From positions 1,601,732 to 1,665,731 of the forward strand of contig NC_016894.1 of NCBI RefSeq assembly GCF_000247605.1: DNA of 64,000 bases, read 5' to 3'. Under the pieces are notes generated by a model. It was not told the origin of the DNA. It saw only the letters and a program-made list of their open reading frames with translations, and made no database searches. Below, in pieces: positions 1 through 64,000 of this stretch (position 1 is the stretch's first letter; each line of letters opens with the position of its first letter). The position numbers and the translations under genes were made by a program. Origin of the DNA: Acetobacterium woodii DSM 1030. GTDB taxonomy: Bacteria > Bacillota > Clostridia > Eubacteriales > Eubacteriaceae.

Positions 1-896
1 ATTTTTCAACTGGACATGTGGGCGCGGTGCCGGATAATGTGGTCATCAGAAAAGGCGATATTTGCGATCAGGAATTCCTCAGAGCAACTTTTTCAGCTCA
101 TAAAATTGATTGTGTGATGCATTTTTGCGCCAATTCCCTGGTTGGAGAATCAATGGAACAACCGCTTAAATATTATCGTAATAATGTTTATGGAACAATG
201 TGTTTATTGGAAACAATGATTGAAAAGGGGATCAAAAAGTTTGTATTTTCCTCTACGGCTGCTGTTTATGGGGAACCGGAAGAAATCCCAATTACCGAAG
301 AAACGCGTAAAAATCCGACGAATACCTATGGGGAGACAAAACTGGCAGTTGAAAAAATGCTAACATGGGTAGACCAGGCATATGGATTAAAATATATGGT
401 ATTTCGTTATTTTAATGCCGCTGGCGCCCATCCATCGGGAGCAATTGGCGAGGATCATGATCCGGAGACACATTTGATTCCGCTGATTTTAAAAACAGCA
501 CTAAAACAGCGAGACAAAATCAGTATCTTTGGCAATGACTATCCGACTGCTGATGGCAGCTGTATTCGCGATTATATTCATGTTATGGATATTGCGGCGG
601 CGCATATTTTAGGGATGGAAAAGCTGATGGCAGGTGCGTCCAGTAATATTTATAATCTTGGCGATGGCCAAGGTTTTTCGGTTAAAGAGGTGATTGCTCA
701 GGCCAAGGCGCTGACTGAAAAGGAGATTGTCGTAGAAATTGCTGAACGACGAGCGGGAGATCCGGCCAGGTTGATTGCTTCATCGCTAAAAGCACAAAAA
801 GAGTTAGGCTGGGCACCAGCATATTCGGATTTAAGCAATATTATCAAAACTGCCTGGAACTGGCATCAAAATCATCCTAATGGTTACGATGCGTAA
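1..896 (+). CDS. galE: UDP-glucose 4-epimerase, 5'-truncated by window edge
   Basis: Interconverts UDP-glucose and UDP-galactose with bound NAD+ (cytosolic, Leloir pathway and cell-surface sugar supply). The reading frame is open to the left edge: codons from base 3 read FSTGH, the typical GalE segment, so the GTG at 18 is internal and the N-terminal Rossmann GxxGxxG part lies outside the window. The SSTAAVYG segment holds the catalytic Ser, and YGETK supplies the Tyr-x3-Lys of short-chain dehydrogenase/epimerases. The substrate-side RYFNAAGA and the C-terminal RAGDPARL segments match GalE rather than other SDR sugar enzymes. The stop is TAA at 894-896. No U-rich terminator follows, but a long imperfect hairpin lies about 45 bp downstream. 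Confidence 0.95.
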   Translation, partial: FSTGHVGAVPDNVVIRKGDICDQEFLRATFSAHKIDCVMHFCANSLVGESMEQPLKYYRNNVYGTMCLLETMIEKGIKKFVFSSTAAVYGEPEEIPITEETRKNPTNTYGETKLAVEKMLTWVDQAYGLKYMVFRYFNAAGAHPSGAIGEDHDPETHLIPLILKTALKQRDKISIFGNDYPTADGSCIRDYIHVMDIAAAHILGMEKLMAGASSNIYNLGDGQGFSVKEVIAQAKALTEKEIVVEIAERRAGDPARLIASSLKAQKELGWAPAYSDLSNIIKTAWNWHQNHPNGYDA

Positions 897-939
897 GTGC
901 TTGATACATTAAAGAAACGGTAATCGGTTGGCAAAAAAA

Positions 940-1019
940 TACCGATAATTATTGTCTCAAGGGATGTTTTATGGGGGAAATACCATAAGGCATCCAGTTG
1001 AGGTAACAATTAATCGGTA
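940..1019. repeat. 80-bp imperfect palindrome between galE and arsR-like gene
   Basis: The left arm (940-966, starting taccgat) and right arm (991-1019, ending atcggta) are complementary with a few mismatches. A smaller tatgg/ccata hairpin sits in the middle. It lies between convergent genes and lacks a T-run, so it is not a standard terminator. It could be a decayed mobile repeat or a transcript-end structure. Confidence 0.5.
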
Positions 1020-1071
1020 TGGTCTGATTGAGAATTAAAATGATTGATTATTTAAAAAATTAGTTGAACAA

Positions 1072-1368
1072 TTAAAAATCAATGGTGTTAAAATATTCCG
1101 CAACCGTTAAATCCATTGCAGCAATTAATTTTTCAATCCCTTTTAATTTTACCCGGTAATGCATCTCTACCCCGATTTTTTGGCTATCAAGGATTCCCGC
1201 TTCTCGGAGTATTTTTAAGTGTTGCGAGAGATTTGCCTGACTGTAATCAAATAACTGATTGAGTACGCATACGCATTGTGGTTCAACTAAAAGAAATTTT
1301 ACGATTTGTAAGCGAACTGGATGTCCCAACGCCTTGAAAATTCTTACTGAAACATCATCAGCATTCAT
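1072..1368 (-). CDS. ArsR/SmtB-family winged-helix repressor
   Basis: A 98-aa DNA-binding regulator. The N-terminal half has the ArsR signature FKALGHPVRLQIV. The recognition helix region SQANLSQHLKILREAGI follows at about residues 44-60. A Cys-x-Cys pair (QCVCVL, about residues 32-34) sits where ArsR-type sensors bind thiophilic ions or form disulfides, so the inducer could be arsenite-like or a reactive sulfur or redox signal; the sequence does not decide. The start ATG has an upstream aaagagg site. It is the last gene of a reverse-strand operon after the flavoprotein and rhodanese reading frames, which suggests it controls sulfur or redox functions. A 12-2-12 palindrome upstream of the operon (3096-3121) is a plausible autoregulatory operator. 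Confidence 0.88.
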   Translation of the reverse strand: MNADDVSVRIFKALGHPVRLQIVKFLLVEPQCVCVLNQLFDYSQANLSQHLKILREAGILDSQKIGVEMHYRVKLKGIEKLIAAMDLTVAEYFNTIDF

Positions 1369-1382
1369 AAAGGTCCTCTTTT

Positions 1383-1631
1383 CTATTCATCCTTAGTGGC
1401 ATCATAAAATTGATAACCACCGGAAAGATTATAAACATTTTTAAAGTTGTGATTGAGTAAAATATTCTGGGTAGCGTTACCGGTAATACCTTTATTGCAA
1501 TAGGTAATAATAGGAACGGTTTTGCTTAATTGGTTGAGCTTTGAGCGCAGCATCGCATGGGGAAGATTAATCGCACCGGTGAGATGACCCGCTTCAAATT
1601 GTTCAGTTATTCGCGTGTCGATAATTTGCAA
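1383..1631 (-). CDS. Rhodanese domain, probably the frameshifted C-terminus of the upstream flavoprotein
   Basis: Encodes a rhodanese-like sulfurtransferase domain of about 82 aa. The active-site loop YCNKGITG carries the persulfide-forming Cys, preceded by IIDTR and FEAGHLTGAINLP, the CDC25/rhodanese landmarks. The only start in this frame is a TTG at 1631 with no ribosome site. The same frame continues upstream, without a stop, to the end of the flavoprotein frame, reading RLNNEALQIIDTR. The two frames are separated only by a nine-A tract (T1650-T1658 on the plus strand). CoA-disulfide reductase/NADH:persulfide reductases often carry exactly this C-terminal rhodanese domain. The domain is therefore probably not an independent gene but is reached by frameshifting or slippage, or is cut off by a mutation or sequencing error. 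Confidence 0.75.
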   Translation of the reverse strand: MQIIDTRITEQFEAGHLTGAINLPHAMLRSKLNQLSKTVPIITYCNKGITGNATQNILLNHNFKNVYNLSGGYQFYDATKDE

Positions 1632-1642
1632 AGCTTCATTAT

Positions 1643-3022
1643 TTAGTCGTTTTTTTTTAACGTAGCAGGGGTGATAAGCTTTCGTTCCTTATTAATGGCA
1701 TTATCCAAAATCATTCCGGTATAATGAATGGGATCTTTAGTGGTTGAAAATGGCGGAGCATAACCCAGATCCAGGTTGAAAATTTGATCCACTGTAGCAC
1801 CATAGGTAATCAGGGTAACAAATACGTCTAAACGTTTGTCGACACCTTCATAGCCAATAATTTGTACGCCTAAGATTTTTTTAGTTGCGCGGTCAGCAAT
1901 GGCTTTAATCAACAGTTCGCGTCCGCCTAAATAACCGGGTTGATTAGGTTTAATATTATGAGAAATTTCGATGTCGTAACCGTCCTTAAGGGCTTCAGTT
2001 TCAGACATACCGGTACTGGCAACACTGATGTCAAAGATCTTAAAGATACCCGTACTCAAATTACCCGCATAAATCTCATTACCACCCGTGATATTGTCAC
2101 CGCAAATCCGTCCGGTTTTATTGGCCGTTGATCCTAGCGGTCGGTAATGGGGTTTTTTGGTGATCGTCGACCACGTTTCAATGCAATCGCCACAAGCGTA
2201 GATATCGGTATCGATGGTCATCATCCGATCATCAACCCGGATTGCACCAGTAACACCCAGTAATAAACCGGCTTCTTGGGCTAAGCTGACATTGGGTTTC
2301 ACACCAGTGGCAACAATAATCATTTCTCCGGGAATCAGCGTGCCATCATCCAGAAGAACACCTTGGTTTGTGATTTCAACGACATTGGCATTTTTAAGAA
2401 TGGTTAAGTCTTTGTTACTAAGTAACTTTTCGAGATATAGCGACATATCCTCATCAAGATTAGGCGTGAGCTTAGCAGCACGTTCAACCATTGTCACACG
2501 GATCCCGCAGGCCATTAAATTTTCCATGACCTCAAATCCAATAAACCCGGACCCGATCACAACGGCAGATTTTGGCCGTTGATTGACGATAAAACTTTTT
2601 ATTTTTAAAGCATTTTGAACATTTCTCAGAAAAAATACATGCTCATTAGTGATTCCTTTGATCGGCGGAATAAAGGCCTGGGCTCCGGTGCTGATGATGA
2701 GTTTGTCATAATGATCTTCAAAAATAGCCCCGGTTTCGAGATTTTTGACGCTAATCGTTTTAGTGGGAATATCAATTTTTAAAACTTCATGGCGAATTTT
2801 GATATCAATGGCATATTTTGATTTAAAAAATTCTGGGCTTCGAGGGGTTAATTCCATTACCGAAGAGACCCGATCGCCAATAAAATAAGGAAGTCCACAC
2901 CCGGAATAAGAAATATCCTGATCTTTTTCATAGATAATAATGTCTGCTGAATCATTGTTCCTACGGGCTTTGGCTGCCGCAGAAGTACCACCGGCCACTG
3001 CACCTATGACGATAATTTTCAT
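1643..3022 (-). CDS. CoA-disulfide reductase / NADH oxidase-like FAD-pyridine nucleotide oxidoreductase
   Basis: A flavoprotein of 459 aa that probably reduces CoA disulfide, persulfides or polysulfide with NAD(P)H. The N-terminal FAD motif is IGAVAGGTSAAAKARR. The redox-active cysteine lies in YSGCGLPYFIG, typical of the single-Cys CoADR/Nox/Npr group. A second dinucleotide motif is VVIGSGFIGFE. The FAD-binding ACGDC segment and a C-terminal dimerisation domain follow. Translation should start at the ATG at 3020-3022, preceded by aaaggagaaaacc; the longer upstream frame is not needed. The frame ends KKND at a TAA just after an A9 run, and shifting frame there joins a rhodanese domain in the correct order for CoADR-RHD fusions. 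It is co-oriented with the ArsR gene downstream. Confidence 0.9.
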   Translation of the reverse strand: MKIIVIGAVAGGTSAAAKARRNNDSADIIIYEKDQDISYSGCGLPYFIGDRVSSVMELTPRSPEFFKSKYAIDIKIRHEVLKIDIPTKTISVKNLETGAIFEDHYDKLIISTGAQAFIPPIKGITNEHVFFLRNVQNALKIKSFIVNQRPKSAVVIGSGFIGFEVMENLMACGIRVTMVERAAKLTPNLDEDMSLYLEKLLSNKDLTILKNANVVEITNQGVLLDDGTLIPGEMIIVATGVKPNVSLAQEAGLLLGVTGAIRVDDRMMTIDTDIYACGDCIETWSTITKKPHYRPLGSTANKTGRICGDNITGGNEIYAGNLSTGIFKIFDISVASTGMSETEALKDGYDIEISHNIKPNQPGYLGGRELLIKAIADRATKKILGVQIIGYEGVDKRLDVFVTLITYGATVDQIFNLDLGYAPPFSTTKDPIHYTGMILDNAINKERKLITPATLKKND

Positions 3023-3095
3023 GGTTTTCTCCTTTAATGTAAATCGAGTTGAGATAATTTCAAAACTTCCCAAAATAGGACAATGAATATTCTCC

Positions 3096-3121
3096 CGGAT
3101 AATCTTTAAAAAGATTATCCG
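3096..3121. promoter_or_regulatory. Perfect 12-2-12 inverted repeat, candidate ArsR-type operator
   Basis: The sequence has arms cggataatcttt and aaagattatccg around a 2-bp centre. The 12-2-12 architecture is characteristic of ArsR/SmtB operators. It lies between the predicted promoter (3171-3199) and the flavoprotein start on the reverse strand, so binding could block elongation of the operon that encodes the ArsR-like regulator. Confidence 0.55.
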
Positions 3122-3170
3122 AGATAGGATTAAAAAAATATTATCCATTAAGGATCAGTCGTATAGATAC

Positions 3171-3199
3171 ATTATAAACAATTGATTATCTAAAAGCAA
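3171..3199 (-). promoter_or_regulatory. Sigma-A-type promoter of the flavoprotein-rhodanese-arsR operon
   Basis: On the reverse strand a TTGCTT -35 box (plus 3194-3199) and a perfect TATAAT -10 box (plus 3171-3176) are 17 bp apart. This leaves a leader of about 140 nt before the flavoprotein ATG that contains the palindrome at 3096-3121. Confidence 0.65.
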
Positions 3200-3364
3200 T
3201 GACGTTTTAATGATGTTATTAAACCCGGATAAAAAGTTTGATTGGGGTTCGATTAGGGGGTGAAAAATAAGGATGAAAATTTATCTGTTAAATCGCTTTA
3301 AAACTGATAAAGGCATGTTAAAATGAAGATAGCGATGCTGACAAAAACACTGAAAATATTCAGT

Positions 3365-3392
3365 AGGACAATTGCCTAAAATTTGCTATAAT
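3365..3392 (+). promoter_or_regulatory. Extended -10 promoter for sufCB
   Basis: AGGACA and TATAAT are spaced 16 bp apart, with a TGC immediately before the -10 box (extended -10). It is positioned 45 bp upstream of the sufC start. Confidence 0.55.
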
Positions 3393-3436
3393 TAAAAGAG
3401 AGTAAAACTTTGAAGAAAAACAGATGAGGAGAAAAA

Positions 3437-4165
3437 ATGTTAAAGCTCGAAAATATTTCATTTGAAGTAGAAAATGAAAAAGAAATTTTGAAGGATGTTA
3501 ATTTAACGATTGAAAAAGGTAAGTTCATTGCTATTACCGGACCGAATGGCGGGGGAAAATCGACTTTAGCCCGAATTATCTCTGGGGTCTTAAAACCAAC
3601 TAAAGGCAAAATTATATTTTATGGTGAAGATATCACTGATTTAACGATTACTGAAAGAGCAAAAAAAGGAATCAGTTTTGGTTTTCAACAACCGGTACGA
3701 TTTAAAGGGATTACGGTTTATAATTTGATTAATATTGCTGCCGGTAAAGAACTTTCAGTAAAAGAGGCCAGTGTTTATTTGTCGGAAGTTGGTTTATGTG
3801 CAAAAGATTATATTCATCGGGAGTTAAACGATGGTTTATCTGGAGGAGAAATCAAGCGGATTGAAATAGCGACAATTATTGCCAGAAATACTAAACTTTC
3901 GATTTTTGATGAACCGGAGGCCGGAATCGATTTATGGAGTTTTAATCACTTAATTGATATTTTCATGAAAATGCATGAAGACAAAGAAAATTCGATTGTT
4001 ATTATCTCGCATCAAGAACGTATTTTAGATGTTGCTGATGAAATTATCGCGATGGTTGACGGCGTTATCGTTAAACGTGGGGCAAAAGGAATGGTTTTAC
4101 CGGAATTGCTTCATTGTGAAGATCCCAAAAACTGTTTGGATTGTCAAGATATACGGGAGGCATAA
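3437..4165 (+). CDS. sufC: SufC-type Fe-S cluster assembly ATPase
   Basis: A cytosolic ABC ATPase (242 aa) that drives the SufB-type scaffold during iron-sulfur cluster assembly. The Walker A motif is GPNGGGKST (residues 35-43), the signature is LSGGEIKR (about 134-141), Walker B is LSIFDEPEAGID, and a switch His lies in IISHQ. No membrane partner is encoded, and the next gene 4 bp downstream is a SufB/SufD homologue, which identifies SufC rather than a transporter ATPase. The C-terminus has a small Cys-rich extension (CEDPKNCLDCQD) not present in Escherichia coli SufC and known to me from clostridial and archaeal-type SufC. The start ATG follows gatgaggag. No sufS, sufU or sufD lies nearby, so this is a two-gene minimal SUF unit. 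Confidence 0.92.
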   Translation: MLKLENISFEVENEKEILKDVNLTIEKGKFIAITGPNGGGKSTLARIISGVLKPTKGKIIFYGEDITDLTITERAKKGISFGFQQPVRFKGITVYNLINIAAGKELSVKEASVYLSEVGLCAKDYIHRELNDGLSGGEIKRIEIATIIARNTKLSIFDEPEAGIDLWSFNHLIDIFMKMHEDKENSIVIISHQERILDVADEIIAMVDGVIVKRGAKGMVLPELLHCEDPKNCLDCQDIREA

Positions 4166-4168
4166 AAA

Positions 4169-5089
4169 ATGAATGACGTAGCAAAAAAATTACTAAAAGA
4201 AGTCACCGGATTGGAAGAAATGCCTAAAGGGGCTTATAATATCCGAGAAAATAGTCAGACAGTAGCCCGACAGTCCAGTGAAAATATTGACATTGTCAGC
4301 AAAGAAGATAAGTCCGGCATTGATATTATTGTTAAGCCGAATACTAAATCCGAAAATGTTTTCATTCCGGCCCTGGTGTCATGCAGCGGCGTTCATGATA
4401 TGGTCTACAATGATTTTTATATTGGCGAAAATGCGGAGATTACGATTATTGCCGGATGCGGCGTCAGTACCGGAGATAGCTGTGATGGATCCGAACATAA
4501 TGGGATTCACCGATTTTTTCTGGGGAAAAATTCAAAGGTACGTTATGTTGAAAAACATATCGGAGAAGGAACGGGGACGGGAAAACGGGTTATTGATCCA
4601 GTTACCGAAGTTGTTCAAGAAGAAGGTAGCTATATGGAAATGGAAACGACTCAGATCAAAGGGGTTGATTCGACCCGCCGTTTTACCAAAGCTAATCTTA
4701 AAGATAATGCCAAGTTGGTTATCAAGGAAAAATTGATGACCCATGGGGAGCAGTTTGCTGAATCTAAATTTGAAGTGGATATGGACGGAGAAGACTCCAG
4801 TGTGAATTTGATTTCCCGTTCTGTAGCTCGTGATTACTCGAAACAGACCTTTATCTCAAAGATTAACGGTAATACGCGTTGCGCCGGCCATTCGGAATGT
4901 GATGCGATCATTATGGATCATGGGGTGGTGCGTGCAATCCCCGAAATTACCGCCAACAGTTTAGATGCCACACTCATTCATGAAGCAGCAATCGGTAAGA
5001 TCGCCGGTGATCAGATGATTAAACTGATGACGCTTGGTTTGACCGAGGGGGAAGCTGAAACACAAATTATTGATGGCTTTTTGAATTAA
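4169..5089 (+). CDS. sufB: SufB/SufD-family Fe-S scaffold (minimal SUF type)
   Basis: A 306-aa SufBD-superfamily protein, much shorter than canonical SufB (about 470 aa). Its core looks like the right-handed beta-helix region. Recognisable family segments include DFYIGENAEITIIAGCGVSTG in the first half and the conserved C-terminal HEAAIGKIAGDQMIKLMTLGLTEGEAE. Cysteines in the GCGVST and GNTRCAGHSECD segments are candidate scaffold ligands. It starts 3 bp after the sufC stop with a ggagg site inside the end of sufC, so the two are translationally coupled. With SufC it would form a C2B2 scaffold, and its short length corresponds to the SmsB-type minimal SUF of anaerobes and methanogens. A strong terminator follows. 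Confidence 0.9.
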   Translation: MNDVAKKLLKEVTGLEEMPKGAYNIRENSQTVARQSSENIDIVSKEDKSGIDIIVKPNTKSENVFIPALVSCSGVHDMVYNDFYIGENAEITIIAGCGVSTGDSCDGSEHNGIHRFFLGKNSKVRYVEKHIGEGTGTGKRVIDPVTEVVQEEGSYMEMETTQIKGVDSTRRFTKANLKDNAKLVIKEKLMTHGEQFAESKFEVDMDGEDSSVNLISRSVARDYSKQTFISKINGNTRCAGHSECDAIIMDHGVVRAIPEITANSLDATLIHEAAIGKIAGDQMIKLMTLGLTEGEAETQIIDGFLN

Positions 5090-5131
5090 TAAATAACGAT
5101 AAGCTTTGTTTTTAAAGCGTATTTAAAAAGT

Positions 5132-5180
5132 AAAAAACTGAAGTTTTTCTGGAAGCAACCAGAAAACTTCAGTTTTTTTT
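5132..5180. terminator. Bidirectional intrinsic terminator after sufB
   Basis: Arms aaaactgaagttttctgg-like and ccagaaaacttcagttttt surround a 6-nt loop, with a T-run on the plus strand and A-run symmetry for the reverse strand. The converging exporter gene ends inside the right arm. Confidence 0.85.
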
Positions 5181-5666
5181 AGTGAATATGATTTTTGTTT
5201 TGGGGGGACGTTTATGCTTCTTACGCTTACTGTTTTTAATCATCACTTTACGGATCAGATTAATCGTTGATGAAACAATGATGATTCCAATTGCTAAAGC
5301 GCCGGAAACCAGTAGGGTATGAATGCCGGTAGATACGCCCAGCTCCGTTTCGCCATTAATAAAATAGAGCATGGTGTAATAAATACCACCACCGGGAACT
5401 AAGGGAATAAGAGCCACCGCCAGATAAATGGTGGTGGGAGATTTGGTAACCCGGGCCATGATTTCGGCATAAAGGGCAATTGAAATGGTTGCCAGCAGAT
5501 ATAATACCACATCATTCGCAATAATTAGTTGGAAAATGACGTAAATCAGCTGTCCCAGCATTCCGCCAAGAGCAGACAGGAGCAATTTGTTTTTGGGAAT
5601 ATTAAAAATAATGGCAAAAGCAAAAGATGCAATAAAGGCGTATAAACAAGGCGTTATATAATACAT
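5169..5666 (-). CDS. ThrE/YjjB-type exporter, small membrane subunit
   Basis: A membrane protein (165 aa) of the threonine/serine exporter superfamily, ThrE_2/DUF3815 half. About five hydrophobic helices are visible, with the glycine-rich LVPGGGIYYTML segment conserved in the family. The chosen ATG at 5664-5666 has a ggggaggg ribosome site that overlaps the end of the partner gene. Earlier in-frame starts would only repeat partner sequence. The highly basic C-terminal tail (KRKKHKRPPK) is read from DNA that also forms the terminator. Together with the 254-aa gene 4 bp upstream it reconstitutes a full ThrE transporter (YjjP plus YjjB arrangement). The exported substrate could be Thr/Ser or a dicarboxylate; the sequence does not tell. 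Confidence 0.85.
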   Translation of the reverse strand: MYYITPCLYAFIASFAFAIIFNIPKNKLLLSALGGMLGQLIYVIFQLIIANDVVLYLLATISIALYAEIMARVTKSPTTIYLAVALIPLVPGGGIYYTMLYFINGETELGVSTGIHTLLVSGALAIGIIIVSSTINLIRKVMIKNSKRKKHKRPPKTKIIFTKKN

Positions 5667-5670
5667 CGAT

Positions 5671-6435
5671 TCACCCTCCCCAAAATGGTCGTAAAAGACT
5701 AAGCGGAACAGCAACCCCGGCAGCGATAGCAGCACCGATAAGGAGGGCTTCCACCCCTTTAATTAGCCCGGAAAGATGATCACCGGCAATGATATCCCGG
5801 ATCGAATTAGTAATCGCGAGTCCCGGTACCAGGGTCATAATCGAGCCGATGATAATGGTATCCATATTTGTGGTTAGACCGAGGTCGGTGGCGATAACAG
5901 CAACGGTTGAGGCGATTAGGCCGCCGATAATATTGGTGAAAAAAATATTGGCATCAAATCGCCGCATAATATCCATTTGCATTTTGATTCCCAATCCGAT
6001 GATAAAGCCGATGCAACTATCTAAAAAGTTACCGCCAAAAAAAAGCGTAAACATTTGCGAAATAAAAGCAAATGCCAAAACATGATAAAGATAGGGATAA
6101 GAGGGAACCGTATCGATACGTTTTATCTCCGCTACCAAATCTTTATAGTTAGTTGGCGCATAACAAATATGGCGTGAGAGCTGATTGATTTCAGTTACCT
6201 TGGCAAGGTCAATTTTACGGGTGTGAATACGTCGGGTACGGGTTAAAGGTTTCTCATTATCGATCGTGACTGAGAGGATGATCGTGGTAGGCACAACAAA
6301 AGTTTCCGCTTCTTTCGCTCCTAAAGCAATACAGATTCGATGCATCGACTCTTCCACCCGATAGGTTTCGGCACCGTTTGAAAGCAGGATGACGCCCATT
6401 TCCATGGCAACATGGCTTAATTGCGTGATCGTCAT
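5671..6435 (-). CDS. ThrE/YjjP-type exporter, large subunit (DUF1212)
   Basis: A 254-aa protein with a cytosolic N-terminal part bearing the DUF1212 signature LLSNGAETYRVEESM, followed by about five membrane helices from residue 115 on. The loop SIRDIIAGDHLSGLIKG is typical of ThrE-family proteins. In E. coli the equivalent YjjP pairs with YjjB, and that partner is encoded immediately downstream here. The ATG overlaps the coaBC stop by one base (TAATG), so translation is coupled to coaBC and the three genes form one reverse-strand transcript. The reason for linking an amino or organic acid exporter to CoA biosynthesis is not apparent. Confidence 0.88.
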   Translation of the reverse strand: MTITQLSHVAMEMGVILLSNGAETYRVEESMHRICIALGAKEAETFVVPTTIILSVTIDNEKPLTRTRRIHTRKIDLAKVTEINQLSRHICYAPTNYKDLVAEIKRIDTVPSYPYLYHVLAFAFISQMFTLFFGGNFLDSCIGFIIGLGIKMQMDIMRRFDANIFFTNIIGGLIASTVAVIATDLGLTTNMDTIIIGSIMTLVPGLAITNSIRDIIAGDHLSGLIKGVEALLIGAAIAAGVAVPLSLLRPFWGG

Positions 6436-7634
6436 TATAATGTATCCAGAATGGCGTCAAGAACACGATGGGCCACATCGTCTTTTGAGAGAAGTGGGAG
6501 TGATTCAGTTTTTTCAGGGGTAATAATCGTTACCCGATTGGTAGCGGTGTTAAAACCAGCACCTTTTTCTTTTAAGTTGTTGGCGATCATCATATTGACA
6601 TTTTTACGCCGCAGTTTCTCAGTGGTATTTTCAATCATATTTTCAGTTTCCATTGAAAAACCACAAATAAACTGATCAGAACGCTTTTTTTCGCCAATCG
6701 TTTTTAAAATATCAATGGTTGGCGTTAAACGGATTTCAGTTTGTCCGTCGCGTTTTTTTATTTTTTCGGTGGCAATAGTTTGTGGCTTGAAATCAGCCAC
6801 GGCGGCGGCTTTGATCACAATATCCGTTTTTTCAAAATGGTCGACAACTTCGGCGCACATTTCACTGGCCGAGACTACCGGAATAAATTTGACGAATGGC
6901 GGTGGTGTCAAGGCGGTTTTACCACTGATTAAGGTGACATCCGCACCCCGCAACATGGCGGCTCGGGCCAGCGCATAACCCATTTTTCCGCTGGAATGAT
7001 TGGTTAAGTAACGAACCGGGTCAACGGCTTCGCAGGTTGGTCCAGCGGTAACCAGAATGTTTTTGCCTACCAGATCGTGATAATAGGCGATATTTTGCAG
7101 AATATGATCAATCAGCAGTTCTTCGTCGGGAAGTTTGCCAATGCCGGTATCCTTGCAGGCGAGAATTCCGGAGGCGGGATCAATGATGAGATAACCCAAT
7201 TTTTTTAATTGACTTAAATTGTTTTGAACAATCGGATTTTCATACATCGCTGTATTCATCGCCGGGGCAATAAGTTTCGGGCAGCGACAGGCCATAATCG
7301 TGGTCGTCAGCATGTCATCAGCGATGCCGGCATTAATTTTTCCGATGATATTGGCAGAGGCCGGTGCGACCATAAATAAATCAGCTTTTTTGGCCAGACT
7401 GATGTGGGCCACATCATAACGAATGTTGCGGTCAAAGGTATCAACAATACATTTATTGCCGGTTAAACTTTCAAAGACCAGCGGACTGATAAATTCCTGG
7501 GCATTTTTAGTCATAATAACTTGGACATCACAGCCCATTTTGGCCAGACTGCTGGCGACATTAGCCATTTTATAAGCAGCGATGCTGCCGGTAATACCGA
7601 GTACAACGGTTTTATTTTTTAATAGATTTTTCAT
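6435..7634 (-). CDS. coaBC: Bifunctional phosphopantothenoylcysteine decarboxylase / phosphopantothenate-cysteine ligase
   Basis: Catalyses two consecutive CoA biosynthesis steps: ligation of Cys to 4'-phosphopantothenate, then decarboxylation to 4'-phosphopantetheine. The 399-aa length is standard. The N-terminal CoaC flavodomain shows GITGSIAAYK, an active-site His in HISLAKKADL, APASANIIGKI, the PAMNTAMYENP clamp and the catalytic Cys in ACKDTGIGKLP. The CoaB domain begins around residue 185 with ILVTAGPT and continues with YLTNHSSGKMG and IKAAAVADFKP. The start has a gtaaaggaaagc site. A divergent ECF S component, probably for pantothenate, shares the promoter region, which fits a CoA/pantothenate locus. 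Confidence 0.96.
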   Translation of the reverse strand: MKNLLKNKTVVLGITGSIAAYKMANVASSLAKMGCDVQVIMTKNAQEFISPLVFESLTGNKCIVDTFDRNIRYDVAHISLAKKADLFMVAPASANIIGKINAGIADDMLTTTIMACRCPKLIAPAMNTAMYENPIVQNNLSQLKKLGYLIIDPASGILACKDTGIGKLPDEELLIDHILQNIAYYHDLVGKNILVTAGPTCEAVDPVRYLTNHSSGKMGYALARAAMLRGADVTLISGKTALTPPPFVKFIPVVSASEMCAEVVDHFEKTDIVIKAAAVADFKPQTIATEKIKKRDGQTEIRLTPTIDILKTIGEKKRSDQFICGFSMETENMIENTTEKLRRKNVNMMIANNLKEKGAGFNTATNRVTIITPEKTESLPLLSKDDVAHRVLDAILDTL

Positions 7635-7669
7635 TTGCTTTCCTTTACGACTGTTTTCAATTCAGGTTT

Positions 7670-7698
7670 ATTATACCAAACCCGGGGGCTTGGAGTAA
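7670..7698 (-). promoter_or_regulatory. Promoter of coaBC-exporter operon
   Basis: The reverse strand has TATAAT (plus 7670-7675) preceded by TGG (extended -10) and a TTTACT-like -35 about 18 bp upstream. It stands back to back with the panT-like promoter. Confidence 0.5.
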
Positions 7699-7717
7699 AC
7701 ACAAGTTTTAGTTGTAT

Positions 7718-7745
7718 TTGAATTAAAAAAGCGTTAAAATATAAT
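7718..7745 (+). promoter_or_regulatory. Promoter of ECF S-component gene
   Basis: TTGAAT and TATAAT are spaced 16 bp apart, 45 bp before the start codon. Confidence 0.55.
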
Positions 7746-7790
7746 TGCATTGTATCTAGCTGGACTGGAACGATAGCAGGAGGTTAAAAG

Positions 7791-8420
7791 ATGAAAAATT
7801 TGAAGACCAATGATTTGGTCAAGCTGTCCTTTTTTGTGGCAATTATTGTTTTATTAGCGGTGACCCCATTTTTAGGTTACATCCCTCTGGGATTTACCCG
7901 CGCCACGATTATTCACATCCCGGTTATTATTGGCAGTATTATTCTGGGACCGTTTTACGGTGCTTTTCTGGGTTTTGTTTTTGGGCTGACCAGTTTAATT
8001 AACAACACCTTTAATCCAACCGTTACTTCTTTTGTTTTTACCCCGTTTTATTCACTGGGTACTTATTCCGGTAATTTCTGGAGTTTGGTCATTTGTTTTG
8101 TGCCGCGAATTTTGGTTGGCGTGGTGCCTCATTATCTTTATCGAGGGATGAAGAAAATTAAAAATAACGATGTTTTAGCATTAAGTGTTGCCGGCGTTGG
8201 CGGATCACTGACGAATACGTTGTTGGTTATGAATTTTATTTATCTGTTTTTCGGTCAAAGTTATGCAGAGGTGAAAAATGTTGCATTATCGACATTATAC
8301 GGAGTGATCTTATCGGTGATTGCAATTAATGGTATTCCCGAAGCGATTGTCGCCGGAATTCTGACCACTGCTATTTGTAAAGCACTGCTTCGTTATAGCA
8401 AAGCACCAATCCTTCAATAA
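7791..8420 (+). CDS. ECF transporter S component, probably pantothenate-specific
   Basis: A 209-aa substrate-binding membrane subunit of an energy-coupling-factor vitamin transporter, with about six hydrophobic helices. The segments GFTRATIIHIPVIIGSIILG and FGLTSLINNTFNP are characteristic of the PF12822-type S components. Divergent position next to coaBC makes pantothenate (PanT-like) the best guess for the ligand; this is inference from context. No EcfA or EcfT is nearby, so it would use a shared energising module encoded elsewhere. The ATG follows a good aggaggttaaaag site. It is monocistronic, with a 15-bp-stem terminator directly downstream. Confidence 0.85.
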   Translation: MKNLKTNDLVKLSFFVAIIVLLAVTPFLGYIPLGFTRATIIHIPVIIGSIILGPFYGAFLGFVFGLTSLINNTFNPTVTSFVFTPFYSLGTYSGNFWSLVICFVPRILVGVVPHYLYRGMKKIKNNDVLALSVAGVGGSLTNTLLVMNFIYLFFGQSYAEVKNVALSTLYGVILSVIAINGIPEAIVAGILTTAICKALLRYSKAPILQ

Positions 8421-8451
8421 ATACAGCAGTCGTTTATTAATGGGCCTTTTA

Positions 8452-8494
8452 AACTGTTTCAGGTTATTGCAACCTGAAACAGTTTTTTTTATTT
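8452..8494. terminator. Intrinsic terminator, panT-like / yqeC
   Basis: A perfect 15-bp stem (aaactgtttcaggtt / aacctgaaacagttt), 5-nt loop and T8 follow the S-component gene. The convergent yqeC-like gene ends at the T-run. Confidence 0.9.
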
Positions 8495-9217
8495 AATGTT
8501 TTCGACCCAGCCTTCTTTTAATGAACCGATTAAACAGCGATCGAACAGGGGTGCTCCGGTTTTGGCCATGATCTGGGCATTGGAGTAGTTCTCGCCATCG
8601 GCTTTATTAATAAAAAGAACTCGGGTAGCCGTTTTATTCAAGGTATTGTCCAATTTATTTTGGATAAAATCACTAAACGATTTTTTAAGAATCTCTTCAT
8701 TAAAGATCATTTGATTATTGCCAAACAATTCGGCACGATGAAAGGTTTGGTCGTCGATTTTACGAAATAGGGTTTCGGCACCAATGACATGAATCAGGAT
8801 GGTTGTCATTTGGGGAATGGAGGGTTCATAGTCTTTATAAAATTTATAGGGTTTGCGTTTTGACCCGTCGCCTTCATTTAAAATGACTAACGGAACAATT
8901 GCTTGTTTTAAGCTATTTAGTTCGGCTTCTGAAAATCCGGAAATTTTTGCTTCAGTGTTTTTTTCTTTTCCGATCACCCAGTTGCGTTTGGGGTCTTTTA
9001 ATATTTCGGTAATGATGTCCGACATCTTGTTTCGAATCAAACATTGCGCTTCCGGCACATCGGCAATACAGATTTTTGTGGTCGTCGTCATTACGTGGGT
9101 TAATTTTTGAGCCGAGAGTTCGTTTCCTAAAGCAAACATCAACGAGGTTTTGCCCCCGCCGCCAGTGATTGTGATAACATCATTTTCGGTAATGTTTAAA
9201 TGATTAATAAGTTCCAT
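8489..9217 (-). CDS. yqeC: YqeC family protein, selenium-dependent molybdenum hydroxylase accessory factor
   Basis: A 242-aa predicted GTP/ATP-binding protein of the YqeC family (TIGR03172), which co-occurs with selenium-dependent molybdenum hydroxylases. The N-terminal P-loop ITGGGGKTSLMFALG matches the family. Further conserved pieces are MTTTTKI, the EGDGSKRKPYK motif and FHRAELFG. The start at 9215-9217 is favoured because ggagaaccgc precedes it; the upstream ATG codes for that same ribosome site. Usual partners (yqeB, xdh/mocA-like genes) are not adjacent, although other molybdopterin genes occur 46 kb away. The gene stands alone on the reverse strand. Confidence 0.8.
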   Translation of the reverse strand: MELINHLNITENDVITITGGGGKTSLMFALGNELSAQKLTHVMTTTTKICIADVPEAQCLIRNKMSDIITEILKDPKRNWVIGKEKNTEAKISGFSEAELNSLKQAIVPLVILNEGDGSKRKPYKFYKDYEPSIPQMTTILIHVIGAETLFRKIDDQTFHRAELFGNNQMIFNEEILKKSFSDFIQNKLDNTLNKTATRVLFINKADGENYSNAQIMAKTGAPLFDRCLIGSLKEGWVENIK

Positions 9218-9361
9218 TGCGGTTCTCCATCTCATTATTATTTTATTACTTCAAATTTTACCCTGCATTTCATTTAGAGACAATGATAATTATTGGTAGT
9301 TTATCGATCTAAGTTGGCGCAACGGGGTCAAAAAATTAACAAATATAGCTATTTTACGGCA

Positions 9362-9390
9362 TTGACTCCAGTTTTAGGCAATGATAAAAT
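9362..9390 (+). promoter_or_regulatory. Promoter of cstA
   Basis: TTGACT and TAAAAT are separated by 17 bp, 66 bp upstream of the GTG start. Confidence 0.55.
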
Positions 9391-9456
9391 AAATCATGTT
9401 AAATTAACGGCTTTTTTTTAACCCGAAAGAATCATAAAAGCGGTGAGGGAGAAAGA

Positions 9457-10950
9457 GTGACTACTTTTTTTATTGGACTATTTATTTTAGTATTCGGCGG
9501 ATTTTTTTACGGAAAATTCGTGGATCGGGTTTTTGCTCCTGATAATCGGTCAACGCCGGCCATCAACAAAGCAGATGGGGTGGATTTTGTGGCGATGCCG
9601 AAGTGGAAAAACCAGTTAATTGAATTGCTTAATATTGCTGGTACCGGCCCGGTTCTGGGACCCATTCAGGGAATTCTTTTTGGACCGCTGGCATTTATCA
9701 CAATTCCGCTTGGATGTGTGTTGGCCGGAGCGGTTCATGATTACATGAATGGGATGATCTCGATCCGTAATGGCGGTGCTCAAATGCCGCGGATGGTAGG
9801 TAAATATCTGGGCAAAAATATCAAGCGTTTTTATACTATTGTGTTATGGCTGTTGCTTTTTCTTGTTGGGGTTGTTTTTATTTATACGCCAGGTGATCTG
9901 ATTGTCAGAGATATCCTTAATAAAGATGCCGGTGCTCAAAGCTCAACTATTTGGATTGTGTATGCCGGTATTTTTGGTTATTATTTAATTGCCACTTTTT
10001 TTCCGATTGATAAAATAATCGGCCGGATTTATCCGATTTTTGGTGCGATTCTGATTATTTCGGCCATTGGCGTCTTTGTGGGAATTATGATGGATGGTGG
10101 GGTTAATCTTCAGAACCTGTCAATGGAAACCCTTCCGCAACATCCATTGGGGCAAAAATTTATACCAGTATTTTTTATCACTGTTGCTTGTGGAATTTTA
10201 TCGGGTTTCCATGGCAGTCAGTCAACCCTGATTTCCCGGACCGTCAGCTCCGAAAAAGAAGGTCGGTCAACCTTTTATAATATGATGATATTAGAAGGTT
10301 TCATTGCCATGTGCTGGGCTGCCGGGGCAATGGTGCTTTTTAATCGCGGGGTCGATTTGAGTACCGGTGCGACTGCGATGGTCGGACTGATTTCCCGCGA
10401 ATTTTTAGGAGCAATTGGATCATTTTTTGCCATTTTGGGGGTTATCGTACTTCCCATTACTTCAGGCGATACAGCGTTTCGCTCACTTCGCTTGATGGTG
10501 GGCGAAACGTTTAATATTGATCAAACGGTGATAAAGAAGCGGATTTTAACGACTTTGGGGATCTTTATTCCCGCCATCACGATTCTTGTTTTTGCTAAAA
10601 CCTCGCCTAATGGATTTAATCTGCTGTGGCAGTATTTTGGTTTTACCAACCAGTTTGTTGCGATATTCGCTTTGGCTATGGCGGCGGTATATCTGAAAGT
10701 CGAGAAAAAAGTGATCTGGATAACACTGATTCCCGGCATGTTTTATACGTTTATCGTGATCAGTTATATTTGCCATGCGCCGATTGGTTTAGGTCTGGAA
10801 CCGCGACTTGGTTCACTTATAGGTTTGGACCCTAACAGTTATATCCTGTCTTATATAATTGGTGCTGTCGCTTCGGTTCTATACATGTTGTTTGTCTTAA
10901 AACGGGGTAAGCATGGACTGAATGAGCTTCAACCGGTGACTGCTAATTAA
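9457..10950 (+). CDS. cstA: Carbon starvation protein CstA-type peptide/pyruvate transporter
   Basis: A polytopic inner-membrane carrier of 497 aa, the compact form of the CstA family (E. coli CstA is about 700 aa). Family landmarks are GGFFYGKFVDRVF at the N-terminus, NIAGTGPVLGPIQG, GAVHDYMNGMISIRNGG, the FHGSQSTLISRTV segment and SGDTAFRSLRL. Members import peptides or pyruvate under nutrient stress; which one applies is not visible here. Translation starts at a GTG behind gagggagaaaga. It is followed by a terminator, so it is a single-gene unit with its own promoter. Confidence 0.93.
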   Translation: MTTFFIGLFILVFGGFFYGKFVDRVFAPDNRSTPAINKADGVDFVAMPKWKNQLIELLNIAGTGPVLGPIQGILFGPLAFITIPLGCVLAGAVHDYMNGMISIRNGGAQMPRMVGKYLGKNIKRFYTIVLWLLLFLVGVVFIYTPGDLIVRDILNKDAGAQSSTIWIVYAGIFGYYLIATFFPIDKIIGRIYPIFGAILIISAIGVFVGIMMDGGVNLQNLSMETLPQHPLGQKFIPVFFITVACGILSGFHGSQSTLISRTVSSEKEGRSTFYNMMILEGFIAMCWAAGAMVLFNRGVDLSTGATAMVGLISREFLGAIGSFFAILGVIVLPITSGDTAFRSLRLMVGETFNIDQTVIKKRILTTLGIFIPAITILVFAKTSPNGFNLLWQYFGFTNQFVAIFALAMAAVYLKVEKKVIWITLIPGMFYTFIVISYICHAPIGLGLEPRLGSLIGLDPNSYILSYIIGAVASVLYMLFVLKRGKHGLNELQPVTAN

Positions 10951-10963
10951 TGGTTTTAATTAT

Positions 10964-11011
10964 AAGAATTCCTTATCATCTATTTTGTATTAGTTAAGGG
11001 GATTCTTTTTT
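10964..11011 (+). terminator. Intrinsic terminator after cstA
   Basis: Arms aagaattcctta and ttaaggggattctt with a 18-nt loop and T6 tail. Confidence 0.65.
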
Positions 11012-11047
11012 AAATTTGAAAGAAGAAAAGAAAGTGGGAGTACCGCA

Positions 11048-12910
11048 ATGAAAATTTGGAAAAAAGGTCTGATTTATCTGCTGATGGTGGTTATGGTGTT
11101 GGGATTTTGGGGATCAACAGTTCTGGGGGCAACGCTAAACGACGATCAAACGATTACCCTTAAAATTATTCATACGAATGATACCCATTCCCGTTATACC
11201 TATAGTGAAAAAAACAAGACGATCGGTTATGCAAAACTAAAAACCATTATTAATCAGAAAAATCCCGACTTAATAGTCGATGCCGGCGATATTTTTCATG
11301 GTCAATCTTTTGCTACCATTGAAACCGGCGGCAGTATCGCAGAACTTATGGCAGCGGTTGGATATGATGCCATCGCACCGGGAAATCATGACTTTAATTA
11401 TGGCAGTCAGCGACTGCTAGAATTAGGAACCATAGCTAATACCAAAATTCTGGGAAATAATGTTGTGAATGCTGATTCGGGAACGGCTTTTTTTCATGAT
11501 GAGTATTTAATTAAAACCATTGATGTGGGTGGTGAAACAATTAAAATAGGGGTGTTTGGTTTAATCAGCCCGGATATATATTCGGATACAGCGCCATCTA
11601 ATGTTGCCGGATTGTCTTTCGGCAGCCGGGAACAGACAATTGCGATCGCACAGCAAGCGGTTGCGGCGCTGAAAGCCCAAGGTTGTGATGTGATCGTGGC
11701 CTTGACACACATTGGCGATTCCGATAATGGAACCCTCATGCGGAGTGATGCCATTGCTTTAGGGGCACCAGGAATTGACGTCATTGTGGATGGTCACACC
11801 CACGATGTTGAAAATCGCGAAGTTAATGGAACTTTGATTGTCCAAACCGGATGTTTTTTTAGTGCTGTGGGTGAGGTTGAAATCACATTGGAAAAAAATA
11901 CCGGTTTATTGACGCACACTGAAAATCAGGAAAAAACATCTTCGGACCAAACAACGATGACGGAAGCTGGTAGCGAAGAAAGTGTCACCGAACCGGATGG
12001 CACGACTATTGAAGCACATGCAACGCCAACAAATTATACCGTGATGAGTAAATCAGAATCCCTGACGACGGTCGCTCAAGCGACTGATGAGCTGATTCCG
12101 GCTGATCCGGCAGTAACAGCCTTAATTGCTGAAATTGAAGCTAGAGAAGCACCGATTAAAAAAGAGGTAGTGGGAAATACACCAGTGAAATTGGGCGGGA
12201 ATACCGATAATATTTGGCAAGATGTCCGATTGGGTGAAATAAATTTGGGCCGCGCCTTAGCGGATAGCTATCGTTTTGAAACTAATGCTGATATTGCGGT
12301 TGAAAATGCGGGTGGAATCCGGGCTGAAATTCCTGCCGGAGATATTAATAAAGGTCAGGTTATTGATGTGTTACCGTTCGGAAATTATCTTGTCACCAAA
12401 AAAATTTCCGGAGCCGAGATAAAAACAATGTTGGAAACAAGTATCGAAATTGGTGTAACGAATCAAATTGCAAATGATAGCAATAATAACGCATGGCCCA
12501 GCAATAGCGGTAGTTACCTGCAGTGGAGTGGTATAACGGCACAATATGATTTATCAAAACCAAAAGGTGAACGGGTTTTCGCTGCCAAAGTCGGTGCTAC
12601 CGAGCTAAACCCAGAGCAGTTATATACTTTTGCTTGTAATAATTATCTAGCGACTAACAGTGATTATCCGGCTTTGGCCAATGCCAGTACCATTAGTGAG
12701 TATGCGGCTTGCGATGAAGCCTTTATCAGCTATTTGCAGACGGCCGGCAACGAGCGCTTTATGAGTGCTGTTAATAATCCCAATGTTACCCCCGGGACAG
12801 CGCCAATTGTTGCCCCAGTCGGACAAAAACAATCGACTGATAATCCCAAGACTGGCACGCGATTGTGGTGGGATTACCTTCTTCAATGGTTGCAATCAGT
12901 GGTTGCTTAA
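11048..12910 (+). CDS. Secreted 5'-nucleotidase / cyclic phosphodiesterase (UshA family)
   Basis: A bifunctional metallophosphoesterase of 620 aa that releases phosphate from nucleotides outside the cell. Residues 1-28 form a signal peptide (basic start, hydrophobic core, VLGA cleavage region). Metal ligands are visible in IHTNDTHSRY, DAGDIFHG, GNHDFNYG, THIGDSD and DGHTHDVE. The C-terminal 5'-nucleotidase domain carries the substrate-binding ENAGGIRA and DVLPFGNYL. A Thr/Glu-rich spacer lies between the domains at about residues 293-340. The protein ends with NPKTG followed by a 17-residue hydrophobic stretch, resembling a sortase B-type wall-sorting signal but lacking the usual basic tail. 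The start has a gtgggag site. tadA lies 72 bp downstream without a terminator between them. Confidence 0.92.
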   Translation: MKIWKKGLIYLLMVVMVLGFWGSTVLGATLNDDQTITLKIIHTNDTHSRYTYSEKNKTIGYAKLKTIINQKNPDLIVDAGDIFHGQSFATIETGGSIAELMAAVGYDAIAPGNHDFNYGSQRLLELGTIANTKILGNNVVNADSGTAFFHDEYLIKTIDVGGETIKIGVFGLISPDIYSDTAPSNVAGLSFGSREQTIAIAQQAVAALKAQGCDVIVALTHIGDSDNGTLMRSDAIALGAPGIDVIVDGHTHDVENREVNGTLIVQTGCFFSAVGEVEITLEKNTGLLTHTENQEKTSSDQTTMTEAGSEESVTEPDGTTIEAHATPTNYTVMSKSESLTTVAQATDELIPADPAVTALIAEIEAREAPIKKEVVGNTPVKLGGNTDNIWQDVRLGEINLGRALADSYRFETNADIAVENAGGIRAEIPAGDINKGQVIDVLPFGNYLVTKKISGAEIKTMLETSIEIGVTNQIANDSNNNAWPSNSGSYLQWSGITAQYDLSKPKGERVFAAKVGATELNPEQLYTFACNNYLATNSDYPALANASTISEYAACDEAFISYLQTAGNERFMSAVNNPNVTPGTAPIVAPVGQKQSTDNPKTGTRLWWDYLLQWLQSVVA

Positions 12911-12982
12911 ACTAATCGACAACCGATAAGATATTTTTTGTTTTTATGGCAGCTTGATTGTTTTGCTAAAGGAGGGAGTCAC

Positions 12983-13435
12983 ATCAAAAAAAATCTTCAA
13001 GAAATGATGGAGCAAGCGATTATAATCGCTAAACAGGGGGAAGCAAAAGGCGAAGTGCCAATTGGTGCGTTGGTGGTTTGTCAGGGTGAAGTTATCGCCA
13101 GGGCCCATAATCAGAAAGAGACTTTGGCTGATCCGACGGCTCATGCAGAAATGTTGGTGATTCGGGAAGCGGCTAAAAAATTAGGCCGATGGCGGTTGGA
13201 TGACTGTCAACTTTTTGTTACGGCGGAACCTTGCGTGATGTGTATGGGTGCAATCATTCAGGCGCGAATTCCATTTTTGGTATATGGGGCCACCGAAAAA
13301 AAATTTGGCGGGGTGGAATCGACGGCTTACCTGTGTCAACATCCGATGTTGCCAAAACAGATGGAGATTTATGCCGGAATTTGTGAACAACAATGTGAGG
13401 CGCTACTGAAAAATTTTTTTAGCAGCAAGCGATGA
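12983..13435 (+). CDS. tadA: tRNA-specific adenosine deaminase TadA
   Basis: Converts wobble A34 to inosine in tRNA-Arg(ACG). The Zn-dependent deaminase motifs are present: HAEMLVI (catalytic Glu) and PCVMCMGAI (zinc cysteines). GEVPIGALVV aligns with the N-terminus of known TadA proteins. The start is unusual. An ideal aaggaggg site lies 7 bp before an ATC codon (12983), which would give an N-terminus of the same length as Bacillus TadA. No ATG or GTG is found at that spot; the next ATGs (13004 region) lack a ribosome site, and a TTG at 12938 also lacks one. The N-terminus given here therefore assumes a rare AUC start. It follows the nucleotidase gene closely and has no terminator before it. 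Confidence 0.88.
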   Translation: MKKNLQEMMEQAIIIAKQGEAKGEVPIGALVVCQGEVIARAHNQKETLADPTAHAEMLVIREAAKKLGRWRLDDCQLFVTAEPCVMCMGAIIQARIPFLVYGATEKKFGGVESTAYLCQHPMLPKQMEIYAGICEQQCEALLKNFFSSKR

Positions 13436-13506
13436 TCAAAAAAAGCGTTCGTGCTTCGGTTGACCCGGATCTTTATCGGCGTTATAAAAGAATACCTGAT
13501 TAAAGA

Positions 13507-13572
13507 TTGAATCCTAAAAAAACTTGTGATAAAATGTTTCTAAAATAGAAACAAGTGTATTCTAAATAAGAA
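13507..13572 (+). promoter_or_regulatory. Promoter with two related palindromes upstream of DUF362 ferredoxin gene
   Basis: A TTGAAT -35 box (13507-13512) and TAAAAT -10 box (13530-13535) are 17 bp apart. Immediately downstream is the palindrome TGTTTCTAAAATAGAAACA (13535-13553), covering the transcription start. A second similar site, ttctaaataagaa, is at 13560-13572. The arrangement suggests a repressor binding two sites. Confidence 0.55.
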
Positions 13573-13629
13573 CAGAATCAAACGTTTATATGATTGTAAA
13601 CTGTTCGGATAAAAAGATTGGAGAAAAAG

Positions 13630-14766
13630 ATGAACGATAAATCAAAAGTTTATTTTACAACGCTTCGGACTACCGGTTCAAACAATATCTTAAAAAAACT
13701 TGAAAAATTGGTTGTTGCAGCAGGAATGACGGCTATTGATTTTGAAAATAAATTTGCCGCCATTAAGATCCATCTGGGAGAACCGGGAAATCTGGCTTAT
13801 TTACGACCCAATTATGCCAAAGTAGTTGTTGATATGATCAAAGCAAACGGCGGAAAACCGTTTCTTACCGATTGCAATACCCTTTACGTGGGGCGGCGAA
13901 AAAATGCCCTGGAACATCTGGATGCGGCCTATGAAAATGGCTATAATCCCTTTGTGACCGGATGCCATGTGATTATCGGGGATGGTTTGAAAGGGACGGA
14001 TGATATTGAGGTACCATTAGATGGCGGTGAATGTATCAAAACCGCTAAAATCGGTCGGGCGATGATGGATGCCGATATTTTTATTTCGATGACCCATTTT
14101 AAAGGCCATGAAAGTACCGGTTTTGGCGGGGTTCTCAAAAATATCGGAATGGGATGTGGATCACGTCGCGGTAAAATGGAAATGCACTCTTCCAGCAAGC
14201 CATTTGTAAAAGAAAATAAATGCCGGAGCTGTAAAATATGTGAAAAGAGCTGCGCCTTTAATGCCATTTCTTATCGGCAAGGAGACGGCAAAGCCGCCAT
14301 TGATGATGCTGTTTGTGTTGGGTGTGGCCGTTGTATGGGCGTTTGCCCCTTTGACGCAATTTCACCAAAATATGATGAAAGCAATGATGTACTCAACAAA
14401 AAAATCGCCGAATATACTAAGGCGGTTGTCAGCGGGCGACCTCAATTCCATATCAGCTTTGTGATTGATGTATCACCAAATTGTGATTGTCATGTTGAAA
14501 ATGATTTGCCAATCATCCAGGATGTTGGTATTTTTGCTTCTATTGATCCAATTGCTTTGGACATAGCATGTGCCGATGCCTGTAATCAAGCGCCGATTAT
14601 TAGTGGTAGTTATGTTGATGACCAAATTCACGAACATCATGTTGAAGATCCTGAAAACAAAGATTTATTTACCTTGACGCATCCGGAAACAAACTGGCAG
14701 GTCGCTATTGATCACGGGGTCAAACTGGGGTTAGGAAATAAGGAATACGTAATCATAGAAGTTTAA
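13630..14766 (+). CDS. DUF362 domain protein with two 4Fe-4S clusters
   Basis: A 378-aa iron-sulfur protein. A DUF362 region (residues 1-190 and the C-terminal part) surrounds a bacterial ferredoxin insert with two CxxCxxCxxxC motifs (CRSCKICEKSC and CVGCGRCMGVC, about residues 197-250). The combination is common in anaerobes and is usually annotated as an uncharacterised Fe-S binding protein; the reaction is unknown. The ATG at 13630 is chosen because the upstream TTG belongs to the ttggagaaa ribosome site. It is transcribed alone from the palindrome-bearing promoter upstream. The palindromes suggest a dedicated repressor, and redox or metabolite control is a guess. Confidence 0.88.
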   Translation: MNDKSKVYFTTLRTTGSNNILKKLEKLVVAAGMTAIDFENKFAAIKIHLGEPGNLAYLRPNYAKVVVDMIKANGGKPFLTDCNTLYVGRRKNALEHLDAAYENGYNPFVTGCHVIIGDGLKGTDDIEVPLDGGECIKTAKIGRAMMDADIFISMTHFKGHESTGFGGVLKNIGMGCGSRRGKMEMHSSSKPFVKENKCRSCKICEKSCAFNAISYRQGDGKAAIDDAVCVGCGRCMGVCPFDAISPKYDESNDVLNKKIAEYTKAVVSGRPQFHISFVIDVSPNCDCHVENDLPIIQDVGIFASIDPIALDIACADACNQAPIISGSYVDDQIHEHHVEDPENKDLFTLTHPETNWQVAIDHGVKLGLGNKEYVIIEV

Positions 14767-14830
14767 ACGGGAGCGCTTATTAAAGGGGAAAATTAGAAAC
14801 CGATATCATAAATTCTTTGATATTTTGTGA

Positions 14831-14859
14831 TTGACAAAGCTAAAATAAATAGATATAAT
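14831..14859 (+). promoter_or_regulatory. Consensus promoter of the ilv-leu operon
   Basis: A perfect TTGACA (14831-14836) and a perfect TATAAT (14854-14859) with 17-bp spacing. Transcription should begin near 14866, at the 5' end of the T-box leader. Confidence 0.85.
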
Positions 14860-14865
14860 GACTCA

Positions 14866-15185
14866 AATGATAAGCAACTAAATATTATAAATGCGATGAC
14901 CAAGAGAAAGATATCAAAGATTGTATTTAAGAGAGTTGGAGAATGGTGTAATTCCAATAATACAATGGTATGTAATACTCACTTGCGAGTTGCCAACCTG
15001 AAAATTTACCAAATTAGTAGGGAAGGCCGTAATCCGACAATGGATGTCAACGTTAAATGGCTATGGTTAGGTTCGTTTGACGTTCAGACCAGAAGAGGAT
15101 GTAATTGTAAAATTATTTCGAATTTAGAGTGGTACCGTGGATAATATATCCGCCTCTGTTAATAAACAGAGGCGGATTTTTTTTA
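14866..15185 (+). ncRNA. T-box leader riboswitch, probably leucine-specific
   Basis: The leader RNA binds uncharged tRNA and switches between terminator and antiterminator. Visible parts are a Stem I region starting agagagttgg with the ggtgtaa loop, and the distal side ...taatactcacttgcgagttgcc. In that alignment CTC at 14978-14980 occupies the specifier position, i.e. tRNA-Leu(GAG). The T-box sequence gagtggtaccgtgg (15127-15140) pairs with the tRNA acceptor end. A terminator with a 13-bp stem (15148-15177) and T-run follows. Leucine specificity fits the downstream leu/ilv genes; the exact specifier should be confirmed by folding. The long open frame in this stretch is not a gene. Confidence 0.9.
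15148..15185 (+). terminator. T-box-controlled terminator
   Basis: Arms atccgcctctgtt and aacagaggcggat around a 4-nt loop and T8. It is the conditional terminator of the leader. Confidence 0.9.
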
Positions 15186-15315
15186 GTTCAAATCAAGCAA
15201 CATGGTTGCACGAATTGATTGTTGAGCGACAATAAAAAAGTATATAATGGTCACGTAAAGTGAATTTATATAATTAAAAGATTTAAACACTAAAACATTC
15301 CAAGGAGGAAATTAA

Positions 15316-16311
<996 letters not shown>

Positions 16312-16410
16312 TTTCCTTAATAAAAAAGGATGCACAACGATCGGATTGACGGATAGTGACAAGGTCAGATCCTTGTAAAGCTATTGTTGGTTAGGAATCC
16401 GTTTGACATA

Positions 16411-16440
16411 AAAAAGGCAGAAGACCTTCTGCCTTTTTTT
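16411..16440 (+). terminator. Hairpin with T-run between ilvC and leuA
   Basis: Arms aaaaaggcagaa and ttctgcctttttt with a short loop. It resembles an intrinsic terminator and could reduce expression of the downstream genes relative to ilvC. Confidence 0.7.
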
Positions 16441-16476
16441 ATAACAAAAAAACAAAATAAGTGAGAAGGAGATGCA

Positions 16477-18030
16477 ATGAGTAGAATCGTAAAAATATTT
16501 GATACCACCCTTCGAGATGGGGAACAGTCGCCAGGTTGCAGTATGAACCTGAAAGAAAAATTAGAGATGGCCAAACAACTTGAACGTTTAAGAATTGATG
16601 TCATTGAAGCAGGGTTTGCCATTGCATCTCCTGGTGATTTTGAGTCTGTTCAACTGGTTGCCAACGAGATTAGAAATGCCACGGTAGCCAGTTTGGCCAG
16701 AAGCACTGAAAAAGATATCAGCACCGCATATGAAGCGCTAAAAGGCGCTGCTAATCCGCGAATTCATTACTTTCTGGCGACCTCGGATATCCATATGCAG
16801 TACAAGCTGCAGATGTCACCGGAAACGGTGATCGAGAAAGCGATTGCGATGGCTAAATTTGCCCGAAATCTTTGTGGTGAGGTTGAATTTTCAGCCGAAG
16901 ACGCATCCCGAACCCGACCGGAATTCTTATATCGGGTATTAGAAGGGGTTATTAATGAGGGGGTTACCATTGTTAATGTTCCAGATACCGTCGGTTATAC
17001 AACCCCGGGAGAATATTTTAAATTTATTGAAGGAATTAAAAACAATGTCCCAAACATTGATAAAGCAACCATTTCGGTCCATGTTCACGATGATTTAGGT
17101 TTGGGTGTGGCGAATTCATTAGCGGCGATTCAGGCGGGTGCCGGTCAAGTGGAATGTACGGTTAATGGAATTGGCGAACGCGCGGGTAATGCTGCCCTAG
17201 AAGAAATTGTAATGGCCTTAAAAACCCGTTACGATGTTTACCAGGTTGATACGAATATTGATACTACGCAAATTTACCGTTCCAGTCGCTTGTTATCGAA
17301 ATTGACAGGGGTTCGGGTTCAGCCCAATAAAGCCATCGTTGGCGAAAATGCTTTTGCTCATGAATCGGGTATTCATCAGCATGGGATGATGGCGAATAAA
17401 GAAACGTATGAAATTATGACGCCCGAATCAATCGGTTTAAAAGAAAATAAAATGGTATTGGGCAAACATTCCGGCAAACATGCCTTTGTTGATAAACTCA
17501 CGTCACTTGGTTATACCTTTGCCGCTGAGGAGGTTTTGGATCTTTTTAATCAATTTAAGGTATTGGCAGATAAGAAAAAAGTTATTTCGGACAAAGATAT
17601 TTTAGCATTGGTGGAACAGAAACAATTGGCTATTCCCGAAGTCTATTCACTTGATCGTTTTGTCATTAGTACCGGCAATACCATCTCAACGGCGGCCACC
17701 ATTCGGTTACGAAAAAATGGCGATCTTATTGAAGGGGTGTCACTAGCTGATGGCCCTATCAGTGCCGGTTTTAAAGCGATCAGCGAATTAGTAGATTGCG
17801 AATTGACACTGATTGATTATGGAGTCGAAGCGGTCACCGATGGCACTGACGCGCAAGGTGAAGCACAGGTAAAAATATCTGATGGCCTCCGTGTTTACCA
17901 CGGACGGGGGTTGAGTACGGACATTATTGACGCCAGTTTAAAAGCGTATATTGATGCGGTAAACCAGATGCTTTATATTAAAGAAAACCAAAATAAAGAA
18001 ACCCAGGAACAAAGCAATTTAAAATTGTAA
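16477..18030 (+). CDS. leuA: 2-isopropylmalate synthase
   Basis: Condenses acetyl-CoA with 2-ketoisovalerate, the committed step of leucine synthesis. The 517-aa protein has the HMGL-like TIM barrel with DTTLRDGEQSPG, metal-binding HVHDDLGLGVANS and NGIGERAGNAALEE. The HESGIHQHG segment is typical of true LeuA. A C-terminal LeuA_dimer regulatory domain from about residue 390 predicts leucine feedback inhibition. The start has agaaggagatgca. The next gene is a second, distinct member of the same superfamily 15 bp downstream, so the two paralogues are co-translated but belong to separate pathways. Confidence 0.96.
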   Translation: MSRIVKIFDTTLRDGEQSPGCSMNLKEKLEMAKQLERLRIDVIEAGFAIASPGDFESVQLVANEIRNATVASLARSTEKDISTAYEALKGAANPRIHYFLATSDIHMQYKLQMSPETVIEKAIAMAKFARNLCGEVEFSAEDASRTRPEFLYRVLEGVINEGVTIVNVPDTVGYTTPGEYFKFIEGIKNNVPNIDKATISVHVHDDLGLGVANSLAAIQAGAGQVECTVNGIGERAGNAALEEIVMALKTRYDVYQVDTNIDTTQIYRSSRLLSKLTGVRVQPNKAIVGENAFAHESGIHQHGMMANKETYEIMTPESIGLKENKMVLGKHSGKHAFVDKLTSLGYTFAAEEVLDLFNQFKVLADKKKVISDKDILALVEQKQLAIPEVYSLDRFVISTGNTISTAATIRLRKNGDLIEGVSLADGPISAGFKAISELVDCELTLIDYGVEAVTDGTDAQGEAQVKISDGLRVYHGRGLSTDIIDASLKAYIDAVNQMLYIKENQNKETQEQSNLKL

Positions 18031-18045
18031 GAAGGGGGAGTTGAG

Positions 18046-19626
18046 ATGTCAGAAAAAATATTAGTCTTTGATTCAACCTTGAGAGATGGAGCCCAGGCCG
18101 AAGGGATTTCATTTTCGGTTGAAGATAAAATCCGGGTAATGGAAACGCTTGATAAAATGGGAGTAGATTATATCGAAGCCGGTAATCCCGGCTCAAACCC
18201 TAAAGATATTGAATTTTTTAACCGCATCAAAGATGTTCAGTTGAACCACGCTAAATTAGTTGCTTTTGGCAGTACCCGTCGCGGTGGGATTGCGGTTGAG
18301 GATGATGCGAATATAAAAGCGATTTTAGAAACGCAAACACCGGGCGTTGCGATCTTTGGAAAAAGCTGGACGTTTCATATTACGGATATTATTAAAACAA
18401 CATTAGCCGAAAATCTTAAAATGATTGAAGAAACGATGGCTTATTTAAAAGCTCAAGGAAAAGATGTTACCTTTGATGCCGAACATTTTTTTGACGGTTA
18501 TAAAAATGATCCCGGATATGCGATTGAAGCTTTATTGGCAGCACAGGAAGGTGGGGCCGATTGTTTGGCGCTTTGCGATACGAATGGTGGAACCCTGCCT
18601 TTTGAAATTGAAAAAATTGTAACAGATGTCCGAAAAAAAATCCGGATTCCATTAGGTATTCATTGTCATAACGATAGCGGCCTGGCGGTAGCTAATTCTC
18701 TGATAGCCGTCAATGCCGGCGTGCGTCAGGTGCAAGGAACATTTTTAGGTTATGGCGAACGTTGCGGAAATGCTAATCTGGCGACGATTATTCCCAATCT
18801 GCAATTGAAAATGGGATATCACTGCTTGGCCGACGAGGAGTTATTGAAATTTACATCTTCAGCGATTCGAATTGCCGAGATTTCAAATTATGCGCTGACG
18901 GGAAAAGAACCTTTTGTTGGAAAATCTGCTTTTGCACATAAAGGCGGGATGCATATTGACGCAGTGATGAAAAATCCGTCTTCGTTTGAACATGTGTCAC
19001 CAGATGCCGTCGGAAATGAACGCCGAATTCTGATGTCGGAGGTTTCCGGGCGAAGTACAATCATACAGCTCATCAAAGAAGTTGATCCTAGCCTGACCAA
19101 AAAATCAGCAGAAACGACTCGGGTGATGGATCGAATCAAAGCCTTGGAATATCAGGGATATCAATTTGAAGGTGCGGAAAGCAGTATCAAACTTTTGATT
19201 CGTAAAGAACTAGGTAAACACAAGCCGTTTTTTATCCTCGAAGATTTCAAAACGATTGGTGAAAAAACCCATTATAAAGAAGCTCTTAGTTCTTCAGCCG
19301 TCGTGAAAATTAATGTCGATGGTCAATCTGAAATTAATGCCGCCGAGGGTGATGGCCCGGTTAACGCCTTGGATAAAGCACTCAGAAAAGCTCTGGAAGT
19401 TTTTTATCCCAAAATTAGCGAGGTTCGTCTGACCGATTTTAAAGTAAGAGTTATCGATTCGCGATCAGCGACTGCTTCGAAGGTCAGAGTTCTTATTGAA
19501 AGCTCCGATGGCATTGACATTTGGACTAACGTTGGAGTTTCCAGCGATGTGATCGAGGCCAGCCTCATTGCCCTTATTGATTCCATCGAATACAAGTTAT
19601 TAAGTGATGAGGAACGACAGAAATAA
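18046..19626 (+). CDS. cimA: (R)-citramalate synthase
   Basis: Condenses acetyl-CoA with pyruvate to citramalate, giving a threonine-independent route to 2-ketobutyrate and isoleucine. The 526-aa protein starts with FDSTLRDGAQAEGISFSVEDK; the DGAQ.EGISFS signature separates citramalate synthases of the TIGR00977 type from LeuA (DGEQSPG). Metal-binding HCHNDSGLAVANS and GYGERCGNANL are intact, and a C-terminal regulatory domain is present. The isopropylmalate isomerase and dehydrogenase genes downstream act on citramalate as well, so one set of LeuCDB enzymes can serve both Leu and Ile formation. Start ATG with aagaaggggg. Confidence 0.93.
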   Translation: MSEKILVFDSTLRDGAQAEGISFSVEDKIRVMETLDKMGVDYIEAGNPGSNPKDIEFFNRIKDVQLNHAKLVAFGSTRRGGIAVEDDANIKAILETQTPGVAIFGKSWTFHITDIIKTTLAENLKMIEETMAYLKAQGKDVTFDAEHFFDGYKNDPGYAIEALLAAQEGGADCLALCDTNGGTLPFEIEKIVTDVRKKIRIPLGIHCHNDSGLAVANSLIAVNAGVRQVQGTFLGYGERCGNANLATIIPNLQLKMGYHCLADEELLKFTSSAIRIAEISNYALTGKEPFVGKSAFAHKGGMHIDAVMKNPSSFEHVSPDAVGNERRILMSEVSGRSTIIQLIKEVDPSLTKKSAETTRVMDRIKALEYQGYQFEGAESSIKLLIRKELGKHKPFFILEDFKTIGEKTHYKEALSSSAVVKINVDGQSEINAAEGDGPVNALDKALRKALEVFYPKISEVRLTDFKVRVIDSRSATASKVRVLIESSDGIDIWTNVGVSSDVIEASLIALIDSIEYKLLSDEERQK

Positions 19627-19644
19627 TAATCAGAATATTTTTAG

Positions 19645-19772
19645 AGGATATTTGCGAAACTAAAACAAGGTAACTTAGAGGACCGTTTTCAGAAAAAATG
19701 ATGCGGCTTACCCCGAATCGATTCGGTTTGGGAAGGCTGATGGACGAAGCTCACGACATTTTCGCAAGTACT
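19645..19772. repeat. Palindromic element copy G, degenerate, between cimA and leuC
   Basis: The right end (aagctcacgacattttcgcaagtact) matches the end of the 171-bp element at 27991-28161 in inverted orientation. The left end (aggatatttgcgaaac) is its imperfect inverted copy. A central near-palindrome around cgaatcgattcg forms the hairpin tip. It is transcribed within the ilv-leu operon. Confidence 0.6.
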
Positions 19773-19806
19773 GGAATGTTTATAACCGGAAAGGAGATGA
19801 GCAACG

Positions 19807-21087
19807 TTGGGAATGACGATGACCCAAAAGATATTAGCAGCTCATGCGGGGTTAAGCGAGGTAAAGTCAGGCGATTTAATCATGGCTAATTTGGATTTGG
19901 TGTTAGGCAATGATATCACCGCACCAGTGGCAATTGACGTATTTGAAGGTATTCAGGCTAAAACCGTTTTTGATAAAGATAAGGTGGCATTGGTACCAGA
20001 TCATTTTGCGCCAAATAAAGACATTAAAGCGGCCGAACAGAGTAAAAAATTAAGACGTTTTGCAGCGCAACATGATATTACCAACTATTTTGAAGTTGGA
20101 AAAATGGGTATCGAACATGCGTTGCTTCCTGAAAAAGGATTGGTAATAGCCGGTGATTTGGTCATCGGGGCAGATTCGCATACCTGTACCTATGGTGCGC
20201 TGGGCGCATTTTCGACCGGGGTAGGCAGTACCGATATGGCGGTCGGAATGGCAACCGGGAAAGCCTGGTTTAAGGTGCCAGCGGCGATGCGATTTATTAT
20301 TACCGGAAAACTAAATAAATATGTGTCTGGAAAAGACGTAATCCTTCATATTATCGGACTGATTGGCGTTGATGGAGCGCTTTACAAATCAATGGAATTT
20401 ATGGGTGAGGGGATTGCTAATTTAACGATTGATGATCGTTTCACCATTGCTAATATGGCGATCGAGGCCGGTGCTAAAAACGGGATCTTTATTGTTGATG
20501 ATCAGACGATTGATTATCTCAAATCCCATTCGAAAAAAAGATTTACGGTTTATGAAATGGATGATGATGCGGAGTATGAACAGACCTACGAAATTGATTT
20601 AGCAACCATTAAACCAACGGTAGCGTTTCCTTCGCTTCCTGAAAACACCAAAACAACCGCTGAAATAACAGAACCGGTTGTCATCGATCAGGTTGTCATT
20701 GGTTCTTGTACCAACGGACGACTTTCTGATTTTGCCAAAGCTGCAAAAATATTTGATGGACGTCAGGTTGCTAAAGGCGTTCGGGTTGTGATTATTCCGG
20801 CGACGCAAAAGATTTATCTTCAATGTATGGAGCTGGGATATTTTAAAACCTTTATCGAAGCCGGAGCCACCATCAGCACCCCAACCTGTGGTCCATGTCT
20901 GGGCGGACATATGGGAATTCTAGCTGCTGGCGAACGGTGTGTATCGACAACCAACCGTAATTTTGTTGGCCGAATGGGTCATATTGACTCAGAGGTGTAT
21001 CTGGCAAATCCGGAGGTTGCTGCCGCTTCGGCTATTTTAGGACGGATTGCCGATCCATCAGAGTTATCAGAAAGAGTAAAATTATGA
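19807..21087 (+). CDS. leuC: 3-isopropylmalate dehydratase large subunit
   Basis: Aconitase-family subunit carrying the [4Fe-4S] cluster, which isomerises 2- to 3-isopropylmalate and, with citramalate, the analogous C5 step. Family length (426 aa; the shorter archaeal/clostridial-type LeuC). Landmarks are [21 protein letters not shown] and the three cluster cysteines, one in [10 protein letters not shown] and two in CGPCLGGH. Start is taken as TTG at 19807 with an aaaggag site about 10 bp upstream; ATG codons two and four residues later are further from that site. The gene overlaps leuD by four bases (ATGA). Confidence 0.95.
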
Positions 21088-21572
21088 AAGTAAAAGGAAA
21101 AGTATTCAGATACGGTAGTAATGTTGATACCGATGTAATTATTCCGGCTCGCTACCTTAACACCAGTGACCCTAAAGAATTGGCCCAGCATTGTATGGAA
21201 GATATTGATGCCGACTTTGTTAAAAACGTGAAAGCCGGCGATATCATTGTTGCTGAAAAAAACTTTGGTTGTGGTTCTTCTCGTGAACATGCACCAATTG
21301 CGATTAAAACAGCCGGAGTGTCCTGTGTGATTGCCGCTGATTTTGCCCGAATCTTTTATCGAAATGCCATCAATATCGGTTTGCCGATTCTGGAATGTCC
21401 GGAGGCGGTGGCGGATCTTAAAGCGGGTGATGAAGTGGAAGTAGTTTTTGAAACCGGTGTGATCACCAATATTACTGAAAATAAAACCTATCAAGCGCAG
21501 GCTTTTCCGGATTTTATGCAGAAAATAATTGCCGCTGGTGGTCTGGTTAATAGTATTAATAAGAATTTATAA
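21084..21572 (+). CDS. leuD: 3-isopropylmalate dehydratase small subunit
   Basis: Swivel-domain subunit (162 aa) that forms the heterodimeric isomerase with Leu[19 protein letters not shown] and the [16 protein letters not shown] loop that contacts substrate are intact. The length is that of the short archaeal/clostridial LeuD type, which matches the LeuC type encoded just upstream. Translation is coupled to leuC by the ATGA overlap. Confidence 0.95.
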
Positions 21573-21670
21573 AGATAATTAAAGATCACCGATGCTCAAT
21601 AAAATAAAGTTATATTTAAAACATTTTAATGAATATAGACCTAAAATTAAGATTAATAAGGAGGAATTTT

Positions 21671-22732
21671 ATGAATTTTAAAATAGCAGTTATTCCAGGA
21701 GATGGAATTGGTCCGGAAATTGTCGGGACGAGTTTAAAAGTTTTAGATAAGATTGCTGAAAAATATGACCATGTTTTTGATTATACCGAAGTGTTGGCCG
21801 GTGGTGCTGCCATCGATGCTTGTGATACGCCATTGCCACAGGAAACCGTGGACATTTGTTTAGCCAGTGATGCGGTGTTATTGGGGGCTTTAGGTGGACC
21901 TAAATGGGATAATGTCCCTGGTGACAAACGTCCGGAAGCCGGCTTGCTGGCGTTAAGAAAAAGCTTAGGACTTTACGCCAATTTAAGACCGGCGATTCTT
22001 TTTGACGAATTAAAAGCTTCTTGTCCGTTAAAACCGGAGATCATCGGCAATGGCTTGGATATTATGGTGGTGCGTGAATTAACCGGGGGGATTTATTTCG
22101 GTGAAAAAGGCCGTGATGGCGAAAATGCTGCTTGGGATATTATGAAATATACCCGACCAGAAGTTTTGCGGATTGCCCGAAAAGCGTTTGACATTGCAAT
22201 GAAGCGTAATAAAAAAGTGACGAATGTTGATAAAGCCAATGTTCTGGAAGTTTCTCGTTTCTGGAGAAGTTGTGTTGAAGAAGTCGCCAAAGATTATCCG
22301 GAAGTTGAGTTAAATCATTTATACGTCGATAACGCAGCGATGCAATTGGTGATCAACCCTAAACAATTTGATGTGATTGTGACGGGAAACTTGTTTGGAG
22401 ATATTTTATCCGACGAAGCCAGCATGATTACCGGCTCGATTGGGATGCTTCCTTCGGCCAGTATGGCAGACGGAAAATTCGGAATGTTTGAACCGATTCA
22501 TGGCTCAGCCCCAGATATTGCCAATCAGAATAAAGCAAACCCGATCGCCACGATTGTATCGGTGGCAATGATGTTGCGTTATTCATTAGATTTAACCAAA
22601 GAAGCCAATGCCATTGATGCCGCTGTTCAGAAAACGCTGGCGCAAGGATATCGAACCGGTGATATCTTTAGTGACGGCATGACTTTAGTGGGAACCATTG
22701 AAATGGGTCAAAAAATCATCGAAAATTTATAA
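21671..22732 (+). CDS. leuB: 3-isopropylmalate dehydrogenase
   Basis: NAD-dependent oxidative decarboxylation of 3-isopropylmalate to 2-ketoisocaproate; it probably also acts on 3-methylmalate from citramalate. The 353-aa protein begins [14 protein letters not shown] and contains [11 protein letters not shown], the substrate-binding [13 protein letters not shown]-like motif ([12 protein letters not shown]), and the metal-binding [11 protein letters not shown]. The ATG at 21671 follows aaggaggaatttt; an upstream in-frame ATG lacks a ribosome site. It is followed by a short palindromic element and then ilvD. Confidence 0.96.
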
Positions 22733-22737
22733 GATTT

Positions 22738-22787
22738 ATTTCGTGCGAAACTGATTACAAAGCGGACAGCAGTTTCGCAATTATCTA
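22738..22787. repeat. Short palindromic element copy E, leuB-ilvD spacer
   Basis: Reads tttcgtgcgaaactg ... cagtttcgcaattatcta. It is the short form of the family defined at 27991-28161 and forms a hairpin in the polycistronic mRNA. Confidence 0.7.
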
Positions 22788-22817
22788 ATATCAAAACAAT
22801 CATAGAAAGGAATTAAA

Positions 22818-24482
22818 ATGAAAAGTGATCGTGTAAAAAAAGGAGTTGAAACAACTCCGCAGCGTTCTTTATTTAAAGCGATGGGTTATATTGATGAAGA
22901 ACTGGAGCAACCGTTAGTAGGGGTGGTAAATTCTTTTAACGAAATTATTCCCGGACATATTCATTTAAATACTATTACCAAAGCTGCCAAAGAAGGCATT
23001 CGGATGGCCGGGGGAACGCCGATTGAATTTCCCGCCATTGGCGTTTGCGATGGCATTGCAATGGGACATGTAGGGATGAAATATTCTTTGGCTTCCCGAG
23101 AACTGATTGCGGATTCCATTGAAATCATGGCGACGGCGCATTCGCTTGATGCTTTAGTTTTAATTCCGAACTGCGATAAAATTGTTCCGGGAATGCTGAT
23201 GGCGGCAGCGCGGCTTAATATTCCAGCGGTTGTCGTTAGTGGTGGCCCAATGCTCACCGGTAAAGCGGTGGGACAAAAAGAAACCGATTTAAATACCGCT
23301 TTTGAAGCAGTTGGGGCGTTTAATGCCGGCAAAATTGATGAAATTGAGCTGAAGTCTTTTGAAGATTCAGTATGTCCCGGTTGTGGTTCCTGTTCGGGAA
23401 TGTTCACTGCCAACAGTATGAATTGTCTGACCGAAGTGTTAGGGATGGGATTACCAGGCAATGGCACGATTCCCGCTGTTTTTGCCGAACGGATTCGATT
23501 GGCTAAAAAAGCCGGGATTCAGGTAATGGAAATGTGGAAACGCGATATTAAACCAAGAGATATCATGACTGAGGAGAATTTTAAAAATGCCTTAGCGTGT
23601 GATATGGCATTAGGTTGTTCTACCAACAGTATTTTACATTTACCGGCGATCGCCAACGAAGCCGGTGTGATTATTGATCTCGACGAAGTCAATGAGATTT
23701 CGGCTAAAACACCACATTTGTGTAAACTGGCACCAGCCGGACACCACCATTTGGAAGATTTGTATTACGCCGGCGGTATTCAGGCATTGATGAAAACTTT
23801 GGCGGATGCCAAGCTCATTGATACCAGTTTGATGACCGTCACCGGTAAAACTATTGCCGAAAACCTGACGTGTGTCGTTAACAAAAATCCCGAAGTTATT
23901 CGACCACTGGATAATCCTTACAGCAAAACTGGTGGGCTCGCGGTTCTTTTTGGAAATCTGGCACCGGATGGCGGCGTTGTTAAACAAGGTGCAGTTGCTC
24001 CGGAAATGCTTAAACACGAAGGTCCGGCGCGGGTTTTCAACTCCGAAGAAGATGCTACGGCAGCGATTAAAGCTGGTAAAATTGTTGCTGGTGATGTGGT
24101 TGTTATTCGTTATGAAGGACCTAAAGGCGGACCGGGGATGCGGGAAATGTTATTTCCTACTTCGGCTATTGCCGGAATGGGACTGGACAAGGATGTAGCT
24201 TTAATTACGGATGGTCGTTTTTCTGGAGCAACTCGCGGCGCGTGTATCGGACATATCTCACCGGAAGCAGCAGCGGGTGGAACCATTGGTTTAATTGAAG
24301 AAGGTGACATCATTGCCATCGATATCCCTAATCGGTCGCTTCAGGTAAATGTCGATGAAGCTATTTTGGCAAAACGAAAAGCTGCCTGGGTTCCTATTGA
24401 ACCGAAGATTAAGACCGGTTATCTCTCCCGTTATGCCAAATTGGTTACCTCGGCATCGACCGGCGCTGTATTTGAAAAATAA
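22818..24482 (+). CDS. ilvD: Dihydroxy-acid dehydratase
   Basis: Dehydrates 2,3-dihydroxy acids to the 2-keto acids of Val and Ile. The 554-aa protein has the Fe-S ligand Cys motifs: [11 protein letters not shown] and [20 protein letters not shown]. The C-terminal [21 protein letters not shown] signature is intact. The start ATG has agaaaggaatta. In anaerobes the enzyme carries an oxygen-labile 4Fe-4S or a 2Fe-2S cluster; the sequence alone does not decide between them. It sits between leuB and ilvB, each side separated by a short palindromic repeat. Confidence 0.97.
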
Positions 24483-24501
24483 ATTTTAAAGTTGTAAATA
24501 C

Positions 24502-24540
24502 TTGTTTATAGGGGTGAAAATTATTCACTCCTATAAACAA
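24502..24540 (+). other. 16-bp hairpin without T-run between ilvD and ilvB
   Basis: Arms ttgtttataggggtga and tcactcctataaacaa, one G-U pair, 7-nt loop. An A-run rather than a T-run follows, so it is more likely an mRNA processing or stability element than a terminator. Confidence 0.5.
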
Positions 24541-24547
24541 AAAAATT

Positions 24548-24596
24548 ATTTCGTGCAAACTGAGCACAAAGCTCAGGATACTTTCGCAATTACCTA
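24548..24596. repeat. Short palindromic element copy F, ilvD-ilvB spacer
   Basis: Reads tttcgtgcaaactgagc ... gctcaggatactttcgcaattaccta. The family end taggtaattgcgaaag is perfect in inverted orientation. Confidence 0.75.
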
Positions 24597-24673
24597 AAAG
24601 AAATTATATTAAGCAGCTAAAAAATAATTAGCTAAAAACTTATCTCAAGCAACAACTGGAAGGAAGTGAAAAT

Positions 24674-26335
24674 TTGAATAACAAAGAATTATTATTAGGG
24701 TCGGAAATTACCGTCCGTTGTTTAGAAGAGCAAGGCATTAAACATGTCTTTTCATTCCCCGGTGGTGTCGTCATTCCATTATTTGATGCCTTTTACCGTT
24801 TGGAGCATGATATTACTGAAATTGGTCCTTGTCATGAGCAAAACGGGGTCCATGCTGCTGACGGTTATGCCAGAACCAGCGATACGGTGGGTGTAGCGAT
24901 TACCACTTCAGGGCCGGGGGCAACCAATGCTATTACCGGGATTGCCAATGCTTATTTGGATTCGGTACCGTTAGTAGTTATTACCGGGCAAGTTGCGTCG
25001 CCGCTACTGGGTAAAGATTCTTTTCAAGAAATCGATATCACCAGTGTGACGATGCAGATTACCAAACATAATTACCTGGTAACCAATGTGGAGGATCTGG
25101 CGGATACCATTCGCGAAGCGTTTGTGATTGCCCAATCCGGTCGACCAGGTCCAGTTGTAATCGATATTCCGAAAGACATTTTTTTAGCAAAAACTAAATA
25201 CGAAAAGATGTACATACCAAAATTACGGCAAATTTATCCGGAAATTATGGAATCAAAAGTTTACGAAGCGATTGCGGCAATTAATGCCGCCGAAAGACCC
25301 ATGATTTATGCTGGTGGCGGGGTGATAAAATCTAAAGCCCATGAAGAACTGCTGGCATTTGCCGAAAAATCCGGGATTCCAGTAGCTAATTCGCTGATGG
25401 GTCTGGGTGGCATTCCCCGAGATCACGAGCTATCGTTAGGGATGGTTGGAATGCATGGTTTCCAGGAAACCAATCTGGCGGTTATTAATTCTGATTTGCT
25501 AATAGCAATCGGGGCTCGCTTTAGTGACCGGGTAACAGGCAATTGTGATGCTTTTGTACGCAATAAAAAAATCATCCACATTGATGTCGATCCGACTGAG
25601 TTTGCTAAAAATATCCCGGCAGAAATTCAGATTCATGGAAACATCAAAGATGTCTTGCCATTATTAACCGCGGGAATTGAAGAAAAGTCATATCCGGATT
25701 GGTATGAAAAAATCAAAGGTTGGATTATTCCCTGTGTAGAAAAAGGGAACTATCATCCCAAGAATATCTTAAACACAATTAATGCGGCTTATCCGGAAGC
25801 TTTTGTGGTAACTGAAGTTGGACAACATCAGATGTGGGTCGGACAATACTGGAATGTCAAGCGTCCGGCGCAGTTTATTACTTCAGGCGGATTAGGTACA
25901 ATGGGTTATGGTCTCGGCGCTGCGATCGGTGTGAAACTGGCAAACGCCGATGCCGATGTCCTGCTGATTGCCGGGGATGGCAGTTTTAGAATGAACTGTC
26001 AGGAACTGATCACGGTCAGTAAATACAATATTCCGCTGAAGATTTTCCTTTTTGACAATGAAGCATTGGGAATGGTCAGACAATGGCAGAAGTTATTTAG
26101 CGACAAACGTTATGCTCAAACTGATATTGTACAATGCACCGATTATTTGATGCTAGCCGCTGCCAGTGGGATACCGGGTTATAAAGTAACGACGATGAAC
26201 GAACTGGAACATGTATTGGAGCTTATTAAAGATAAAGAAGGACCGCTATTGGTTCATATTAAAATTTCCAATGAAGAAGGGGTTTATCCGATTGTTCCGG
26301 CCGGTTGTGCAATTGACGAGATTTATTACGAATAA
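24674..26335 (+). CDS. ilvB: Acetolactate synthase catalytic subunit
   Basis: ThDP-dependent condensation of pyruvate with pyruvate or 2-ketobutyrate. The 553-aa protein shows FSFPGGVVIPLFDAF, the catalytic Glu region GPCHEQNGVHAADGYAR, TSGPGATNAITGIANAY, and the ThDP motif GDGSFRMNCQELITVSKYNI. Start is TTG at 24674 with ctggaaggaag upstream. No regulatory subunit gene (ilvN) follows: only an eight-codon frame with its own gaaagagg site (26370-26393, MINCLNE) lies before the terminator. The small subunit must be elsewhere, or this enzyme acts without one. Last gene of the T-box operon. Confidence 0.95.
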   Translation: MNNKELLLGSEITVRCLEEQGIKHVFSFPGGVVIPLFDAFYRLEHDITEIGPCHEQNGVHAADGYARTSDTVGVAITTSGPGATNAITGIANAYLDSVPLVVITGQVASPLLGKDSFQEIDITSVTMQITKHNYLVTNVEDLADTIREAFVIAQSGRPGPVVIDIPKDIFLAKTKYEKMYIPKLRQIYPEIMESKVYEAIAAINAAERPMIYAGGGVIKSKAHEELLAFAEKSGIPVANSLMGLGGIPRDHELSLGMVGMHGFQETNLAVINSDLLIAIGARFSDRVTGNCDAFVRNKKIIHIDVDPTEFAKNIPAEIQIHGNIKDVLPLLTAGIEEKSYPDWYEKIKGWIIPCVEKGNYHPKNILNTINAAYPEAFVVTEVGQHQMWVGQYWNVKRPAQFITSGGLGTMGYGLGAAIGVKLANADADVLLIAGDGSFRMNCQELITVSKYNIPLKIFLFDNEALGMVRQWQKLFSDKRYAQTDIVQCTDYLMLAAASGIPGYKVTTMNELEHVLELIKDKEGPLLVHIKISNEEGVYPIVPAGCAIDEIYYE

Positions 26336-26400
26336 CCATACAATATTAAAATTTGAAAGAGGCAAAATCATGATTAATTGCCTTAACGAATAAATAAAAA

Positions 26401-26443
26401 ATAAAACACCTCAATTTGATTGAAAATGAGGTGTTTTATTTTT
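26401..26443 (+). terminator. Terminator of the ilv-leu operon
   Basis: A 13-bp stem, ataaaacacctca / tgaggtgttttat, with T-rich tail. The group II intron fragment starts two bases after the tail. Confidence 0.88.
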
Positions 26444-26444
26444 G

Positions 26445-26640
26445 GTGCGCCCGGCATGGGCGCAATCTAACGGGTGAAGATCCCAAGTGCAGGTAGGTAG
26501 TGTTAGCTGCATCGCTTTAAAGTGAAGTGGTAAAACAAACTGTAATCTCAAAACTACGCGAAGTAGATGATGGAAAGTGGCAAATAGGCGGAAGGACAAA
26601 ATTTGACAGAGTAACGGGATAGGTATTCAAAGCGGATGAT
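26445..26640 (+). mobile_element. Group II intron 5' fragment (domain I), no RT and no domain V
   Basis: The fragment begins with GTGCGCCCGGCATGGGCGC, the conserved GUGYG-type 5' end plus first small hairpin of bacterial group II introns, followed by the tctaacgggtgaagatccc segment. It sits directly behind an intrinsic terminator hairpin, the preferred target of bacterial class C introns. No reverse-transcriptase frame and no GAGCCGTA-type domain V can be seen before the next gene, so it is a truncated remnant. Boundary on the right is approximate. Confidence 0.55.
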
Positions 26641-26997
26641 AATAAATAATTCAAAACTGATAATTATTCGATTTATAAGGAAAGATCCGAATTATAATTC
26701 ATTTTAATTGTTAAAATATTAAATAAAAGGGCAGCAAAGGACGATCATTTCTGATATAATTCGATTAATGATGTAAGGTAAGACGATATAATTAAGTGAA
26801 AATAACAAAAGATATGCGAATCAATAGAAACATTGGATATCAAAATAAAATTTTTGTTTGAGCTGACTTCAAACTAATTTTAAAAACAGCATCAATTATA
26901 ACAAAAGGAGTTCTAGCGGTAAATTGTATTAAAGATAAAACAAGCGCGTACACTGAAAATTTTTGATGTTAAAATTCATGGAAGGGCGAGTTGCATT
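26641..26997. other. Gene-free AT-rich spacer before PAS-GGDEF gene
   Basis: About 357 bp with no coding frame that I can support. It ends in the gaagggcgag ribosome site of the next gene. No clear promoter pair was found. Confidence 0.4.
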
Positions 26998-27942
26998 ATG
27001 ATAAAAACAATATTGGATGAGAAGATTGCAAATAAATATGATTTTGATTTAAATATGCTTAAAATGATTATTGAATCAATACCAGCAAATGTTTTTTTCA
27101 AAGATCCGCAATGCCGATATCAAATGGTTAGTCACTTATGCAGTATGTTATCTTGCGATGAAGAAGGCTGGAGTATTATTGGAAAAACGGATCTTGAAGT
27201 CCAAAAAGACCCGGAATTGGCAAAATTATATTATGAAGATGATCTTCAAATTATAAAAACAAGAAAAGGTGCACATTATTTTAGTGAAATGGTTTTTGGT
27301 AAAGAAAAATATTATTATGAAATAATAAAGGAGCCAATAATTGATGGGGATGGGAATTTACAGGGTATTGTCGGGATTGTAAACGATGTTACCGAACTAA
27401 AAAGGTTAGAAGAAAAAGCTCATCATGTTAGTATTACTGATAAACTGACAGGGGCTTATAATCGTAATTATTATGAGCAAAAAATAATTGAAATTCCGCA
27501 AAAAGACAATTTGATACTTTCGGTTATTATGTGTGATACGAATGGGTTAAAGTTCCTGAATGATAATTTTGGACATCAAACAGGGGATATGTTATTAAAA
27601 ATAACGGTATCGATTATCAAAAATGTGATTGGTGATTCAGGTGAAGTCATGCGAATAGGCGGGGATGAGTTTATGATATTTTGTTATGATTGTCCAGAAG
27701 AGCAGTGTCGAAATTTGATCAAGGACATTAGGGAAAAAGAACAGGACTGGAAATACTTTAATATCCCTATAAGTAATGCCTACGGCTATGCAACGATCAG
27801 AGCAAATAATTGCGATTTAGCGACAGCCGTTAAAGAAGCTGAACAAATGATGTATCAAGACAAAGAAAAGACCAAGGAAAGTTATCTTGAAAATTTAAAA
27901 CGGATGGTGGATCAGAATGCGCAGATGGACAAAAGCGATTGA
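26998..27942 (+). CDS. PAS-GGDEF diguanylate cyclase (paralogue 1)
   Basis: A soluble 314-aa protein predicted to make cyclic di-GMP. An N-terminal PAS domain (about residues 20-130) begins with ESIPANVFFKDPQCRYQMVS and ends in GIVGIVNDVTELK. The GGDEF domain follows from residue 145: DKLTGAYNRNYYE, DTNGLKFLNDNFGH and an intact active-site GGDEF near residue 220. There is no inhibitory RxxD motif directly upstream. It is a close paralogue of the gene at 36822-37739: same length, architecture and the SIPANVFFKD core. The PAS ligand is unknown. The ATG has gaagggcgag upstream. Together with the next gene it opens a cyclic-di-GMP-rich stretch. Confidence 0.92.
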   Translation: MIKTILDEKIANKYDFDLNMLKMIIESIPANVFFKDPQCRYQMVSHLCSMLSCDEEGWSIIGKTDLEVQKDPELAKLYYEDDLQIIKTRKGAHYFSEMVFGKEKYYYEIIKEPIIDGDGNLQGIVGIVNDVTELKRLEEKAHHVSITDKLTGAYNRNYYEQKIIEIPQKDNLILSVIMCDTNGLKFLNDNFGHQTGDMLLKITVSIIKNVIGDSGEVMRIGGDEFMIFCYDCPEEQCRNLIKDIREKEQDWKYFNIPISNAYGYATIRANNCDLATAVKEAEQMMYQDKEKTKESYLENLKRMVDQNAQMDKSD

Positions 27943-27990
27943 GGCGAATTAGCACATAATCATTATTACTGATACCGATCTTATGAACAA

Positions 27991-28161
27991 TAGGTAATTG
28001 CGAAAATGCCGTGAGCTTTGGGCCCAGTTTCGCACAAAACAATTTCTACACGGTACGGCGGACAGTTCGATGAACGGTTCGCCTACACGTTACAAAATTG
28101 TTTGTGGAAACTGCACCCAAAGCAACCGTTGTTCGATGTTTTTTACTTTCGCAATTACCTA
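27991..28161. repeat. 171-bp MITE-like element copy A with 15-bp terminal inverted repeats
   Basis: The ends are perfect inverted repeats (taggtaattgcgaaa ... tttcgcaattaccta). The inside is also complementary (gctttgggcccagtttcgcac pairs with gtggaaactgcacccaaagc), so the whole element folds into one long hairpin. Direct repeats cttatgaacaa (27980-27990 and 28162-28172) abut both ends, as expected for a target-site duplication. No transposase is encoded. It separates a PAS-GGDEF gene from a membrane GGDEF gene. Confidence 0.8.
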
Positions 28162-28188
28162 CTTATGAACAATAGAGAAAGGATTTGC

Positions 28189-29256
28189 ATGGAAGCGAGC
28201 AAATTTAAAACAACGTTGGAAAAGTATTATCTGGAGAAAAAAAATAAACATCAAGATAAAAAAATATATTTAGGGATTAAAATATGTATTTGTTTGTTAT
28301 TATATGCGGTTATCATTGCCGTACAAATGCAGATGGTAAAATCGGCAATAGATTTAGCGGGAATTGTAGCACAAGTACAGGTGATGATTTCCATATATAT
28401 GGTCATTTCGATTAAAAACAAAGGTTACACAATTGCAACAGTAGTCAACTTAATTGATATTATAATAGTTATCGTTGTTTTACTTGAAACTGGAAACACC
28501 AGAGTTATACCTGGTGTAAGTGTTCCAATCGGGACAATTATAACCATTAGTATCATTTGGCTTTATGGAAAAGGCTTAGACTCAAAACTGGCCGAACTTT
28601 CCAGACAAAAAGAAGAAATTAGTTTTCTCTACAAAGAGCTCGCAATTTCAGAAAAGAAAAGAGTAAAACAGAATTTAGAATTGATTGAAGTTAATAATAA
28701 AATGAAAAAAAGAGAAGTGCGACTAAATTATCTCGTATATATTGATGTGTTAACGGAACTGCCTAATCGTAAAATGATGATTAAGAAGATGGAACATTTA
28801 ATTGAAACGTTACGTGATAAAGACGATAGTTTCGCGCTCATTTTAATCGACTTAAATAATTTTAAAAAAATCAATATTTTGAAAGGTTATGATATCGGCG
28901 ATTTATTACTAAAAGAGATTGCGTTTAGAATCAAGGAAAATATTGATAAAGAAGACATGTTAGGTCGTGTTGGTGGTGATGAATTTGTGTTAATTACTCA
29001 GCACAAACTAAATAAAAATAAAATTTATGAATATGTAGATAAAATAAGAATCGTATTATTAAAAGAATTTATGATTGATAAGATGGTTTTAAATATAAGT
29101 GCAAGCTTTGGCATTTCTGTTTTTCCTCAAGATGCAAAAAGTGCAATAGAACTGTTAAATCAGGCAGATGTAGCAATGAACCAATCCAAGGAGTTCGGTA
29201 AAAATGGAATATATTTTTATGATAAGATTTTAAATGCTGTTACCGATGAAAGTTGA
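28189..29256 (+). CDS. Membrane-anchored GGDEF diguanylate cyclase
   Basis: A 355-aa protein with four hydrophobic helices at about residues 20-125, a short coiled linker (RQKEEISFLYKELAISEKK) and a C-terminal GGDEF domain. The active-site GGDEF is intact near residue 262 (GRVGGDEF), and IDVLTELPNRKMM plus ALILIDLNNFKKIN are the usual flanking motifs. The frame can be extended 57 codons upstream, but those codons lie in the palindromic element; the ATG at 28189 with a gagaaagg site is the proper start. The membrane part has no recognised sensory domain. Transcription may come from the preceding PAS-GGDEF gene through the element, or from within it. Confidence 0.88.
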   Translation: MEASKFKTTLEKYYLEKKNKHQDKKIYLGIKICICLLLYAVIIAVQMQMVKSAIDLAGIVAQVQVMISIYMVISIKNKGYTIATVVNLIDIIIVIVVLLETGNTRVIPGVSVPIGTIITISIIWLYGKGLDSKLAELSRQKEEISFLYKELAISEKKRVKQNLELIEVNNKMKKREVRLNYLVYIDVLTELPNRKMMIKKMEHLIETLRDKDDSFALILIDLNNFKKINILKGYDIGDLLLKEIAFRIKENIDKEDMLGRVGGDEFVLITQHKLNKNKIYEYVDKIRIVLLKEFMIDKMVLNISASFGISVFPQDAKSAIELLNQADVAMNQSKEFGKNGIYFYDKILNAVTDES

Positions 29257-29301
29257 GTTAAATCCTAAGGTTTCTTTATGACTATCCTAATTAATAAGTT
29301 C

Positions 29302-29352
29302 AGGTAATTGTGAAACTGTCCTAAGTTTTACGATCAGTTTTGCACGAAACAA
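29302..29352. repeat. Short palindromic element copy D
   Basis: Reads aggtaattgtgaaactg ... cagttttgcacgaaacaa: the family end followed by its inverted core. It lies just before the ribosome site of the ClC gene. Confidence 0.7.
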
Positions 29353-29370
29353 ATGTTAATGGAGGTTTAT

Positions 29371-30603
29371 GTGAAGTTTAAATTAAAAGAAATATTTGTA
29401 ATGACATTATTTGTTGCTTTATTAGGAGGGTTTGTCGGCGGAATTACATGGGGATTATTGTTTATTATGGATGCCGGCATTCATTTTCTTTGGGTTGACG
29501 TAAAGAATGCGATAAGTTTTCCATTTTATTCGATTATCGTTTGTAGTTTCGGGGGATTGCTGATTGGTCTTTGGGAGCAACGGTTTGGACCATATCCTCG
29601 TGAAATGGCTGAAGTTTTGAATAAAGTAAAAAAGGGGGAAAAGATCCCTTACAATAATTTGCATATTATTGCGATTGCCGCCTTGCTGCCACTAATTTTC
29701 GGGGGAAATTTAGGACCCGAAGCGGGCCTGAGCGGAGTAATTGCCGGTTTGTGTTTCTGGTTCTCGGATCGGTTTAAGTTTATTTTTTCGGAAATGGAGG
29801 AGTTGCCTCAAATTGGCGTTGCGGCAACGGTTGGCGTTATTTTTGGTTCGCCACTTTTTGCTTTTGTAAATCAATTTGAAGATGAAAACAAACCCACTGC
29901 GATTCCTAAAAATATAAAAATATTTGTTTATTTTGTGGGGATTTTGAGCGGATATGGGATTTTAACGTTGTTACAAAATTTATTCGGAGGAAAATTAGGA
30001 ATGGGACATTTTCCCGCGATTGAAACAGTATCCGGGGGAGAATGGGCGGCGGCTATTCCATTGGCCTTTGTCGGTGTGATGGCCGGAATGCTTTATTATC
30101 TTTTTAAACGGTTGGTAAAAATTGCGGTCAAGCCCTTACAAAAGAACATTATTTTAAAGGGGATCATTGGCGGGGTCATTCTCGGTGTCGTTGGGATGAT
30201 ACTCCCTTACACAATGTTTTCAGGTGAACGTCAAATGACGGAGGTTATGAATTCGTGGCAAGGGATGGGTTTCGTGGTTTTGTTTATTACTGGTATTGTT
30301 AAATTATTGATGGGGAGTGTTTGTCACCAAATGGGGTGGCGTGGCGGTAAGATTTTCCCGACCATTTTTTCCGGAGTGGCAATCGGTTACGCGTTCGCAC
30401 TGGTTCTCCCGATTGATTCAATATTTTGCGTCGCCATTGTAACCGCGGCACTGACTGCGACGGTGATGCGAAAACCGTTGGCGGTTATCCTGCTGCTGTT
30501 GATTTGTTTTCCAATAAACGGAATTGTTCCAATGACAATTGGAGCTGTAATTGGTGGCGCAATTCCAGTGCCTGAATGGATTGGGAGCACTGAAGAAGAT
30601 TAA
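29371..30603 (+). CDS. ClC-family chloride channel/antiporter
   Basis: A 410-aa integral membrane protein with about ten helices. The ClC selectivity motif GGNLGPEAGLSG is present, with the gating Glu in GPE, and the C-terminal half has the GWRGGKIFPTIF motif corresponding to the second filter region (GGxFxP). The absence of CBS domains is normal for bacterial ClCs. Bacterial ClCs exchange chloride or fluoride for protons, and the ion cannot be assigned here. Start: GTG at 29371 behind a perfect ggagg; the ATG at 29353 lies upstream of that site. A terminator follows, and neighbours are signalling genes with no obvious functional tie. Confidence 0.9.
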   Translation: MKFKLKEIFVMTLFVALLGGFVGGITWGLLFIMDAGIHFLWVDVKNAISFPFYSIIVCSFGGLLIGLWEQRFGPYPREMAEVLNKVKKGEKIPYNNLHIIAIAALLPLIFGGNLGPEAGLSGVIAGLCFWFSDRFKFIFSEMEELPQIGVAATVGVIFGSPLFAFVNQFEDENKPTAIPKNIKIFVYFVGILSGYGILTLLQNLFGGKLGMGHFPAIETVSGGEWAAAIPLAFVGVMAGMLYYLFKRLVKIAVKPLQKNIILKGIIGGVILGVVGMILPYTMFSGERQMTEVMNSWQGMGFVVLFITGIVKLLMGSVCHQMGWRGGKIFPTIFSGVAIGYAFALVLPIDSIFCVAIVTAALTATVMRKPLAVILLLLICFPINGIVPMTIGAVIGGAIPVPEWIGSTEED

Positions 30604-30668
30604 TTAAAATTATGTTTAGATAAGGTCTTTTTTTATAATAGTAATGCTACAACTAAAAAATGGTAAGC

Positions 30669-30726
30669 AAAAAACTTTGCATTCGGAGTCTTTAAGAAGA
30701 CCCGGTTGCAAAGTTTTTATTTTTTG
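30669..30726 (+). terminator. Terminator after ClC gene
   Basis: Two-tier stem: aaaactttgca/tgcaaagtttt outside and cgg-agtctt/gaagac-ccg inside, then a T-rich tail. Confidence 0.8.
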
Positions 30727-31046
30727 AATTTGCCGACGTCTCTTTACTTAAAAGGAAAGCTAATAACTTTTCGGTCTTGCTGTTGATATAAATCGATTGT
30801 CCATAGGTGTGATAAACCTCCATCAGCGATGTTTAGAAATTGTTTAGGAGCATTAATTATAATAAATACGATCTTGTTTTTAGTCGTTTAAAATAAATCA
30901 AAACACATTTATATTAAACGACTAATCCAGGTTTTATAAGTGTTTAAGTGAATTTTATGATGATATTCCAGCCGATAGTTATGGTAAAAAGAACAGGATC
31001 AATGAAATTGAAAAATGCTGAATGAGCAATTTCAGATAAAAAAGGA
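30727..31046. other. Gene-free spacer with an isolated inverted repeat
   Basis: No coding frame is supported. An inverted repeat tagtcgttta / taaacgacta occupies 30881-30890 and 30915-30924 (24-nt loop). Otherwise the spacer is AT-rich and unremarkable. Confidence 0.4.
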
Positions 31047-31093
31047 TCGTGAGAAACTGGGCCTAAAGCTTATGGCATTTTCGATCCGTTAGG
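31047..31093. repeat. Short palindromic element copy H
   Basis: Reads tcgtgagaaactgggcctaaagcttatggcattttcgatcc. This matches the inverted left end of the element at 27991 (gtgcgaaactgggcccaaagctcacggcattttcgcaa) with several substitutions. It lies 18 bp before an HD-GYP gene. Confidence 0.65.
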
Positions 31094-31110
31094 ATAAGGA
31101 GAAAAAATTT

Positions 31111-32298
31111 ATGTTAAAAGAAACTAAACGGGCTTATTTAGTATTTGTCATAATTGTTATGATCATCGGGTTATTAATCTTGGGACTATATGGATACGCA
31201 TTACATCTACGAACAATAAAGTATACCTATAGTGAAGATATCGCTTCGGGTAGTTATAAAAACAATGATTTTTATGTTGAAATCAACACCGGAAAAAATT
31301 GGGAGGATAACATAAAAGGTCATATTGGGGCGCAATATGATGGTGAATTTTATAATAATACCAATATTGATCTCATCAATTGGACGATAGAGTTTGCCGT
31401 CCCGGAAGAATCTGTTATCGATAGTAGCTGGAATGGTGTTTATCAAAAAAAAGGTAATCATATTTTGGTAACGGCGGTTGATTATAATACGATAATAAGC
31501 AAAATAAAGCCCGAAACGTTTGGGCTTGTGATGGTTTCAGATGATCTTTTTTACGTTAATGAAATTACCGTTAGTGGTTATAAGGATTATAAACTTACAG
31601 ATTTCCTGTTTTTTTGGGTGCTGATGATTGTATTTTTGGTGGTCATTATTATTTTTTTAAGCTCTTTAATTTTTGAATTGCAGATGAAAAGAATGTATTT
31701 AAAACAGGAAGAGTACAAAAATATTATCATGCAGTCATTAAGGACATTTGCCAACATTATTGATACGAAGGACTCCTATACCAAAGGGCATTCATATCGG
31801 GTCGCTAAATATGCGCAAGAGATATCGCGCCGGATGGGAAAGTCACAAGAAGAACAAACCCGAATATTTCAAATATCGATGCTCCATGATATTGGAAAAA
31901 TTGCCATTGATAATAGTATTTTAGATAAACCGGGGAAGTTGACGTTGGCTGAGCATTTGGAAATACAAAAGCATACAAGCACGGGCGGAGACATTTTAAA
32001 AGATTTTACAACAATTAAAGGGATTGAAGATGGGGCGCGTTATCATCATGAGGCATTTGATGGGAGTGGCTATCCGACGGGCTTAGTCGGGAAGAGTATT
32101 CCAGAATATGCAAGAATCATTTGTATTGCAGATTCTTTTGATGCGATGAACAGTGACCGCTGTTATCGTAAAAAACTATCGAAAGATGCCATTATTAGGG
32201 AACTTGAGCGATGTGAAGGAACGCAGTTTGACAAAGAAATTCTTCAATATTTATATCAAATGATGGCGGAAGGTTTTGAAGTTGATGAAAGGATGTAA
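31111..32298 (+). CDS. HD-GYP cyclic-di-GMP phosphodiesterase with carbohydrate-binding-like ectodomain
   Basis: A 395-aa membrane protein. One helix at about residues 7-30 and a second at about 166-190 bracket an outside domain of about 130 residues. That domain resembles family 2 carbohydrate-binding modules: GxYxNNTN..LINWTIEFAVPEE, SSWNG, then a late FGL. The cytosolic HD-GYP domain has HSYRVAKYA, the metal-binding HDIGKI (about 259), HHEAFDGSGYPTGL (about 315) and DSFDAMNSDRCYR. It should hydrolyse cyclic di-GMP to pGpG or GMP in response to an external, possibly polysaccharide, signal; the ligand is inference. The ATG has aaggagaaaaaatt, and a short palindromic repeat precedes it. Confidence 0.9.
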   Translation: MLKETKRAYLVFVIIVMIIGLLILGLYGYALHLRTIKYTYSEDIASGSYKNNDFYVEINTGKNWEDNIKGHIGAQYDGEFYNNTNIDLINWTIEFAVPEESVIDSSWNGVYQKKGNHILVTAVDYNTIISKIKPETFGLVMVSDDLFYVNEITVSGYKDYKLTDFLFFWVLMIVFLVVIIIFLSSLIFELQMKRMYLKQEEYKNIIMQSLRTFANIIDTKDSYTKGHSYRVAKYAQEISRRMGKSQEEQTRIFQISMLHDIGKIAIDNSILDKPGKLTLAEHLEIQKHTSTGGDILKDFTTIKGIEDGARYHHEAFDGSGYPTGLVGKSIPEYARIICIADSFDAMNSDRCYRKKLSKDAIIRELERCEGTQFDKEILQYLYQMMAEGFEVDERM

Positions 32299-32523
32299 AG
32301 ATTGATGTAACGGCAGTGTACGAATTATTTGAGATGGTAAATAATTTGAAATTACGGTTCCTAAAATATATGTGCAGTAACAATTGTTCCATTTTATATA
32401 TTGAAAATTGTGCTAATATAGAAGGCGTGTAAATAGTTAAATAAATATTACAAGGAAACTCTTTATTAAAAAATAAATTTGTGGCATTGTTTTATTTAGA
32501 TAAATATTTACGGAAAGAAAAAC

Positions 32524-33456
32524 ATGAATTATATTGGAAATATTATTAAAGAGTATCGTAACCTTATTGGTATGAGCCGTAAGGGATTGGCGAAAAATAT
32601 TTGTTCGGAAAAATATGTATATTTAATCGAAAAAGGAAACCGTACGCCTTCTTCGCTAATATGCAAACAGTTTGGAGATCGAATGGGTGTTGACTTATTT
32701 AAGTATTATGAGTATCTTAGTTGCAAAAATCCAATTGCGGTTGAAGCGACCATAACTTGTTTTAACAAATGTAGAAGAGAAAATGACATGGAGGCATTAA
32801 AAAAAGCGACCGATGATGCATTAACATTGCCAGACTTTCAAAAGATACCATGGGTATATGAAATAGAAAATAATCGTCTGTCCTATATGACTTTTAAGGA
32901 GCAACGATGTCATGAAGTCATAAAAACGATCAAAAACACTTTAAATAATCTTGAAGAAGCGTATAAAGAAGACATTACCACGGCTCGTTTTTATGTAATC
33001 TTGTCGACTTGTTATCAAATGTTAATGGATATCGAACAGGCTAAAAAGGCGGTTAGGTCAGCCGAGGAGATAATTTCTTCAAAACAGAATATCTTAAAGT
33101 ATACATATGCTGTAATTGCGGTAAAAATAAATAAGTTAACGTTACACTATATTTCAGGCGAACTGGATGATGTGATCGATGAAGGCCATAAACTCAATCA
33201 GTATCAAGTTGAGACAAGTTCTTATGAACTTGGACATCACGGCCTTTTTTATTTAGCTTATGCTTATTATCAAAAGGGATTGGAAGATGTCGGAATCATG
33301 TGGTTTCAAAAAGCTCTATATGCTACCCTCATTAGATATAAAGCGACCGATGTTTTTTATTTAGCGGGATATGCGATGTTTAGAGTGTTGATAGATGATG
33401 TTCGTATGCCAAGCGAGTTAGTGAGTCAATTTAAGAAAAAATATAATATAACTTAG
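32524..33456 (+). CDS. XRE-type HTH regulator with TPR-like C-terminal region
   Basis: A 310-aa protein. The N-terminal Cro/CI-type helix-turn-helix (residues 5-60) reads IKEYRNLIGMSRKGLAKNI...YLIEKGNRTPS. The rest is alpha-helical and repetitive, as in the peptide-pheromone regulators of the RRNPP group (Rgg, PlcR, PrgX). No small secreted pheromone gene is evident beside it, so quorum sensing remains a possibility only. Cysteines are spread through the C-terminal part. The ATG has tacggaaag. Flanked by HD-GYP and chemoreceptor genes on the same strand, it might control this signalling cluster. Confidence 0.8.
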   Translation: MNYIGNIIKEYRNLIGMSRKGLAKNICSEKYVYLIEKGNRTPSSLICKQFGDRMGVDLFKYYEYLSCKNPIAVEATITCFNKCRRENDMEALKKATDDALTLPDFQKIPWVYEIENNRLSYMTFKEQRCHEVIKTIKNTLNNLEEAYKEDITTARFYVILSTCYQMLMDIEQAKKAVRSAEEIISSKQNILKYTYAVIAVKINKLTLHYISGELDDVIDEGHKLNQYQVETSSYELGHHGLFYLAYAYYQKGLEDVGIMWFQKALYATLIRYKATDVFYLAGYAMFRVLIDDVRMPSELVSQFKKKYNIT

Positions 33457-33473
33457 GACTGAAAAAAATCAAG

Positions 33474-33509
33474 GAAAAGGCAATCATTTGAATGAGATGT
33501 CTTTTTTTT
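33474..33509 (+). terminator. Terminator after XRE gene
   Basis: Imperfect stem aaaaggcaatcat / atgagatgtctttt with T8. Confidence 0.6.
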
Positions 33510-33661
33510 GCCAAAAAATATTAATTAAATAAGACAGGTTTCGTTTATTGAGGATCATAAAAGTATAATTGAAAAAATATAAATTTTCGCAACGGTGTAA
33601 TATTTATCGAATCATAAATATGTGTTTGTCATTAAGACAGAAAGAAGAAAGAGGTATCTAG

Positions 33662-36600
33662 ATGAAAGATCCGCAAAAAAAAGCAAGTGGGGCGATGGTA
33701 AAAATGAATTTAGGGAGAAAGCTTTTAGCTTTTACAGTTGTGTTATTGGCAATTGCAGTGTTTACTATTGGGGTAATAGCGATAAATTTGGGATCTTTTG
33801 CGTTATCGGAACAATCTGATGCAGACGCGCAGGAGTACGTCAATGAAGCGGCAACACATGTTGGAGACATTTTAACCGCGAATCTGAAAACTTTGAGTGA
33901 ACTTGCGTTATCTGAACAAATATCCAATATGGATTTTAATACCCAGGTCGCCGCGATCACTGGGGTTGTGGATCGCTTGGGATATCAGGATATAGCAGTC
34001 ATGAATCTAAATGGTCAGGCGAGATATATTCTTGGCGGGCAGGAATTAGATGTCGCCGATGAAACCTGGTATCAGGCCGGTTTTAATGGGAGCACAGCTA
34101 TTTCAGATGTGACTATCAGCAAGGTTAACGAAAAACCGGCTGTTTTTGATATAGTCCCGATTAAGAAAAACGACCAGGTAGTTGGCTTACTAGTGGGGCG
34201 GCGAGATCCTACTTTTCTAAAAGAAGTGACCAATACATTAGGAGATGGTACGCACAAATATGGATTTATTCTCAGTGAGGATGGTGGATTTATGTCATAT
34301 CCTGACGATCAAATGATATTAAATCAAACCAATGTTTTTGATGAAATTGAAAAAAATGGGCCGTTAAAAAGTTTTGGTCTGGCAATTAAAGCATTTGGTA
34401 TGGGTCAAACCGGTCAGCTAAAATATAAAGTTGATGATGAAACCAAACTGGCTTACATGGCACCCATACCTGGGACAAACTGGACGTTAGTTGTTACTGA
34501 AATTGAAAGTGACGTTTTAGCGCCCATTACGCATCTGAGAAACATCATTATTATAATTTCATTGGCCATTCTTTTGATCGGTGGCATTTTATCATATTAT
34601 TATGCGCGTAAGATTACAAAACCAATTGTTAATGCCAGTGTCATGCTTAAGGAAATGGGTTTAGGTCATCTTAAAATGCGTCTGGAAGTTAAGTCTCAAG
34701 ATGAAGTCGGTGAATTGACTAAAGCTCTGAATAAGCTGGCAGATGACATACAGTTGGTGAATGTGGGGCTGATGGGAAAAATAGCCAACGGGGATGTGAC
34801 TGCAAATCTTGAACCCCATGATTCGGAGGATGAAATAACACCCGCTTTAATCCTCACCATTGAAACAATCCGAGGATTAATTGCGGAAACAACGATGCTT
34901 TCGCAAGCAGCTGTTGCAGGTAAACTCGAAACACGTGGAAATGCCGCTGCTTTTAACGGAGGATACCGTGAAATTATCAAAGGGATTAATGAAACCCTTG
35001 ATGCTGTGGTTGGACCCTTAAATGTTGCATCGGATTATGTCGAGAAAATTGGCCAGGGACAAATTCCCACTAAAATTACGACAACCTATAATGGTGATTT
35101 CAATATCTTGAAAAACAGCATTAACGCATGCATTGATGGGTTGGGAGCGCTCACTGAAGGTAACCGTATTCTTGGCAAAATGAGTGCAAATGATTACTCA
35201 GAAACAATTGATGCCAGTTATTCCGGAATATATGGCGAAATAGCAGACGCTATTAATGTTGTTCATGAACGTTTGATACGTATTGTTAAAATATCGACCC
35301 ATATTGCGGATGGTGATATGAGTGATCTGGAAACTTTGTTGCAAATCGGAAAGAGAAGTGACAAAGACACCTTAAATCCTAGCCTAATCCGAATGATTGA
35401 AAATATTAATAGTCTGGTTAAAGAAACGGAAGAGATGGCTGATATTGCGGTGGCCGGAAATCTCAGAAACCGTGGGGATGCCGGTAAATTCCGGGGAGAA
35501 TATGCCAAGGTTATTGAAGGCTTTAATTATACATTAGATGCAATTATTCAACCTTTAATAGAAGCGATTAACACGCTGAATGAACTTTCAACCGGAAACC
35601 TCAATACCATAATGATAGGTAACTATCAGGGCGATCATGCGCGGATAAAAGAAGCATTAAATGGGACAATTACATTTCTTAAGCAATATGTAGTTGAAAT
35701 TTCTAAAACATTGGCAGAAATTGGTAAAGGTAATCTCGATCAACAGATCGTAACCGAATATCGGGGAGATTTCCAACCCATAAAAACAGCCCTTAATGAC
35801 ATTACAAGCGCATTAAGCACCATGATGGAGGACATTAATGAAGCAGCGGGACAGGTAGAAGGGGGCACGATACAAATTTCAAATGGTGGACAGGCATTGT
35901 CTCAGGGTACCACGGAACAGGCCAGTGCCATCCAGGAGCTGACCGCCTCAATTGAAGAAGTTGCCGCCGAAACGAAGCAAAATGCCATGCATGCGAACGA
36001 AGTTAATGAATTAGCTATGGATGTCCGCAAAAATGCAGAATTGGGCAATGATCAGATGTCTGGCATGATCACCGCGATGGTTGACATTAATGAATCCTCA
36101 AAGAGTATTTCAAAGATTATTAAAGTCATCGATGACATCGCTTTTCAGACCAATATACTGGCTCTTAATGCCGCTGTTGAAGCGGCGCGAGCAGGTCAAC
36201 ATGGAAAAGGATTTGCTGTAGTTGCTGAAGAAGTCCGAACTCTGGCAGCTCGAAGTGCAGAAGCCGCTAAAGAAACAACAGGTCTCATTGAAAGTTCCAT
36301 TGGAAAAGTTGAAGTGGGTACTAAGATTGCTGATGAAACGGCTGAGAGTTTAAAAGAAATCCTTAGTGAAATTGAAAAGGTAACGGGCTTAGTAAGTGAT
36401 ATTGCTCAGGCATCAAATGATCAGGCGACGGAAATTGCTCAGATCACTCAAGGAATTGAACAGGTATCACAGGTTGTTCAAACGAACTCAGCTACTGCCG
36501 AAGAAAGTGCCGCAGCTAGTGAGGAACTTTCCGGCCAGGCGGAAATGCTAAAAAATATGGTAGGCGCTTTCCGTTTAAAAACAGAAGTCAGTTCGCAAAA

Positions 36601-36697
36601 AAATATGATGAAACCAACGTCTCAAAAACCGGTAAAGCAAAATGACAGGAGTATTACTCAACCCCAAATTGTTTTGGATGACAACGACAAATATTGA
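33662..36697 (+). CDS. Methyl-accepting chemotaxis protein with dCache-type ectodomain and serial HAMP-like modules
   Basis: A 1011-aa transmembrane chemoreceptor. Helix 1 spans about residues 20-42. The ectodomain to about 290 carries a Cache-type fold ([34 protein letters not shown]), and helix 2 lies at about 293-314. A canonical HAMP domain follows ([21 protein letters not shown]). From about residue 370 to 690 there is a chain of further HAMP-like units recognisable by the repeated GIN/GFNxTLDAxxxPL and xxGxFxxLKxxIN-type pieces. The signalling hairpin contains [23 protein letters not shown] and [13 protein letters not shown] near 820-860. No C-terminal CheR pentapeptide tether is present. 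No che or flagellar genes appear in the window. Start with gaaagagg. Confidence 0.95.
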
Positions 36698-36755
36698 AAA
36701 TTATGAAGAAAGTACTGCTGGAAAAGAATCAAAATGATCACCATAGTGTTAGCAT

Positions 36756-36792
36756 GAAAGAAAGTCCTGATTAAAATGATTAGGGCTTTCTT
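36756..36792 (+). terminator. Probable terminator after chemoreceptor gene
   Basis: Arms aagaaagtcctgat / attagggctttctt (two mismatches or wobbles) with a short T stretch. Confidence 0.55.
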
Positions 36793-36821
36793 AAAAATTT
36801 GCCACGAAAGGATATAGTAAG

Positions 36822-37739
36822 ATGAAAAGTAATTATCTCGATACCCTTCTTTCTGACAAAAATTATTTTGATATAGAGATGCTAAAACTCCTTATCAAAT
36901 CGATACCAGCAAATGTTTTTTTCAAAGATAACAATTGTAGATATCAAATGGTTAATTATATTTGTGATGAATTAAATCAAGGTGGAGATGAGTGGACAAT
37001 TCTAGGAAAAACTGACTTTGAAGTCCAGAATGATCCACAATTGGCTGAATTTTATTATCAGGATGATAAAAAAATTATTGCGACTCAACAAGGAAGTCAT
37101 TTTATAAGTGAAGTGAAGTTTGGCGGAGAGCGTCATTATTATGAAATAACGAAAGAACCTGTTATTGATGTCGAAGGAAATGTGTTAGGTATTATTGGAA
37201 TTGTAAAAGATATTACCGAGTGTAAAAAAAGGCAGGAAGAATTTCGTGTGATAAGCATCACGGACCGATTAACAGGACTATATAACCGCAATTATTATGA
37301 ACAAAAAATTATTGATCTTTCTCAAACCAATTATTCTTCACTCTCGATTATTATGTGCGACACAAACGGTTTGAAGTTTTTAAATGATAATTTTGGACAT
37401 CATATCGGAGATGAATTATTGAAAAAAACAGCCTCAATTATGAAAAAAATAATAGGTGATTCAGGGGAGATCGCCCGGATCGGTGGGGATGAATTCATTT
37501 GCTTTTGCATAGATTGTTCAGAAAGCCAGTGCATTAAAATGATAAATAAAATCAAAGAAACAGAAAAAAATACAAAATCCCTTTTTTTTCCTATTAGCAA
37601 TGCCTATGGATATGTTACAATATCTGGAAAAGACAAGGATCTGAAAGCGGCCATTTCGAAGGCAGAAAAATCAATGTACAGAAATAAAAAGATCGAAAAA
37701 GTTGATTATCTTAGAAAATTATCGCGATTACTTGATTAG
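36822..37739 (+). CDS. PAS-GGDEF diguanylate cyclase (paralogue 2)
   Basis: A soluble 305-aa protein, near-duplicate in layout of the gene at 26998-27942. The PAS domain contains KSIPANVFFKDNNCRYQMV and ends in IIGIVKDITECK. The GGDEF domain has DRLTGLYNRNYYE, CDTNGLKFLNDNFGHH and an intact GGDEF near residue 220 (ARIGGDEF). The C-terminal ends of the two paralogues differ and paralogue 2 is shorter. It lies after the chemoreceptor terminator and 84 bp before the first GGDEF-EAL gene, with which it may share a transcript. Start ATG with cacgaaagg. Confidence 0.92.
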   Translation: MKSNYLDTLLSDKNYFDIEMLKLLIKSIPANVFFKDNNCRYQMVNYICDELNQGGDEWTILGKTDFEVQNDPQLAEFYYQDDKKIIATQQGSHFISEVKFGGERHYYEITKEPVIDVEGNVLGIIGIVKDITECKKRQEEFRVISITDRLTGLYNRNYYEQKIIDLSQTNYSSLSIIMCDTNGLKFLNDNFGHHIGDELLKKTASIMKKIIGDSGEIARIGGDEFICFCIDCSESQCIKMINKIKETEKNTKSLFFPISNAYGYVTISGKDKDLKAAISKAEKSMYRNKKIEKVDYLRKLSRLLD

Positions 37740-37823
37740 TTGTAAAAATTACGATAAGACAATCAATTGCGAATTGACTTAAAAATTAGTAGCAGAATGC
37801 TTGTTTAAAATGGAGGATGATTG

Positions 37824-40800
37824 ATGATACAGAACCTAATATCAATGATGTTTTATATCCTGTTTATCATCTATGCCATGTTTGGTACTTACAGTTTGGC
37901 ACTAAATAAAGAGGCGAGACTCAATCAGGTGTTTACATGTCTTTGTTGTTGTTTTTCGATTTGGGGATTCACATTTGCATTGGTTAACTCAGCGGTTACA
38001 TACGAAGAAGCCCTGATCTGGAGAAGAATCTCGGTATTAGGATGGGGTGTGGCGTATAGCATCATGCTTCACTTTTTTATTATTTTAACTGAATCCAAAT
38101 GGAGTCAAAAAGAAAAACAACCTATTTTGCTACTGACATTATATGGACCATCAGCACTGATCATTTTCTTTTTTGGTTTATGTGGAACAACGGCAAATGA
38201 GCAAATAATTCTGCTAAAAACGGTCACAGGTTGGATAACCGTATCATCAAATAATGGTTTGGAAAAATTATTTTATTTATATTATTTGAGTTTTTCCCTG
38301 ATCTCATTGATAATGCTGATTCAATGGTATCGCAATTCGACTGAACAAAATAAAAAAAATCAGGCGCGGTATCTCTTACTTGCCTTTTGTAGCTCGGTAT
38401 TTTTAGGGAGTTTTACCGATGCAATCGCAAATAATTACCTGCAAACCAAATTGCCATCCTTGGCCCCAGTTATCATTATGATTTCGGTGGCAACGATCTA
38501 TTATATTATTAAAAAATATGGATTAATGTTAGCCCCGCAAAATACAAATGAAAATGCGGAAGGCATTATTCTAAATACCAACGGCAGAACCAGGCTGTTT
38601 AGATATGTTGGCATGATCCTTGTAATGGGAAGTGGGATTAATTTTTTTATCCTTTTAATCCGACCAAACGAGCGTTTTTTTGCGGCGATATTATGTTTTT
38701 CCTTAGTTGCAATTGGGGCTTTTGTCACCTTGATCCCATATCTCATTCAATCCATTAAAAACCAGGAAAGATTGATGACCGTTTTAATTGTGATAATAAT
38801 CTCGGTTGTTATGCTATTTTTTGCAGACGCTCCATTTTCCAATATTATCTGGCCGGGACCGATTTTTTTCATTATTCTTACGACGGTTTTTAATAATCGG
38901 AAAATGTTTTATATCACAGCAATCCTAACGATTTTAATGGGCATTTTTTTATGGATCAAGTTTCCGTATTATTCGACACCGATTGGAATATCCATATATA
39001 GTCTGCGGTTGCTGCTTTATATTATTGGAATTTGCTTAACCGCGGCAATTCGCAAAGTTTATCGAGAAAGACTGGAAGCAAATGCAAAGTTGGAAGCGTT
39101 TCAGAAGCTGATTTCGGAACTTTCAACCGATTTTGTAACAATATCAGTTTTTGATTTTGATGCCAAAGTAGAAGATTTGATTACCCGGAGTGGCAAGTTT
39201 CTTAATGCGGATCGGGCTAGTATCGGGATGTACGCCAATGAATGGCAGGTTAAATATACGCACGAATGGATATCTGAAGGTGCTGAGGGGGTAAAAAATA
39301 TTCACTCTTCAATTCCACATTCCAGTAATATCCAGTTGCTTGAGAACAAAATTGTCAAGATTTCTGGCGTTCAACCGTTATTTATGATACCCCGAATTAA
39401 GAATATTCAAATTAGGAAGCAAGGCGTTTATGCGCAGATTTGTATTCCTATTCCTGGCAAAAACGGCGTGATCGGTTTTATTCGATTTGACCGGATAACC
39501 AGACGTAAAAACTGGCAGATTGATGATCACGAAATGCTGAGATTATTAGCAAATATTCTGGCCGATGCCATTGCCAAAGTGGAAACTGAAAAAGAGATCA
39601 GCTATTTGGCGTATTATGACCCCTTGACCGGTTTACCAAACCGGGTGTTATTTTATCGCTATCTTGAACAGGCGATTGAACTGGCAAAACAACGAAAAAA
39701 TCTGCTGGGAGTCATATTTATAGATATTGATGGCTTTAAAGAAGTTAATGATACGATTGGCCATGACTGGGGTGATTACCTTATTAATGAGATCGGAAGA
39801 CGGCTCTTAGGATGTATTCAGAAAGATAATATTGTTGCCCGATTTGGTGGTGACGAGTTTTTGATTATGAGTCCTGATGTAACCGGAAAAGGTGAAATGG
39901 ATAAAATTGCTGAGCAGATCATGGGGGTTTTTGATTTGCCGGTGATGGTGAACGAACAGCAATTTTTTATTACGGCAAGCGGCGGGGTGGCGATTTTTCC
40001 AGAAGATGGTGAAACGGTCAATGGACTGATTAAAAATGCCGATCTGGCGATGTATGCGGCTAAAAACAAGGGAAAAGGCCAGTATCTGTTTTGTTCTTCT
40101 GAGATGAAAGAAATGGTGATGAAAAAAGCAAATCTTGCTCAAAACCTCTACCAGGCCATTGAAAAAGATGAATTAATTCTTTATTATCAACCTCAGGTGG
40201 AAATCATCAGCCAGGAAATTATTGGGTTTGAAGCTTTGGTGCGGTGGAATCATCCGGAATTGGGAATTGTTTCCCCCGGGATATTCATTCCAATCGCCGA
40301 ACAGACGGGGCTTATTAACAGCATTGGTGAATGGGTCATGATGACCGCCTGTGCTCAGAACAAAGCTTGGCAGGATCAGGGTTTTAAACCGGTACAGATG
40401 GCTGTGAATTTGTCGTTAGAACAGTTTCGAAGCGAAAATGTTGAAAATATTGTCAAGAAATGTTTGCATAAAACGGGTCTGGAGCCGCAATATTTGGAGC
40501 TGGAAATTACCGAGGGGATTGCGATGAAAGAATCTCAGTATGTTATTGAATGTCTCCATAATTTAAAAAAAATGGGGGTAGCGATTAGTATTGATGATTT
40601 TGGGACGGAGTTTTCATCACTCAGTCGGCTTAAGGTGCTGCCGGTTGATCGCCTTAAAATTGATATGCAGTTTATCCGAGGGATTGGGATAAACACTCGG
40701 GATGAATCGATTATTGCGGTGATGATCCACTTGGCAAAACGGCTGGGCCTTAAGGTTATCGCTGAAGGAGTGGAAACGGGTGCGCAAAAGAATTTTCTTA

Positions 40801-40889
40801 AAAATGAAAATTGCGATGAGATTCAAGGTTACTATTATTATAAACCGATGTCGAGTGAAGCCATTGAAGCTGAGATTTTTAACGCTTAA
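37824..40889 (+). CDS. 7TM-GAF-GGDEF-EAL dual cyclic-di-GMP enzyme, intact motifs
   Basis: A 1021-aa protein. The N-terminal region has seven helices of the histidine-kinase 7TM type (to about residue 230) followed by a second hydrophobic block (about 255-410). A GAF-like domain (about 425-590) precedes the GGDEF domain, with intact GGDEF at about 675 (ARFGGDEF). The EAL domain has FEALVRWNHPELG (about 803), the metal-binding LEITE segment, IDDFGTEFSSLSRL (about 922) and EGVETGAQ. All residues expected for phosphodiesterase activity that can be located are present. The start is the ATG after tggaggatgattg. It is a tandem paralogue of the next gene, 36 bp downstream, and presumably cotranscribed. 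Confidence 0.93.
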   Translation: MIQNLISMMFYILFIIYAMFGTYSLALNKEARLNQVFTCLCCCFSIWGFTFALVNSAVTYEEALIWRRISVLGWGVAYSIMLHFFIILTESKWSQKEKQPILLLTLYGPSALIIFFFGLCGTTANEQIILLKTVTGWITVSSNNGLEKLFYLYYLSFSLISLIMLIQWYRNSTEQNKKNQARYLLLAFCSSVFLGSFTDAIANNYLQTKLPSLAPVIIMISVATIYYIIKKYGLMLAPQNTNENAEGIILNTNGRTRLFRYVGMILVMGSGINFFILLIRPNERFFAAILCFSLVAIGAFVTLIPYLIQSIKNQERLMTVLIVIIISVVMLFFADAPFSNIIWPGPIFFIILTTVFNNRKMFYITAILTILMGIFLWIKFPYYSTPIGISIYSLRLLLYIIGICLTAAIRKVYRERLEANAKLEAFQKLISELSTDFVTISVFDFDAKVEDLITRSGKFLNADRASIGMYANEWQVKYTHEWISEGAEGVKNIHSSIPHSSNIQLLENKIVKISGVQPLFMIPRIKNIQIRKQGVYAQICIPIPGKNGVIGFIRFDRITRRKNWQIDDHEMLRLLANILADAIAKVETEKEISYLAYYDPLTGLPNRVLFYRYLEQAIELAKQRKNLLGVIFIDIDGFKEVNDTIGHDWGDYLINEIGRRLLGCIQKDNIVARFGGDEFLIMSPDVTGKGEMDKIAEQIMGVFDLPVMVNEQQFFITASGGVAIFPEDGETVNGLIKNADLAMYAAKNKGKGQYLFCSSEMKEMVMKKANLAQNLYQAIEKDELILYYQPQVEIISQEIIGFEALVRWNHPELGIVSPGIFIPIAEQTGLINSIGEWVMMTACAQNKAWQDQGFKPVQMAVNLSLEQFRSENVENIVKKCLHKTGLEPQYLELEITEGIAMKESQYVIECLHNLKKMGVAISIDDFGTEFSSLSRLKVLPVDRLKIDMQFIRGIGINTRDESIIAVMIHLAKRLGLKVIAEGVETGAQKNFLKNENCDEIQGYYYYKPMSSEAIEAEIFNA

Positions 40890-40925
40890 AGATAAGAAAC
40901 CAGGAAAAGAAGGGGGCGATAAATA

Positions 40926-43900
40926 ATGTTGCAAATCGTGATTTCAATTATTTTTTATCTAACATTTATTCTGTATGCATTTCTGGGAGTATTTTGTCTA
41001 ACGTTAAATAAAAAGGCCAAATTAAATCGTAGTTTCTTTTATGTATGTTTAAGTTTTGCAATCTGGTCCTTTGCTTTTGCGATATCGAACTCATTAAATA
41101 ATATCGAACATGTGTTGATCTGGCGTCGGGTGGCATCATTGGGATGGGGCGTGGCATTTAGTTGCATCTTATCTTTTATTCTGATTTTAACCGAAAACGA
41201 AGCAATATTAAAGAATCGCGTTGTTTATAGCGCGCTTTATATCCCTGCAGCAGTGACGGTATTTATTTTTGGGATTGACGGAAATCTGGCCTCGGCACAA
41301 TATAATTTAGTTCATACGCAGGTAGGCTGGGGGAATATTCCGGTCAATAATGTTTGGGATATTTTCTATAATCTCTACTATATAAGTTATGCGTTGTTGA
41401 CATTGTTTCTGCTTTGGAAATGGCATCAAGATGTTCACGAAACCGCAAAGCGACAACAGGCTTTTTATCTCTTGATCTCATTTTCGATGGCCATTGTTAT
41501 TGGCACCGGCTCGGAGATGCTGGCCAATAGTTATTTGGATTTTAAGTTACCATCCATTGCCCCGATTATTATTTTGATTCCGGTGATAACATTTGCATAT
41601 AATATAAAAAAATTTGCCTTGATGGCACCGGCTAAATCAAAAAAAACGAAAAATGTGAGTGATGTGTTAAATGACCACACGCACTCAACATTTGTTCGAT
41701 ATATTGCCATCATATATTTATGTGTCAGTGTATTTAATGTCTTGCAATGTTTCTTTTATCCATCGGAATTGTGGGCAGATATGATTTTTGCTACGATCTT
41801 CGTAGTTATGGGCCTTATTATATACAATTTAACGGCTTCAAGTTTGACTATTCCAGATCAGGATCGAATAATAACGGTGATCATTGCAATCACCATTCCG
41901 CTAACTATTTTTCGATTTCAGGATACGCCAATGAGTGAGGTATTATGGACGCTTCCGCTGATTTATTTGATGATGACAATTGTTTTTAATTACAAGAAAA
42001 TGTTTGGAATCATTGCTTTTGTCAGTATTGCCGTGGGTGTTTTTTCATTAATTATGATGCCGGAACACCAAATGGATATTAGTGCCGTGAATTATATGGC
42101 GAGACTGATTATTTATCTGATCGCGATTGTTTTAGCAGCTTTTGTCAATCGTATTTATATCATGCGTTTAAAAGAAAATGAGCAACAAATACAATTTCAG
42201 AAGATGTTGACAAACATTACAACAAGTTTTGTCGCTGTTAATCGACAAACCTTAGATGATAAAGTGAAAGACTTACTTAGACAAAGTGGCAGTTTTGCCA
42301 ATGCGGATCGGGTTTATATTTGCATCTTCTCGGAAGATGGGATGACCTTTAATTATCCTCACCGGTGGGTGGCCGAAAATGTGGAGCGTCAAAGCAGCGA
42401 TACAGACACATGTGAGACGTTTGCTTGGCCTTGGAGTAAAGAACAGTTGCTCAATAATCAAATAATTTATATCCCAGATCGGGAGTCACTGCCACCAGAA
42501 GCAAAAAATGAAAGAGACGAACTTTTAAGCAAACAGATTCAATCGATTATCGCTGTTCCGATTTGTAGTAAAACAGGTGTTATTGGTTTTATTGGATTTG
42601 ATCACCTGACAAAAGCGAAAATATGGCAAATTGATGATCATGAAAAATTACGAATGCTGGCAAAAATTTTGGCTAATGCGATGGCAAAAGTGGAAACTGA
42701 AAAAGAGATGAATGACCTGGCGTTTTATGACACACTGACGAAACTTCCCAACCGCGTATTGTTTGAAAATCGCTTAAAACAGGCCTTGGAGTTGGCTAAA
42801 TTGCAGCAACAATATCTGGGTATCATTTTTTTAGATATTGATGAATTTAAAGAAGTAAATGATACGTTAGGACATGACATTGGTGATTATCTGATTAAAG
42901 AAATTAGCGAACGTTTATCGCGCGTTATTTGGCAGCAGGATACCCTCGCTCGTTTTGGCGGTGATGAGTTTTTAATCTTGTTTCCGCGGTTCTTCAAAGA
43001 AGAGGAACTAAGTGACTATGCAAAAATAATTATGACGGTGTTTCGCGAACCTGTGTTTGTTGGAGAACAGGAATTTCATATTACTGCAAGTGGCGGTATT
43101 TCGGTGTTCCCCAGAGATGGTGAAACCGTGAATGACTTGATTAAACATGCGGATTTGGCCATGTATGTTGCCAAAAGCAAAGGAAAAGGGCAAGTCGCCT
43201 TTTGTACAGACTTTATGAAACAAGATGTTTTAGAGAAGATGATACTGAGCAACAGTCTTTATCAAGCCTTGGAACGAGAAGAGCTTTTTATTGAATATCA
43301 GCCGCAGGTTTCGATTAAAAGCAATGAGATTGTTGGCTTTGAGGTTTTGCTGGGCTGGCAGCACCCCGAATTAGGACTGATTTCTCCAGCGGTATTTGTT
43401 CCCATTGCGGAGCAGACGGGACTTATTAATAGCATTGGTGAATGGCTGTTGTTAAATGCTTGTGCGCAAAATAAGGCCTGGCAGGATAAGGGGTTTAAGC
43501 CGGTGAAAATGGCGATAAATTTAGCGCTTGAGCAATTTCGCAGTCTAAATATTGTGGCGCTTGTTGAAGCTTGTCTTGCGAAAACAGGCATGGATTCGAA
43601 ATATCTGGAATTGGAAATCAATGAAAAAATTGCAATGCGAGAATCCAGTGATGCGATTAAGTGTTTAAATGATTTAAATAAAATGGGCGTGACGATTAGT
43701 ATCGCTGATTTTGGGACCGAAGTTTCGTCGTTGAGCCGACTAAAGGACTTGCCAATAGATCGTCTAAAAATAGATCGGCAATTTATTAATGGGATTGGGA
43801 TGAATGCTAAGGACGAATCAATCGTTGCGGTTGTGATTTTTTTAGCAAAACGGCTGGGAATTAAGGTCATTGCCGAAGGCGTCGAAACAGAACAGCAACT

Positions 43901-44057
43901 GGCTTTTTTAAGCGCTGAGGAATGTGATGAAAGCCAAGGGCATTATTTTTACAAGCCGCTTTCTAATGAGGAAATAGAGAAGCATTGTGTTAGTCAGTTC
44001 GTTTGCCGCCGCGGCGGACAAGCTAAAGTCATGTCCGATTCGGCGGCAAATAATTAA
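40926..44057 (+). CDS. 7TM-GAF-GGDEF-EAL paralogue with degenerate EAL site
   Basis: A 1043-aa tandem paralogue of the preceding gene with the same order of domains: 7TM block, second membrane block, GAF, GGDEF, EAL. GGDEF is intact (ARFGGDEF, about residue 677). In the EAL domain the EALVRW motif has become EVLLGW, LEITE has become LEINE, and the metal-binding IDDFG has become SIADFG, so the first Asp of the pair is lost. Loss of that Asp abolishes activity in characterised EAL enzymes, so this domain is probably a receptor or inert. The last 20 or so residues (from CVSQFVCRRGG) are encoded by a palindrome and absent from the paralogue. Start ATG with gaaggggg. Confidence 0.92.
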   Translation: MLQIVISIIFYLTFILYAFLGVFCLTLNKKAKLNRSFFYVCLSFAIWSFAFAISNSLNNIEHVLIWRRVASLGWGVAFSCILSFILILTENEAILKNRVVYSALYIPAAVTVFIFGIDGNLASAQYNLVHTQVGWGNIPVNNVWDIFYNLYYISYALLTLFLLWKWHQDVHETAKRQQAFYLLISFSMAIVIGTGSEMLANSYLDFKLPSIAPIIILIPVITFAYNIKKFALMAPAKSKKTKNVSDVLNDHTHSTFVRYIAIIYLCVSVFNVLQCFFYPSELWADMIFATIFVVMGLIIYNLTASSLTIPDQDRIITVIIAITIPLTIFRFQDTPMSEVLWTLPLIYLMMTIVFNYKKMFGIIAFVSIAVGVFSLIMMPEHQMDISAVNYMARLIIYLIAIVLAAFVNRIYIMRLKENEQQIQFQKMLTNITTSFVAVNRQTLDDKVKDLLRQSGSFANADRVYICIFSEDGMTFNYPHRWVAENVERQSSDTDTCETFAWPWSKEQLLNNQIIYIPDRESLPPEAKNERDELLSKQIQSIIAVPICSKTGVIGFIGFDHLTKAKIWQIDDHEKLRMLAKILANAMAKVETEKEMNDLAFYDTLTKLPNRVLFENRLKQALELAKLQQQYLGIIFLDIDEFKEVNDTLGHDIGDYLIKEISERLSRVIWQQDTLARFGGDEFLILFPRFFKEEELSDYAKIIMTVFREPVFVGEQEFHITASGGISVFPRDGETVNDLIKHADLAMYVAKSKGKGQVAFCTDFMKQDVLEKMILSNSLYQALEREELFIEYQPQVSIKSNEIVGFEVLLGWQHPELGLISPAVFVPIAEQTGLINSIGEWLLLNACAQNKAWQDKGFKPVKMAINLALEQFRSLNIVALVEACLAKTGMDSKYLELEINEKIAMRESSDAIKCLNDLNKMGVTISIADFGTEVSSLSRLKDLPIDRLKIDRQFINGIGMNAKDESIVAVVIFLAKRLGIKVIAEGVETEQQLAFLSAEECDESQGHYFYKPLSNEEIEKHCVSQFVCRRGGQAKVMSDSAANN
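44002..44050. repeat. GC-rich palindrome overlapping the 3' end of the GGDEF-EAL gene
   Basis: Arms tttgccgccgcggcggaca and tgtccgattcggcggcaaa (16 of 19 pair) around an 11-nt loop. The 11-mer cagttcgtttg occurs on both sides (43995-44005, 44075-44085). It could be a small insertion that replaced the original stop codon, and could also end transcription between convergent genes. Confidence 0.6.
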
Positions 44058-44104
44058 TCAATAATTTTTAGCATCAGTTCGTTTGGGATGAACCATAAAA
44101 CAAA

Positions 44105-45151
44105 TTATTTAGAGACGTTAATCTCGGTCCAGGCCCGGTTGTAGATTTCCATCACATTATTGGGCAAATCTTTAAAGATCTCACAACGGGCCAGATCTTC
44201 TTTGCTGACATTGAAGCCGGTGTTATCTGACCAACTTGAATCAAGCAAGGCCAAAGCGGGGCTATTGGGAGAAGAATAACCAACGTATTCGATATTTTTA
44301 GCCGCAATTTCGGGCGTCAGCATGAAATTGATGAATTGTTCAGCCAGTTCTGGATTTTTTGCATTTTTGGGAATCACAAAATTATCATAAAAGGCATTGG
44401 AACCTTCTTTAGGAACTGCAAAATTGAGATTAACAGAGTTGTTTTGACTCATAATAATAGCAGCATCGCCGGAATAAACAACAGCCATGGCGGCATCACC
44501 ACTAGCCATCAAGCTTTTGACATTATCGGTGACATAAGCCATAACCAAGGGTTTTTGAGCAATCAGGGCATCTCGGGCAGCATTGATATTGGTTTCGTTA
44601 GTCTCATTCATCGAGAAACCTAAACGCTTAAGCGAAGCGCCCATGCTGTCGCGAATACTGTCGTACATTAATATTTTGGAAGCATACTTATCATTCCAAA
44701 GGATATTCCAGCTATCTACCGGATCGGTTACTTGATCGGTGTTATAGACAATTCCTAAAACACCATAAAAGTAGGGGACCGAGTATTGATTGCCGGGATC
44801 AAAGGCCAAATTCATGGAAGAAGCATCAATATTGGCGAGATTGGGGATATTGTCTTTGCTGATTGGTTGGAGCATGTCCTCTTTGATCAGCCGTTCAATC
44901 ATATAATCGGAAGGAACCAGCACATCATAGGTATCTGACGAGTTTTTGACTTTGACGTACATGTCCTCGTTTGAGGTAAAGGTTTCATAATTGACCCGAC
45001 AATTGTATTCATCCTCAAACTGAGCGATAACCGCAGGGTCCATATAATCGCCCCAATTATAGACGGTTAGCTCGGCTCGATTATCGGAGCTGCAACCACC
45101 AGCTAAAAAGGGTAAACACAGTAACGACAGAGTTAATAAGATTTTTTTCAT
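44105..45151 (-). CDS. potD: Spermidine/putrescine ABC transporter, substrate-binding lipoprotein
   Basis: A 348-aa lipoprotein that delivers polyamine to PotBC. A signal peptide with lipobox-like LAGGC (Cys20) anchors it to the membrane. The mature part opens with LTVYNWGDYMDP, the usual PotD/PotF start, and contains YDVLVPSDYMIERL and a C-terminal AWTEI segment. Start at 45151 is preceded by aaaaggagaatcg; longer frames start inside potC. It is last in the potABCD order, read from the reverse strand. PotD and the related PotF bind spermidine or putrescine, and the preference is not assigned. Confidence 0.94.
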   Translation of the reverse strand: MKKILLTLSLLCLPFLAGGCSSDNRAELTVYNWGDYMDPAVIAQFEDEYNCRVNYETFTSNEDMYVKVKNSSDTYDVLVPSDYMIERLIKEDMLQPISKDNIPNLANIDASSMNLAFDPGNQYSVPYFYGVLGIVYNTDQVTDPVDSWNILWNDKYASKILMYDSIRDSMGASLKRLGFSMNETNETNINAARDALIAQKPLVMAYVTDNVKSLMASGDAAMAVVYSGDAAIIMSQNNSVNLNFAVPKEGSNAFYDNFVIPKNAKNPELAEQFINFMLTPEIAAKNIEYVGYSSPNSPALALLDSSWSDNTGFNVSKEDLARCEIFKDLPNNVMEIYNRAWTEINVSK

Positions 45152-45164
45152 TCGATTCTCCTTT

Positions 45165-45944
45165 TTATTGAACATTTTTAACACTCTTTTCATTTCGAAT
45201 ATTGATAAGAATTAATAAAATCATAATTGCTCCAAACATGATCGTTGACAAAGCGTTGATTTTGGGGTTGATGCCGGCTTTAGCCATCGAATAGATGGTG
45301 ATCGACAGGTTGCTGACGCCATTACCGGCGGTGAAAAAACTGATTACAAAATCATCGATGGATAGGGTAAAGGCAATTAGGGCACCAGAAGTGACACCGG
45401 GTAAAATTTCGGGAAAAAGAACTTTCCAGAAAGCCTGTTTTGGAGTTGCCCCCAGATCCAATGCGGCCTCAAAAATGTTTTCTGGCAATCGCGTAAATCG
45501 GGGTAACACGGCCAGAATAACGTAGGGGATACAAAAGGTTATATGGGCGATAATAATGGTTGTTAATCCCATTTTCATCCCAATGAAAATAAATAACGAC
45601 ATCAGGGTAATCCCCATAACAATATCGGGAACCAGAACCGGAATGTTATTTAAAAGCAGATAGGGTTTTTTTAATTTAGCGCGCATCCGATAAAGTCCCA
45701 TCGCCGATAAAGTCCCAATAACAGTGGAAACGGTAGTCGCGATGACGGCAATAATGAGGGTATAATACAAAGCTTGAAGGATGTAGCGATCCTGAAAAAG
45801 CATGACATACCATTTAAGGGTAAAGCCGGACCAGGGACCCATAATTTTTGAATCGTTAAACGAATAAATAATCAGCACAAAAATAGGTGCATATAAAAAC
45901 AGCAGAATCAGACTAAAGGCGATATTTTTAAAAGCTTTTTTCAT
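45165..45944 (-). CDS. potC: Polyamine ABC transporter permease PotC
   Basis: A 259-aa inner-membrane permease with six predicted helices. The EAA loop that contacts the ATPase reads EAALDLGATPKQAFWKVLFPEILPG, and the conserved FTLSIDDFVISFF segment is typical of PotC/PotI. The ATG overlaps the potB stop (ATGA). It forms the channel with PotB. Confidence 0.95.
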   Translation of the reverse strand: MKKAFKNIAFSLILLFLYAPIFVLIIYSFNDSKIMGPWSGFTLKWYVMLFQDRYILQALYYTLIIAVIATTVSTVIGTLSAMGLYRMRAKLKKPYLLLNNIPVLVPDIVMGITLMSLFIFIGMKMGLTTIIIAHITFCIPYVILAVLPRFTRLPENIFEAALDLGATPKQAFWKVLFPEILPGVTSGALIAFTLSIDDFVISFFTAGNGVSNLSITIYSMAKAGINPKINALSTIMFGAIMILLILINIRNEKSVKNVQ

Positions 45945-46786
45945 AATAGTTGACCTCCGGTATCCAGTTCTTTCCCGGTGATTAAACGGGCAATCCCTAA
46001 AACCAGAAAAATAATCGTCATTAGCACCATCGAAATGGCCGATCCGAAGTTCCAGTTATTGAGGGTCAAAAATTGCTGCTCAATGAGATTTCCGATGAGC
46101 ATATATTTTCCGCCACCTAATAGATTGGAAATAACAAAGGTACTTACTGCCGGCATAAAGACCATCATGCTGCCAGAGACAATACCCGGTAGACTCAAGG
46201 GGAATTTTACCTTCAGGAACATCTGAAAATGATTAGCGCCCAGATCCGTGGCAGCCCGTAATAAATCGGGATCAATTTTTTTAAGCGAAGTATAAATAGG
46301 TAACAGCATATAAGGGAAAAAGTTATAAACCATCCCCAGAATAACGGCGGACTGAGTGTACAACAAGGAGACATCCTTAAATCCCAACAGACCTAAAAAT
46401 TGAGCGATTAAACCACTGCCGCTGAGAAGCACCATCCAGGCATAGGTCCGCAGCAGAAAATTGACCCACATCGGGATGATCATTAGTACAATCATCAGAT
46501 TTTGACGATGAGCAGGTAAAGAAACAATCAGGTTTCCCAAGGGATAGGCAATGATAAAACAAATCAGGGTGGCAATGACGGCATATAAAAACGAACGGTA
46601 AAGAAGTTCCAGATATACGGGGTTCATAAACTCCTGATAATTGTCCCAGGTGAAGGTATACACTCCGGCCTTAAAATCAGGGTTGGATAAAAAACTAAAC
46701 CAGACGACGACCAGAAGTGGCACCGCAATAAAAATAAGCATCCAAAGACCATAGGGATAAGCGATATATTCCTTAAATGATTTCAT
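45941..46786 (-). CDS. potB: Polyamine ABC transporter permease PotB
   Basis: A 281-aa permease with six helices. The EAA loop reads RAATDLGANHFQMFLKVKFPLSLPG, and the N-terminal helix and FLLRTYAWMVLL segment match PotB/PotH. The ATG at 46784-46786 is preceded by aaggaatttgacc and lies inside the last codons of potA, so translation is coupled. Confidence 0.95.
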   Translation of the reverse strand: MKSFKEYIAYPYGLWMLIFIAVPLLVVVWFSFLSNPDFKAGVYTFTWDNYQEFMNPVYLELLYRSFLYAVIATLICFIIAYPLGNLIVSLPAHRQNLMIVLMIIPMWVNFLLRTYAWMVLLSGSGLIAQFLGLLGFKDVSLLYTQSAVILGMVYNFFPYMLLPIYTSLKKIDPDLLRAATDLGANHFQMFLKVKFPLSLPGIVSGSMMVFMPAVSTFVISNLLGGGKYMLIGNLIEQQFLTLNNWNFGSAISMVLMTIIFLVLGIARLITGKELDTGGQLL

Positions 46787-47840
46787 GGTCAAATTCCTTT
46801 TTCATAATATGAATATTATTGGGGTCAACCTGGATGCTGATTTGATCTCCCGCAAAAAATTCTCGAGTGGTGTGAATCAGCCAGTTGACGCCTTGGCAGT
46901 TCATCAGAATTTCATAATGCATGCCCAGAAAAGTTACCGATTCAATAACACCATCTAAAAAACCGACGCCGGGTTTTAGAATATCAATATCTTCAGGTCG
47001 GATAACGGTTAAAACGTGTTCGTTTTCGGCAAATCCTTTATCCACACAGGGAAACTCCACCGCTTGAATTTGAACCAGACAGTCTTTAAGCATGATCGAA
47101 TCAAGGATATTGCTTTCACCAATAAAGTCAGCGGCAAAGGCATTTCGTGGTTCATTGTAAATATCTACCGGCGAGCCAATTTGTTGGATACGACCATGAT
47201 TCATAATGATAATGGTATCGGACATCGTCATCGCTTCTTCCTGATCGTGGGTGACATAAATAAAGGTGATCCCGGTTTTTTTCTGCAGGTTTTTTAGTTC
47301 CAGTTGCATATTTTTACGAAGCTTGAGATCAAGAGCTCCTAACGGTTCATCAAGCAGCAGCAGCTTGGGATGATTGATTAGTGCTCGGGCAATCGCAACC
47401 CGTTGCTGTTCACCACCGCTGAGTGAGTTAACATCACGTTGTTCATAATTTTGCAGATTGACGGTTCGCAGCATCTCCTGAACCAGGTCGGTTATCTCAG
47501 CTTTGGCTTTTTTTTGAATTTTTAACCCAAAGGCAACGTTATCATAGACGTTTAAATGGGGAAAAAGGGCGTATTTTTGAAAAACGGTATTAATGGGCCG
47601 TTTATTCGCCGGAACGTTGATTAGTGATTTTCCTTCGAACAGAATATCACCGCTATCAGGTGTTTCAAACCCGCCAATCATCCGTAACAGCGTTGTTTTG
47701 CCACAGCCACTGGGACCAAGAATGGTTAAAAATTCATTGGGTTGGATATGAAAATTGATGGCATCAATGATTGTTTTATCACCATAGATTTTAACTAAAT
47801 TCTGGACCTGAATTATTTTTTCTGGATTATTTTTTTTCAA
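46773..47840 (-). CDS. potA: Polyamine ABC transporter ATPase PotA
   Basis: A 355-aa ABC ATPase that powers PotBC. Walker A is GPSGCGKTT (about residues 44-52), the signature LSGGEQQRVAIARAL, Walker B LLLLDEPLGALD, and the H-loop YVTHDQEEAMTM. A C-terminal TOBE-type domain follows. The start is a TTG at 47840; the ggaggtttt site before it serves first an ATG-AAT-TGA mini-frame whose stop overlaps the TTG (ATTGA). First gene of the potABCD operon. Confidence 0.95.
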   Translation of the reverse strand: MKKNNPEKIIQVQNLVKIYGDKTIIDAINFHIQPNEFLTILGPSGCGKTTLLRMIGGFETPDSGDILFEGKSLINVPANKRPINTVFQKYALFPHLNVYDNVAFGLKIQKKAKAEITDLVQEMLRTVNLQNYEQRDVNSLSGGEQQRVAIARALINHPKLLLLDEPLGALDLKLRKNMQLELKNLQKKTGITFIYVTHDQEEAMTMSDTIIIMNHGRIQQIGSPVDIYNEPRNAFAADFIGESNILDSIMLKDCLVQIQAVEFPCVDKGFAENEHVLTVIRPEDIDILKPGVGFLDGVIESVTFLGMHYEILMNCQGVNWLIHTTREFFAGDQISIQVDPNNIHIMKKEFDHEII

Positions 47841-48212
47841 TTCATAAAACCTCCGAAGTTATTCATTATTCGCTCAAACGCGATAAAATAGTTTAGGAAA
47901 ACCGGCGTTAAAGTAAGGGTACTTCATATCCGGACAGTTCAAAATTATTGACTTATGCTAATAAAAAAATTGGAAAAAAAATCCCCAGGCGTTCCCCCAG
48001 GGTTGATTAAGCAGTTCATTGCCTATTAAGTAAGTTTTATTTTAATGGATTCATTTTAACATGTAATCATTTAGTTGGCAATAAATTAGTTTGATGAACA
48101 GACATTTTCACTGATTAATTGAGGATTGGGTTGAGATAGCTTGATTCAATCCTGGAGATTGCTGTTAAAATGTCCTTGAATTCAAGGTTTTGTACCGGAT
48201 AACTTCATCGTT
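47841..48212. other. 372-bp spacer between potA and HD-GYP gene
   Basis: Both flanking genes are on the reverse strand. The spacer holds the potA ribosome site, a C/G-rich direct duplication (ccccagg near 47984 and again near 47995), and the 14-bp palindrome ccttgaattcaagg at 48174-48187. No open frame or clear promoter is supported. Confidence 0.4.
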
Positions 48213-49280
48213 TTATAAAACACCGGTGATTGTAATATTTAAATAATTCCGGTCACTGAGATTGATCTCATAGGGGGGGATATCTTCACCATCTTTTTTA
48301 AAGATCCGCACTGTTGGACGCATCGAGAAATCTTCATAATTTTGAATAATGATACCGGTTAAGCGGTTACTCAGCTCCACGGTGGTGCCAATTGGATAAG
48401 GCGCGATTTTTCGGATAAAGATATCAACGAGATCCGGATCAAAAAGCGTATGAGATGAGCCCATAATATATTCAATAACTTCCGAGGGAATGATTGCCTT
48501 ACGGTATGGCCGATCAGAAGTCATGGCATCATAAACATCGGCGATGGAAATGATCCGTCCATACAATGAAATTTGTTCTTCTTTTAAATTATTGGGATAA
48601 CCGCCGCCACAAAATTTTTCATGATGATCCAGAATACCGATACGGGCAGACATGCTAATATTCGATACTTTTTTAATATAATCATAACCCAATGTAGAAT
48701 GATTTTGCATTTCATTAGATTCCTCTTCGGAGAGCATCCCTTCTTTGCAAAGAATATCTTTTTTGACAAATACTTTACCGATGTCGTGCAGCATCGCACC
48801 TAAACCTAAATCGCACAATTGTTCGCGACGCAAACCCAAAGCAGTTCCTAATACGATCGATAGAACCGCAACATTGACAGAATGAAAATACGTATAATCG
48901 TCAAAAACTTTCAGATCAACCATATTGATGACGATATTGCTATTTTGAAGAATTTCATCGACAATCGACTCAATCTGTTTTTGCATATGATTGAAAGTTT
49001 GTTTTTTTATAGGACCTTTTTTTTCGGAAGTGATAAAAACCTCTTTGACACATTTAACGGTTTCAGCACGGACACCATCATTAATAATATTGATAATTTG
49101 AATATCTTTAGAAAGGTCATCTTCAACATAGACCCCATTATAATTCAGTTTTGCAATTCGTTCGATATAATCTTCAGTGAGAATGGTATCTTTGGCAAGA
49201 ATCAATTCACCTCGTTCACCCCAAAGATTATTTCCTAACATCATTCCTTCGCGCAGGCAAAATGTTGGTACATATCTCAT
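48213..49280 (-). CDS. HD-GYP domain protein, cytosolic
   Basis: A 355-aa predicted cyclic-di-GMP phosphodiesterase without membrane helices. The N-terminal 110 residues are of the DUF3391-like type often found before HD-GYP. The HD-GYP domain follows: HSVNVAVLS, MLHDIGKV, LDHHEKFCGGGYPNNL, and DVYDAMTSDRPYRKA. A C-terminal beta-rich tail (PIGTTVELSNRLTGII) is the usual HD-GYP extension. GGGYP replaces the more common GSGYP. The ATG at 49278-49280 has gggaggaaaagcc upstream. It is transcribed divergently from the hydrogenase operon across about 490 bp. Confidence 0.9.
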   Translation of the reverse strand: MRYVPTFCLREGMMLGNNLWGERGELILAKDTILTEDYIERIAKLNYNGVYVEDDLSKDIQIINIINDGVRAETVKCVKEVFITSEKKGPIKKQTFNHMQKQIESIVDEILQNSNIVINMVDLKVFDDYTYFHSVNVAVLSIVLGTALGLRREQLCDLGLGAMLHDIGKVFVKKDILCKEGMLSEEESNEMQNHSTLGYDYIKKVSNISMSARIGILDHHEKFCGGGYPNNLKEEQISLYGRIISIADVYDAMTSDRPYRKAIIPSEVIEYIMGSSHTLFDPDLVDIFIRKIAPYPIGTTVELSNRLTGIIIQNYEDFSMRPTVRIFKKDGEDIPPYEINLSDRNYLNITITGVL

Positions 49281-49703
49281 GGCTTTTCCTCCCGACAAAA
49301 TTACCTTTAGAAAGGCTGGACTTAAGTATTTATTATACCTAAGAAGTACTTATTTTTGCAATCAAAATTTAGATATATTTAGTCAGAAATAGTGGCTGCC
49401 GAATAATTAAAGATCAATATGATTTTATTTCGATAATAATATCATTAAAACTGATTAAAGGCGATAAACGCATTGATAAGCAAAGCGGAGGTCGCGTCAA
49501 GGTCAGCTGTTGGTTCGTTTAGAAGCGACAAACATCATGATCCTGTCCAAAAGGAGCAAACCGGGCTAAAAAAGCAGCAGTGAAAAAATGTCCCAAAAAC
49601 ATCGAGAAAGCGGTGCTTTTTATAGAAATTTGAACGTTTTTTTATCTTTGTTTTAAATTGATTTTCAATAAAAGTCATTTACCATGACATTTTTGCCCAA
49701 GCG
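49281..49703. other. Long divergent spacer with possible RNA structure
   Basis: About 420 bp without a supported gene, upstream of the hydrogenase promoter. The region 49470-49622 is richer in G+C than its surroundings and ends in a loose stem (aaaagcagc ... gcggtgctttt) with T5, so a short transcript could end there. No known riboswitch class could be matched securely. Confidence 0.35.
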
Positions 49704-49732
49704 TTGACAGACAAAAAAACTGATGATACCAT
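49704..49732 (+). promoter_or_regulatory. Promoter of sensory hydrogenase operon
   Basis: A perfect TTGACA (49704-49709), then 17 bp, then TACCAT (4 of 6 matches). It is 34 bp before the first start codon. Confidence 0.6.
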
Positions 49733-49766
49733 GAAGTTATCAGAATAGTTTAAAGAGGAAGATGAG

Positions 49767-50009
49767 ATGAAGATAATAAAAATATGTGTTGGCAGTTCGT
49801 GTCATGTTAATGGATCATATAAGGTGGTGCGGGCATTTAATCAAATCATCAAGGAACGGGAATTGGAGAATGATATCGAGTTAGTTGGATCATTTTGCAT
49901 GGGAAAATGTACTGAGGGTGTCGCGGTTGAATGTGATGACATTATTTATGGAGTTTCACTTGAGAATGTAGAAGAAGTATTTGAAAAAATTTGGGAGGAA
50001 AACAATTGA
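49767..50009 (+). CDS. Thioredoxin-like [2Fe-2S] ferredoxin (NuoE/HydC-type fragment)
   Basis: An 80-aa protein of the thioredoxin-like 2Fe-2S fold. Four cysteines (residues 7, 12, 44, 48) follow the Cx4C...Cx3C spacing of the NuoE family. It is only the ferredoxin part, without the N-terminal helices of NuoE. It overlaps the next gene (stop TGA within the TTG start region). As first gene of a hydrogenase-phosphatase operon it corresponds in position to HfsA of Thermoanaerobacterium-type operons and probably carries electrons to or from the hydrogenase. Start ATG with aaagaggaagatg. Confidence 0.88.
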   Translation: MKIIKICVGSSCHVNGSYKVVRAFNQIIKERELENDIELVGSFCMGKCTEGVAVECDDIIYGVSLENVEEVFEKIWEENN

Positions 50010-51709
50010 GTATTATCAATTTTTCAAAAGAAAAATGTCGAAATTGTTATAAGTGTATTCGAAATTGCCCAGTGAAAGCCATTAAGTTAAAGGATAAGCA
50101 CGCTCAAATTATCCAATCGATGTGTATTGGCTGCGGCATTTGTATTGCAACCTGTCCCCACAATGCGAAACAAATTCATAGCGATGTTGATACCATCAAG
50201 AAATGGCTTAAAACTGAAACGGTGGTTTTAAGTTTATCCGCTGTTTTTCCAACCGCATATTATTTAGATCATCCGCGACAATATTTGGGACTCCTTCGAG
50301 AACTGGGTTTTACAATTATTGAAGAAACATCGATTGGGGCCGAGGCGGTGGCTGAGGCTTATACCAAAGAATATGATAGTGACCAAAAATTTGTTATCTC
50401 CTCATCTTGTGCGGGGATCAAAAATCTGATTGAAATTTATTATCCGCAATACTTATCGTCATTAAGTCGGCAAGTTTCGCCGATGATTGCTCATGGTAAA
50501 ATTTTGCGTCAAAAATACCCGAATGCAAAAATTGTTTATGCCGGTTCATGTCTGGCCAAAAAAATGGAAGTTAACGATGCCGATGTTCGCGGGATCATTG
50601 ATGGGGTCTTGACCTTTGACGAAATTGACGTATGGATGAAAGAAGAAAACATTATTCCGAACAAAATGCCGGTACAAGAGTTTGATGCAATCGGAACGAA
50701 TACGGGTCGGCTTTATCCGGTAATTGGCGGGTTAGCTAAAAACAGCGTTGAAAAGTTAGATGGAAGTCGGAAAATTCTCAGAATCGATGGCGTTAAAGAC
50801 TGCATGCAATTTTTAGATGAGATGCATCAACTGGACAAGAAATATTGGATCGAAATGAACACCTGTGATGAAGGTTGTGTTAATGGCCCCGGGAATTTAC
50901 ATAGTGCTCTTTCTAAATATGAAAAAGTAGAAATGTTACAGACCTATATTGATATGAACAGTAAAAAACCCGCCACTGAAAATATTTCCGACATTGAGAC
51001 TAAACGTTCATTTCATAAGCGACCGGTTCATCATTTGGGTGAGGTTCCCGAAGCCGAATTGGAAAAAATACTCAATCAAATGTCTAAATTCAGCGAACGG
51101 GATGAACTAAATTGCGGTACTTGTGGTTATGAAACCTGTCGGGACAAAGCCAGAGCTGTTTATTGGAACATGGCGGAATTGGATATGTGTTTGCCGTTAA
51201 TCTCCAGCAAAAGTGAAGCCATTTCAAATTTGATTATTACAACCACACCTAACGCCATTGCGGTATTGGATAAAAAATTTCGCATCATTGAATTTAATGA
51301 TGCGGCGGAACGACTTTTTAATGTCAAACGTGAAGAGGTGATGCGCTACAATTTTATTGATGCCTTGGATTATAATCCGTTTAAGAAATTAAATTATAAT
51401 AAAGCTTATCTTTATACCGGAAAAGGACATTATGAACGGGAAAACAGAATTTTTATGGAAATACTAACGTACATTCCTGAGCAGGAATTGTATATGGGTA
51501 TTTTTATCGATATCACGAAGCAGGAAAAACAGGAGCAGGACTTTCAAAAAATGCAGGAAGAAACTTTGAGCATGGCGCAACGGGTCATCGATAAACAAAT
51601 GCGGGTTGCGCATGAAATCGCCGGCTTACTGGGAGAAACGACGGCTGAAACGAAAGTGACCTTGACAAAATTGCAAAAGGTGGTTGCCAGTCGGGAGGTT
51701 GAAATTTAA
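50006..51709 (+). CDS. Putative sensory [FeFe]-hydrogenase with PAS domain (group C-like)
   Basis: A 567-aa cytosolic protein. Two 4Fe-4S motifs (CRNCYKCIRNC and CIGCGICIATC, residues 11-57) precede an H-cluster domain whose ligand cysteines are C135 (SSSC), C182 (GSCLAKK), C287 and C291 (CDEGC). The residue after C135 is Ala, where catalytic hydrogenases have the proton-relay Cys (TSCCP). A 4Fe-4S domain (CGTCGYETC, about 370) and a PAS domain (about 403-505) follow, then a coiled tail. This architecture is that of HydS/HfsB-type hydrogenases thought to sense H2 or redox state. Start is TTG at 50006 with gggaggaaaacaa. The stop overlaps the phosphatase ATG by one base. Confidence 0.9.
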   Translation: MSIINFSKEKCRNCYKCIRNCPVKAIKLKDKHAQIIQSMCIGCGICIATCPHNAKQIHSDVDTIKKWLKTETVVLSLSAVFPTAYYLDHPRQYLGLLRELGFTIIEETSIGAEAVAEAYTKEYDSDQKFVISSSCAGIKNLIEIYYPQYLSSLSRQVSPMIAHGKILRQKYPNAKIVYAGSCLAKKMEVNDADVRGIIDGVLTFDEIDVWMKEENIIPNKMPVQEFDAIGTNTGRLYPVIGGLAKNSVEKLDGSRKILRIDGVKDCMQFLDEMHQLDKKYWIEMNTCDEGCVNGPGNLHSALSKYEKVEMLQTYIDMNSKKPATENISDIETKRSFHKRPVHHLGEVPEAELEKILNQMSKFSERDELNCGTCGYETCRDKARAVYWNMAELDMCLPLISSKSEAISNLIITTTPNAIAVLDKKFRIIEFNDAAERLFNVKREEVMRYNFIDALDYNPFKKLNYNKAYLYTGKGHYERENRIFMEILTYIPEQELYMGIFIDITKQEKQEQDFQKMQEETLSMAQRVIDKQMRVAHEIAGLLGETTAETKVTLTKLQKVVASREVEI

Positions 51710-52872
51710 TGCCTTTATTTATGGATATTGCCAATGATAGTGTCAATAAGGTCCATGAGGAACTTTGTGGTGATAATGTTGAAGTTCGGATCAATGATGA
51801 AAGTGTCATTGTTGTTTTGGCTGACGGTCTGGGAAGTGGGGTGAAGGCGAATATTTTAGCGACTTTGACATCAACCATTGCCGCAACAATGCTGGAAGAA
51901 AAAATGGGCATTATGGATGTCTTAGAAACCCTGGAAGCGACGCTACCAAAATGCAGTGTTCGGAAGCTTGCTTATTCAACCTTTACGATTGTTCAGGTTT
52001 TTAGAAACCGGACAGTTTGCATTCTTGAATTCGATAATCCGCCACTGGTATTTATCCGTGATGGCGAGATTATCGAACTGGATCGGAAAGAAATTCAATT
52101 TCAGGGGAAATACGTTTTTGAGACGACCATGGAAATTGAAAAAGGCGATATCATGGCTTTTTTCAGTGATGGCGTCATTCATGCGGGGATTGGCAATCTC
52201 TTGAATTTTGGGTGGCAATGGGAAGAAGCGGCTGATTACGTGTTGGCGCGCTCTTATGAAAACAAAAAGGCCAAGGATATTTCGATGGCTTTGGTTGATA
52301 CCTGTTATAACCTTTATGGTGAAGAACCAGGAGATGATACAACCGTAGCAGTGATTAAGGTTGAAGAACGAAAATACGTGACAATGTTTTCCGGTCCGCC
52401 TTTAGATCAGGAAAAAGATGCTGAAATCAAACGGCTGTTAAAAAAAGGCCGAGGTAAAAAAATTGTTTGCGGCGGTACCGCGGCAAACATCGTTGCCCGA
52501 GAATTTGGCGAAGAAATTGTCATTGATTTTAATACCATGTCTGATCGGGTGCCACCGATCGGCCATATAAAAGGGATTGATTTAGTAACCGAGGGGGTAC
52601 TTACACTTCAGGAAACCGTTCGTCTCTGCGACGATTATATGAATAATCGCTGTGGCCATGAAGCTTTTCACGAGCAGAACGGAGCTTCGATGCTGGCCAA
52701 TATGCTAATCAATGAATGTACGACGATTGATTTGATCATGGGGAATTCAATTAACCCGGCCCACCAAAATCCGGATTTTCCCGAAGAACTCACGACAAAA
52801 TGGCGAGTAACCCAGAAACTTATCGACAGATTACGTTCTTTTAACAAGGAAGTTAATATTATTTACGTATAA
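51709..52872 (+). CDS. SpoIIE/PP2C-family serine phosphatase, hydrogenase operon
   Basis: A 387-aa protein phosphatase. Metal-binding motifs are ADGLGSG (about residue 40), FFSDGV (about 150) and GDDTTVAVI (about 207). The C-terminal 170 residues (KKIVCGGTAANIVAREFG onward) are outside the PP2C core and have no function I recognise. Coupled by TAATG to the hydrogenase gene, it would turn the hydrogenase redox or H2 signal into dephosphorylation of a target, as proposed for HfsC in Thermoanaerobacterium. The target (anti-sigma antagonist or other phosphoprotein) is not encoded nearby. Confidence 0.9.
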   Translation: MPLFMDIANDSVNKVHEELCGDNVEVRINDESVIVVLADGLGSGVKANILATLTSTIAATMLEEKMGIMDVLETLEATLPKCSVRKLAYSTFTIVQVFRNRTVCILEFDNPPLVFIRDGEIIELDRKEIQFQGKYVFETTMEIEKGDIMAFFSDGVIHAGIGNLLNFGWQWEEAADYVLARSYENKKAKDISMALVDTCYNLYGEEPGDDTTVAVIKVEERKYVTMFSGPPLDQEKDAEIKRLLKKGRGKKIVCGGTAANIVAREFGEEIVIDFNTMSDRVPPIGHIKGIDLVTEGVLTLQETVRLCDDYMNNRCGHEAFHEQNGASMLANMLINECTTIDLIMGNSINPAHQNPDFPEELTTKWRVTQKLIDRLRSFNKEVNIIYV

Positions 52873-52883
52873 TTTAGATAAAA

Positions 52884-52919
52884 AGAAAAGAAACACCCGA
52901 GCCGGCGTGTTTCTTTTCT
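52884..52919 (+). terminator. Terminator of the hydrogenase operon
   Basis: A 13-bp stem agaaaagaaacac / gtgtttcttttct around a ccgagccggc tip. Confidence 0.75.
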
Positions 52920-53093
52920 AAATATAATATGCTTTGAGGAGAAAAGCTATAAAATATATATACCCTAAATAATTAATTCAAACGCAAATAGTTAAATTAA
53001 TTATATTTTTATTCATAAAAAAGGTCAGTAAATAAAAGCAACAACTTATAGTACTGAGATTTTGATGTTAAAAAATAAAAAACTGGAATTAAT

Positions 53094-53723
53094 TTATTTT
53101 GTTCCGAAAAGTCGATCACCGGCATCACCTAAGCCGGGGACAATGTAAGCATGGTCGTTTAAATGATCATCGATAGCAGCACAGAAAATAGGAATATCCG
53201 GGTAGGCAGCGGTGACGGCTTTTAGTCCTTCGGGACAAGCAAGAATATGAACAACTTTAATATTAGGGCAATTGGCTTCTTTCAAAAGGCGAATAGTATG
53301 GATCACCGAAACGCCGGTGGCAAGCATTGGATCAACAATAATAGCTTCTCTTTCAGCAATGTCGGAAGGTAATTTCTTATAATATTCGACAGCCTGAAGG
53401 GTTTCGGGATCGCGATAAAGTCCGATGTGACCAATTTTGGCTTTGGGGATAATGTTGGTGAAACCTTCAACCATACCCAGACCTGCCCGTAATATTGGGA
53501 CGATAACGACATCTTTTTCGGCTAATACTTTTTGAGTTGTTTTACAAATAGGTGTTTCAATGTCAATTTCTTTAAGGGGAAAATGTTTGGTAACTTCCCA
53601 GGCCATTAAACTGGAAAGCTCTTTTACCAGTTCTCGAAACTCACGAGAAGGGGTTTCCATCTTTCGAAGATGGGTTAATTTGTGGATGACAAGTGGATGA
53701 TCCACTATGGTTACATTTTGCAT
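53094..53723 (-). CDS. upp: Uracil phosphoribosyltransferase
   Basis: Pyrimidine salvage: uracil plus PRPP gives UMP. The 209-aa length is standard. VIVDPMLATGVSV is the PRPP-binding loop, ILRAGLGMVEG the conserved N-terminal part, and C-terminal YIVPGLGDAGDRLFGT binds uracil. Start ATG with aaaaggagattaccc. It appears to be monocistronic on the reverse strand. Confidence 0.97.
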   Translation of the reverse strand: MQNVTIVDHPLVIHKLTHLRKMETPSREFRELVKELSSLMAWEVTKHFPLKEIDIETPICKTTQKVLAEKDVVIVPILRAGLGMVEGFTNIIPKAKIGHIGLYRDPETLQAVEYYKKLPSDIAEREAIIVDPMLATGVSVIHTIRLLKEANCPNIKVVHILACPEGLKAVTAAYPDIPIFCAAIDDHLNDHAYIVPGLGDAGDRLFGTK

Positions 53724-53803
53724 GGGTAATCTCCTTTTGATAGTTAATAGTTTAATAATACGATAATTAACAAAATAATTCTACAATAATTTAAGATTAT
53801 TTG

Positions 53804-53831
53804 TTGACAGTTAAGAAATAAGGGTTAAAAT
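53804..53831 (+). promoter_or_regulatory. Promoter of glutaredoxin-PC4 gene pair
   Basis: TTGACA and TAAAAT spaced 16 bp apart, about 60 bp before the glutaredoxin start. Confidence 0.55.
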
Positions 53832-53893
53832 GAGATAATACGATTAAGTAATGAGTAATAATCAAAAATCGAAAAGGAAGGTGACCTTTAAAA

Positions 53894-54142
53894 ATGAAAG
53901 AAATAAAATTATATACTTGGGCCCACTGTCCATATTGTAGAGCCGCAAAACAACTTTTAGATGATAAGGGTTTAAAGTATACGGAAATTGACATTTACAA
54001 TGACGCTCAAACACGTCGTCAATTACAGGAACAGACCAATCATTACACCGTTCCATTTGTTTTTATTGGTGAGACATTTATCGGAGGTTTTTCTGATCTA
54101 AAAGAAATCGAGTTTAGTGGCAAACTTGATGAGTTATTATAA
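53894..54142 (+). CDS. Glutaredoxin
   Basis: An 82-aa thiol-disulfide oxidoreductase of the GrxC type. The active site is CPYC (residues 12-15), with the TVPFVFIGETFIGGFSD segment holding the cis-Pro and glutathione-binding GG. It could also work with thioredoxin reductase in a glutathione-poor anaerobe. The PC4-like gene follows by 12 bp in an apparent operon. Ribosome site aaaggaaggtgacc is 9-14 bp upstream. Confidence 0.93.
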   Translation: MKEIKLYTWAHCPYCRAAKQLLDDKGLKYTEIDIYNDAQTRRQLQEQTNHYTVPFVFIGETFIGGFSDLKEIEFSGKLDELL

Positions 54143-54154
54143 AGTGAGGTTAAT

Positions 54155-54373
54155 ATGGCAATTACGTTTAAAGTTGTAGAAGAAATTGGCGTCCTTAGTG
54201 AGCTGCCAAGCGGATGGCAGAAAGAGTTGAACTTAGTTAGTTGGAATGAACGGGATCCTAAATATGATCTAAGAGACTGGAACGCTGATCATGAAAAAAT
54301 GCGTAAAGGAATTACATTGACAACCGATGAATTGGCGCAATTGCGGGATATCCTTAATGGTATGGAGTTATAA
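54155..54373 (+). CDS. PC4/YdbC-family ssDNA-binding protein
   Basis: A 72-aa protein like Bacillus/Lactococcus YdbC, with the PC4 fold. Key parts are ELNLVSWNERDPKYDLRDW and the C-terminal ITLTTDELAQLRDIL. These proteins bind single-stranded DNA; the physiological role in bacteria is poorly defined. It is cotranscribed with the glutaredoxin gene. A perfect palindromic terminator follows about 150 bp downstream. Confidence 0.88.
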   Translation: MAITFKVVEEIGVLSELPSGWQKELNLVSWNERDPKYDLRDWNADHEKMRKGITLTTDELAQLRDILNGMEL

Positions 54374-54525
54374 AATCAGGAATATAGCTATTGAGCAATT
54401 ATGCAGTTGAGACAAGCGTTTGTCATATAAATAGTTAATGGTTGGTTTTAATTAATAATTACGTCAATATTCAAGCGCCAAGGTGTTTAATAAATATCGA
54501 TACTATTTTGATTGGATACAGTTTG

Positions 54526-54560
54526 AGTGTAGCTCACCAGCTGGTGAGCTACACTTTTTT
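54526..54560 (+). terminator. Perfect 30-bp palindromic terminator
   Basis: Left arm agtgtagctcaccag is the exact complement of the right arm ctggtgagctacact, with no spacer and T6 following. It ends the plus-strand glutaredoxin-PC4 transcript and converges with the moaB/mogA-like gene. Confidence 0.85.
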
Positions 54561-54582
54561 GCTGTATTTTTGTTTTCAGGCT

Positions 54583-55086
54583 TTATTTAAGTGGTTCGGC
54601 ACAATTTGCCGAGCCGGAGCTCAAAAGCATCTCCAAACCGTGATCAAGAGCCGGTAGAATGGCTTCCAGGTTTTCTTTGACCGCTTTAGGGCTGCCAGGA
54701 AGATTGATGATCAGGGTCTGTTTTCTAATCCCGGCGGCGCTTCGGCTGAGCATCGCTTTTGGAGTGATCTGGAGACTGTGATAACGCATAGCTTCAGGAA
54801 TGCCCGGAGTCATTCGCTCGCAGACCGCAATGGTTGCTTCAGGGGTCCAGTCCCGTTGCGAAAAACCGGTGCCACCGGTCGTCAGGATCAGATCGAGATG
54901 GTCATCATCAACCCAAGTGATGAGATTTTTTTTGATGGTTTCCAGATCATCGGGCAAAATAATTGTTTTTACGACCTGATAAAGATTGGTGGTTGATAAC
55001 ATTGTTTGAATCATGGGACCGCTTTTGTCTTCGCGTTGACCTTTGGAGCCTTTATCGCTCAAGGTCATGATACCAGTTCGATACAT
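54583..55086 (-). CDS. moaB: Molybdopterin adenylyltransferase-like protein (MoaB/MogA)
   Basis: A 167-aa protein that adenylates molybdopterin before metal insertion. GIMTLSDKGSKGQREDKSGP and TTGGTGFSQRDWTPEAT are the classical MogA/MoaB motifs, and the C-terminal NLPGSPKAVKENL completes them. The ATG at 55084-55086 has taaggagaaagc upstream; longer frames run into the preceding gene. It follows the E1-like gene by 10 bp in the same reverse operon. Confidence 0.93.
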   Translation of the reverse strand: MYRTGIMTLSDKGSKGQREDKSGPMIQTMLSTTNLYQVVKTIILPDDLETIKKNLITWVDDDHLDLILTTGGTGFSQRDWTPEATIAVCERMTPGIPEAMRYHSLQITPKAMLSRSAAGIRKQTLIINLPGSPKAVKENLEAILPALDHGLEMLLSSGSANCAEPLK

Positions 55087-55096
55087 AGCTTTCTCC

Positions 55097-55771
55097 TTAA
55101 ATATTAAATGTGAAAAAATCATTAGATATTAAATCAATATACAAAAGTTTGTTGCGTAGAATTTCGGTTTTACCGGTAATTACTTTTAGGGCCTCAGAAA
55201 CTTGTAGTGAAGCGGCTAGGGCCGGGGTAAAGGAGGGATTGCCTAAAGATTTAGTATCATACTCTTTTTCTCCGGCATAAAGACGGGAAAGGGTGTTATC
55301 TTCAGGGAAGACAGTGGTTATTTGGGCAAACCAGCCACCGATAGCGCCGTGAATCAAGGGGATGTTTTTTTGTTTGCATAACGTTTGGACGATCAGTCGA
55401 GTGGAAACGTTATCAAGGGCATCAATAACGAGATTAGCATTGCCGATCAGAAGCGCCCCATTGTCTTCATTGAGAAAAGCATGGTGGTAAGTGGTATTAA
55501 TTTCTTTATTGATCAGTTTAACGCGAGTTGCCGCAGCTTTTGCTTTTGAAGTGCCAAGATTTTTTTCGGTCGAAAAAATTTGCCGATTTTGGTTGGATTC
55601 TTCAAAAACATCGCCGTCAATCATTGTCAGTGAGCCAATCCCGATGCGAGCCAGCATTTCAATAAGATAACCGCCCAAACCGCCACAACCAACAATACAA
55701 ACGGAAGCGTTTTGGATGAGTTTAAAATCTTCTTGAGAAAAAGCCGGGAAATTGCGTTCGTAACGTGACAT
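55097..55771 (-). CDS. ThiF/MoeB/HesA-family E1-like adenylyltransferase
   Basis: A 224-aa enzyme that would adenylate the C-terminal glycine of a sulfur-carrier protein. The ATP-binding VGCGGLGGYLIEMLARIG, the Arg finger region NQNRQIF and DALDNVSTRLI are intact. The Zn-binding CxxC pairs of MoeB/ThiF are missing, as in the HesA/TcdA branch. Its partner would be MoaD or ThiS, but none is encoded within 8 kb. The neighbouring moaB/mogA suggests molybdopterin synthesis; thiamine sulfur transfer cannot be excluded. Start with aaaggaggggctct. Confidence 0.9.
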   Translation of the reverse strand: MSRYERNFPAFSQEDFKLIQNASVCIVGCGGLGGYLIEMLARIGIGSLTMIDGDVFEESNQNRQIFSTEKNLGTSKAKAAATRVKLINKEINTTYHHAFLNEDNGALLIGNANLVIDALDNVSTRLIVQTLCKQKNIPLIHGAIGGWFAQITTVFPEDNTLSRLYAGEKEYDTKSLGNPSFTPALAASLQVSEALKVITGKTEILRNKLLYIDLISNDFFTFNI

Positions 55772-55799
55772 AGAGCCCCTCCTTTAGTTTAAAATAACA

Positions 55800-55946
55800 T
55801 AGGTAATTGCGAAAGTGCCATGGGCTTTGGGCTCAGTTTCGCACGAAACAATTTCTACACTGTATGCTTACACATTACGAAATCGTTTGTGGAAACTGCA
55901 CCCAAAGCAACCGTTGTTCGATGTTTTTTAATTTCGCAAACGCCGA
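55800..55946. repeat. MITE-like element copy B (147 bp, right end decayed)
   Basis: The left end taggtaattgcgaaagtgcc matches copy A at 27991 almost base for base through the gctttgggctcagtttcgcac core. The inner right arm cgtttgtggaaactgcacccaaagcaaccg matches too. The terminal right repeat has decayed to tttcgcaaacgccga. Flanks ttaaaataaca and ttcaaaataata are similar, a possible old target duplication. Confidence 0.75.
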
Positions 55947-56168
55947 TTCAAAATAATAAGCAATGGCAAAACTTGCAAACGTTGAACCATCGTTTAGGGT
56001 GAAGTTGAATATAAAGTTCATCACACTTTTACACTTATTTATATAGTATAACAATTATCAATGAATAATTAAAGTCTGGAATGGATATTGTTTTTTTCGC
56101 TAAGAATCGTTAGAATAGAAGCATCATCAAAAATTTGTAAAATCTAACCTTTAAGGAGAAAAATTAAA

Positions 56169-56425
56169 TTGCTAAAAATTAAAGCCAGTGAGGGGTTGGC
56201 TATTGTCATTAGCGATGATGTCGCTGGTAGATGCCGAGGCGATGTTAAAAATTCCGAAGCAAATAGGATGAGATTGGATTTTATTCCCGGTGGGGATAAA
56301 GAACACTGGGGCGATCCAAGGTAAGGATTTTTATTAAGATAATCAAATCCCGAGAATTTGAAGAAACCCTGAACCAATAGGGTGGATATGGGTTACAAAG
56401 CCCGGGAGAAGTGATAAAACCCTAG
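56169..56425 (+). pseudogene. Decayed substrate-binding (PBP-like, PF12727-type) domain upstream of moaA
   Basis: Two frames joined by a frameshift near 56322-56336 read like the C-terminal part of a molybdate-type PBP domain. The first contains EANRMRLDFIP..DKEHWGD, comparable to the family pattern GLDFIPL.EERYD. The second contains IKSREFEETLNQ, a stop, then GGYGLQSPGEVI, comparable to SPEFRETLEALGGYD...GEV. Stops at 56322 and after NQ prevent translation. In related anaerobes such domains are found fused to MoeA or HTH regulators in molybdenum gene clusters. The N-terminal part is missing; a palindromic element now lies at that side. Confidence 0.6.
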
Positions 56426-56454
56426 TAGTCATAAAGGGAGAAAGCAGGAAACAG

Positions 56455-57414
56455 GTGAAAGACCATTACGGAAGAAAAATCAATTACATGCGGATCTCCA
56501 TAACAGACTTGTGTAATTTACGATGTGTTTATTGTATGCCGGAAGAAGGGGTAAAAAAACACCCCCATCAGAAAAATATGTCATTTGAAGAGATTATCGA
56601 CTTAATAAAAGCTGGTGTTTCTTTGGGCGTTGATAAAATTAGATTAACGGGTGGCGAACCTTTGGTGCGTCATGGAATTGTTGATTTAGTCAAACAAATT
56701 GGTGATATCGCGGGTATAAAAGATTTAACCATGACGACCAATGGCATTTTATTGACCAAGTATGCCAAAGAATTAAAAGCAGCGGGTTTGAACCGCGTAA
56801 ATATCAGCCTGGATACTTTTGATGCTGAAAAATTTCATCAGATCACCCGTTGGGGTCATATTGAAGATGTATTGTCGGGAATTGAAGCAGCGAAAGCCGT
56901 AGGGATGAAGCCGATTAAAATCAATACAGTGTTAATTAAAGGCTTTAATGATAATGAAATTGAAACCTTTGTGAATTATACCAAAGATGAAGATGTCTTT
57001 GTACGCTTTATTGAACTTATGCCATTAGGTGAATCAAGTGGTTTTGCCGAAAATCAGTATCTTTCCAATAATGAGGTATTAAAACGAATGCCCCAGTTAA
57101 CCCCTGTTTTAGATGCCAATAAAACCGGGCCGGCGGAGTATTATCAATTGCCCGGGGCCAAAGGTCGGGTTGGTTTAATTAATCCGATCAGCAAACATTT
57201 TTGCAGTGAATGCAATCGCATTCGGATTACGACCGATGGTAAGATCAAACCTTGTCTTCATTCCGATTATGAGATTGATATTATCGCTCATCGGAAAAAA
57301 GGTGAATCGTATCAACAAATTTTGTTACAGGCAATTAACGAAAAACCGGAAAAACATCATATCAATGATCATGAAAAGCAAGTATTAAGAAATATGAATG
57401 AAATTGGAGGCTGA
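56455..57414 (+). CDS. moaA: GTP 3',8-cyclase
   Basis: Radical SAM enzyme for the first step of molybdopterin synthesis. The 319-aa protein has [15 protein letters not shown] (SAM cluster), LTGGEPLVR, the second cluster [19 protein letters not shown], and the C-terminal GG required for activity. Start is GTG at 56455 with gcaggaaaca; an upstream ATG is not available. moaC follows by one base pair of spacing, so the two are coupled. Confidence 0.96.
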
Positions 57415-57415
57415 T

Positions 57416-57919
57416 ATGGAAAATGAAAATTTAGAGTTTACCCATTTTAATGAAGCGGGTCGCGGGAAAATGGTGGATGTCTCAGAGAAAAAAAGTAATG
57501 CTCGGGTGGCAATTGCCAAAGGCGCCATTGCTATGAAAAAAGAAACCTTGCAAAAAATAATCGATGGACAGATGAAAAAAGGTGACGTGCTGGGGGTTGC
57601 CCAGATAGCTGGGATTATGGGGGTTAAGCGGACCGCGGATTTAATTCCAATGTGTCATAATATCTTTATTTCCGGCAGTGATATCAATTTTGAAATTGAT
57701 AAAGAAAATTCGCGGATTTTAATTGAAGCAACGGTTAAAAATACTGGTCAAACCGGCGTCGAAATGGAAGCACTTACTGCTGTTTCGGTTGCTGCCTTAA
57801 CCATTTATGATATGTGTAAGGCCGTGGATAAAGAAATGACGATTGAAAGTATTTATCTGGCCAAGAAAACCGGCGGTAAATCGGGTGTGTTTATCAATCC
57901 AAAATGTAAAGAAAATTAG
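57416..57919 (+). CDS. moaC: Cyclic pyranopterin monophosphate synthase
   Basis: Acts with MoaA to make cyclic pyranopterin monophosphate. The 167-aa protein shows MVDVSEK, the [17 protein letters not shown] active-site segment, and [23 protein letters not shown]. The ATG at 57416 follows ttggaggctgat. It lies between moaA and the MOSC gene in one operon. Confidence 0.96.
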
Positions 57920-57932
57920 GAGAAAAAATCAG

Positions 57933-58370
57933 ATGAGCGGAAAAGTGATTGCCATTAATAGCAGTGAAAAAAAAGGTGAAATGAAAAAACCTGTTTCAAT
58001 TGGAAATTTTATTAAAGGTCATGGGTTAGAAAATGATGCCCACGCCGGCAATTGGCATCGGCAAGTGAGTCTTCTGGGACAGGAAAGTATTGATAAAATG
58101 ATTGACATGGGTGCAGCAGGTTTGTGTGCGGGCAATTTTGCTGAAAATATAACGACTGAAGGAATTTGTGTGTACGAACTCCCAATCGGAACGAAGTTAA
58201 AAATTGGTGAGACGACCCAGGAAGTGACACAAATAGGAAAAAAATGTCATGCTGGCTGTGAAATTGCCCAACAGGTTGGCGATTGTGTTATGCCCAGAGA
58301 AGGGATCTTTACCATTATATTGGAAGGTGGATTAATTAAAGCCGGTGACAGCATCGAAATTATTGAATGA
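57933..58370 (+). CDS. MOSC domain protein
   Basis: A 145-aa stand-alone MOSC domain (beta-barrel sulfur-carrier domain found in Moco sulfurase). Landmarks are KGHGLENDAHAGNWHRQVSLL and KKCHAGCEIAQQVGDCVMPREGIF with the conserved Cys. In molybdopterin operons such proteins are thought to help with cofactor sulfuration or maturation. The ATG at 57933 has ttaggagaaaaaatc. The end of the moaA-moaC-MOSC operon has no obvious terminator. Confidence 0.93.
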   Translation: MSGKVIAINSSEKKGEMKKPVSIGNFIKGHGLENDAHAGNWHRQVSLLGQESIDKMIDMGAAGLCAGNFAENITTEGICVYELPIGTKLKIGETTQEVTQIGKKCHAGCEIAQQVGDCVMPREGIFTIILEGGLIKAGDSIEIIE

Positions 58371-58389
58371 ATTAATTCCTGATTAAAAC

Positions 58390-58457
58390 TAAAATTTTCA
58401 AAATACGAAACAAATCATATGAAAACGGCCTAAATTTTTCAAGACACGAAACAAATC
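58390..58457 (+). repeat. Two-copy 27-bp direct repeat (41-bp period)
   Basis: taaaattttcaaaatacgaaacaaatc (58390-58416) and taaatttttcaagacacgaaacaaatc (58431-58457) differ at four positions. They lie just upstream of the promoter of the small membrane protein-glyA pair and may be regulator-binding sites. Confidence 0.55.
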
Positions 58458-58478
58458 GCAAAAAATAGTTCGAATGTA

Positions 58479-58506
58479 TTGCATTATGAGAATAAAGTGT
58501 TACAAT
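58479..58506 (+). promoter_or_regulatory. Promoter for small membrane protein and glyA
   Basis: TTGCAT and TACAAT spaced 16 bp apart, about 60 bp before the small membrane protein start. Confidence 0.5.
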
Positions 58507-58568
58507 AGTAGATGTTATTGCCGTACAAGTGTCTTTCATATGAAGACATTCGCCTAATGGAGGACAAT

Positions 58569-58757
58569 ATGAATGAATTTATAAATAGTATGGCCGGGGT
58601 GGCCTGGAGTATTATACCGATATTACTGATCTTTTTTTTGATGTCTGGCATCATGTTTGTATTTTATTTTAAAACAAAAGTTGAAGAGATATCGAGCTAT
58701 TATAAAAGTATTGCGGCTTCCCTTGAAAGGCTTTCAAATCGGCGAAACGACTATTAG
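58569..58757 (+). CDS. Small single-helix membrane protein of unknown function
   Basis: A 62-aa protein. Residues about 8-35 form one hydrophobic helix ([20 protein letters not shown]) followed by a charged, amphipathic tail. It is oriented N-out by the positive-inside rule. The ATG at 58569 follows a perfect ggagg (tggaggacaat), which supports real translation. It is immediately upstream of glyA, 20 bp apart, and probably cotranscribed. I do not recognise the family. Confidence 0.65.
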
Positions 58758-58777
58758 AAAGAATTTTGGAGGAATTT

Positions 58778-60019
58778 ATGTATTTTGAAAAAGTAAAAGT
58801 TGCAGATCCTGAGATTTATGAACTCATGGAAAAGGAATTGCATCGACAACAAAGTCATTTAGAGCTGATTGCCTCTGAAAACTTTGTATCTGAAGCGGTA
58901 ATGATTGCGATGGGCAGCCATTTAACAAATAAATATGCCGAAGGTACCCCGGGACATCGTTTTTATGGAGGCTGTGTTCATGTTGATACCATTGAACAGG
59001 TGGCGATTGATCGCGCTAAGGCTTTATTTGGTGCCGAACATGCCAATGTTCAGCCACATTCTGGGGCTCAGGCGAATACTGCTGTATACATGGGGATCCT
59101 GGAACCTGGCGATACCGTTTTAGGGATGCGTTTGGATCAGGGGGGACATTTAACCCATGGTAGCCCAGCTAATTTGTCGGGAAAATATTATAATTTCATA
59201 TCGTATGGTGTCGATCAGGAAACCGAAACCATAAATTATGATGAAATAGAAAAACTAATTAAAGAACACCATCCTAAATTGGTAGTAGTTGGGGCCAGCT
59301 CTTATCCCCGCGCCATTGATTTTGAACGCATTTCAAAGATGACGAAGGCCGCGGGTTGTTATTTGATGGTTGATATGGCCCATATTGCCGGTCTTGTGGC
59401 CGCCGGGCAACATCAAAGCCCGGTACCGTATGCCGATTTTGTCACGACAACAACGCATAAGACATTGAGAGGCCCAAGAGGGGGCATTATTTTGTGTAAA
59501 AAAGAATATGCCAAACTGATCGACAAGGGTGTCTTTCCCGGTACGCAGGGGGGACCGTTGGAGCATATGATCGCCGCTAAGGCTGTGGCTTTTAAAGAAG
59601 CTGCGACACCAGAGTTTAAAGCTTATCAGGAGCAAGTTGTAAAAAATGCCAAAGTATTGGCGGCAGCGCTTGAAAAAAGAGGGTTTCGAATTGTTTCCGG
59701 CGGAACCGATAATCATCTGATGCTTTTGGATGTGAGCAAGGTTGGATTAACTGGAAAAGAAGCCGATGAAACCTTGGGAAAAGTAAATATTACGGCAAAT
59801 AAAAATGCCATCCCTTATGATCAGGAAAGCCCTTTTGTTACGAGTGGGATCAGGGTCGGGACGCCGGCGATTACGTCGCGGGGATTGGTAGAAGATGACA
59901 TGGAAATTGTTGCTGATGCCATTGAAGCCGCTTTGATTAAAAAAGACATGGAATTAGCACTTGAAAAAGTAGCTTTTTTAACTGAAAAATATCCTTTGTA
60001 TCCGGGATTAATGGGATAA
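58778..60019 (+). CDS. glyA: Serine hydroxymethyltransferase
   Basis: PLP enzyme converting serine plus THF to glycine plus 5,10-methylene-THF; central in acetogen one-carbon metabolism. The 413-aa protein shows [51 protein letters not shown], and the PLP lysine in [13 protein letters not shown]. The ATG at 58778 has tttggaggaattt. No riboswitch is visible upstream. A 171-bp palindromic element follows about 40 bp after the stop. Confidence 0.97.
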
Positions 60020-60058
60020 TAATAACGAATCGCAGTAGAATTATTGTTGATCAAGAAA

Positions 60059-60229
60059 TAGCTAATTGAGAGACGACCGAGATCGTAGTAATTAGTTTTG
60101 CATAAAACAATTTTGACACGGTACGGCGGACAGTTTGCTGAACTGTTCGCCGATACGTGACAAAATTGTTTGCGAAAACTGAATTAAAAGCCCCGATTAT
60201 TTGATGGTTGTGAGTTTTGCAATGGCTTA
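60059..60229. repeat. MITE-like element copy C (171 bp)
   Basis: Same length and core as copy A (the cggtacggcggacagtt and acaaaattgttt portions are shared). Ends tagctaattgaga and gttttgcaatggctta are imperfect inverted repeats. Flanking sequences gttgatcaaga (60046-60056) and gttgacaaaga (60230-60240) are near-identical direct repeats, 9 of 11 matching. Forms one long hairpin; no coding content. Confidence 0.75.
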
Positions 60230-60259
60230 GTTGACAAAGAGAACGAAAAAAGGAATAAG

Positions 60260-60544
60260 ATGAATAATTTTATTATTGGCATTATCGTGTACGTTGTAAG
60301 CATTAATCTCATTACTTTTACGCTGTTTGGAAATGACAAAAGACGTTCACAAAAGGGCGGTTGGCGGATTTCCGAGAAAACTCTATTGGGGTTATGTGTT
60401 ATTGGCGGAGCGGTTGGTGGTTTTTTGGGAATGCGGGTTTTTCACCACAAAACGAAACACTTCCAATTTTTTTTAGGGATACCGATTATTTTTATTTTAC
60501 AAGTGGGAATCATCATTTTTCTTTTAGTTAGAAGAATTTATTAG
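60260..60544 (+). CDS. DUF1294 membrane protein
   Basis: A 94-aa integral membrane protein with three hydrophobic helices. The central ...FGNDKRRSQKGGWRISEKTLLGLCVIGGAVGGFLGM... region, including the K.AQ/SQK-GGWRI and GG-aGG-flGM pieces, is characteristic of DUF1294. Function unknown in the family. Start with aaaaaggaataag. It sits between a MITE-like element and the tRNA-Leu gene. Confidence 0.85.
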   Translation: MNNFIIGIIVYVVSINLITFTLFGNDKRRSQKGGWRISEKTLLGLCVIGGAVGGFLGMRVFHHKTKHFQFFLGIPIIFILQVGIIIFLLVRRIY

Positions 60545-60575
60545 GACAAAAAATCAAAAGAACGGGATTTAAGTC

Positions 60576-60604
60576 TTGACAATAAAGAAAAAAAAGAGTA
60601 ATCT
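60576..60604 (+). promoter_or_regulatory. Promoter of tRNA-Leu
   Basis: A perfect TTGACA (60576-60581), 17 bp, TAATCT. Confidence 0.5.
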
Positions 60605-60628
60605 ATAGTAGTGTTCAAAATGACATTT

Positions 60629-60713
60629 GCGAGAGTGTTGGAACTGGCAGACAAGCACGTTTCAGAGGCGTGTGCCGCAAGGCGTACGGGTTCGACCCCC
60701 GTTTCTCGCACCA
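60629..60713 (+). tRNA. tRNA-Leu (anticodon CAG)
   Basis: An 85-nt class II tRNA with acceptor stem gcgagag/ttctcgc, encoded CCA (60711-60713), anticodon loop ttcagag (CAG at 60663-60665), long variable arm and T-arm gggttcgaccccc. It is read by leucine CUG codons. Its 3' end is the likely attachment site of the integrase fragment downstream. Confidence 0.95.
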
Positions 60714-60724
60714 ATATTGAACTT

Positions 60725-60753
60725 AAAAAACGGCATTAAATGGCCGTTTTTTT
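60725..60753 (+). terminator. Terminator after tRNA-Leu
   Basis: Stem aaaaaacggc/gccgtttttt, loop attaaatg, T7. Confidence 0.8.
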
Positions 60754-60775
60754 AATGTTAAAAATCTGATTTCTG

Positions 60776-61165
60776 TCATTTGACATATAAATTGACATAT
60801 TTTTCAAATTTTTCCGCTCCTGATCGCCTCATTCCATCGGTTACGAATGCATACTGGTCTAGAGTAAAGGCTGCAGAGTGGTGGCCTAAACTCTCCTGTA
60901 CCGTTTTTATATCAATTCCAGCCTGGATAGATAGAACCGCATAGGTGTGTCTGAGATCATGAACCCGAAGCTTTTCAAAGTCCGTTCCATTGACAATTCT
61001 TTTTAGATTGCTATAAACTGCTTTCTTACCACAAGGATCGCCGTTGTCTTCTGTAAATACAAAACAGTGTTCATTATAAAAAGCGTTTCCTGTCAGTAAT
61101 TTATATTCTGCTTGTCGTTTCTTTTGGGCTTTAATGATCTGTACTGCTGTATTGTTAATTGCCAA
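60776..61165 (-). pseudogene. Truncated tyrosine recombinase (phage/ICE integrase C-terminus)
   Basis: The 129-aa fragment has HDLRHTYAVLSIQAG (HxxR box), LGHHSAAFTLDQYAF with the His and the catalytic Tyr. The N-terminal DNA-binding domains and the first catalytic Arg are missing. The only start is a TTG and a stop occurs 12 codons before it, so it is not a functional gene. It points toward and ends 63 bp from the tRNA-Leu, the usual arrangement of an integrase beside attL/attR. Truncation probably results from insertion of the transposon that begins just upstream. Confidence 0.85.
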
Positions 61166-61274
61166 ATTATGCGTTTCAAATTCCCAGCATTCTAGTCAAA
61201 TTATTCCGTCTAAACCTGGCTCTTCAACTATGATATAATGATTAAACATTAATCACGATAAGGAAGCACAAACC

Positions 61275-61811
61275 ATGGTTCATCTGGAACACTTTTCTGG
61301 CCATCCGTTAGATTACATCACAGAATTTCACATATCTGCAAAAATCCATATCGATATCTGCCCTCATTGTTACTCCCGCCAGCGGCTTCATCTTCATGGT
61401 GTCTATCACCGGCACGTCATCTGGTATGAGGATGTCTTTTCCATTCCGGTACAGCGCCATTACTGCATTCATTGCGGCAAAACGGTCAGTATCCTGCCTT
61501 CCTTTTGCCATCCCGGGTTTCAACTGGCCCTTCCTTTTCTGCTGGAACTGCTTTGGGCATTCTTTAACAGGATTCCGTTGACCGATGCTTTAGCGCATCA
61601 GCATCGCCGCTTTATCTTCAAGCGCTTTCTACTTTGTATGAATCGACTGATTGAATATTTTCGCATCTGCCATGATCCGTTACTCGTCTTTCCTGATTTT
61701 TGGCATAAAAAAGCCATAAAGCTTCTTGAAATGGTCTACTCGGTGGGTAAGCCCCACATCTTCGCCAAAAGATTTTACGATCATTTTAAGAAAGGATTTA
61801 TGGCACATTAA
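61275..61811 (+). CDS. DUF6431-like zinc-ribbon protein, transposon-encoded
   Basis: A 178-aa protein. The N-terminus has one zinc ribbon of CxxC pairs: ICPHCYSRQRLHLHG (about residue 33) and YCIHCGKTVSILPSFCHPGF (about 67). The remainder is rich in aromatic and basic residues (AHQHRRFIFKRFLL). Such genes precede DDE transposase/ATPase pairs in Firmicutes transposons; a DNA-binding or targeting role is inference. Start ATG with aaggaagcaca. An extended -10 promoter (TGATATAAT, 61231-61239) lies upstream. Confidence 0.7.
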   Translation: MVHLEHFSGHPLDYITEFHISAKIHIDICPHCYSRQRLHLHGVYHRHVIWYEDVFSIPVQRHYCIHCGKTVSILPSFCHPGFQLALPFLLELLWAFFNRIPLTDALAHQHRRFIFKRFLLCMNRLIEYFRICHDPLLVFPDFWHKKAIKLLEMVYSVGKPHIFAKRFYDHFKKGFMAH

Positions 61812-61957
61812 TTGTACCATCCTTCCGCATTTTTTTGAAGTCCTGTTTATCCCACACAGCGTTTGCTTTGCCTTTTATCGATTGATCCGTTATGCTCTAC
61901 TTACCTGGTTTTATGGATCCTTAAAACCTCATATTTTTAAAATCGGAGGTTTTTACA

Positions 61958-63217
61958 ATGACTGAAAAAGACAAAGAACTGATTGCTTTATTTCGCTATG
62001 GCCTGATTGCGCCGTTACTCACGGATACGGTTTCATCGCACACGGCTTATCTGGATGAGATCAGTGAAAAAAACCATGATGTTCCCCATTATGGCATCCG
62101 CACTTACAACCGCAAAACCCTGCTGGAATGGCACCGGCTCTATCGGCGCCATGGTTTTGATGCGCTCAAGCCGAAGGTTCGGACAGACAAAGGGTCATCC
62201 CGGGCTTTACCGGCGGAATCGGTGAAGCTGTTGCTTAAGCTGAGACATGAGAACATCCATTTATCCGTGAAGTTGTTCCATGAGTGGCTCATTCACGAAG
62301 GTCACTTCACCAGCTCCGACTGTTCCTATTCGACGGTGTATCGGCTACTCAAAAAACATCAGCTGTTAAAGGCATCAGCGATCGATACGTCTGACCGTCG
62401 CCGGTTTGCTCATATTGACATCAACACCCTGTGGCAGACCGATGTCTCCCACGGCCCGTATCTGTCCCTTAACGGCAAAAAACGCAAAACCTATCTGATT
62501 GCTTTTATCGATGACGCTTCCCGGCGGATTACCGGGGCTCAGTTCATGCTGGCTGAAAAGAATGAAGATCTGCTTCATGTCCTTAAATCTGCTTTACTTA
62601 CCTGTGGTAAGCCCACCATGCTTTATGCGGATAATGGCAAAATTTTCCGTTCCCACCAACTCAATACTTCTTGTGCCACCTTGGGGATAGCGTTGGTCAA
62701 TACCAAGCCTTATGATCCCAAAAGCAAAGGCAAGATCGAGCGCTTCTTCAAAACGGTCCGCAGCCGTTTCTATCCACTTTTGACCGATAGTGACTTGATG
62801 GATCTTGAGGTGCTCAACCAACGCTTTGAGGCCTGGCTGGCCCGGGACTATCATCACAAGGTTCATTCGTCCATCAATGAAGCACCGATGATCTTTTATC
62901 TGCGGGGAAGTGACCGGATTAAGCATTTTTCGGATCCCCGGATCATTGATGAAGCCTTTCTGATCCGGGTCACCCGGAAAGTCAAGTCGGATGCCACCAT
63001 CTCGCTGCACAACGCCCTTTTCGAAGCTTCGCCGATGTTTATTGGCAAGAGCGTCGATATCCGTTATCCCAATGAATCCCCGGATAAAATCTATATTTAT
63101 GAAAACAGCGTCCGGATTTATACCTGTCCCAAAGTTATCATGAAGGACAATGCCCTTGCCAAACGTAATAACAATCCCATCAGCTACCGTTCGTTAGGCG
63201 GTGTACCTCATGTATAA
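61958..63217 (+). CDS. DDE-type (rve/Mu-A-like) transposase
   Basis: A 419-aa integrase-fold transposase. The N-terminal half has helix-turn-helix regions (YNRKTLLEWHRLYRRHG, SYSTVYRLLKKHQL). The catalytic core begins about residue 150 with DVSHGPYL, with the second acid in LYADNGKIF and the Glu in SKGKIERFFKTVRSRF. A C-terminal beta-barrel-like part follows. It acts with the ATPase encoded next, in the manner of Mu/Tn7/IS21-type systems. Start ATG with aatcggaggttttt. The end overlaps the ATPase start by several bases (cctcATG within CCT CAT GTA TAA). Confidence 0.9.
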   Translation: MTEKDKELIALFRYGLIAPLLTDTVSSHTAYLDEISEKNHDVPHYGIRTYNRKTLLEWHRLYRRHGFDALKPKVRTDKGSSRALPAESVKLLLKLRHENIHLSVKLFHEWLIHEGHFTSSDCSYSTVYRLLKKHQLLKASAIDTSDRRRFAHIDINTLWQTDVSHGPYLSLNGKKRKTYLIAFIDDASRRITGAQFMLAEKNEDLLHVLKSALLTCGKPTMLYADNGKIFRSHQLNTSCATLGIALVNTKPYDPKSKGKIERFFKTVRSRFYPLLTDSDLMDLEVLNQRFEAWLARDYHHKVHSSINEAPMIFYLRGSDRIKHFSDPRIIDEAFLIRVTRKVKSDATISLHNALFEASPMFIGKSVDIRYPNESPDKIYIYENSVRIYTCPKVIMKDNALAKRNNNPISYRSLGGVPHV

Positions 63218-64000
63218 ATCGTTTTTCGGGTTCCAGCAGGCACCTTTTGACAAGGGCATTGATTCCTCGATGCTCTTTCAGTCGGAGGCTTACAAGGAAG
63301 TTCTGGCCCGCCTGGATTATCTCAAAACGACCCGCGGTTTTGGCCTGATTACCGGGGACCCCGGGGTTGGTAAAACTTCAACCCTACGGGTCTTTGCGGA
63401 CAGTTTGAATCCGTCGTTATATAAGGTCATGTATTTTCCGATGTCTTCCGGGACAACCATGGATTTTTACCGGGGACTGGCATTTTCGCTGGGGGAACAG
63501 CCGAAATTCCGCAAAGTCGAGCTGTTCTTTCAGATTCAGAATGCCATTACCGATCTTTATGACAAGCGCCGCATCACCCCGGTCTTTATCCTCGATGAGA
63601 TGCAGTCGGCTTCGGCCCAGTTTCTTCACGATCTGAGCATCATTTTTAACTTTGACATGGATAAACGCAACCCTTTTATTCTGATTCTCACCGGGTTACC
63701 AACTCTGGCCAACCGTCTGGCCTTAAACCAGAACCGGTCGCTTGATCAGCGGCTGGTGACCCGCTTTCATTTTTCACCATTGACCCCGGATGAAGTCAGG
63801 GACTACATCAAACACCGGTTCAGGCATGCCGGTGTTTCACGGAATCTGATCAACGAGAATGCTTATGAGGCCATTTCGTCTTCAACGGGTGGCTATCCCC
63901 GATTAGTCGGTAATCTCGTTACCCAATGTCTGATTCTTACCTTTCAAAAGCAGCGTGATCTCATCGATGAAGAGATTGTTTTTGCCGCTTCTGCGGAAGC
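63210..64000 (+). CDS. ExeA/TniB-like AAA+ ATPase, transposon-encoded, 3'-truncated by window edge
   Basis: The frame opens at the ATG at 63210 and stays open to the end of the window (263 codons). Walker A is GDPGVGKTS, Walker B PVFILDEMQS, and the sensor region ILTGLPTLANRLAL. The first residues YKSFFGFQQAPFDKG are the ExeA-type start. The protein would regulate target selection by the adjacent transposase. No separate ribosome site is obvious, consistent with translational coupling to the transposase end. Confidence 0.88.
   Translation, partial: MYKSFFGFQQAPFDKGIDSSMLFQSEAYKEVLARLDYLKTTRGFGLITGDPGVGKTSTLRVFADSLNPSLYKVMYFPMSSGTTMDFYRGLAFSLGEQPKFRKVELFFQIQNAITDLYDKRRITPVFILDEMQSASAQFLHDLSIIFNFDMDKRNPFILILTGLPTLANRLALNQNRSLDQRLVTRFHFSPLTPDEVRDYIKHRFRHAGVSRNLINENAYEAISSSTGGYPRLVGNLVTQCLILTFQKQRDLIDEEIVFAASAE

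Follow-up and report, generated by a model that had tools for sequence, protein, structure and literature searches.

Among the closest described counterparts of the locus analysed here is the hfsABCD operon of Thermoanaerobacterium, which encodes the same kinds of protein in the same A-B-C order (PMC11837493). Ethanol rises in Thermoanaerobacterium saccharolyticum when hfsA or hfsB is lost but not when hfsC or hfsD is; the authors inferred a requirement for hfsC and hfsD (PMC5707799). HydS of Thermotoga maritima (TmHydS), a member of group C (M2f), is described as having N-terminal clusters, an H-domain without the relay Cys, a C-terminal cluster and a PAS domain (PMC10055695, PMC13104023); with Ala at the relay position it remains active, albeit slower than CpI, and Cys at that position lowered its activity (PMC10055695). 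Phosphatase counterparts are found in the SpoIIE-type PP2C enzymes and in the RsbP/RsbQ system of Bacillus subtilis, where RsbP combines PAS, coil and PPM in one chain; in both SpoIIE and RsbP a helix of the N-terminal regulatory region acts on the switch helices (PMC5468089, PMC3183031). TamHydS, a group D (M2e) protein lacking PAS, stands beside a kinase-like ATPase, not a phosphatase, upstream of hydABC (PMC8163306, PMC3608648). The parts of this literature cited here name no phosphorylation target for any [FeFe]-hydrogenase sensor. In Acetobacterium woodii, the hydrogenases counted in the cited accounts are HydABC and HydA2 only (PMC7242416, PMC11208171).

The locus lies in a 64,000-nucleotide stretch of the A. 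woodii DSM 1030 genome (hereafter, the window) and comprises the following features.

49704..49732, forward strand: promoter-like site TTGACA-17-TACCAT, 34 bases 5' of the gene A ATG, from a consensus scan
49767..50009, forward strand: hfsA-like gene A, encoding an 80-aa thioredoxin-fold [2Fe-2S] protein (PF01257 over cut-off)
50006..51709, forward strand: hfsB-like gene B, TTG start, encoding a 567-aa group C-type sensory [FeFe]-hydrogenase
50027..50167, forward strand: two N-terminal [4Fe-4S] motifs of B, residues 8-54 (Fer4 models)
50231..50890, forward strand: H-cluster domain of B, residues 76-295 (PF02906, E 1.4e-42)
50405..50407, forward strand: Ser134 of B, in the proton-relay column (CpI Cys299), from alignments with TmHydA and HydA2
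51107..51196, forward strand: C-terminal [4Fe-4S] domain of B with Cx2Cx4Cx16C (PF04060)
51233..51517, forward strand: PAS domain of B, C-terminal edge approximate (PF00989 over cut-off, Pfam match at residues 410-454)
51596..51655, forward strand: putative output helix of B, strongly conserved over 90 HfsB, QMRVAHEIAGLLGETTAETK
51709..52872, forward strand: hfsC-like gene C, ATG start, encoding a 387-aa PP2C/SpoIIE phosphatase with an extra C-terminal domain
51709..52368, forward strand: PP2C catalytic domain of C, without an N-terminal regulatory domain
52369..52869, forward strand: HfsC C-terminal domain, about 167 residues, predicted to be Rossmann-like

An earlier note, made from the sequence alone, had read the locus as three overlapping genes for a [2Fe-2S] protein, a PAS-bearing [FeFe]-hydrogenase and a SpoIIE phosphatase, and both points hold: A and B overlap by 4 bases (TTGA) and B and C by 1 base (TAATG), and the domains are matched by PF01257, by Fer4, PF02906, PF04060 and PAS, and by PF07228, respectively. 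An alternative in-frame TTG for B is found at 49991. The promoter scan of the region returned 18 sites against 12.2 ± 3.6 in shuffles, so that the set as a whole is not significant, and no RNA element near the hfsABC genes scored above Rfam gathering scores. In A, the putative [2Fe-2S] ligands are C7, C12, C44 and C48, and the Cx4C..Cx3C motif is present in 75/75 A-like ORFs (score >40, <130 aa).

The B-C pairing is conserved across genomes. HfsB lies directly upstream of 90 of the 93 HfsC ORFs longer than 300 aa, more than expected by chance, and in 74 of these 90 pairs the gap is between -17 and +10 bases, with ORF starts assigned mechanically. Among the three exceptions, one copy is cut by a contig edge (the first copy of L073), one is an over-extended ORF with HfsB present (L131), and only L062 has no HfsB anywhere in the 16 kb fetched. 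The HfsABC order without an HfsD partner, as previously proposed, stands as well: the genes are adjacent and in order, and no HfsD was found in the window or the fetched flanks. Unlike hfsABCD of Thermoanaerobacterium, the trio has no HfsD as a neighbour, nor is one found among the genome's four PF02906 genes: besides B, these comprise HydA and a group D-type gene, both located in the hyd operon, and HydA2, which lies in the formate dehydrogenase cluster. In 15 other loci an HfsD-like hydrogenase is the nearest partner. The trio is a module of the Hfs type that contains a group C, putatively sensory hydrogenase but no HfsD; it adds a new member to a kind of module that is already known.

The H-cluster domain of B retains the four ligand cysteines noted earlier (C135, C182, C287 and C291), which are kept in 90/90 HfsB compared. 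By contrast, the claim that Ala occupies the proton-relay position has to be corrected: alignment to TmHydA and to HydA2 of the same genome excludes Ala, since SSSCAG of B aligns with TSCCPA in such a way that Ser134 occupies the relay column, C135 serves as the ligand and the Ala falls in the Pro301 column. Over the 90 HfsB, the relay residue is variable (S 29, A 27, C 26, Y 3, P 2, and F, V and H 1 each); it is Ser in all 14 Acetobacterium/Eubacterium rows, a difference from hfsABCD. B also differs from TmHydS in the relay column itself (Ser instead of Ala131) and in the Met497 column, where alignment places Asn285 of B against Ser267; the Met353 column, read from the sequence, is Gly. The strict double [4Fe-4S] motif pattern matches 70 of the 90 HfsB, and Cx2Cx4Cx16C, exact in B, fits 89 of them in a slightly looser form. 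The PAS domain is placed after the C-terminal cluster, the arrangement that group C (M2f) requires and that TmHydS shares. In a hydrogenase tree built without a published group C reference, B is nested in a clade of 75 rows, all with PAS (support 0.69; the next inner node, with 74 rows, has 0.91), and PAS-bearing rows are not monophyletic overall, 5 of 80 lying outside this clade. Collectively, the domains, the Cx2Cx4Cx16C motif, synteny and the tree support the earlier assignment of B to the HydS-type, that is, group C (M2f)-type, sensory [FeFe]-hydrogenases. In one genome (L181) the H-domain/Fe-S/PAS unit is fused to a sigma-54 activator, showing that the unit is portable.

Alternatively, B could be a mainly catalytic, ferredoxin-linked hydrogenase that is merely tuned by C, as would fit its intact H-cluster ligands and N-terminal clusters and the H2 turnover of TmHydS despite its relay Ala (PMC10055695). 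We consider this very improbable in view of the replacement of the relay Cys by Ser, the Gly and Asn in the Met353 and Met497 columns, the PAS domain and conserved terminal helix, the adjoining intact phosphatase gene, and the restriction of the A. woodii hydrogenases to HydABC and HydA2 in the published counts cited above. Since TmHydS remains active with Ala (PMC10055695), high or low H2 turnover would not in itself decide on a sensory role.

In C, PF07228 matches residues 30-218, and D39, D154, D209 and D210 are conserved in 92/92 HfsC compared; we take these to be the metal-binding aspartates, with the same role as in PP2C enzymes. The model of C displays a PP2C fold, matching 3pu9 with Z 24.7 (rmsd 2.6, 217 aligned) and SpoIIE (5ucg) with Z 22.9 (rmsd 2.8, 214 aligned). 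Sequence and model thus support C as a predicted PP2C/SpoIIE-type protein phosphatase. Here the phosphatase gene is directly attached to B; the comparison with TmHydS covers the protein itself. B and C taken together resemble RsbP, with PAS, helix and then PP2C in succession, but they are separate proteins, the input is a hydrogenase, and C carries an additional C-terminal domain. Because the first PP2C strand of C begins at residue 3, C lacks a regulatory helix of its own. The helix at the end of B, in turn, is at least 80% identical in 17 of 20 columns over the 90 HfsB, and no second copy of it was found in the genome at E<=0.1. Judging from this conservation, the regulatory helix for HfsC is probably the C-terminal helix of HfsB, which would make the pair a split RsbP. 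No HfsB-HfsC fusion occurs among the matches listed, the longest frames with the C-terminal domain being about 526 aa.

The remainder of C was previously described as a phosphatase tail with no known domain. This is true of the libraries searched, as nothing beyond PF07228 exceeded a Pfam or NCBIfam cut-off, but the tail turns out to be a conserved domain that is widespread and whose fold is predicted with confidence. It is found in 121 of 398 genomes of the phylum, with conserved GPP, CGGT, PP, DLVTEG and G...N motifs, and in three genomes of one genus it is a stand-alone gene directly after hydCBA. Pfam revealed no consistent family among 92 members, the profile of these 92 members against PDB sequences gave a best E of 0.25, and NCBIfam matched nothing in the three stand-alone copies at E<=0.01. 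As the structure matches of the full C model span residues 1-221 alone, the domain was modelled separately. The best resemblance, without a sequence match, is to NuoG (7awt_G; Z 9.3, rmsd 3.4, 120 aligned); molybdopterin-type proteins occupy rows 1-19 of the structure matches, those besides NuoG at Z 6.6-8.7, which is a weak likeness, and Foldseek returned no match at E<=0.001. Kinship to the DRTGG proteins encoded in the hyd operon was rejected (hhalign probability <1%, as for the control HATPase family). Invariant loops at the strand ends of the model probably form a ligand pocket. No published description of the domain was found among the literature matches listed.

These loops, the stand-alone copies after hydCBA and the weak resemblance of the modelled structure to the Rossmann-like domains found in molybdopterin-type proteins would also suit a phosphatase that responds mainly to a ligand of its C-terminal domain (e.g. 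a nucleotide or NAD(H)-like molecule), with B acting as a scaffold or redox modulator. This appears improbable, given that most of the loci examined encode the domain as part of a PP2C protein downstream of HfsB and that the Foldseek search found no match at E<=0.001.

No RsbW-like kinase gene adjoins the phosphatase gene, as one would in a partner-switching module of kinase, STAS protein and phosphatase, but a candidate is present elsewhere, in the hyd operon. At the head of hydABC, the second sensor of the genome, a group D-type protein (L138:13679-15034), has a small gene for a kinase-like HATPase as its neighbour; this sensor shares architecture and context with TamHydS. The HATPase gene adjoins a group D-type hydrogenase-like gene in 21/21 loci, none of which contains HfsC; in this genome it is about 1.5 Mb from hfsABC. 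The HATPase protein, 138 aa long, scores 36.7 bits with the general HATPase_c model but 27.6 (cut-off 27.4) with HATPase_c_2, the anti-sigma-kinase type, and its description as 'RsbW-like' therefore rests on size and architecture. Among 316 hydrogenase-bearing genomes, an ortholog of the HATPase occurs in 91 of 121 with the HfsC domain versus 77 of 195 without it (OR 4.6). When each family is represented by a single genome, the association persists (median OR 5.1, median p 1.3e-4); within families the signal is weak (OR 4.7, p 0.046). The two are not mutually required, since 30 of the 121 lack the HATPase and 77 genomes have the HATPase alone, and their co-occurrence may reflect a shared fermentative lifestyle.

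These 30 genomes also speak for a different partner: the trio could be an ordinary Hfs sensor whose phosphatase substrate is phosphorylated by another kinase (e.g. a STAS protein via an RsbW/SpoIIAB homologue), with the group D-linked HATPase acting in an independent pathway. At E<=0.001 the genome yields 12 matches to HATPase_c_2, of which some lie in long frames and are probably histidine kinases. It also has five STAS matches, two of them at 3062082 and 3922985; the surroundings of the other three were covered by the analysis. However, inspection by eye picked out no STAS gene in the 25 commonest families of hfsABC neighbours (735 neighbours, near-identical Acetobacterium loci dropped), and the HATPase association survives the one-genome-per-family sampling and, weakly, the comparison within families. 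Overall, this explanation seems somewhat unlikely. Nor did a phosphoprotein target stand out in these 25 families. The commonest, in 25 loci, combines CoA_binding with PF06971 and is presumably the Rex repressor; an AdhE-type protein lies near hfsABC in 6 loci.

Drawing on the domains, catalytic residues, synteny, conservation and co-occurrence, all read from sequence, we propose that A-B-C is an H2/redox sensor with a phosphatase output, opposed by the kinase candidate of the hyd operon, a proposal that we judge about evenly balanced between right and wrong. H2 or reduced carriers would act on B by changing the state of its H-cluster and Fe-S chain, with A as the likely point of electron entry or exit. 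The change would be relayed through the C-terminal Fe-S domain and then PAS to the terminal helix, which would control the switch helices of C in trans and thereby start or stop dephosphorylation. A second small ligand or a partner may bind to the C-terminal domain of C, and the small HATPase protein beside the group D-type sensor is the most likely candidate for the opposing protein kinase. H2 would thereby tune a putative phosphoprotein controlling hydrogenase and fermentation genes. A more far-reaching version, which we regard as distinctly unlikely, holds that two clostridial hydrogenase-like sensors have opposite outputs, group C through a PP2C phosphatase that carries a small-molecule domain of its own and group D through an RsbW-like kinase, so that the same phosphosite would be written and erased to set the expression of hydABC and fermentation genes; Acetobacterium would then represent an uncoupled form, its phosphatase arm freed from a catalytic hydrogenase. 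No report of a group C/group D kinase-phosphatase pair was found among the literature matches listed.

Both catalytic hydrogenases of A. woodii have already been deleted in published work (PMC11208171), and the sensor is therefore open to study without a catalytic background. The hfsABC locus thus provides a compact test case for the signal output of [FeFe]-hydrogenase sensors in an acetogen, with two testable leads: the kinase-phosphatase pairing, and the conserved, undescribed C-terminal domain of HfsC.

The three genes lie on the single contig (4,044,777 bases) of the A. woodii genome at the positions, and on the plus strand, that the earlier note had assigned to them.

49767-50009, plus strand, A: hfsA-like gene for a thioredoxin-fold [2Fe-2S] protein of 80 aa
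50006-51709, plus strand, B: hfsB-like gene for a putative group C-type sensory [FeFe]-hydrogenase
51709-52872, plus strand, C: hfsC-like gene for a PP2C/SpoIIE phosphatase with an extra C-terminal domain

The described overlaps of four bases between A and B (TTGA) and one base between B and C (TAATG) were likewise found, as was the domain architecture: B has two N-terminal [4Fe-4S] motifs, an H-cluster domain, a Cx2Cx4Cx16C motif and a PAS domain, and C has a SpoIIE/PP2C domain (match to residues 30-218) beyond which about 167 residues match no family above the cut-off. The four-cysteine pattern of A is kept in 75/75 A-like ORFs, and the closest relatives of C among genomes with organism names are from Acetobacterium (80-91% identical). 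In 100 compared loci (the window, 19 from named genomes and 80 further stretches picked from genome matches to the C-terminal domain), HfsB lies directly upstream of 90 of the 93 HfsC ORFs that exceed 300 aa. A lone HfsC (L062:7987-9126) has no HfsB within 16 kb; its sequence after DGLG appears shortened at the expected first switch helix, and it is possibly a decaying copy. Overall, the A-B-C module is real, well conserved and of a known kind, and its function is what we infer. As read from translations, a further HD-GYP gene (48213-49298) is divergent from A, and PAS-GGDEF, GGDEF, HD-GYP, chemoreceptor-like and GGDEF-EAL genes at 26998-44057 of the window would form a cyclic-di-GMP signalling cluster.

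The alanine previously assigned to the proton relay of B (the position of CpI Cys299) is misplaced. Alignments with TmHydA and the organism's own HydA2 put Ser134 in this column, directly before ligand C135, and the alanine in the next one, the Pro column. Of 90 HfsB proteins, 29 have Ser at the relay, 27 Ala, 26 Cys and 8 some other residue, whereas 16/16 HfsD-like proteins have Cys; the reference rows of this alignment leave aside two of the genome's other hydrogenases (L001, L004). Ser in B is an ordinary variant, because a survey of sensory enzymes gives Ser at about 10%, next to Cys at 17%, Ala at about 43% and Pro at about 10% (PMC10055695). In a tree of H domains (141 rows, built without 11 near-identical Acetobacterium rows and with at most 26 HydA rows), B falls among PAS-bearing hydrogenases, in a clade made up of 75 such rows (support 0.69; 0.91 for 74 rows), with 5 of 80 PAS-bearing rows outside it. 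HfsD, the catalytic partner in known hfsABCD operons, was plausibly lost in the lineage of B, since several of its tree neighbours come from HfsD-containing loci. A hydrogenase partner is absent from 14/14 Acetobacterium/Eubacterium loci; in other genera (n=68) the nearest one is HfsD-like in 15, HydABC in 39 and none in 14. These 68 loci have either a recognised partner or no less than 4.5 kb of flanking sequence on each side; 8 short-flank loci without a partner were set aside. A natural fusion, which ties the same input unit to transcription, supports a sensor role for B.

L181:606-3290 (G274:C1:1961605-1964289), between two hyd operons: sigma-54 activator fusion with Pro in the relay column

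This 894-aa protein has Fer4, H-cluster, Fe-S and PAS domains, then a sigma-54 activator and a helix-turn-helix, and is apparently a hydrogenase-type sensor coupled directly to transcription. In Thermoanaerobacterium saccharolyticum, ethanol rose on deletion of hfsA or hfsB and not of hfsC or hfsD, and the authors inferred regulation (PMC5707799); a published proposal for R. albus combines a sensor with a phosphatase (PMC6776011).

The predicted model of C (mean pLDDT 85.3) matches PP2C structure 3pu9 (Z 24.7, rmsd 2.6, 217 aligned) and SpoIIE 5ucg (Z 22.9, rmsd 2.8, 214 aligned), and D39, D154, D209 and D210 are present in 92/92 HfsC compared. In SpoIIE, a long regulatory helix touches switch helices alpha1/alpha2 (PMC5468089). 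C shares the PP2C fold but lacks this helix, because its model opens directly with the first PP2C strand. Moreover, whereas PAS, coiled coil and PPM form a single chain in RsbP (PMC3183031), PAS and phosphatase are here in two proteins, B and C. The end of B, QMRVAHEIAGLLGETTAETK, is at least 80% identical in 17 of 20 columns over 90 sequences. From the missing helix of C and this conserved end we infer that B provides the helix: its terminal helix would stand in, in trans, for the regulatory helix of C.

A search with the C-terminal domain of C alone finds it in 121/398 genomes of the phylum (81/267 genera); most of the frames that carry it are about 380-400 aa long. Three genomes belonging to a single genus encode it as a gene of its own (156-159 aa).

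L118:7945-8415, directly behind hydC-hydB-hydA: stand-alone domain copy
L119:8023-8502, directly behind hydC-hydB-hydA: stand-alone domain copy
L120:7999-8475, directly behind hydC-hydB-hydA: stand-alone domain copy

Other short frames lie at contig ends (L121, L122) or resemble split HfsC genes (L064, L081, L123). Across 92 aligned members (after removal of 8 near-identical rows and 2 fragments), G37, G78, G127 and N131 do not vary, and the motifs GPP, CGGT, PP and DLVTEG are almost invariant. Confidence in the domain model is high (pLDDT 89.6, pTM 0.85); in its secondary structure the conserved motifs come just after strands 5-10, 32-36, 72-76 and 121-126, which we read as the usual ligand edge of what would be a Rossmann-like sheet. 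Foldseek gave no match at E<=0.001. Rows 1-19 of a second structural aligner are molybdopterin-oxidoreductase-type proteins, several presumably complex I chains: NuoG 7awt_G (Z 9.3, rmsd 3.4, 120 aligned), FhcB (Z 8.7), formylmethanofuran dehydrogenase B (Z 8.1-8.6) and formate dehydrogenase H (Z 7.4). This likeness is only suggestive, since best Z scores of 7-8 are typical of models without a clear match, and sequence searches returned nothing backing such kinship.

The genome has four PF02906 genes, encoding HydA, HydA2, B and a 451-aa group D-type protein with N-terminal clusters, a C-terminal Fe-S domain, no PAS and Ala at the relay. The last of these heads the hyd operon, behind a gene that we take to be DRTGG-type and one for a 138-aa HATPase protein.

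L138:7294-15853, minus strand: putative group D-type sensor, DRTGG-type and HATPase genes at the head of the hydABC operon

In HydA of this operon (L138:7294-9114), TSCSPGW replaces the TSCCPGW of CpI, which places Ser at the position of an H-cluster ligand cysteine; TSCCP is found in 40, TSCSP in 7 and neither in 1 of 48 HydA-like ORFs. The HydA2 gene lies inside a formate dehydrogenase cluster (PMC3315566). Papers on A. woodii name no hydrogenases besides HydABC and HydA2 (PMC7242416, PMC11208171), so B and the 451-aa protein seem to have gone unnoticed there. The 138-aa protein matches HATPase_c (36.7 bits) and HATPase_c_2 (27.6 bits, where the cut-off is 27.4; 27.0 bits in the genome scan). 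Its gene adjoins a group D-type hydrogenase-like gene in 21/21 genomes sampled (this one and 20 of 167 others with the gene); most of these loci continue with DRTGG, PHP, NuoE, HATPase, [2Fe-2S], HydB and HydA homologues, the gene order being much the same in most of the 20 other genomes, and HfsC is absent from all 21 stretches. This context is already known: a histidine-kinase-like ATPase adjoins TamHydS (PMC8163306), and in Thermoanaerobacter a group D-like gene has a histidine kinase next to it (PMC3608648). The genome also holds a full RsbU-like module (L142:2445-4705), in which consecutive genes encode PAS-STAS, STAS, HATPase and SpoIIE phosphatase proteins; a hybrid histidine kinase gene comes after them.

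HATPase orthologs (E<1e-25, a threshold set after inspection of the list, in the gap between 1.4e-26 and 2.5e-18) occur in 168/398 genomes. Each of these, like each of the 121 genomes with the HfsC domain, belongs to the 316 that encode a PF02906 hydrogenase; within this set the ortholog is present in 91/121 genomes with the domain versus 77/195 without (OR 4.6). The association persists when each of the 114 families is represented by a single genome (over 1000 draws, median OR 5.1 and median p 1.3e-4, with a 95th percentile p of 0.0025) and within families (Mantel-Haenszel OR 4.7, p 0.046); lifestyle may be its common cause. Collectively, the relay residue of B is corrected, the C-terminal domain of C is conserved and previously undescribed, and the HATPase protein is a possible opponent of C, a pairing of hfsABC with the group D operon that can be tested.
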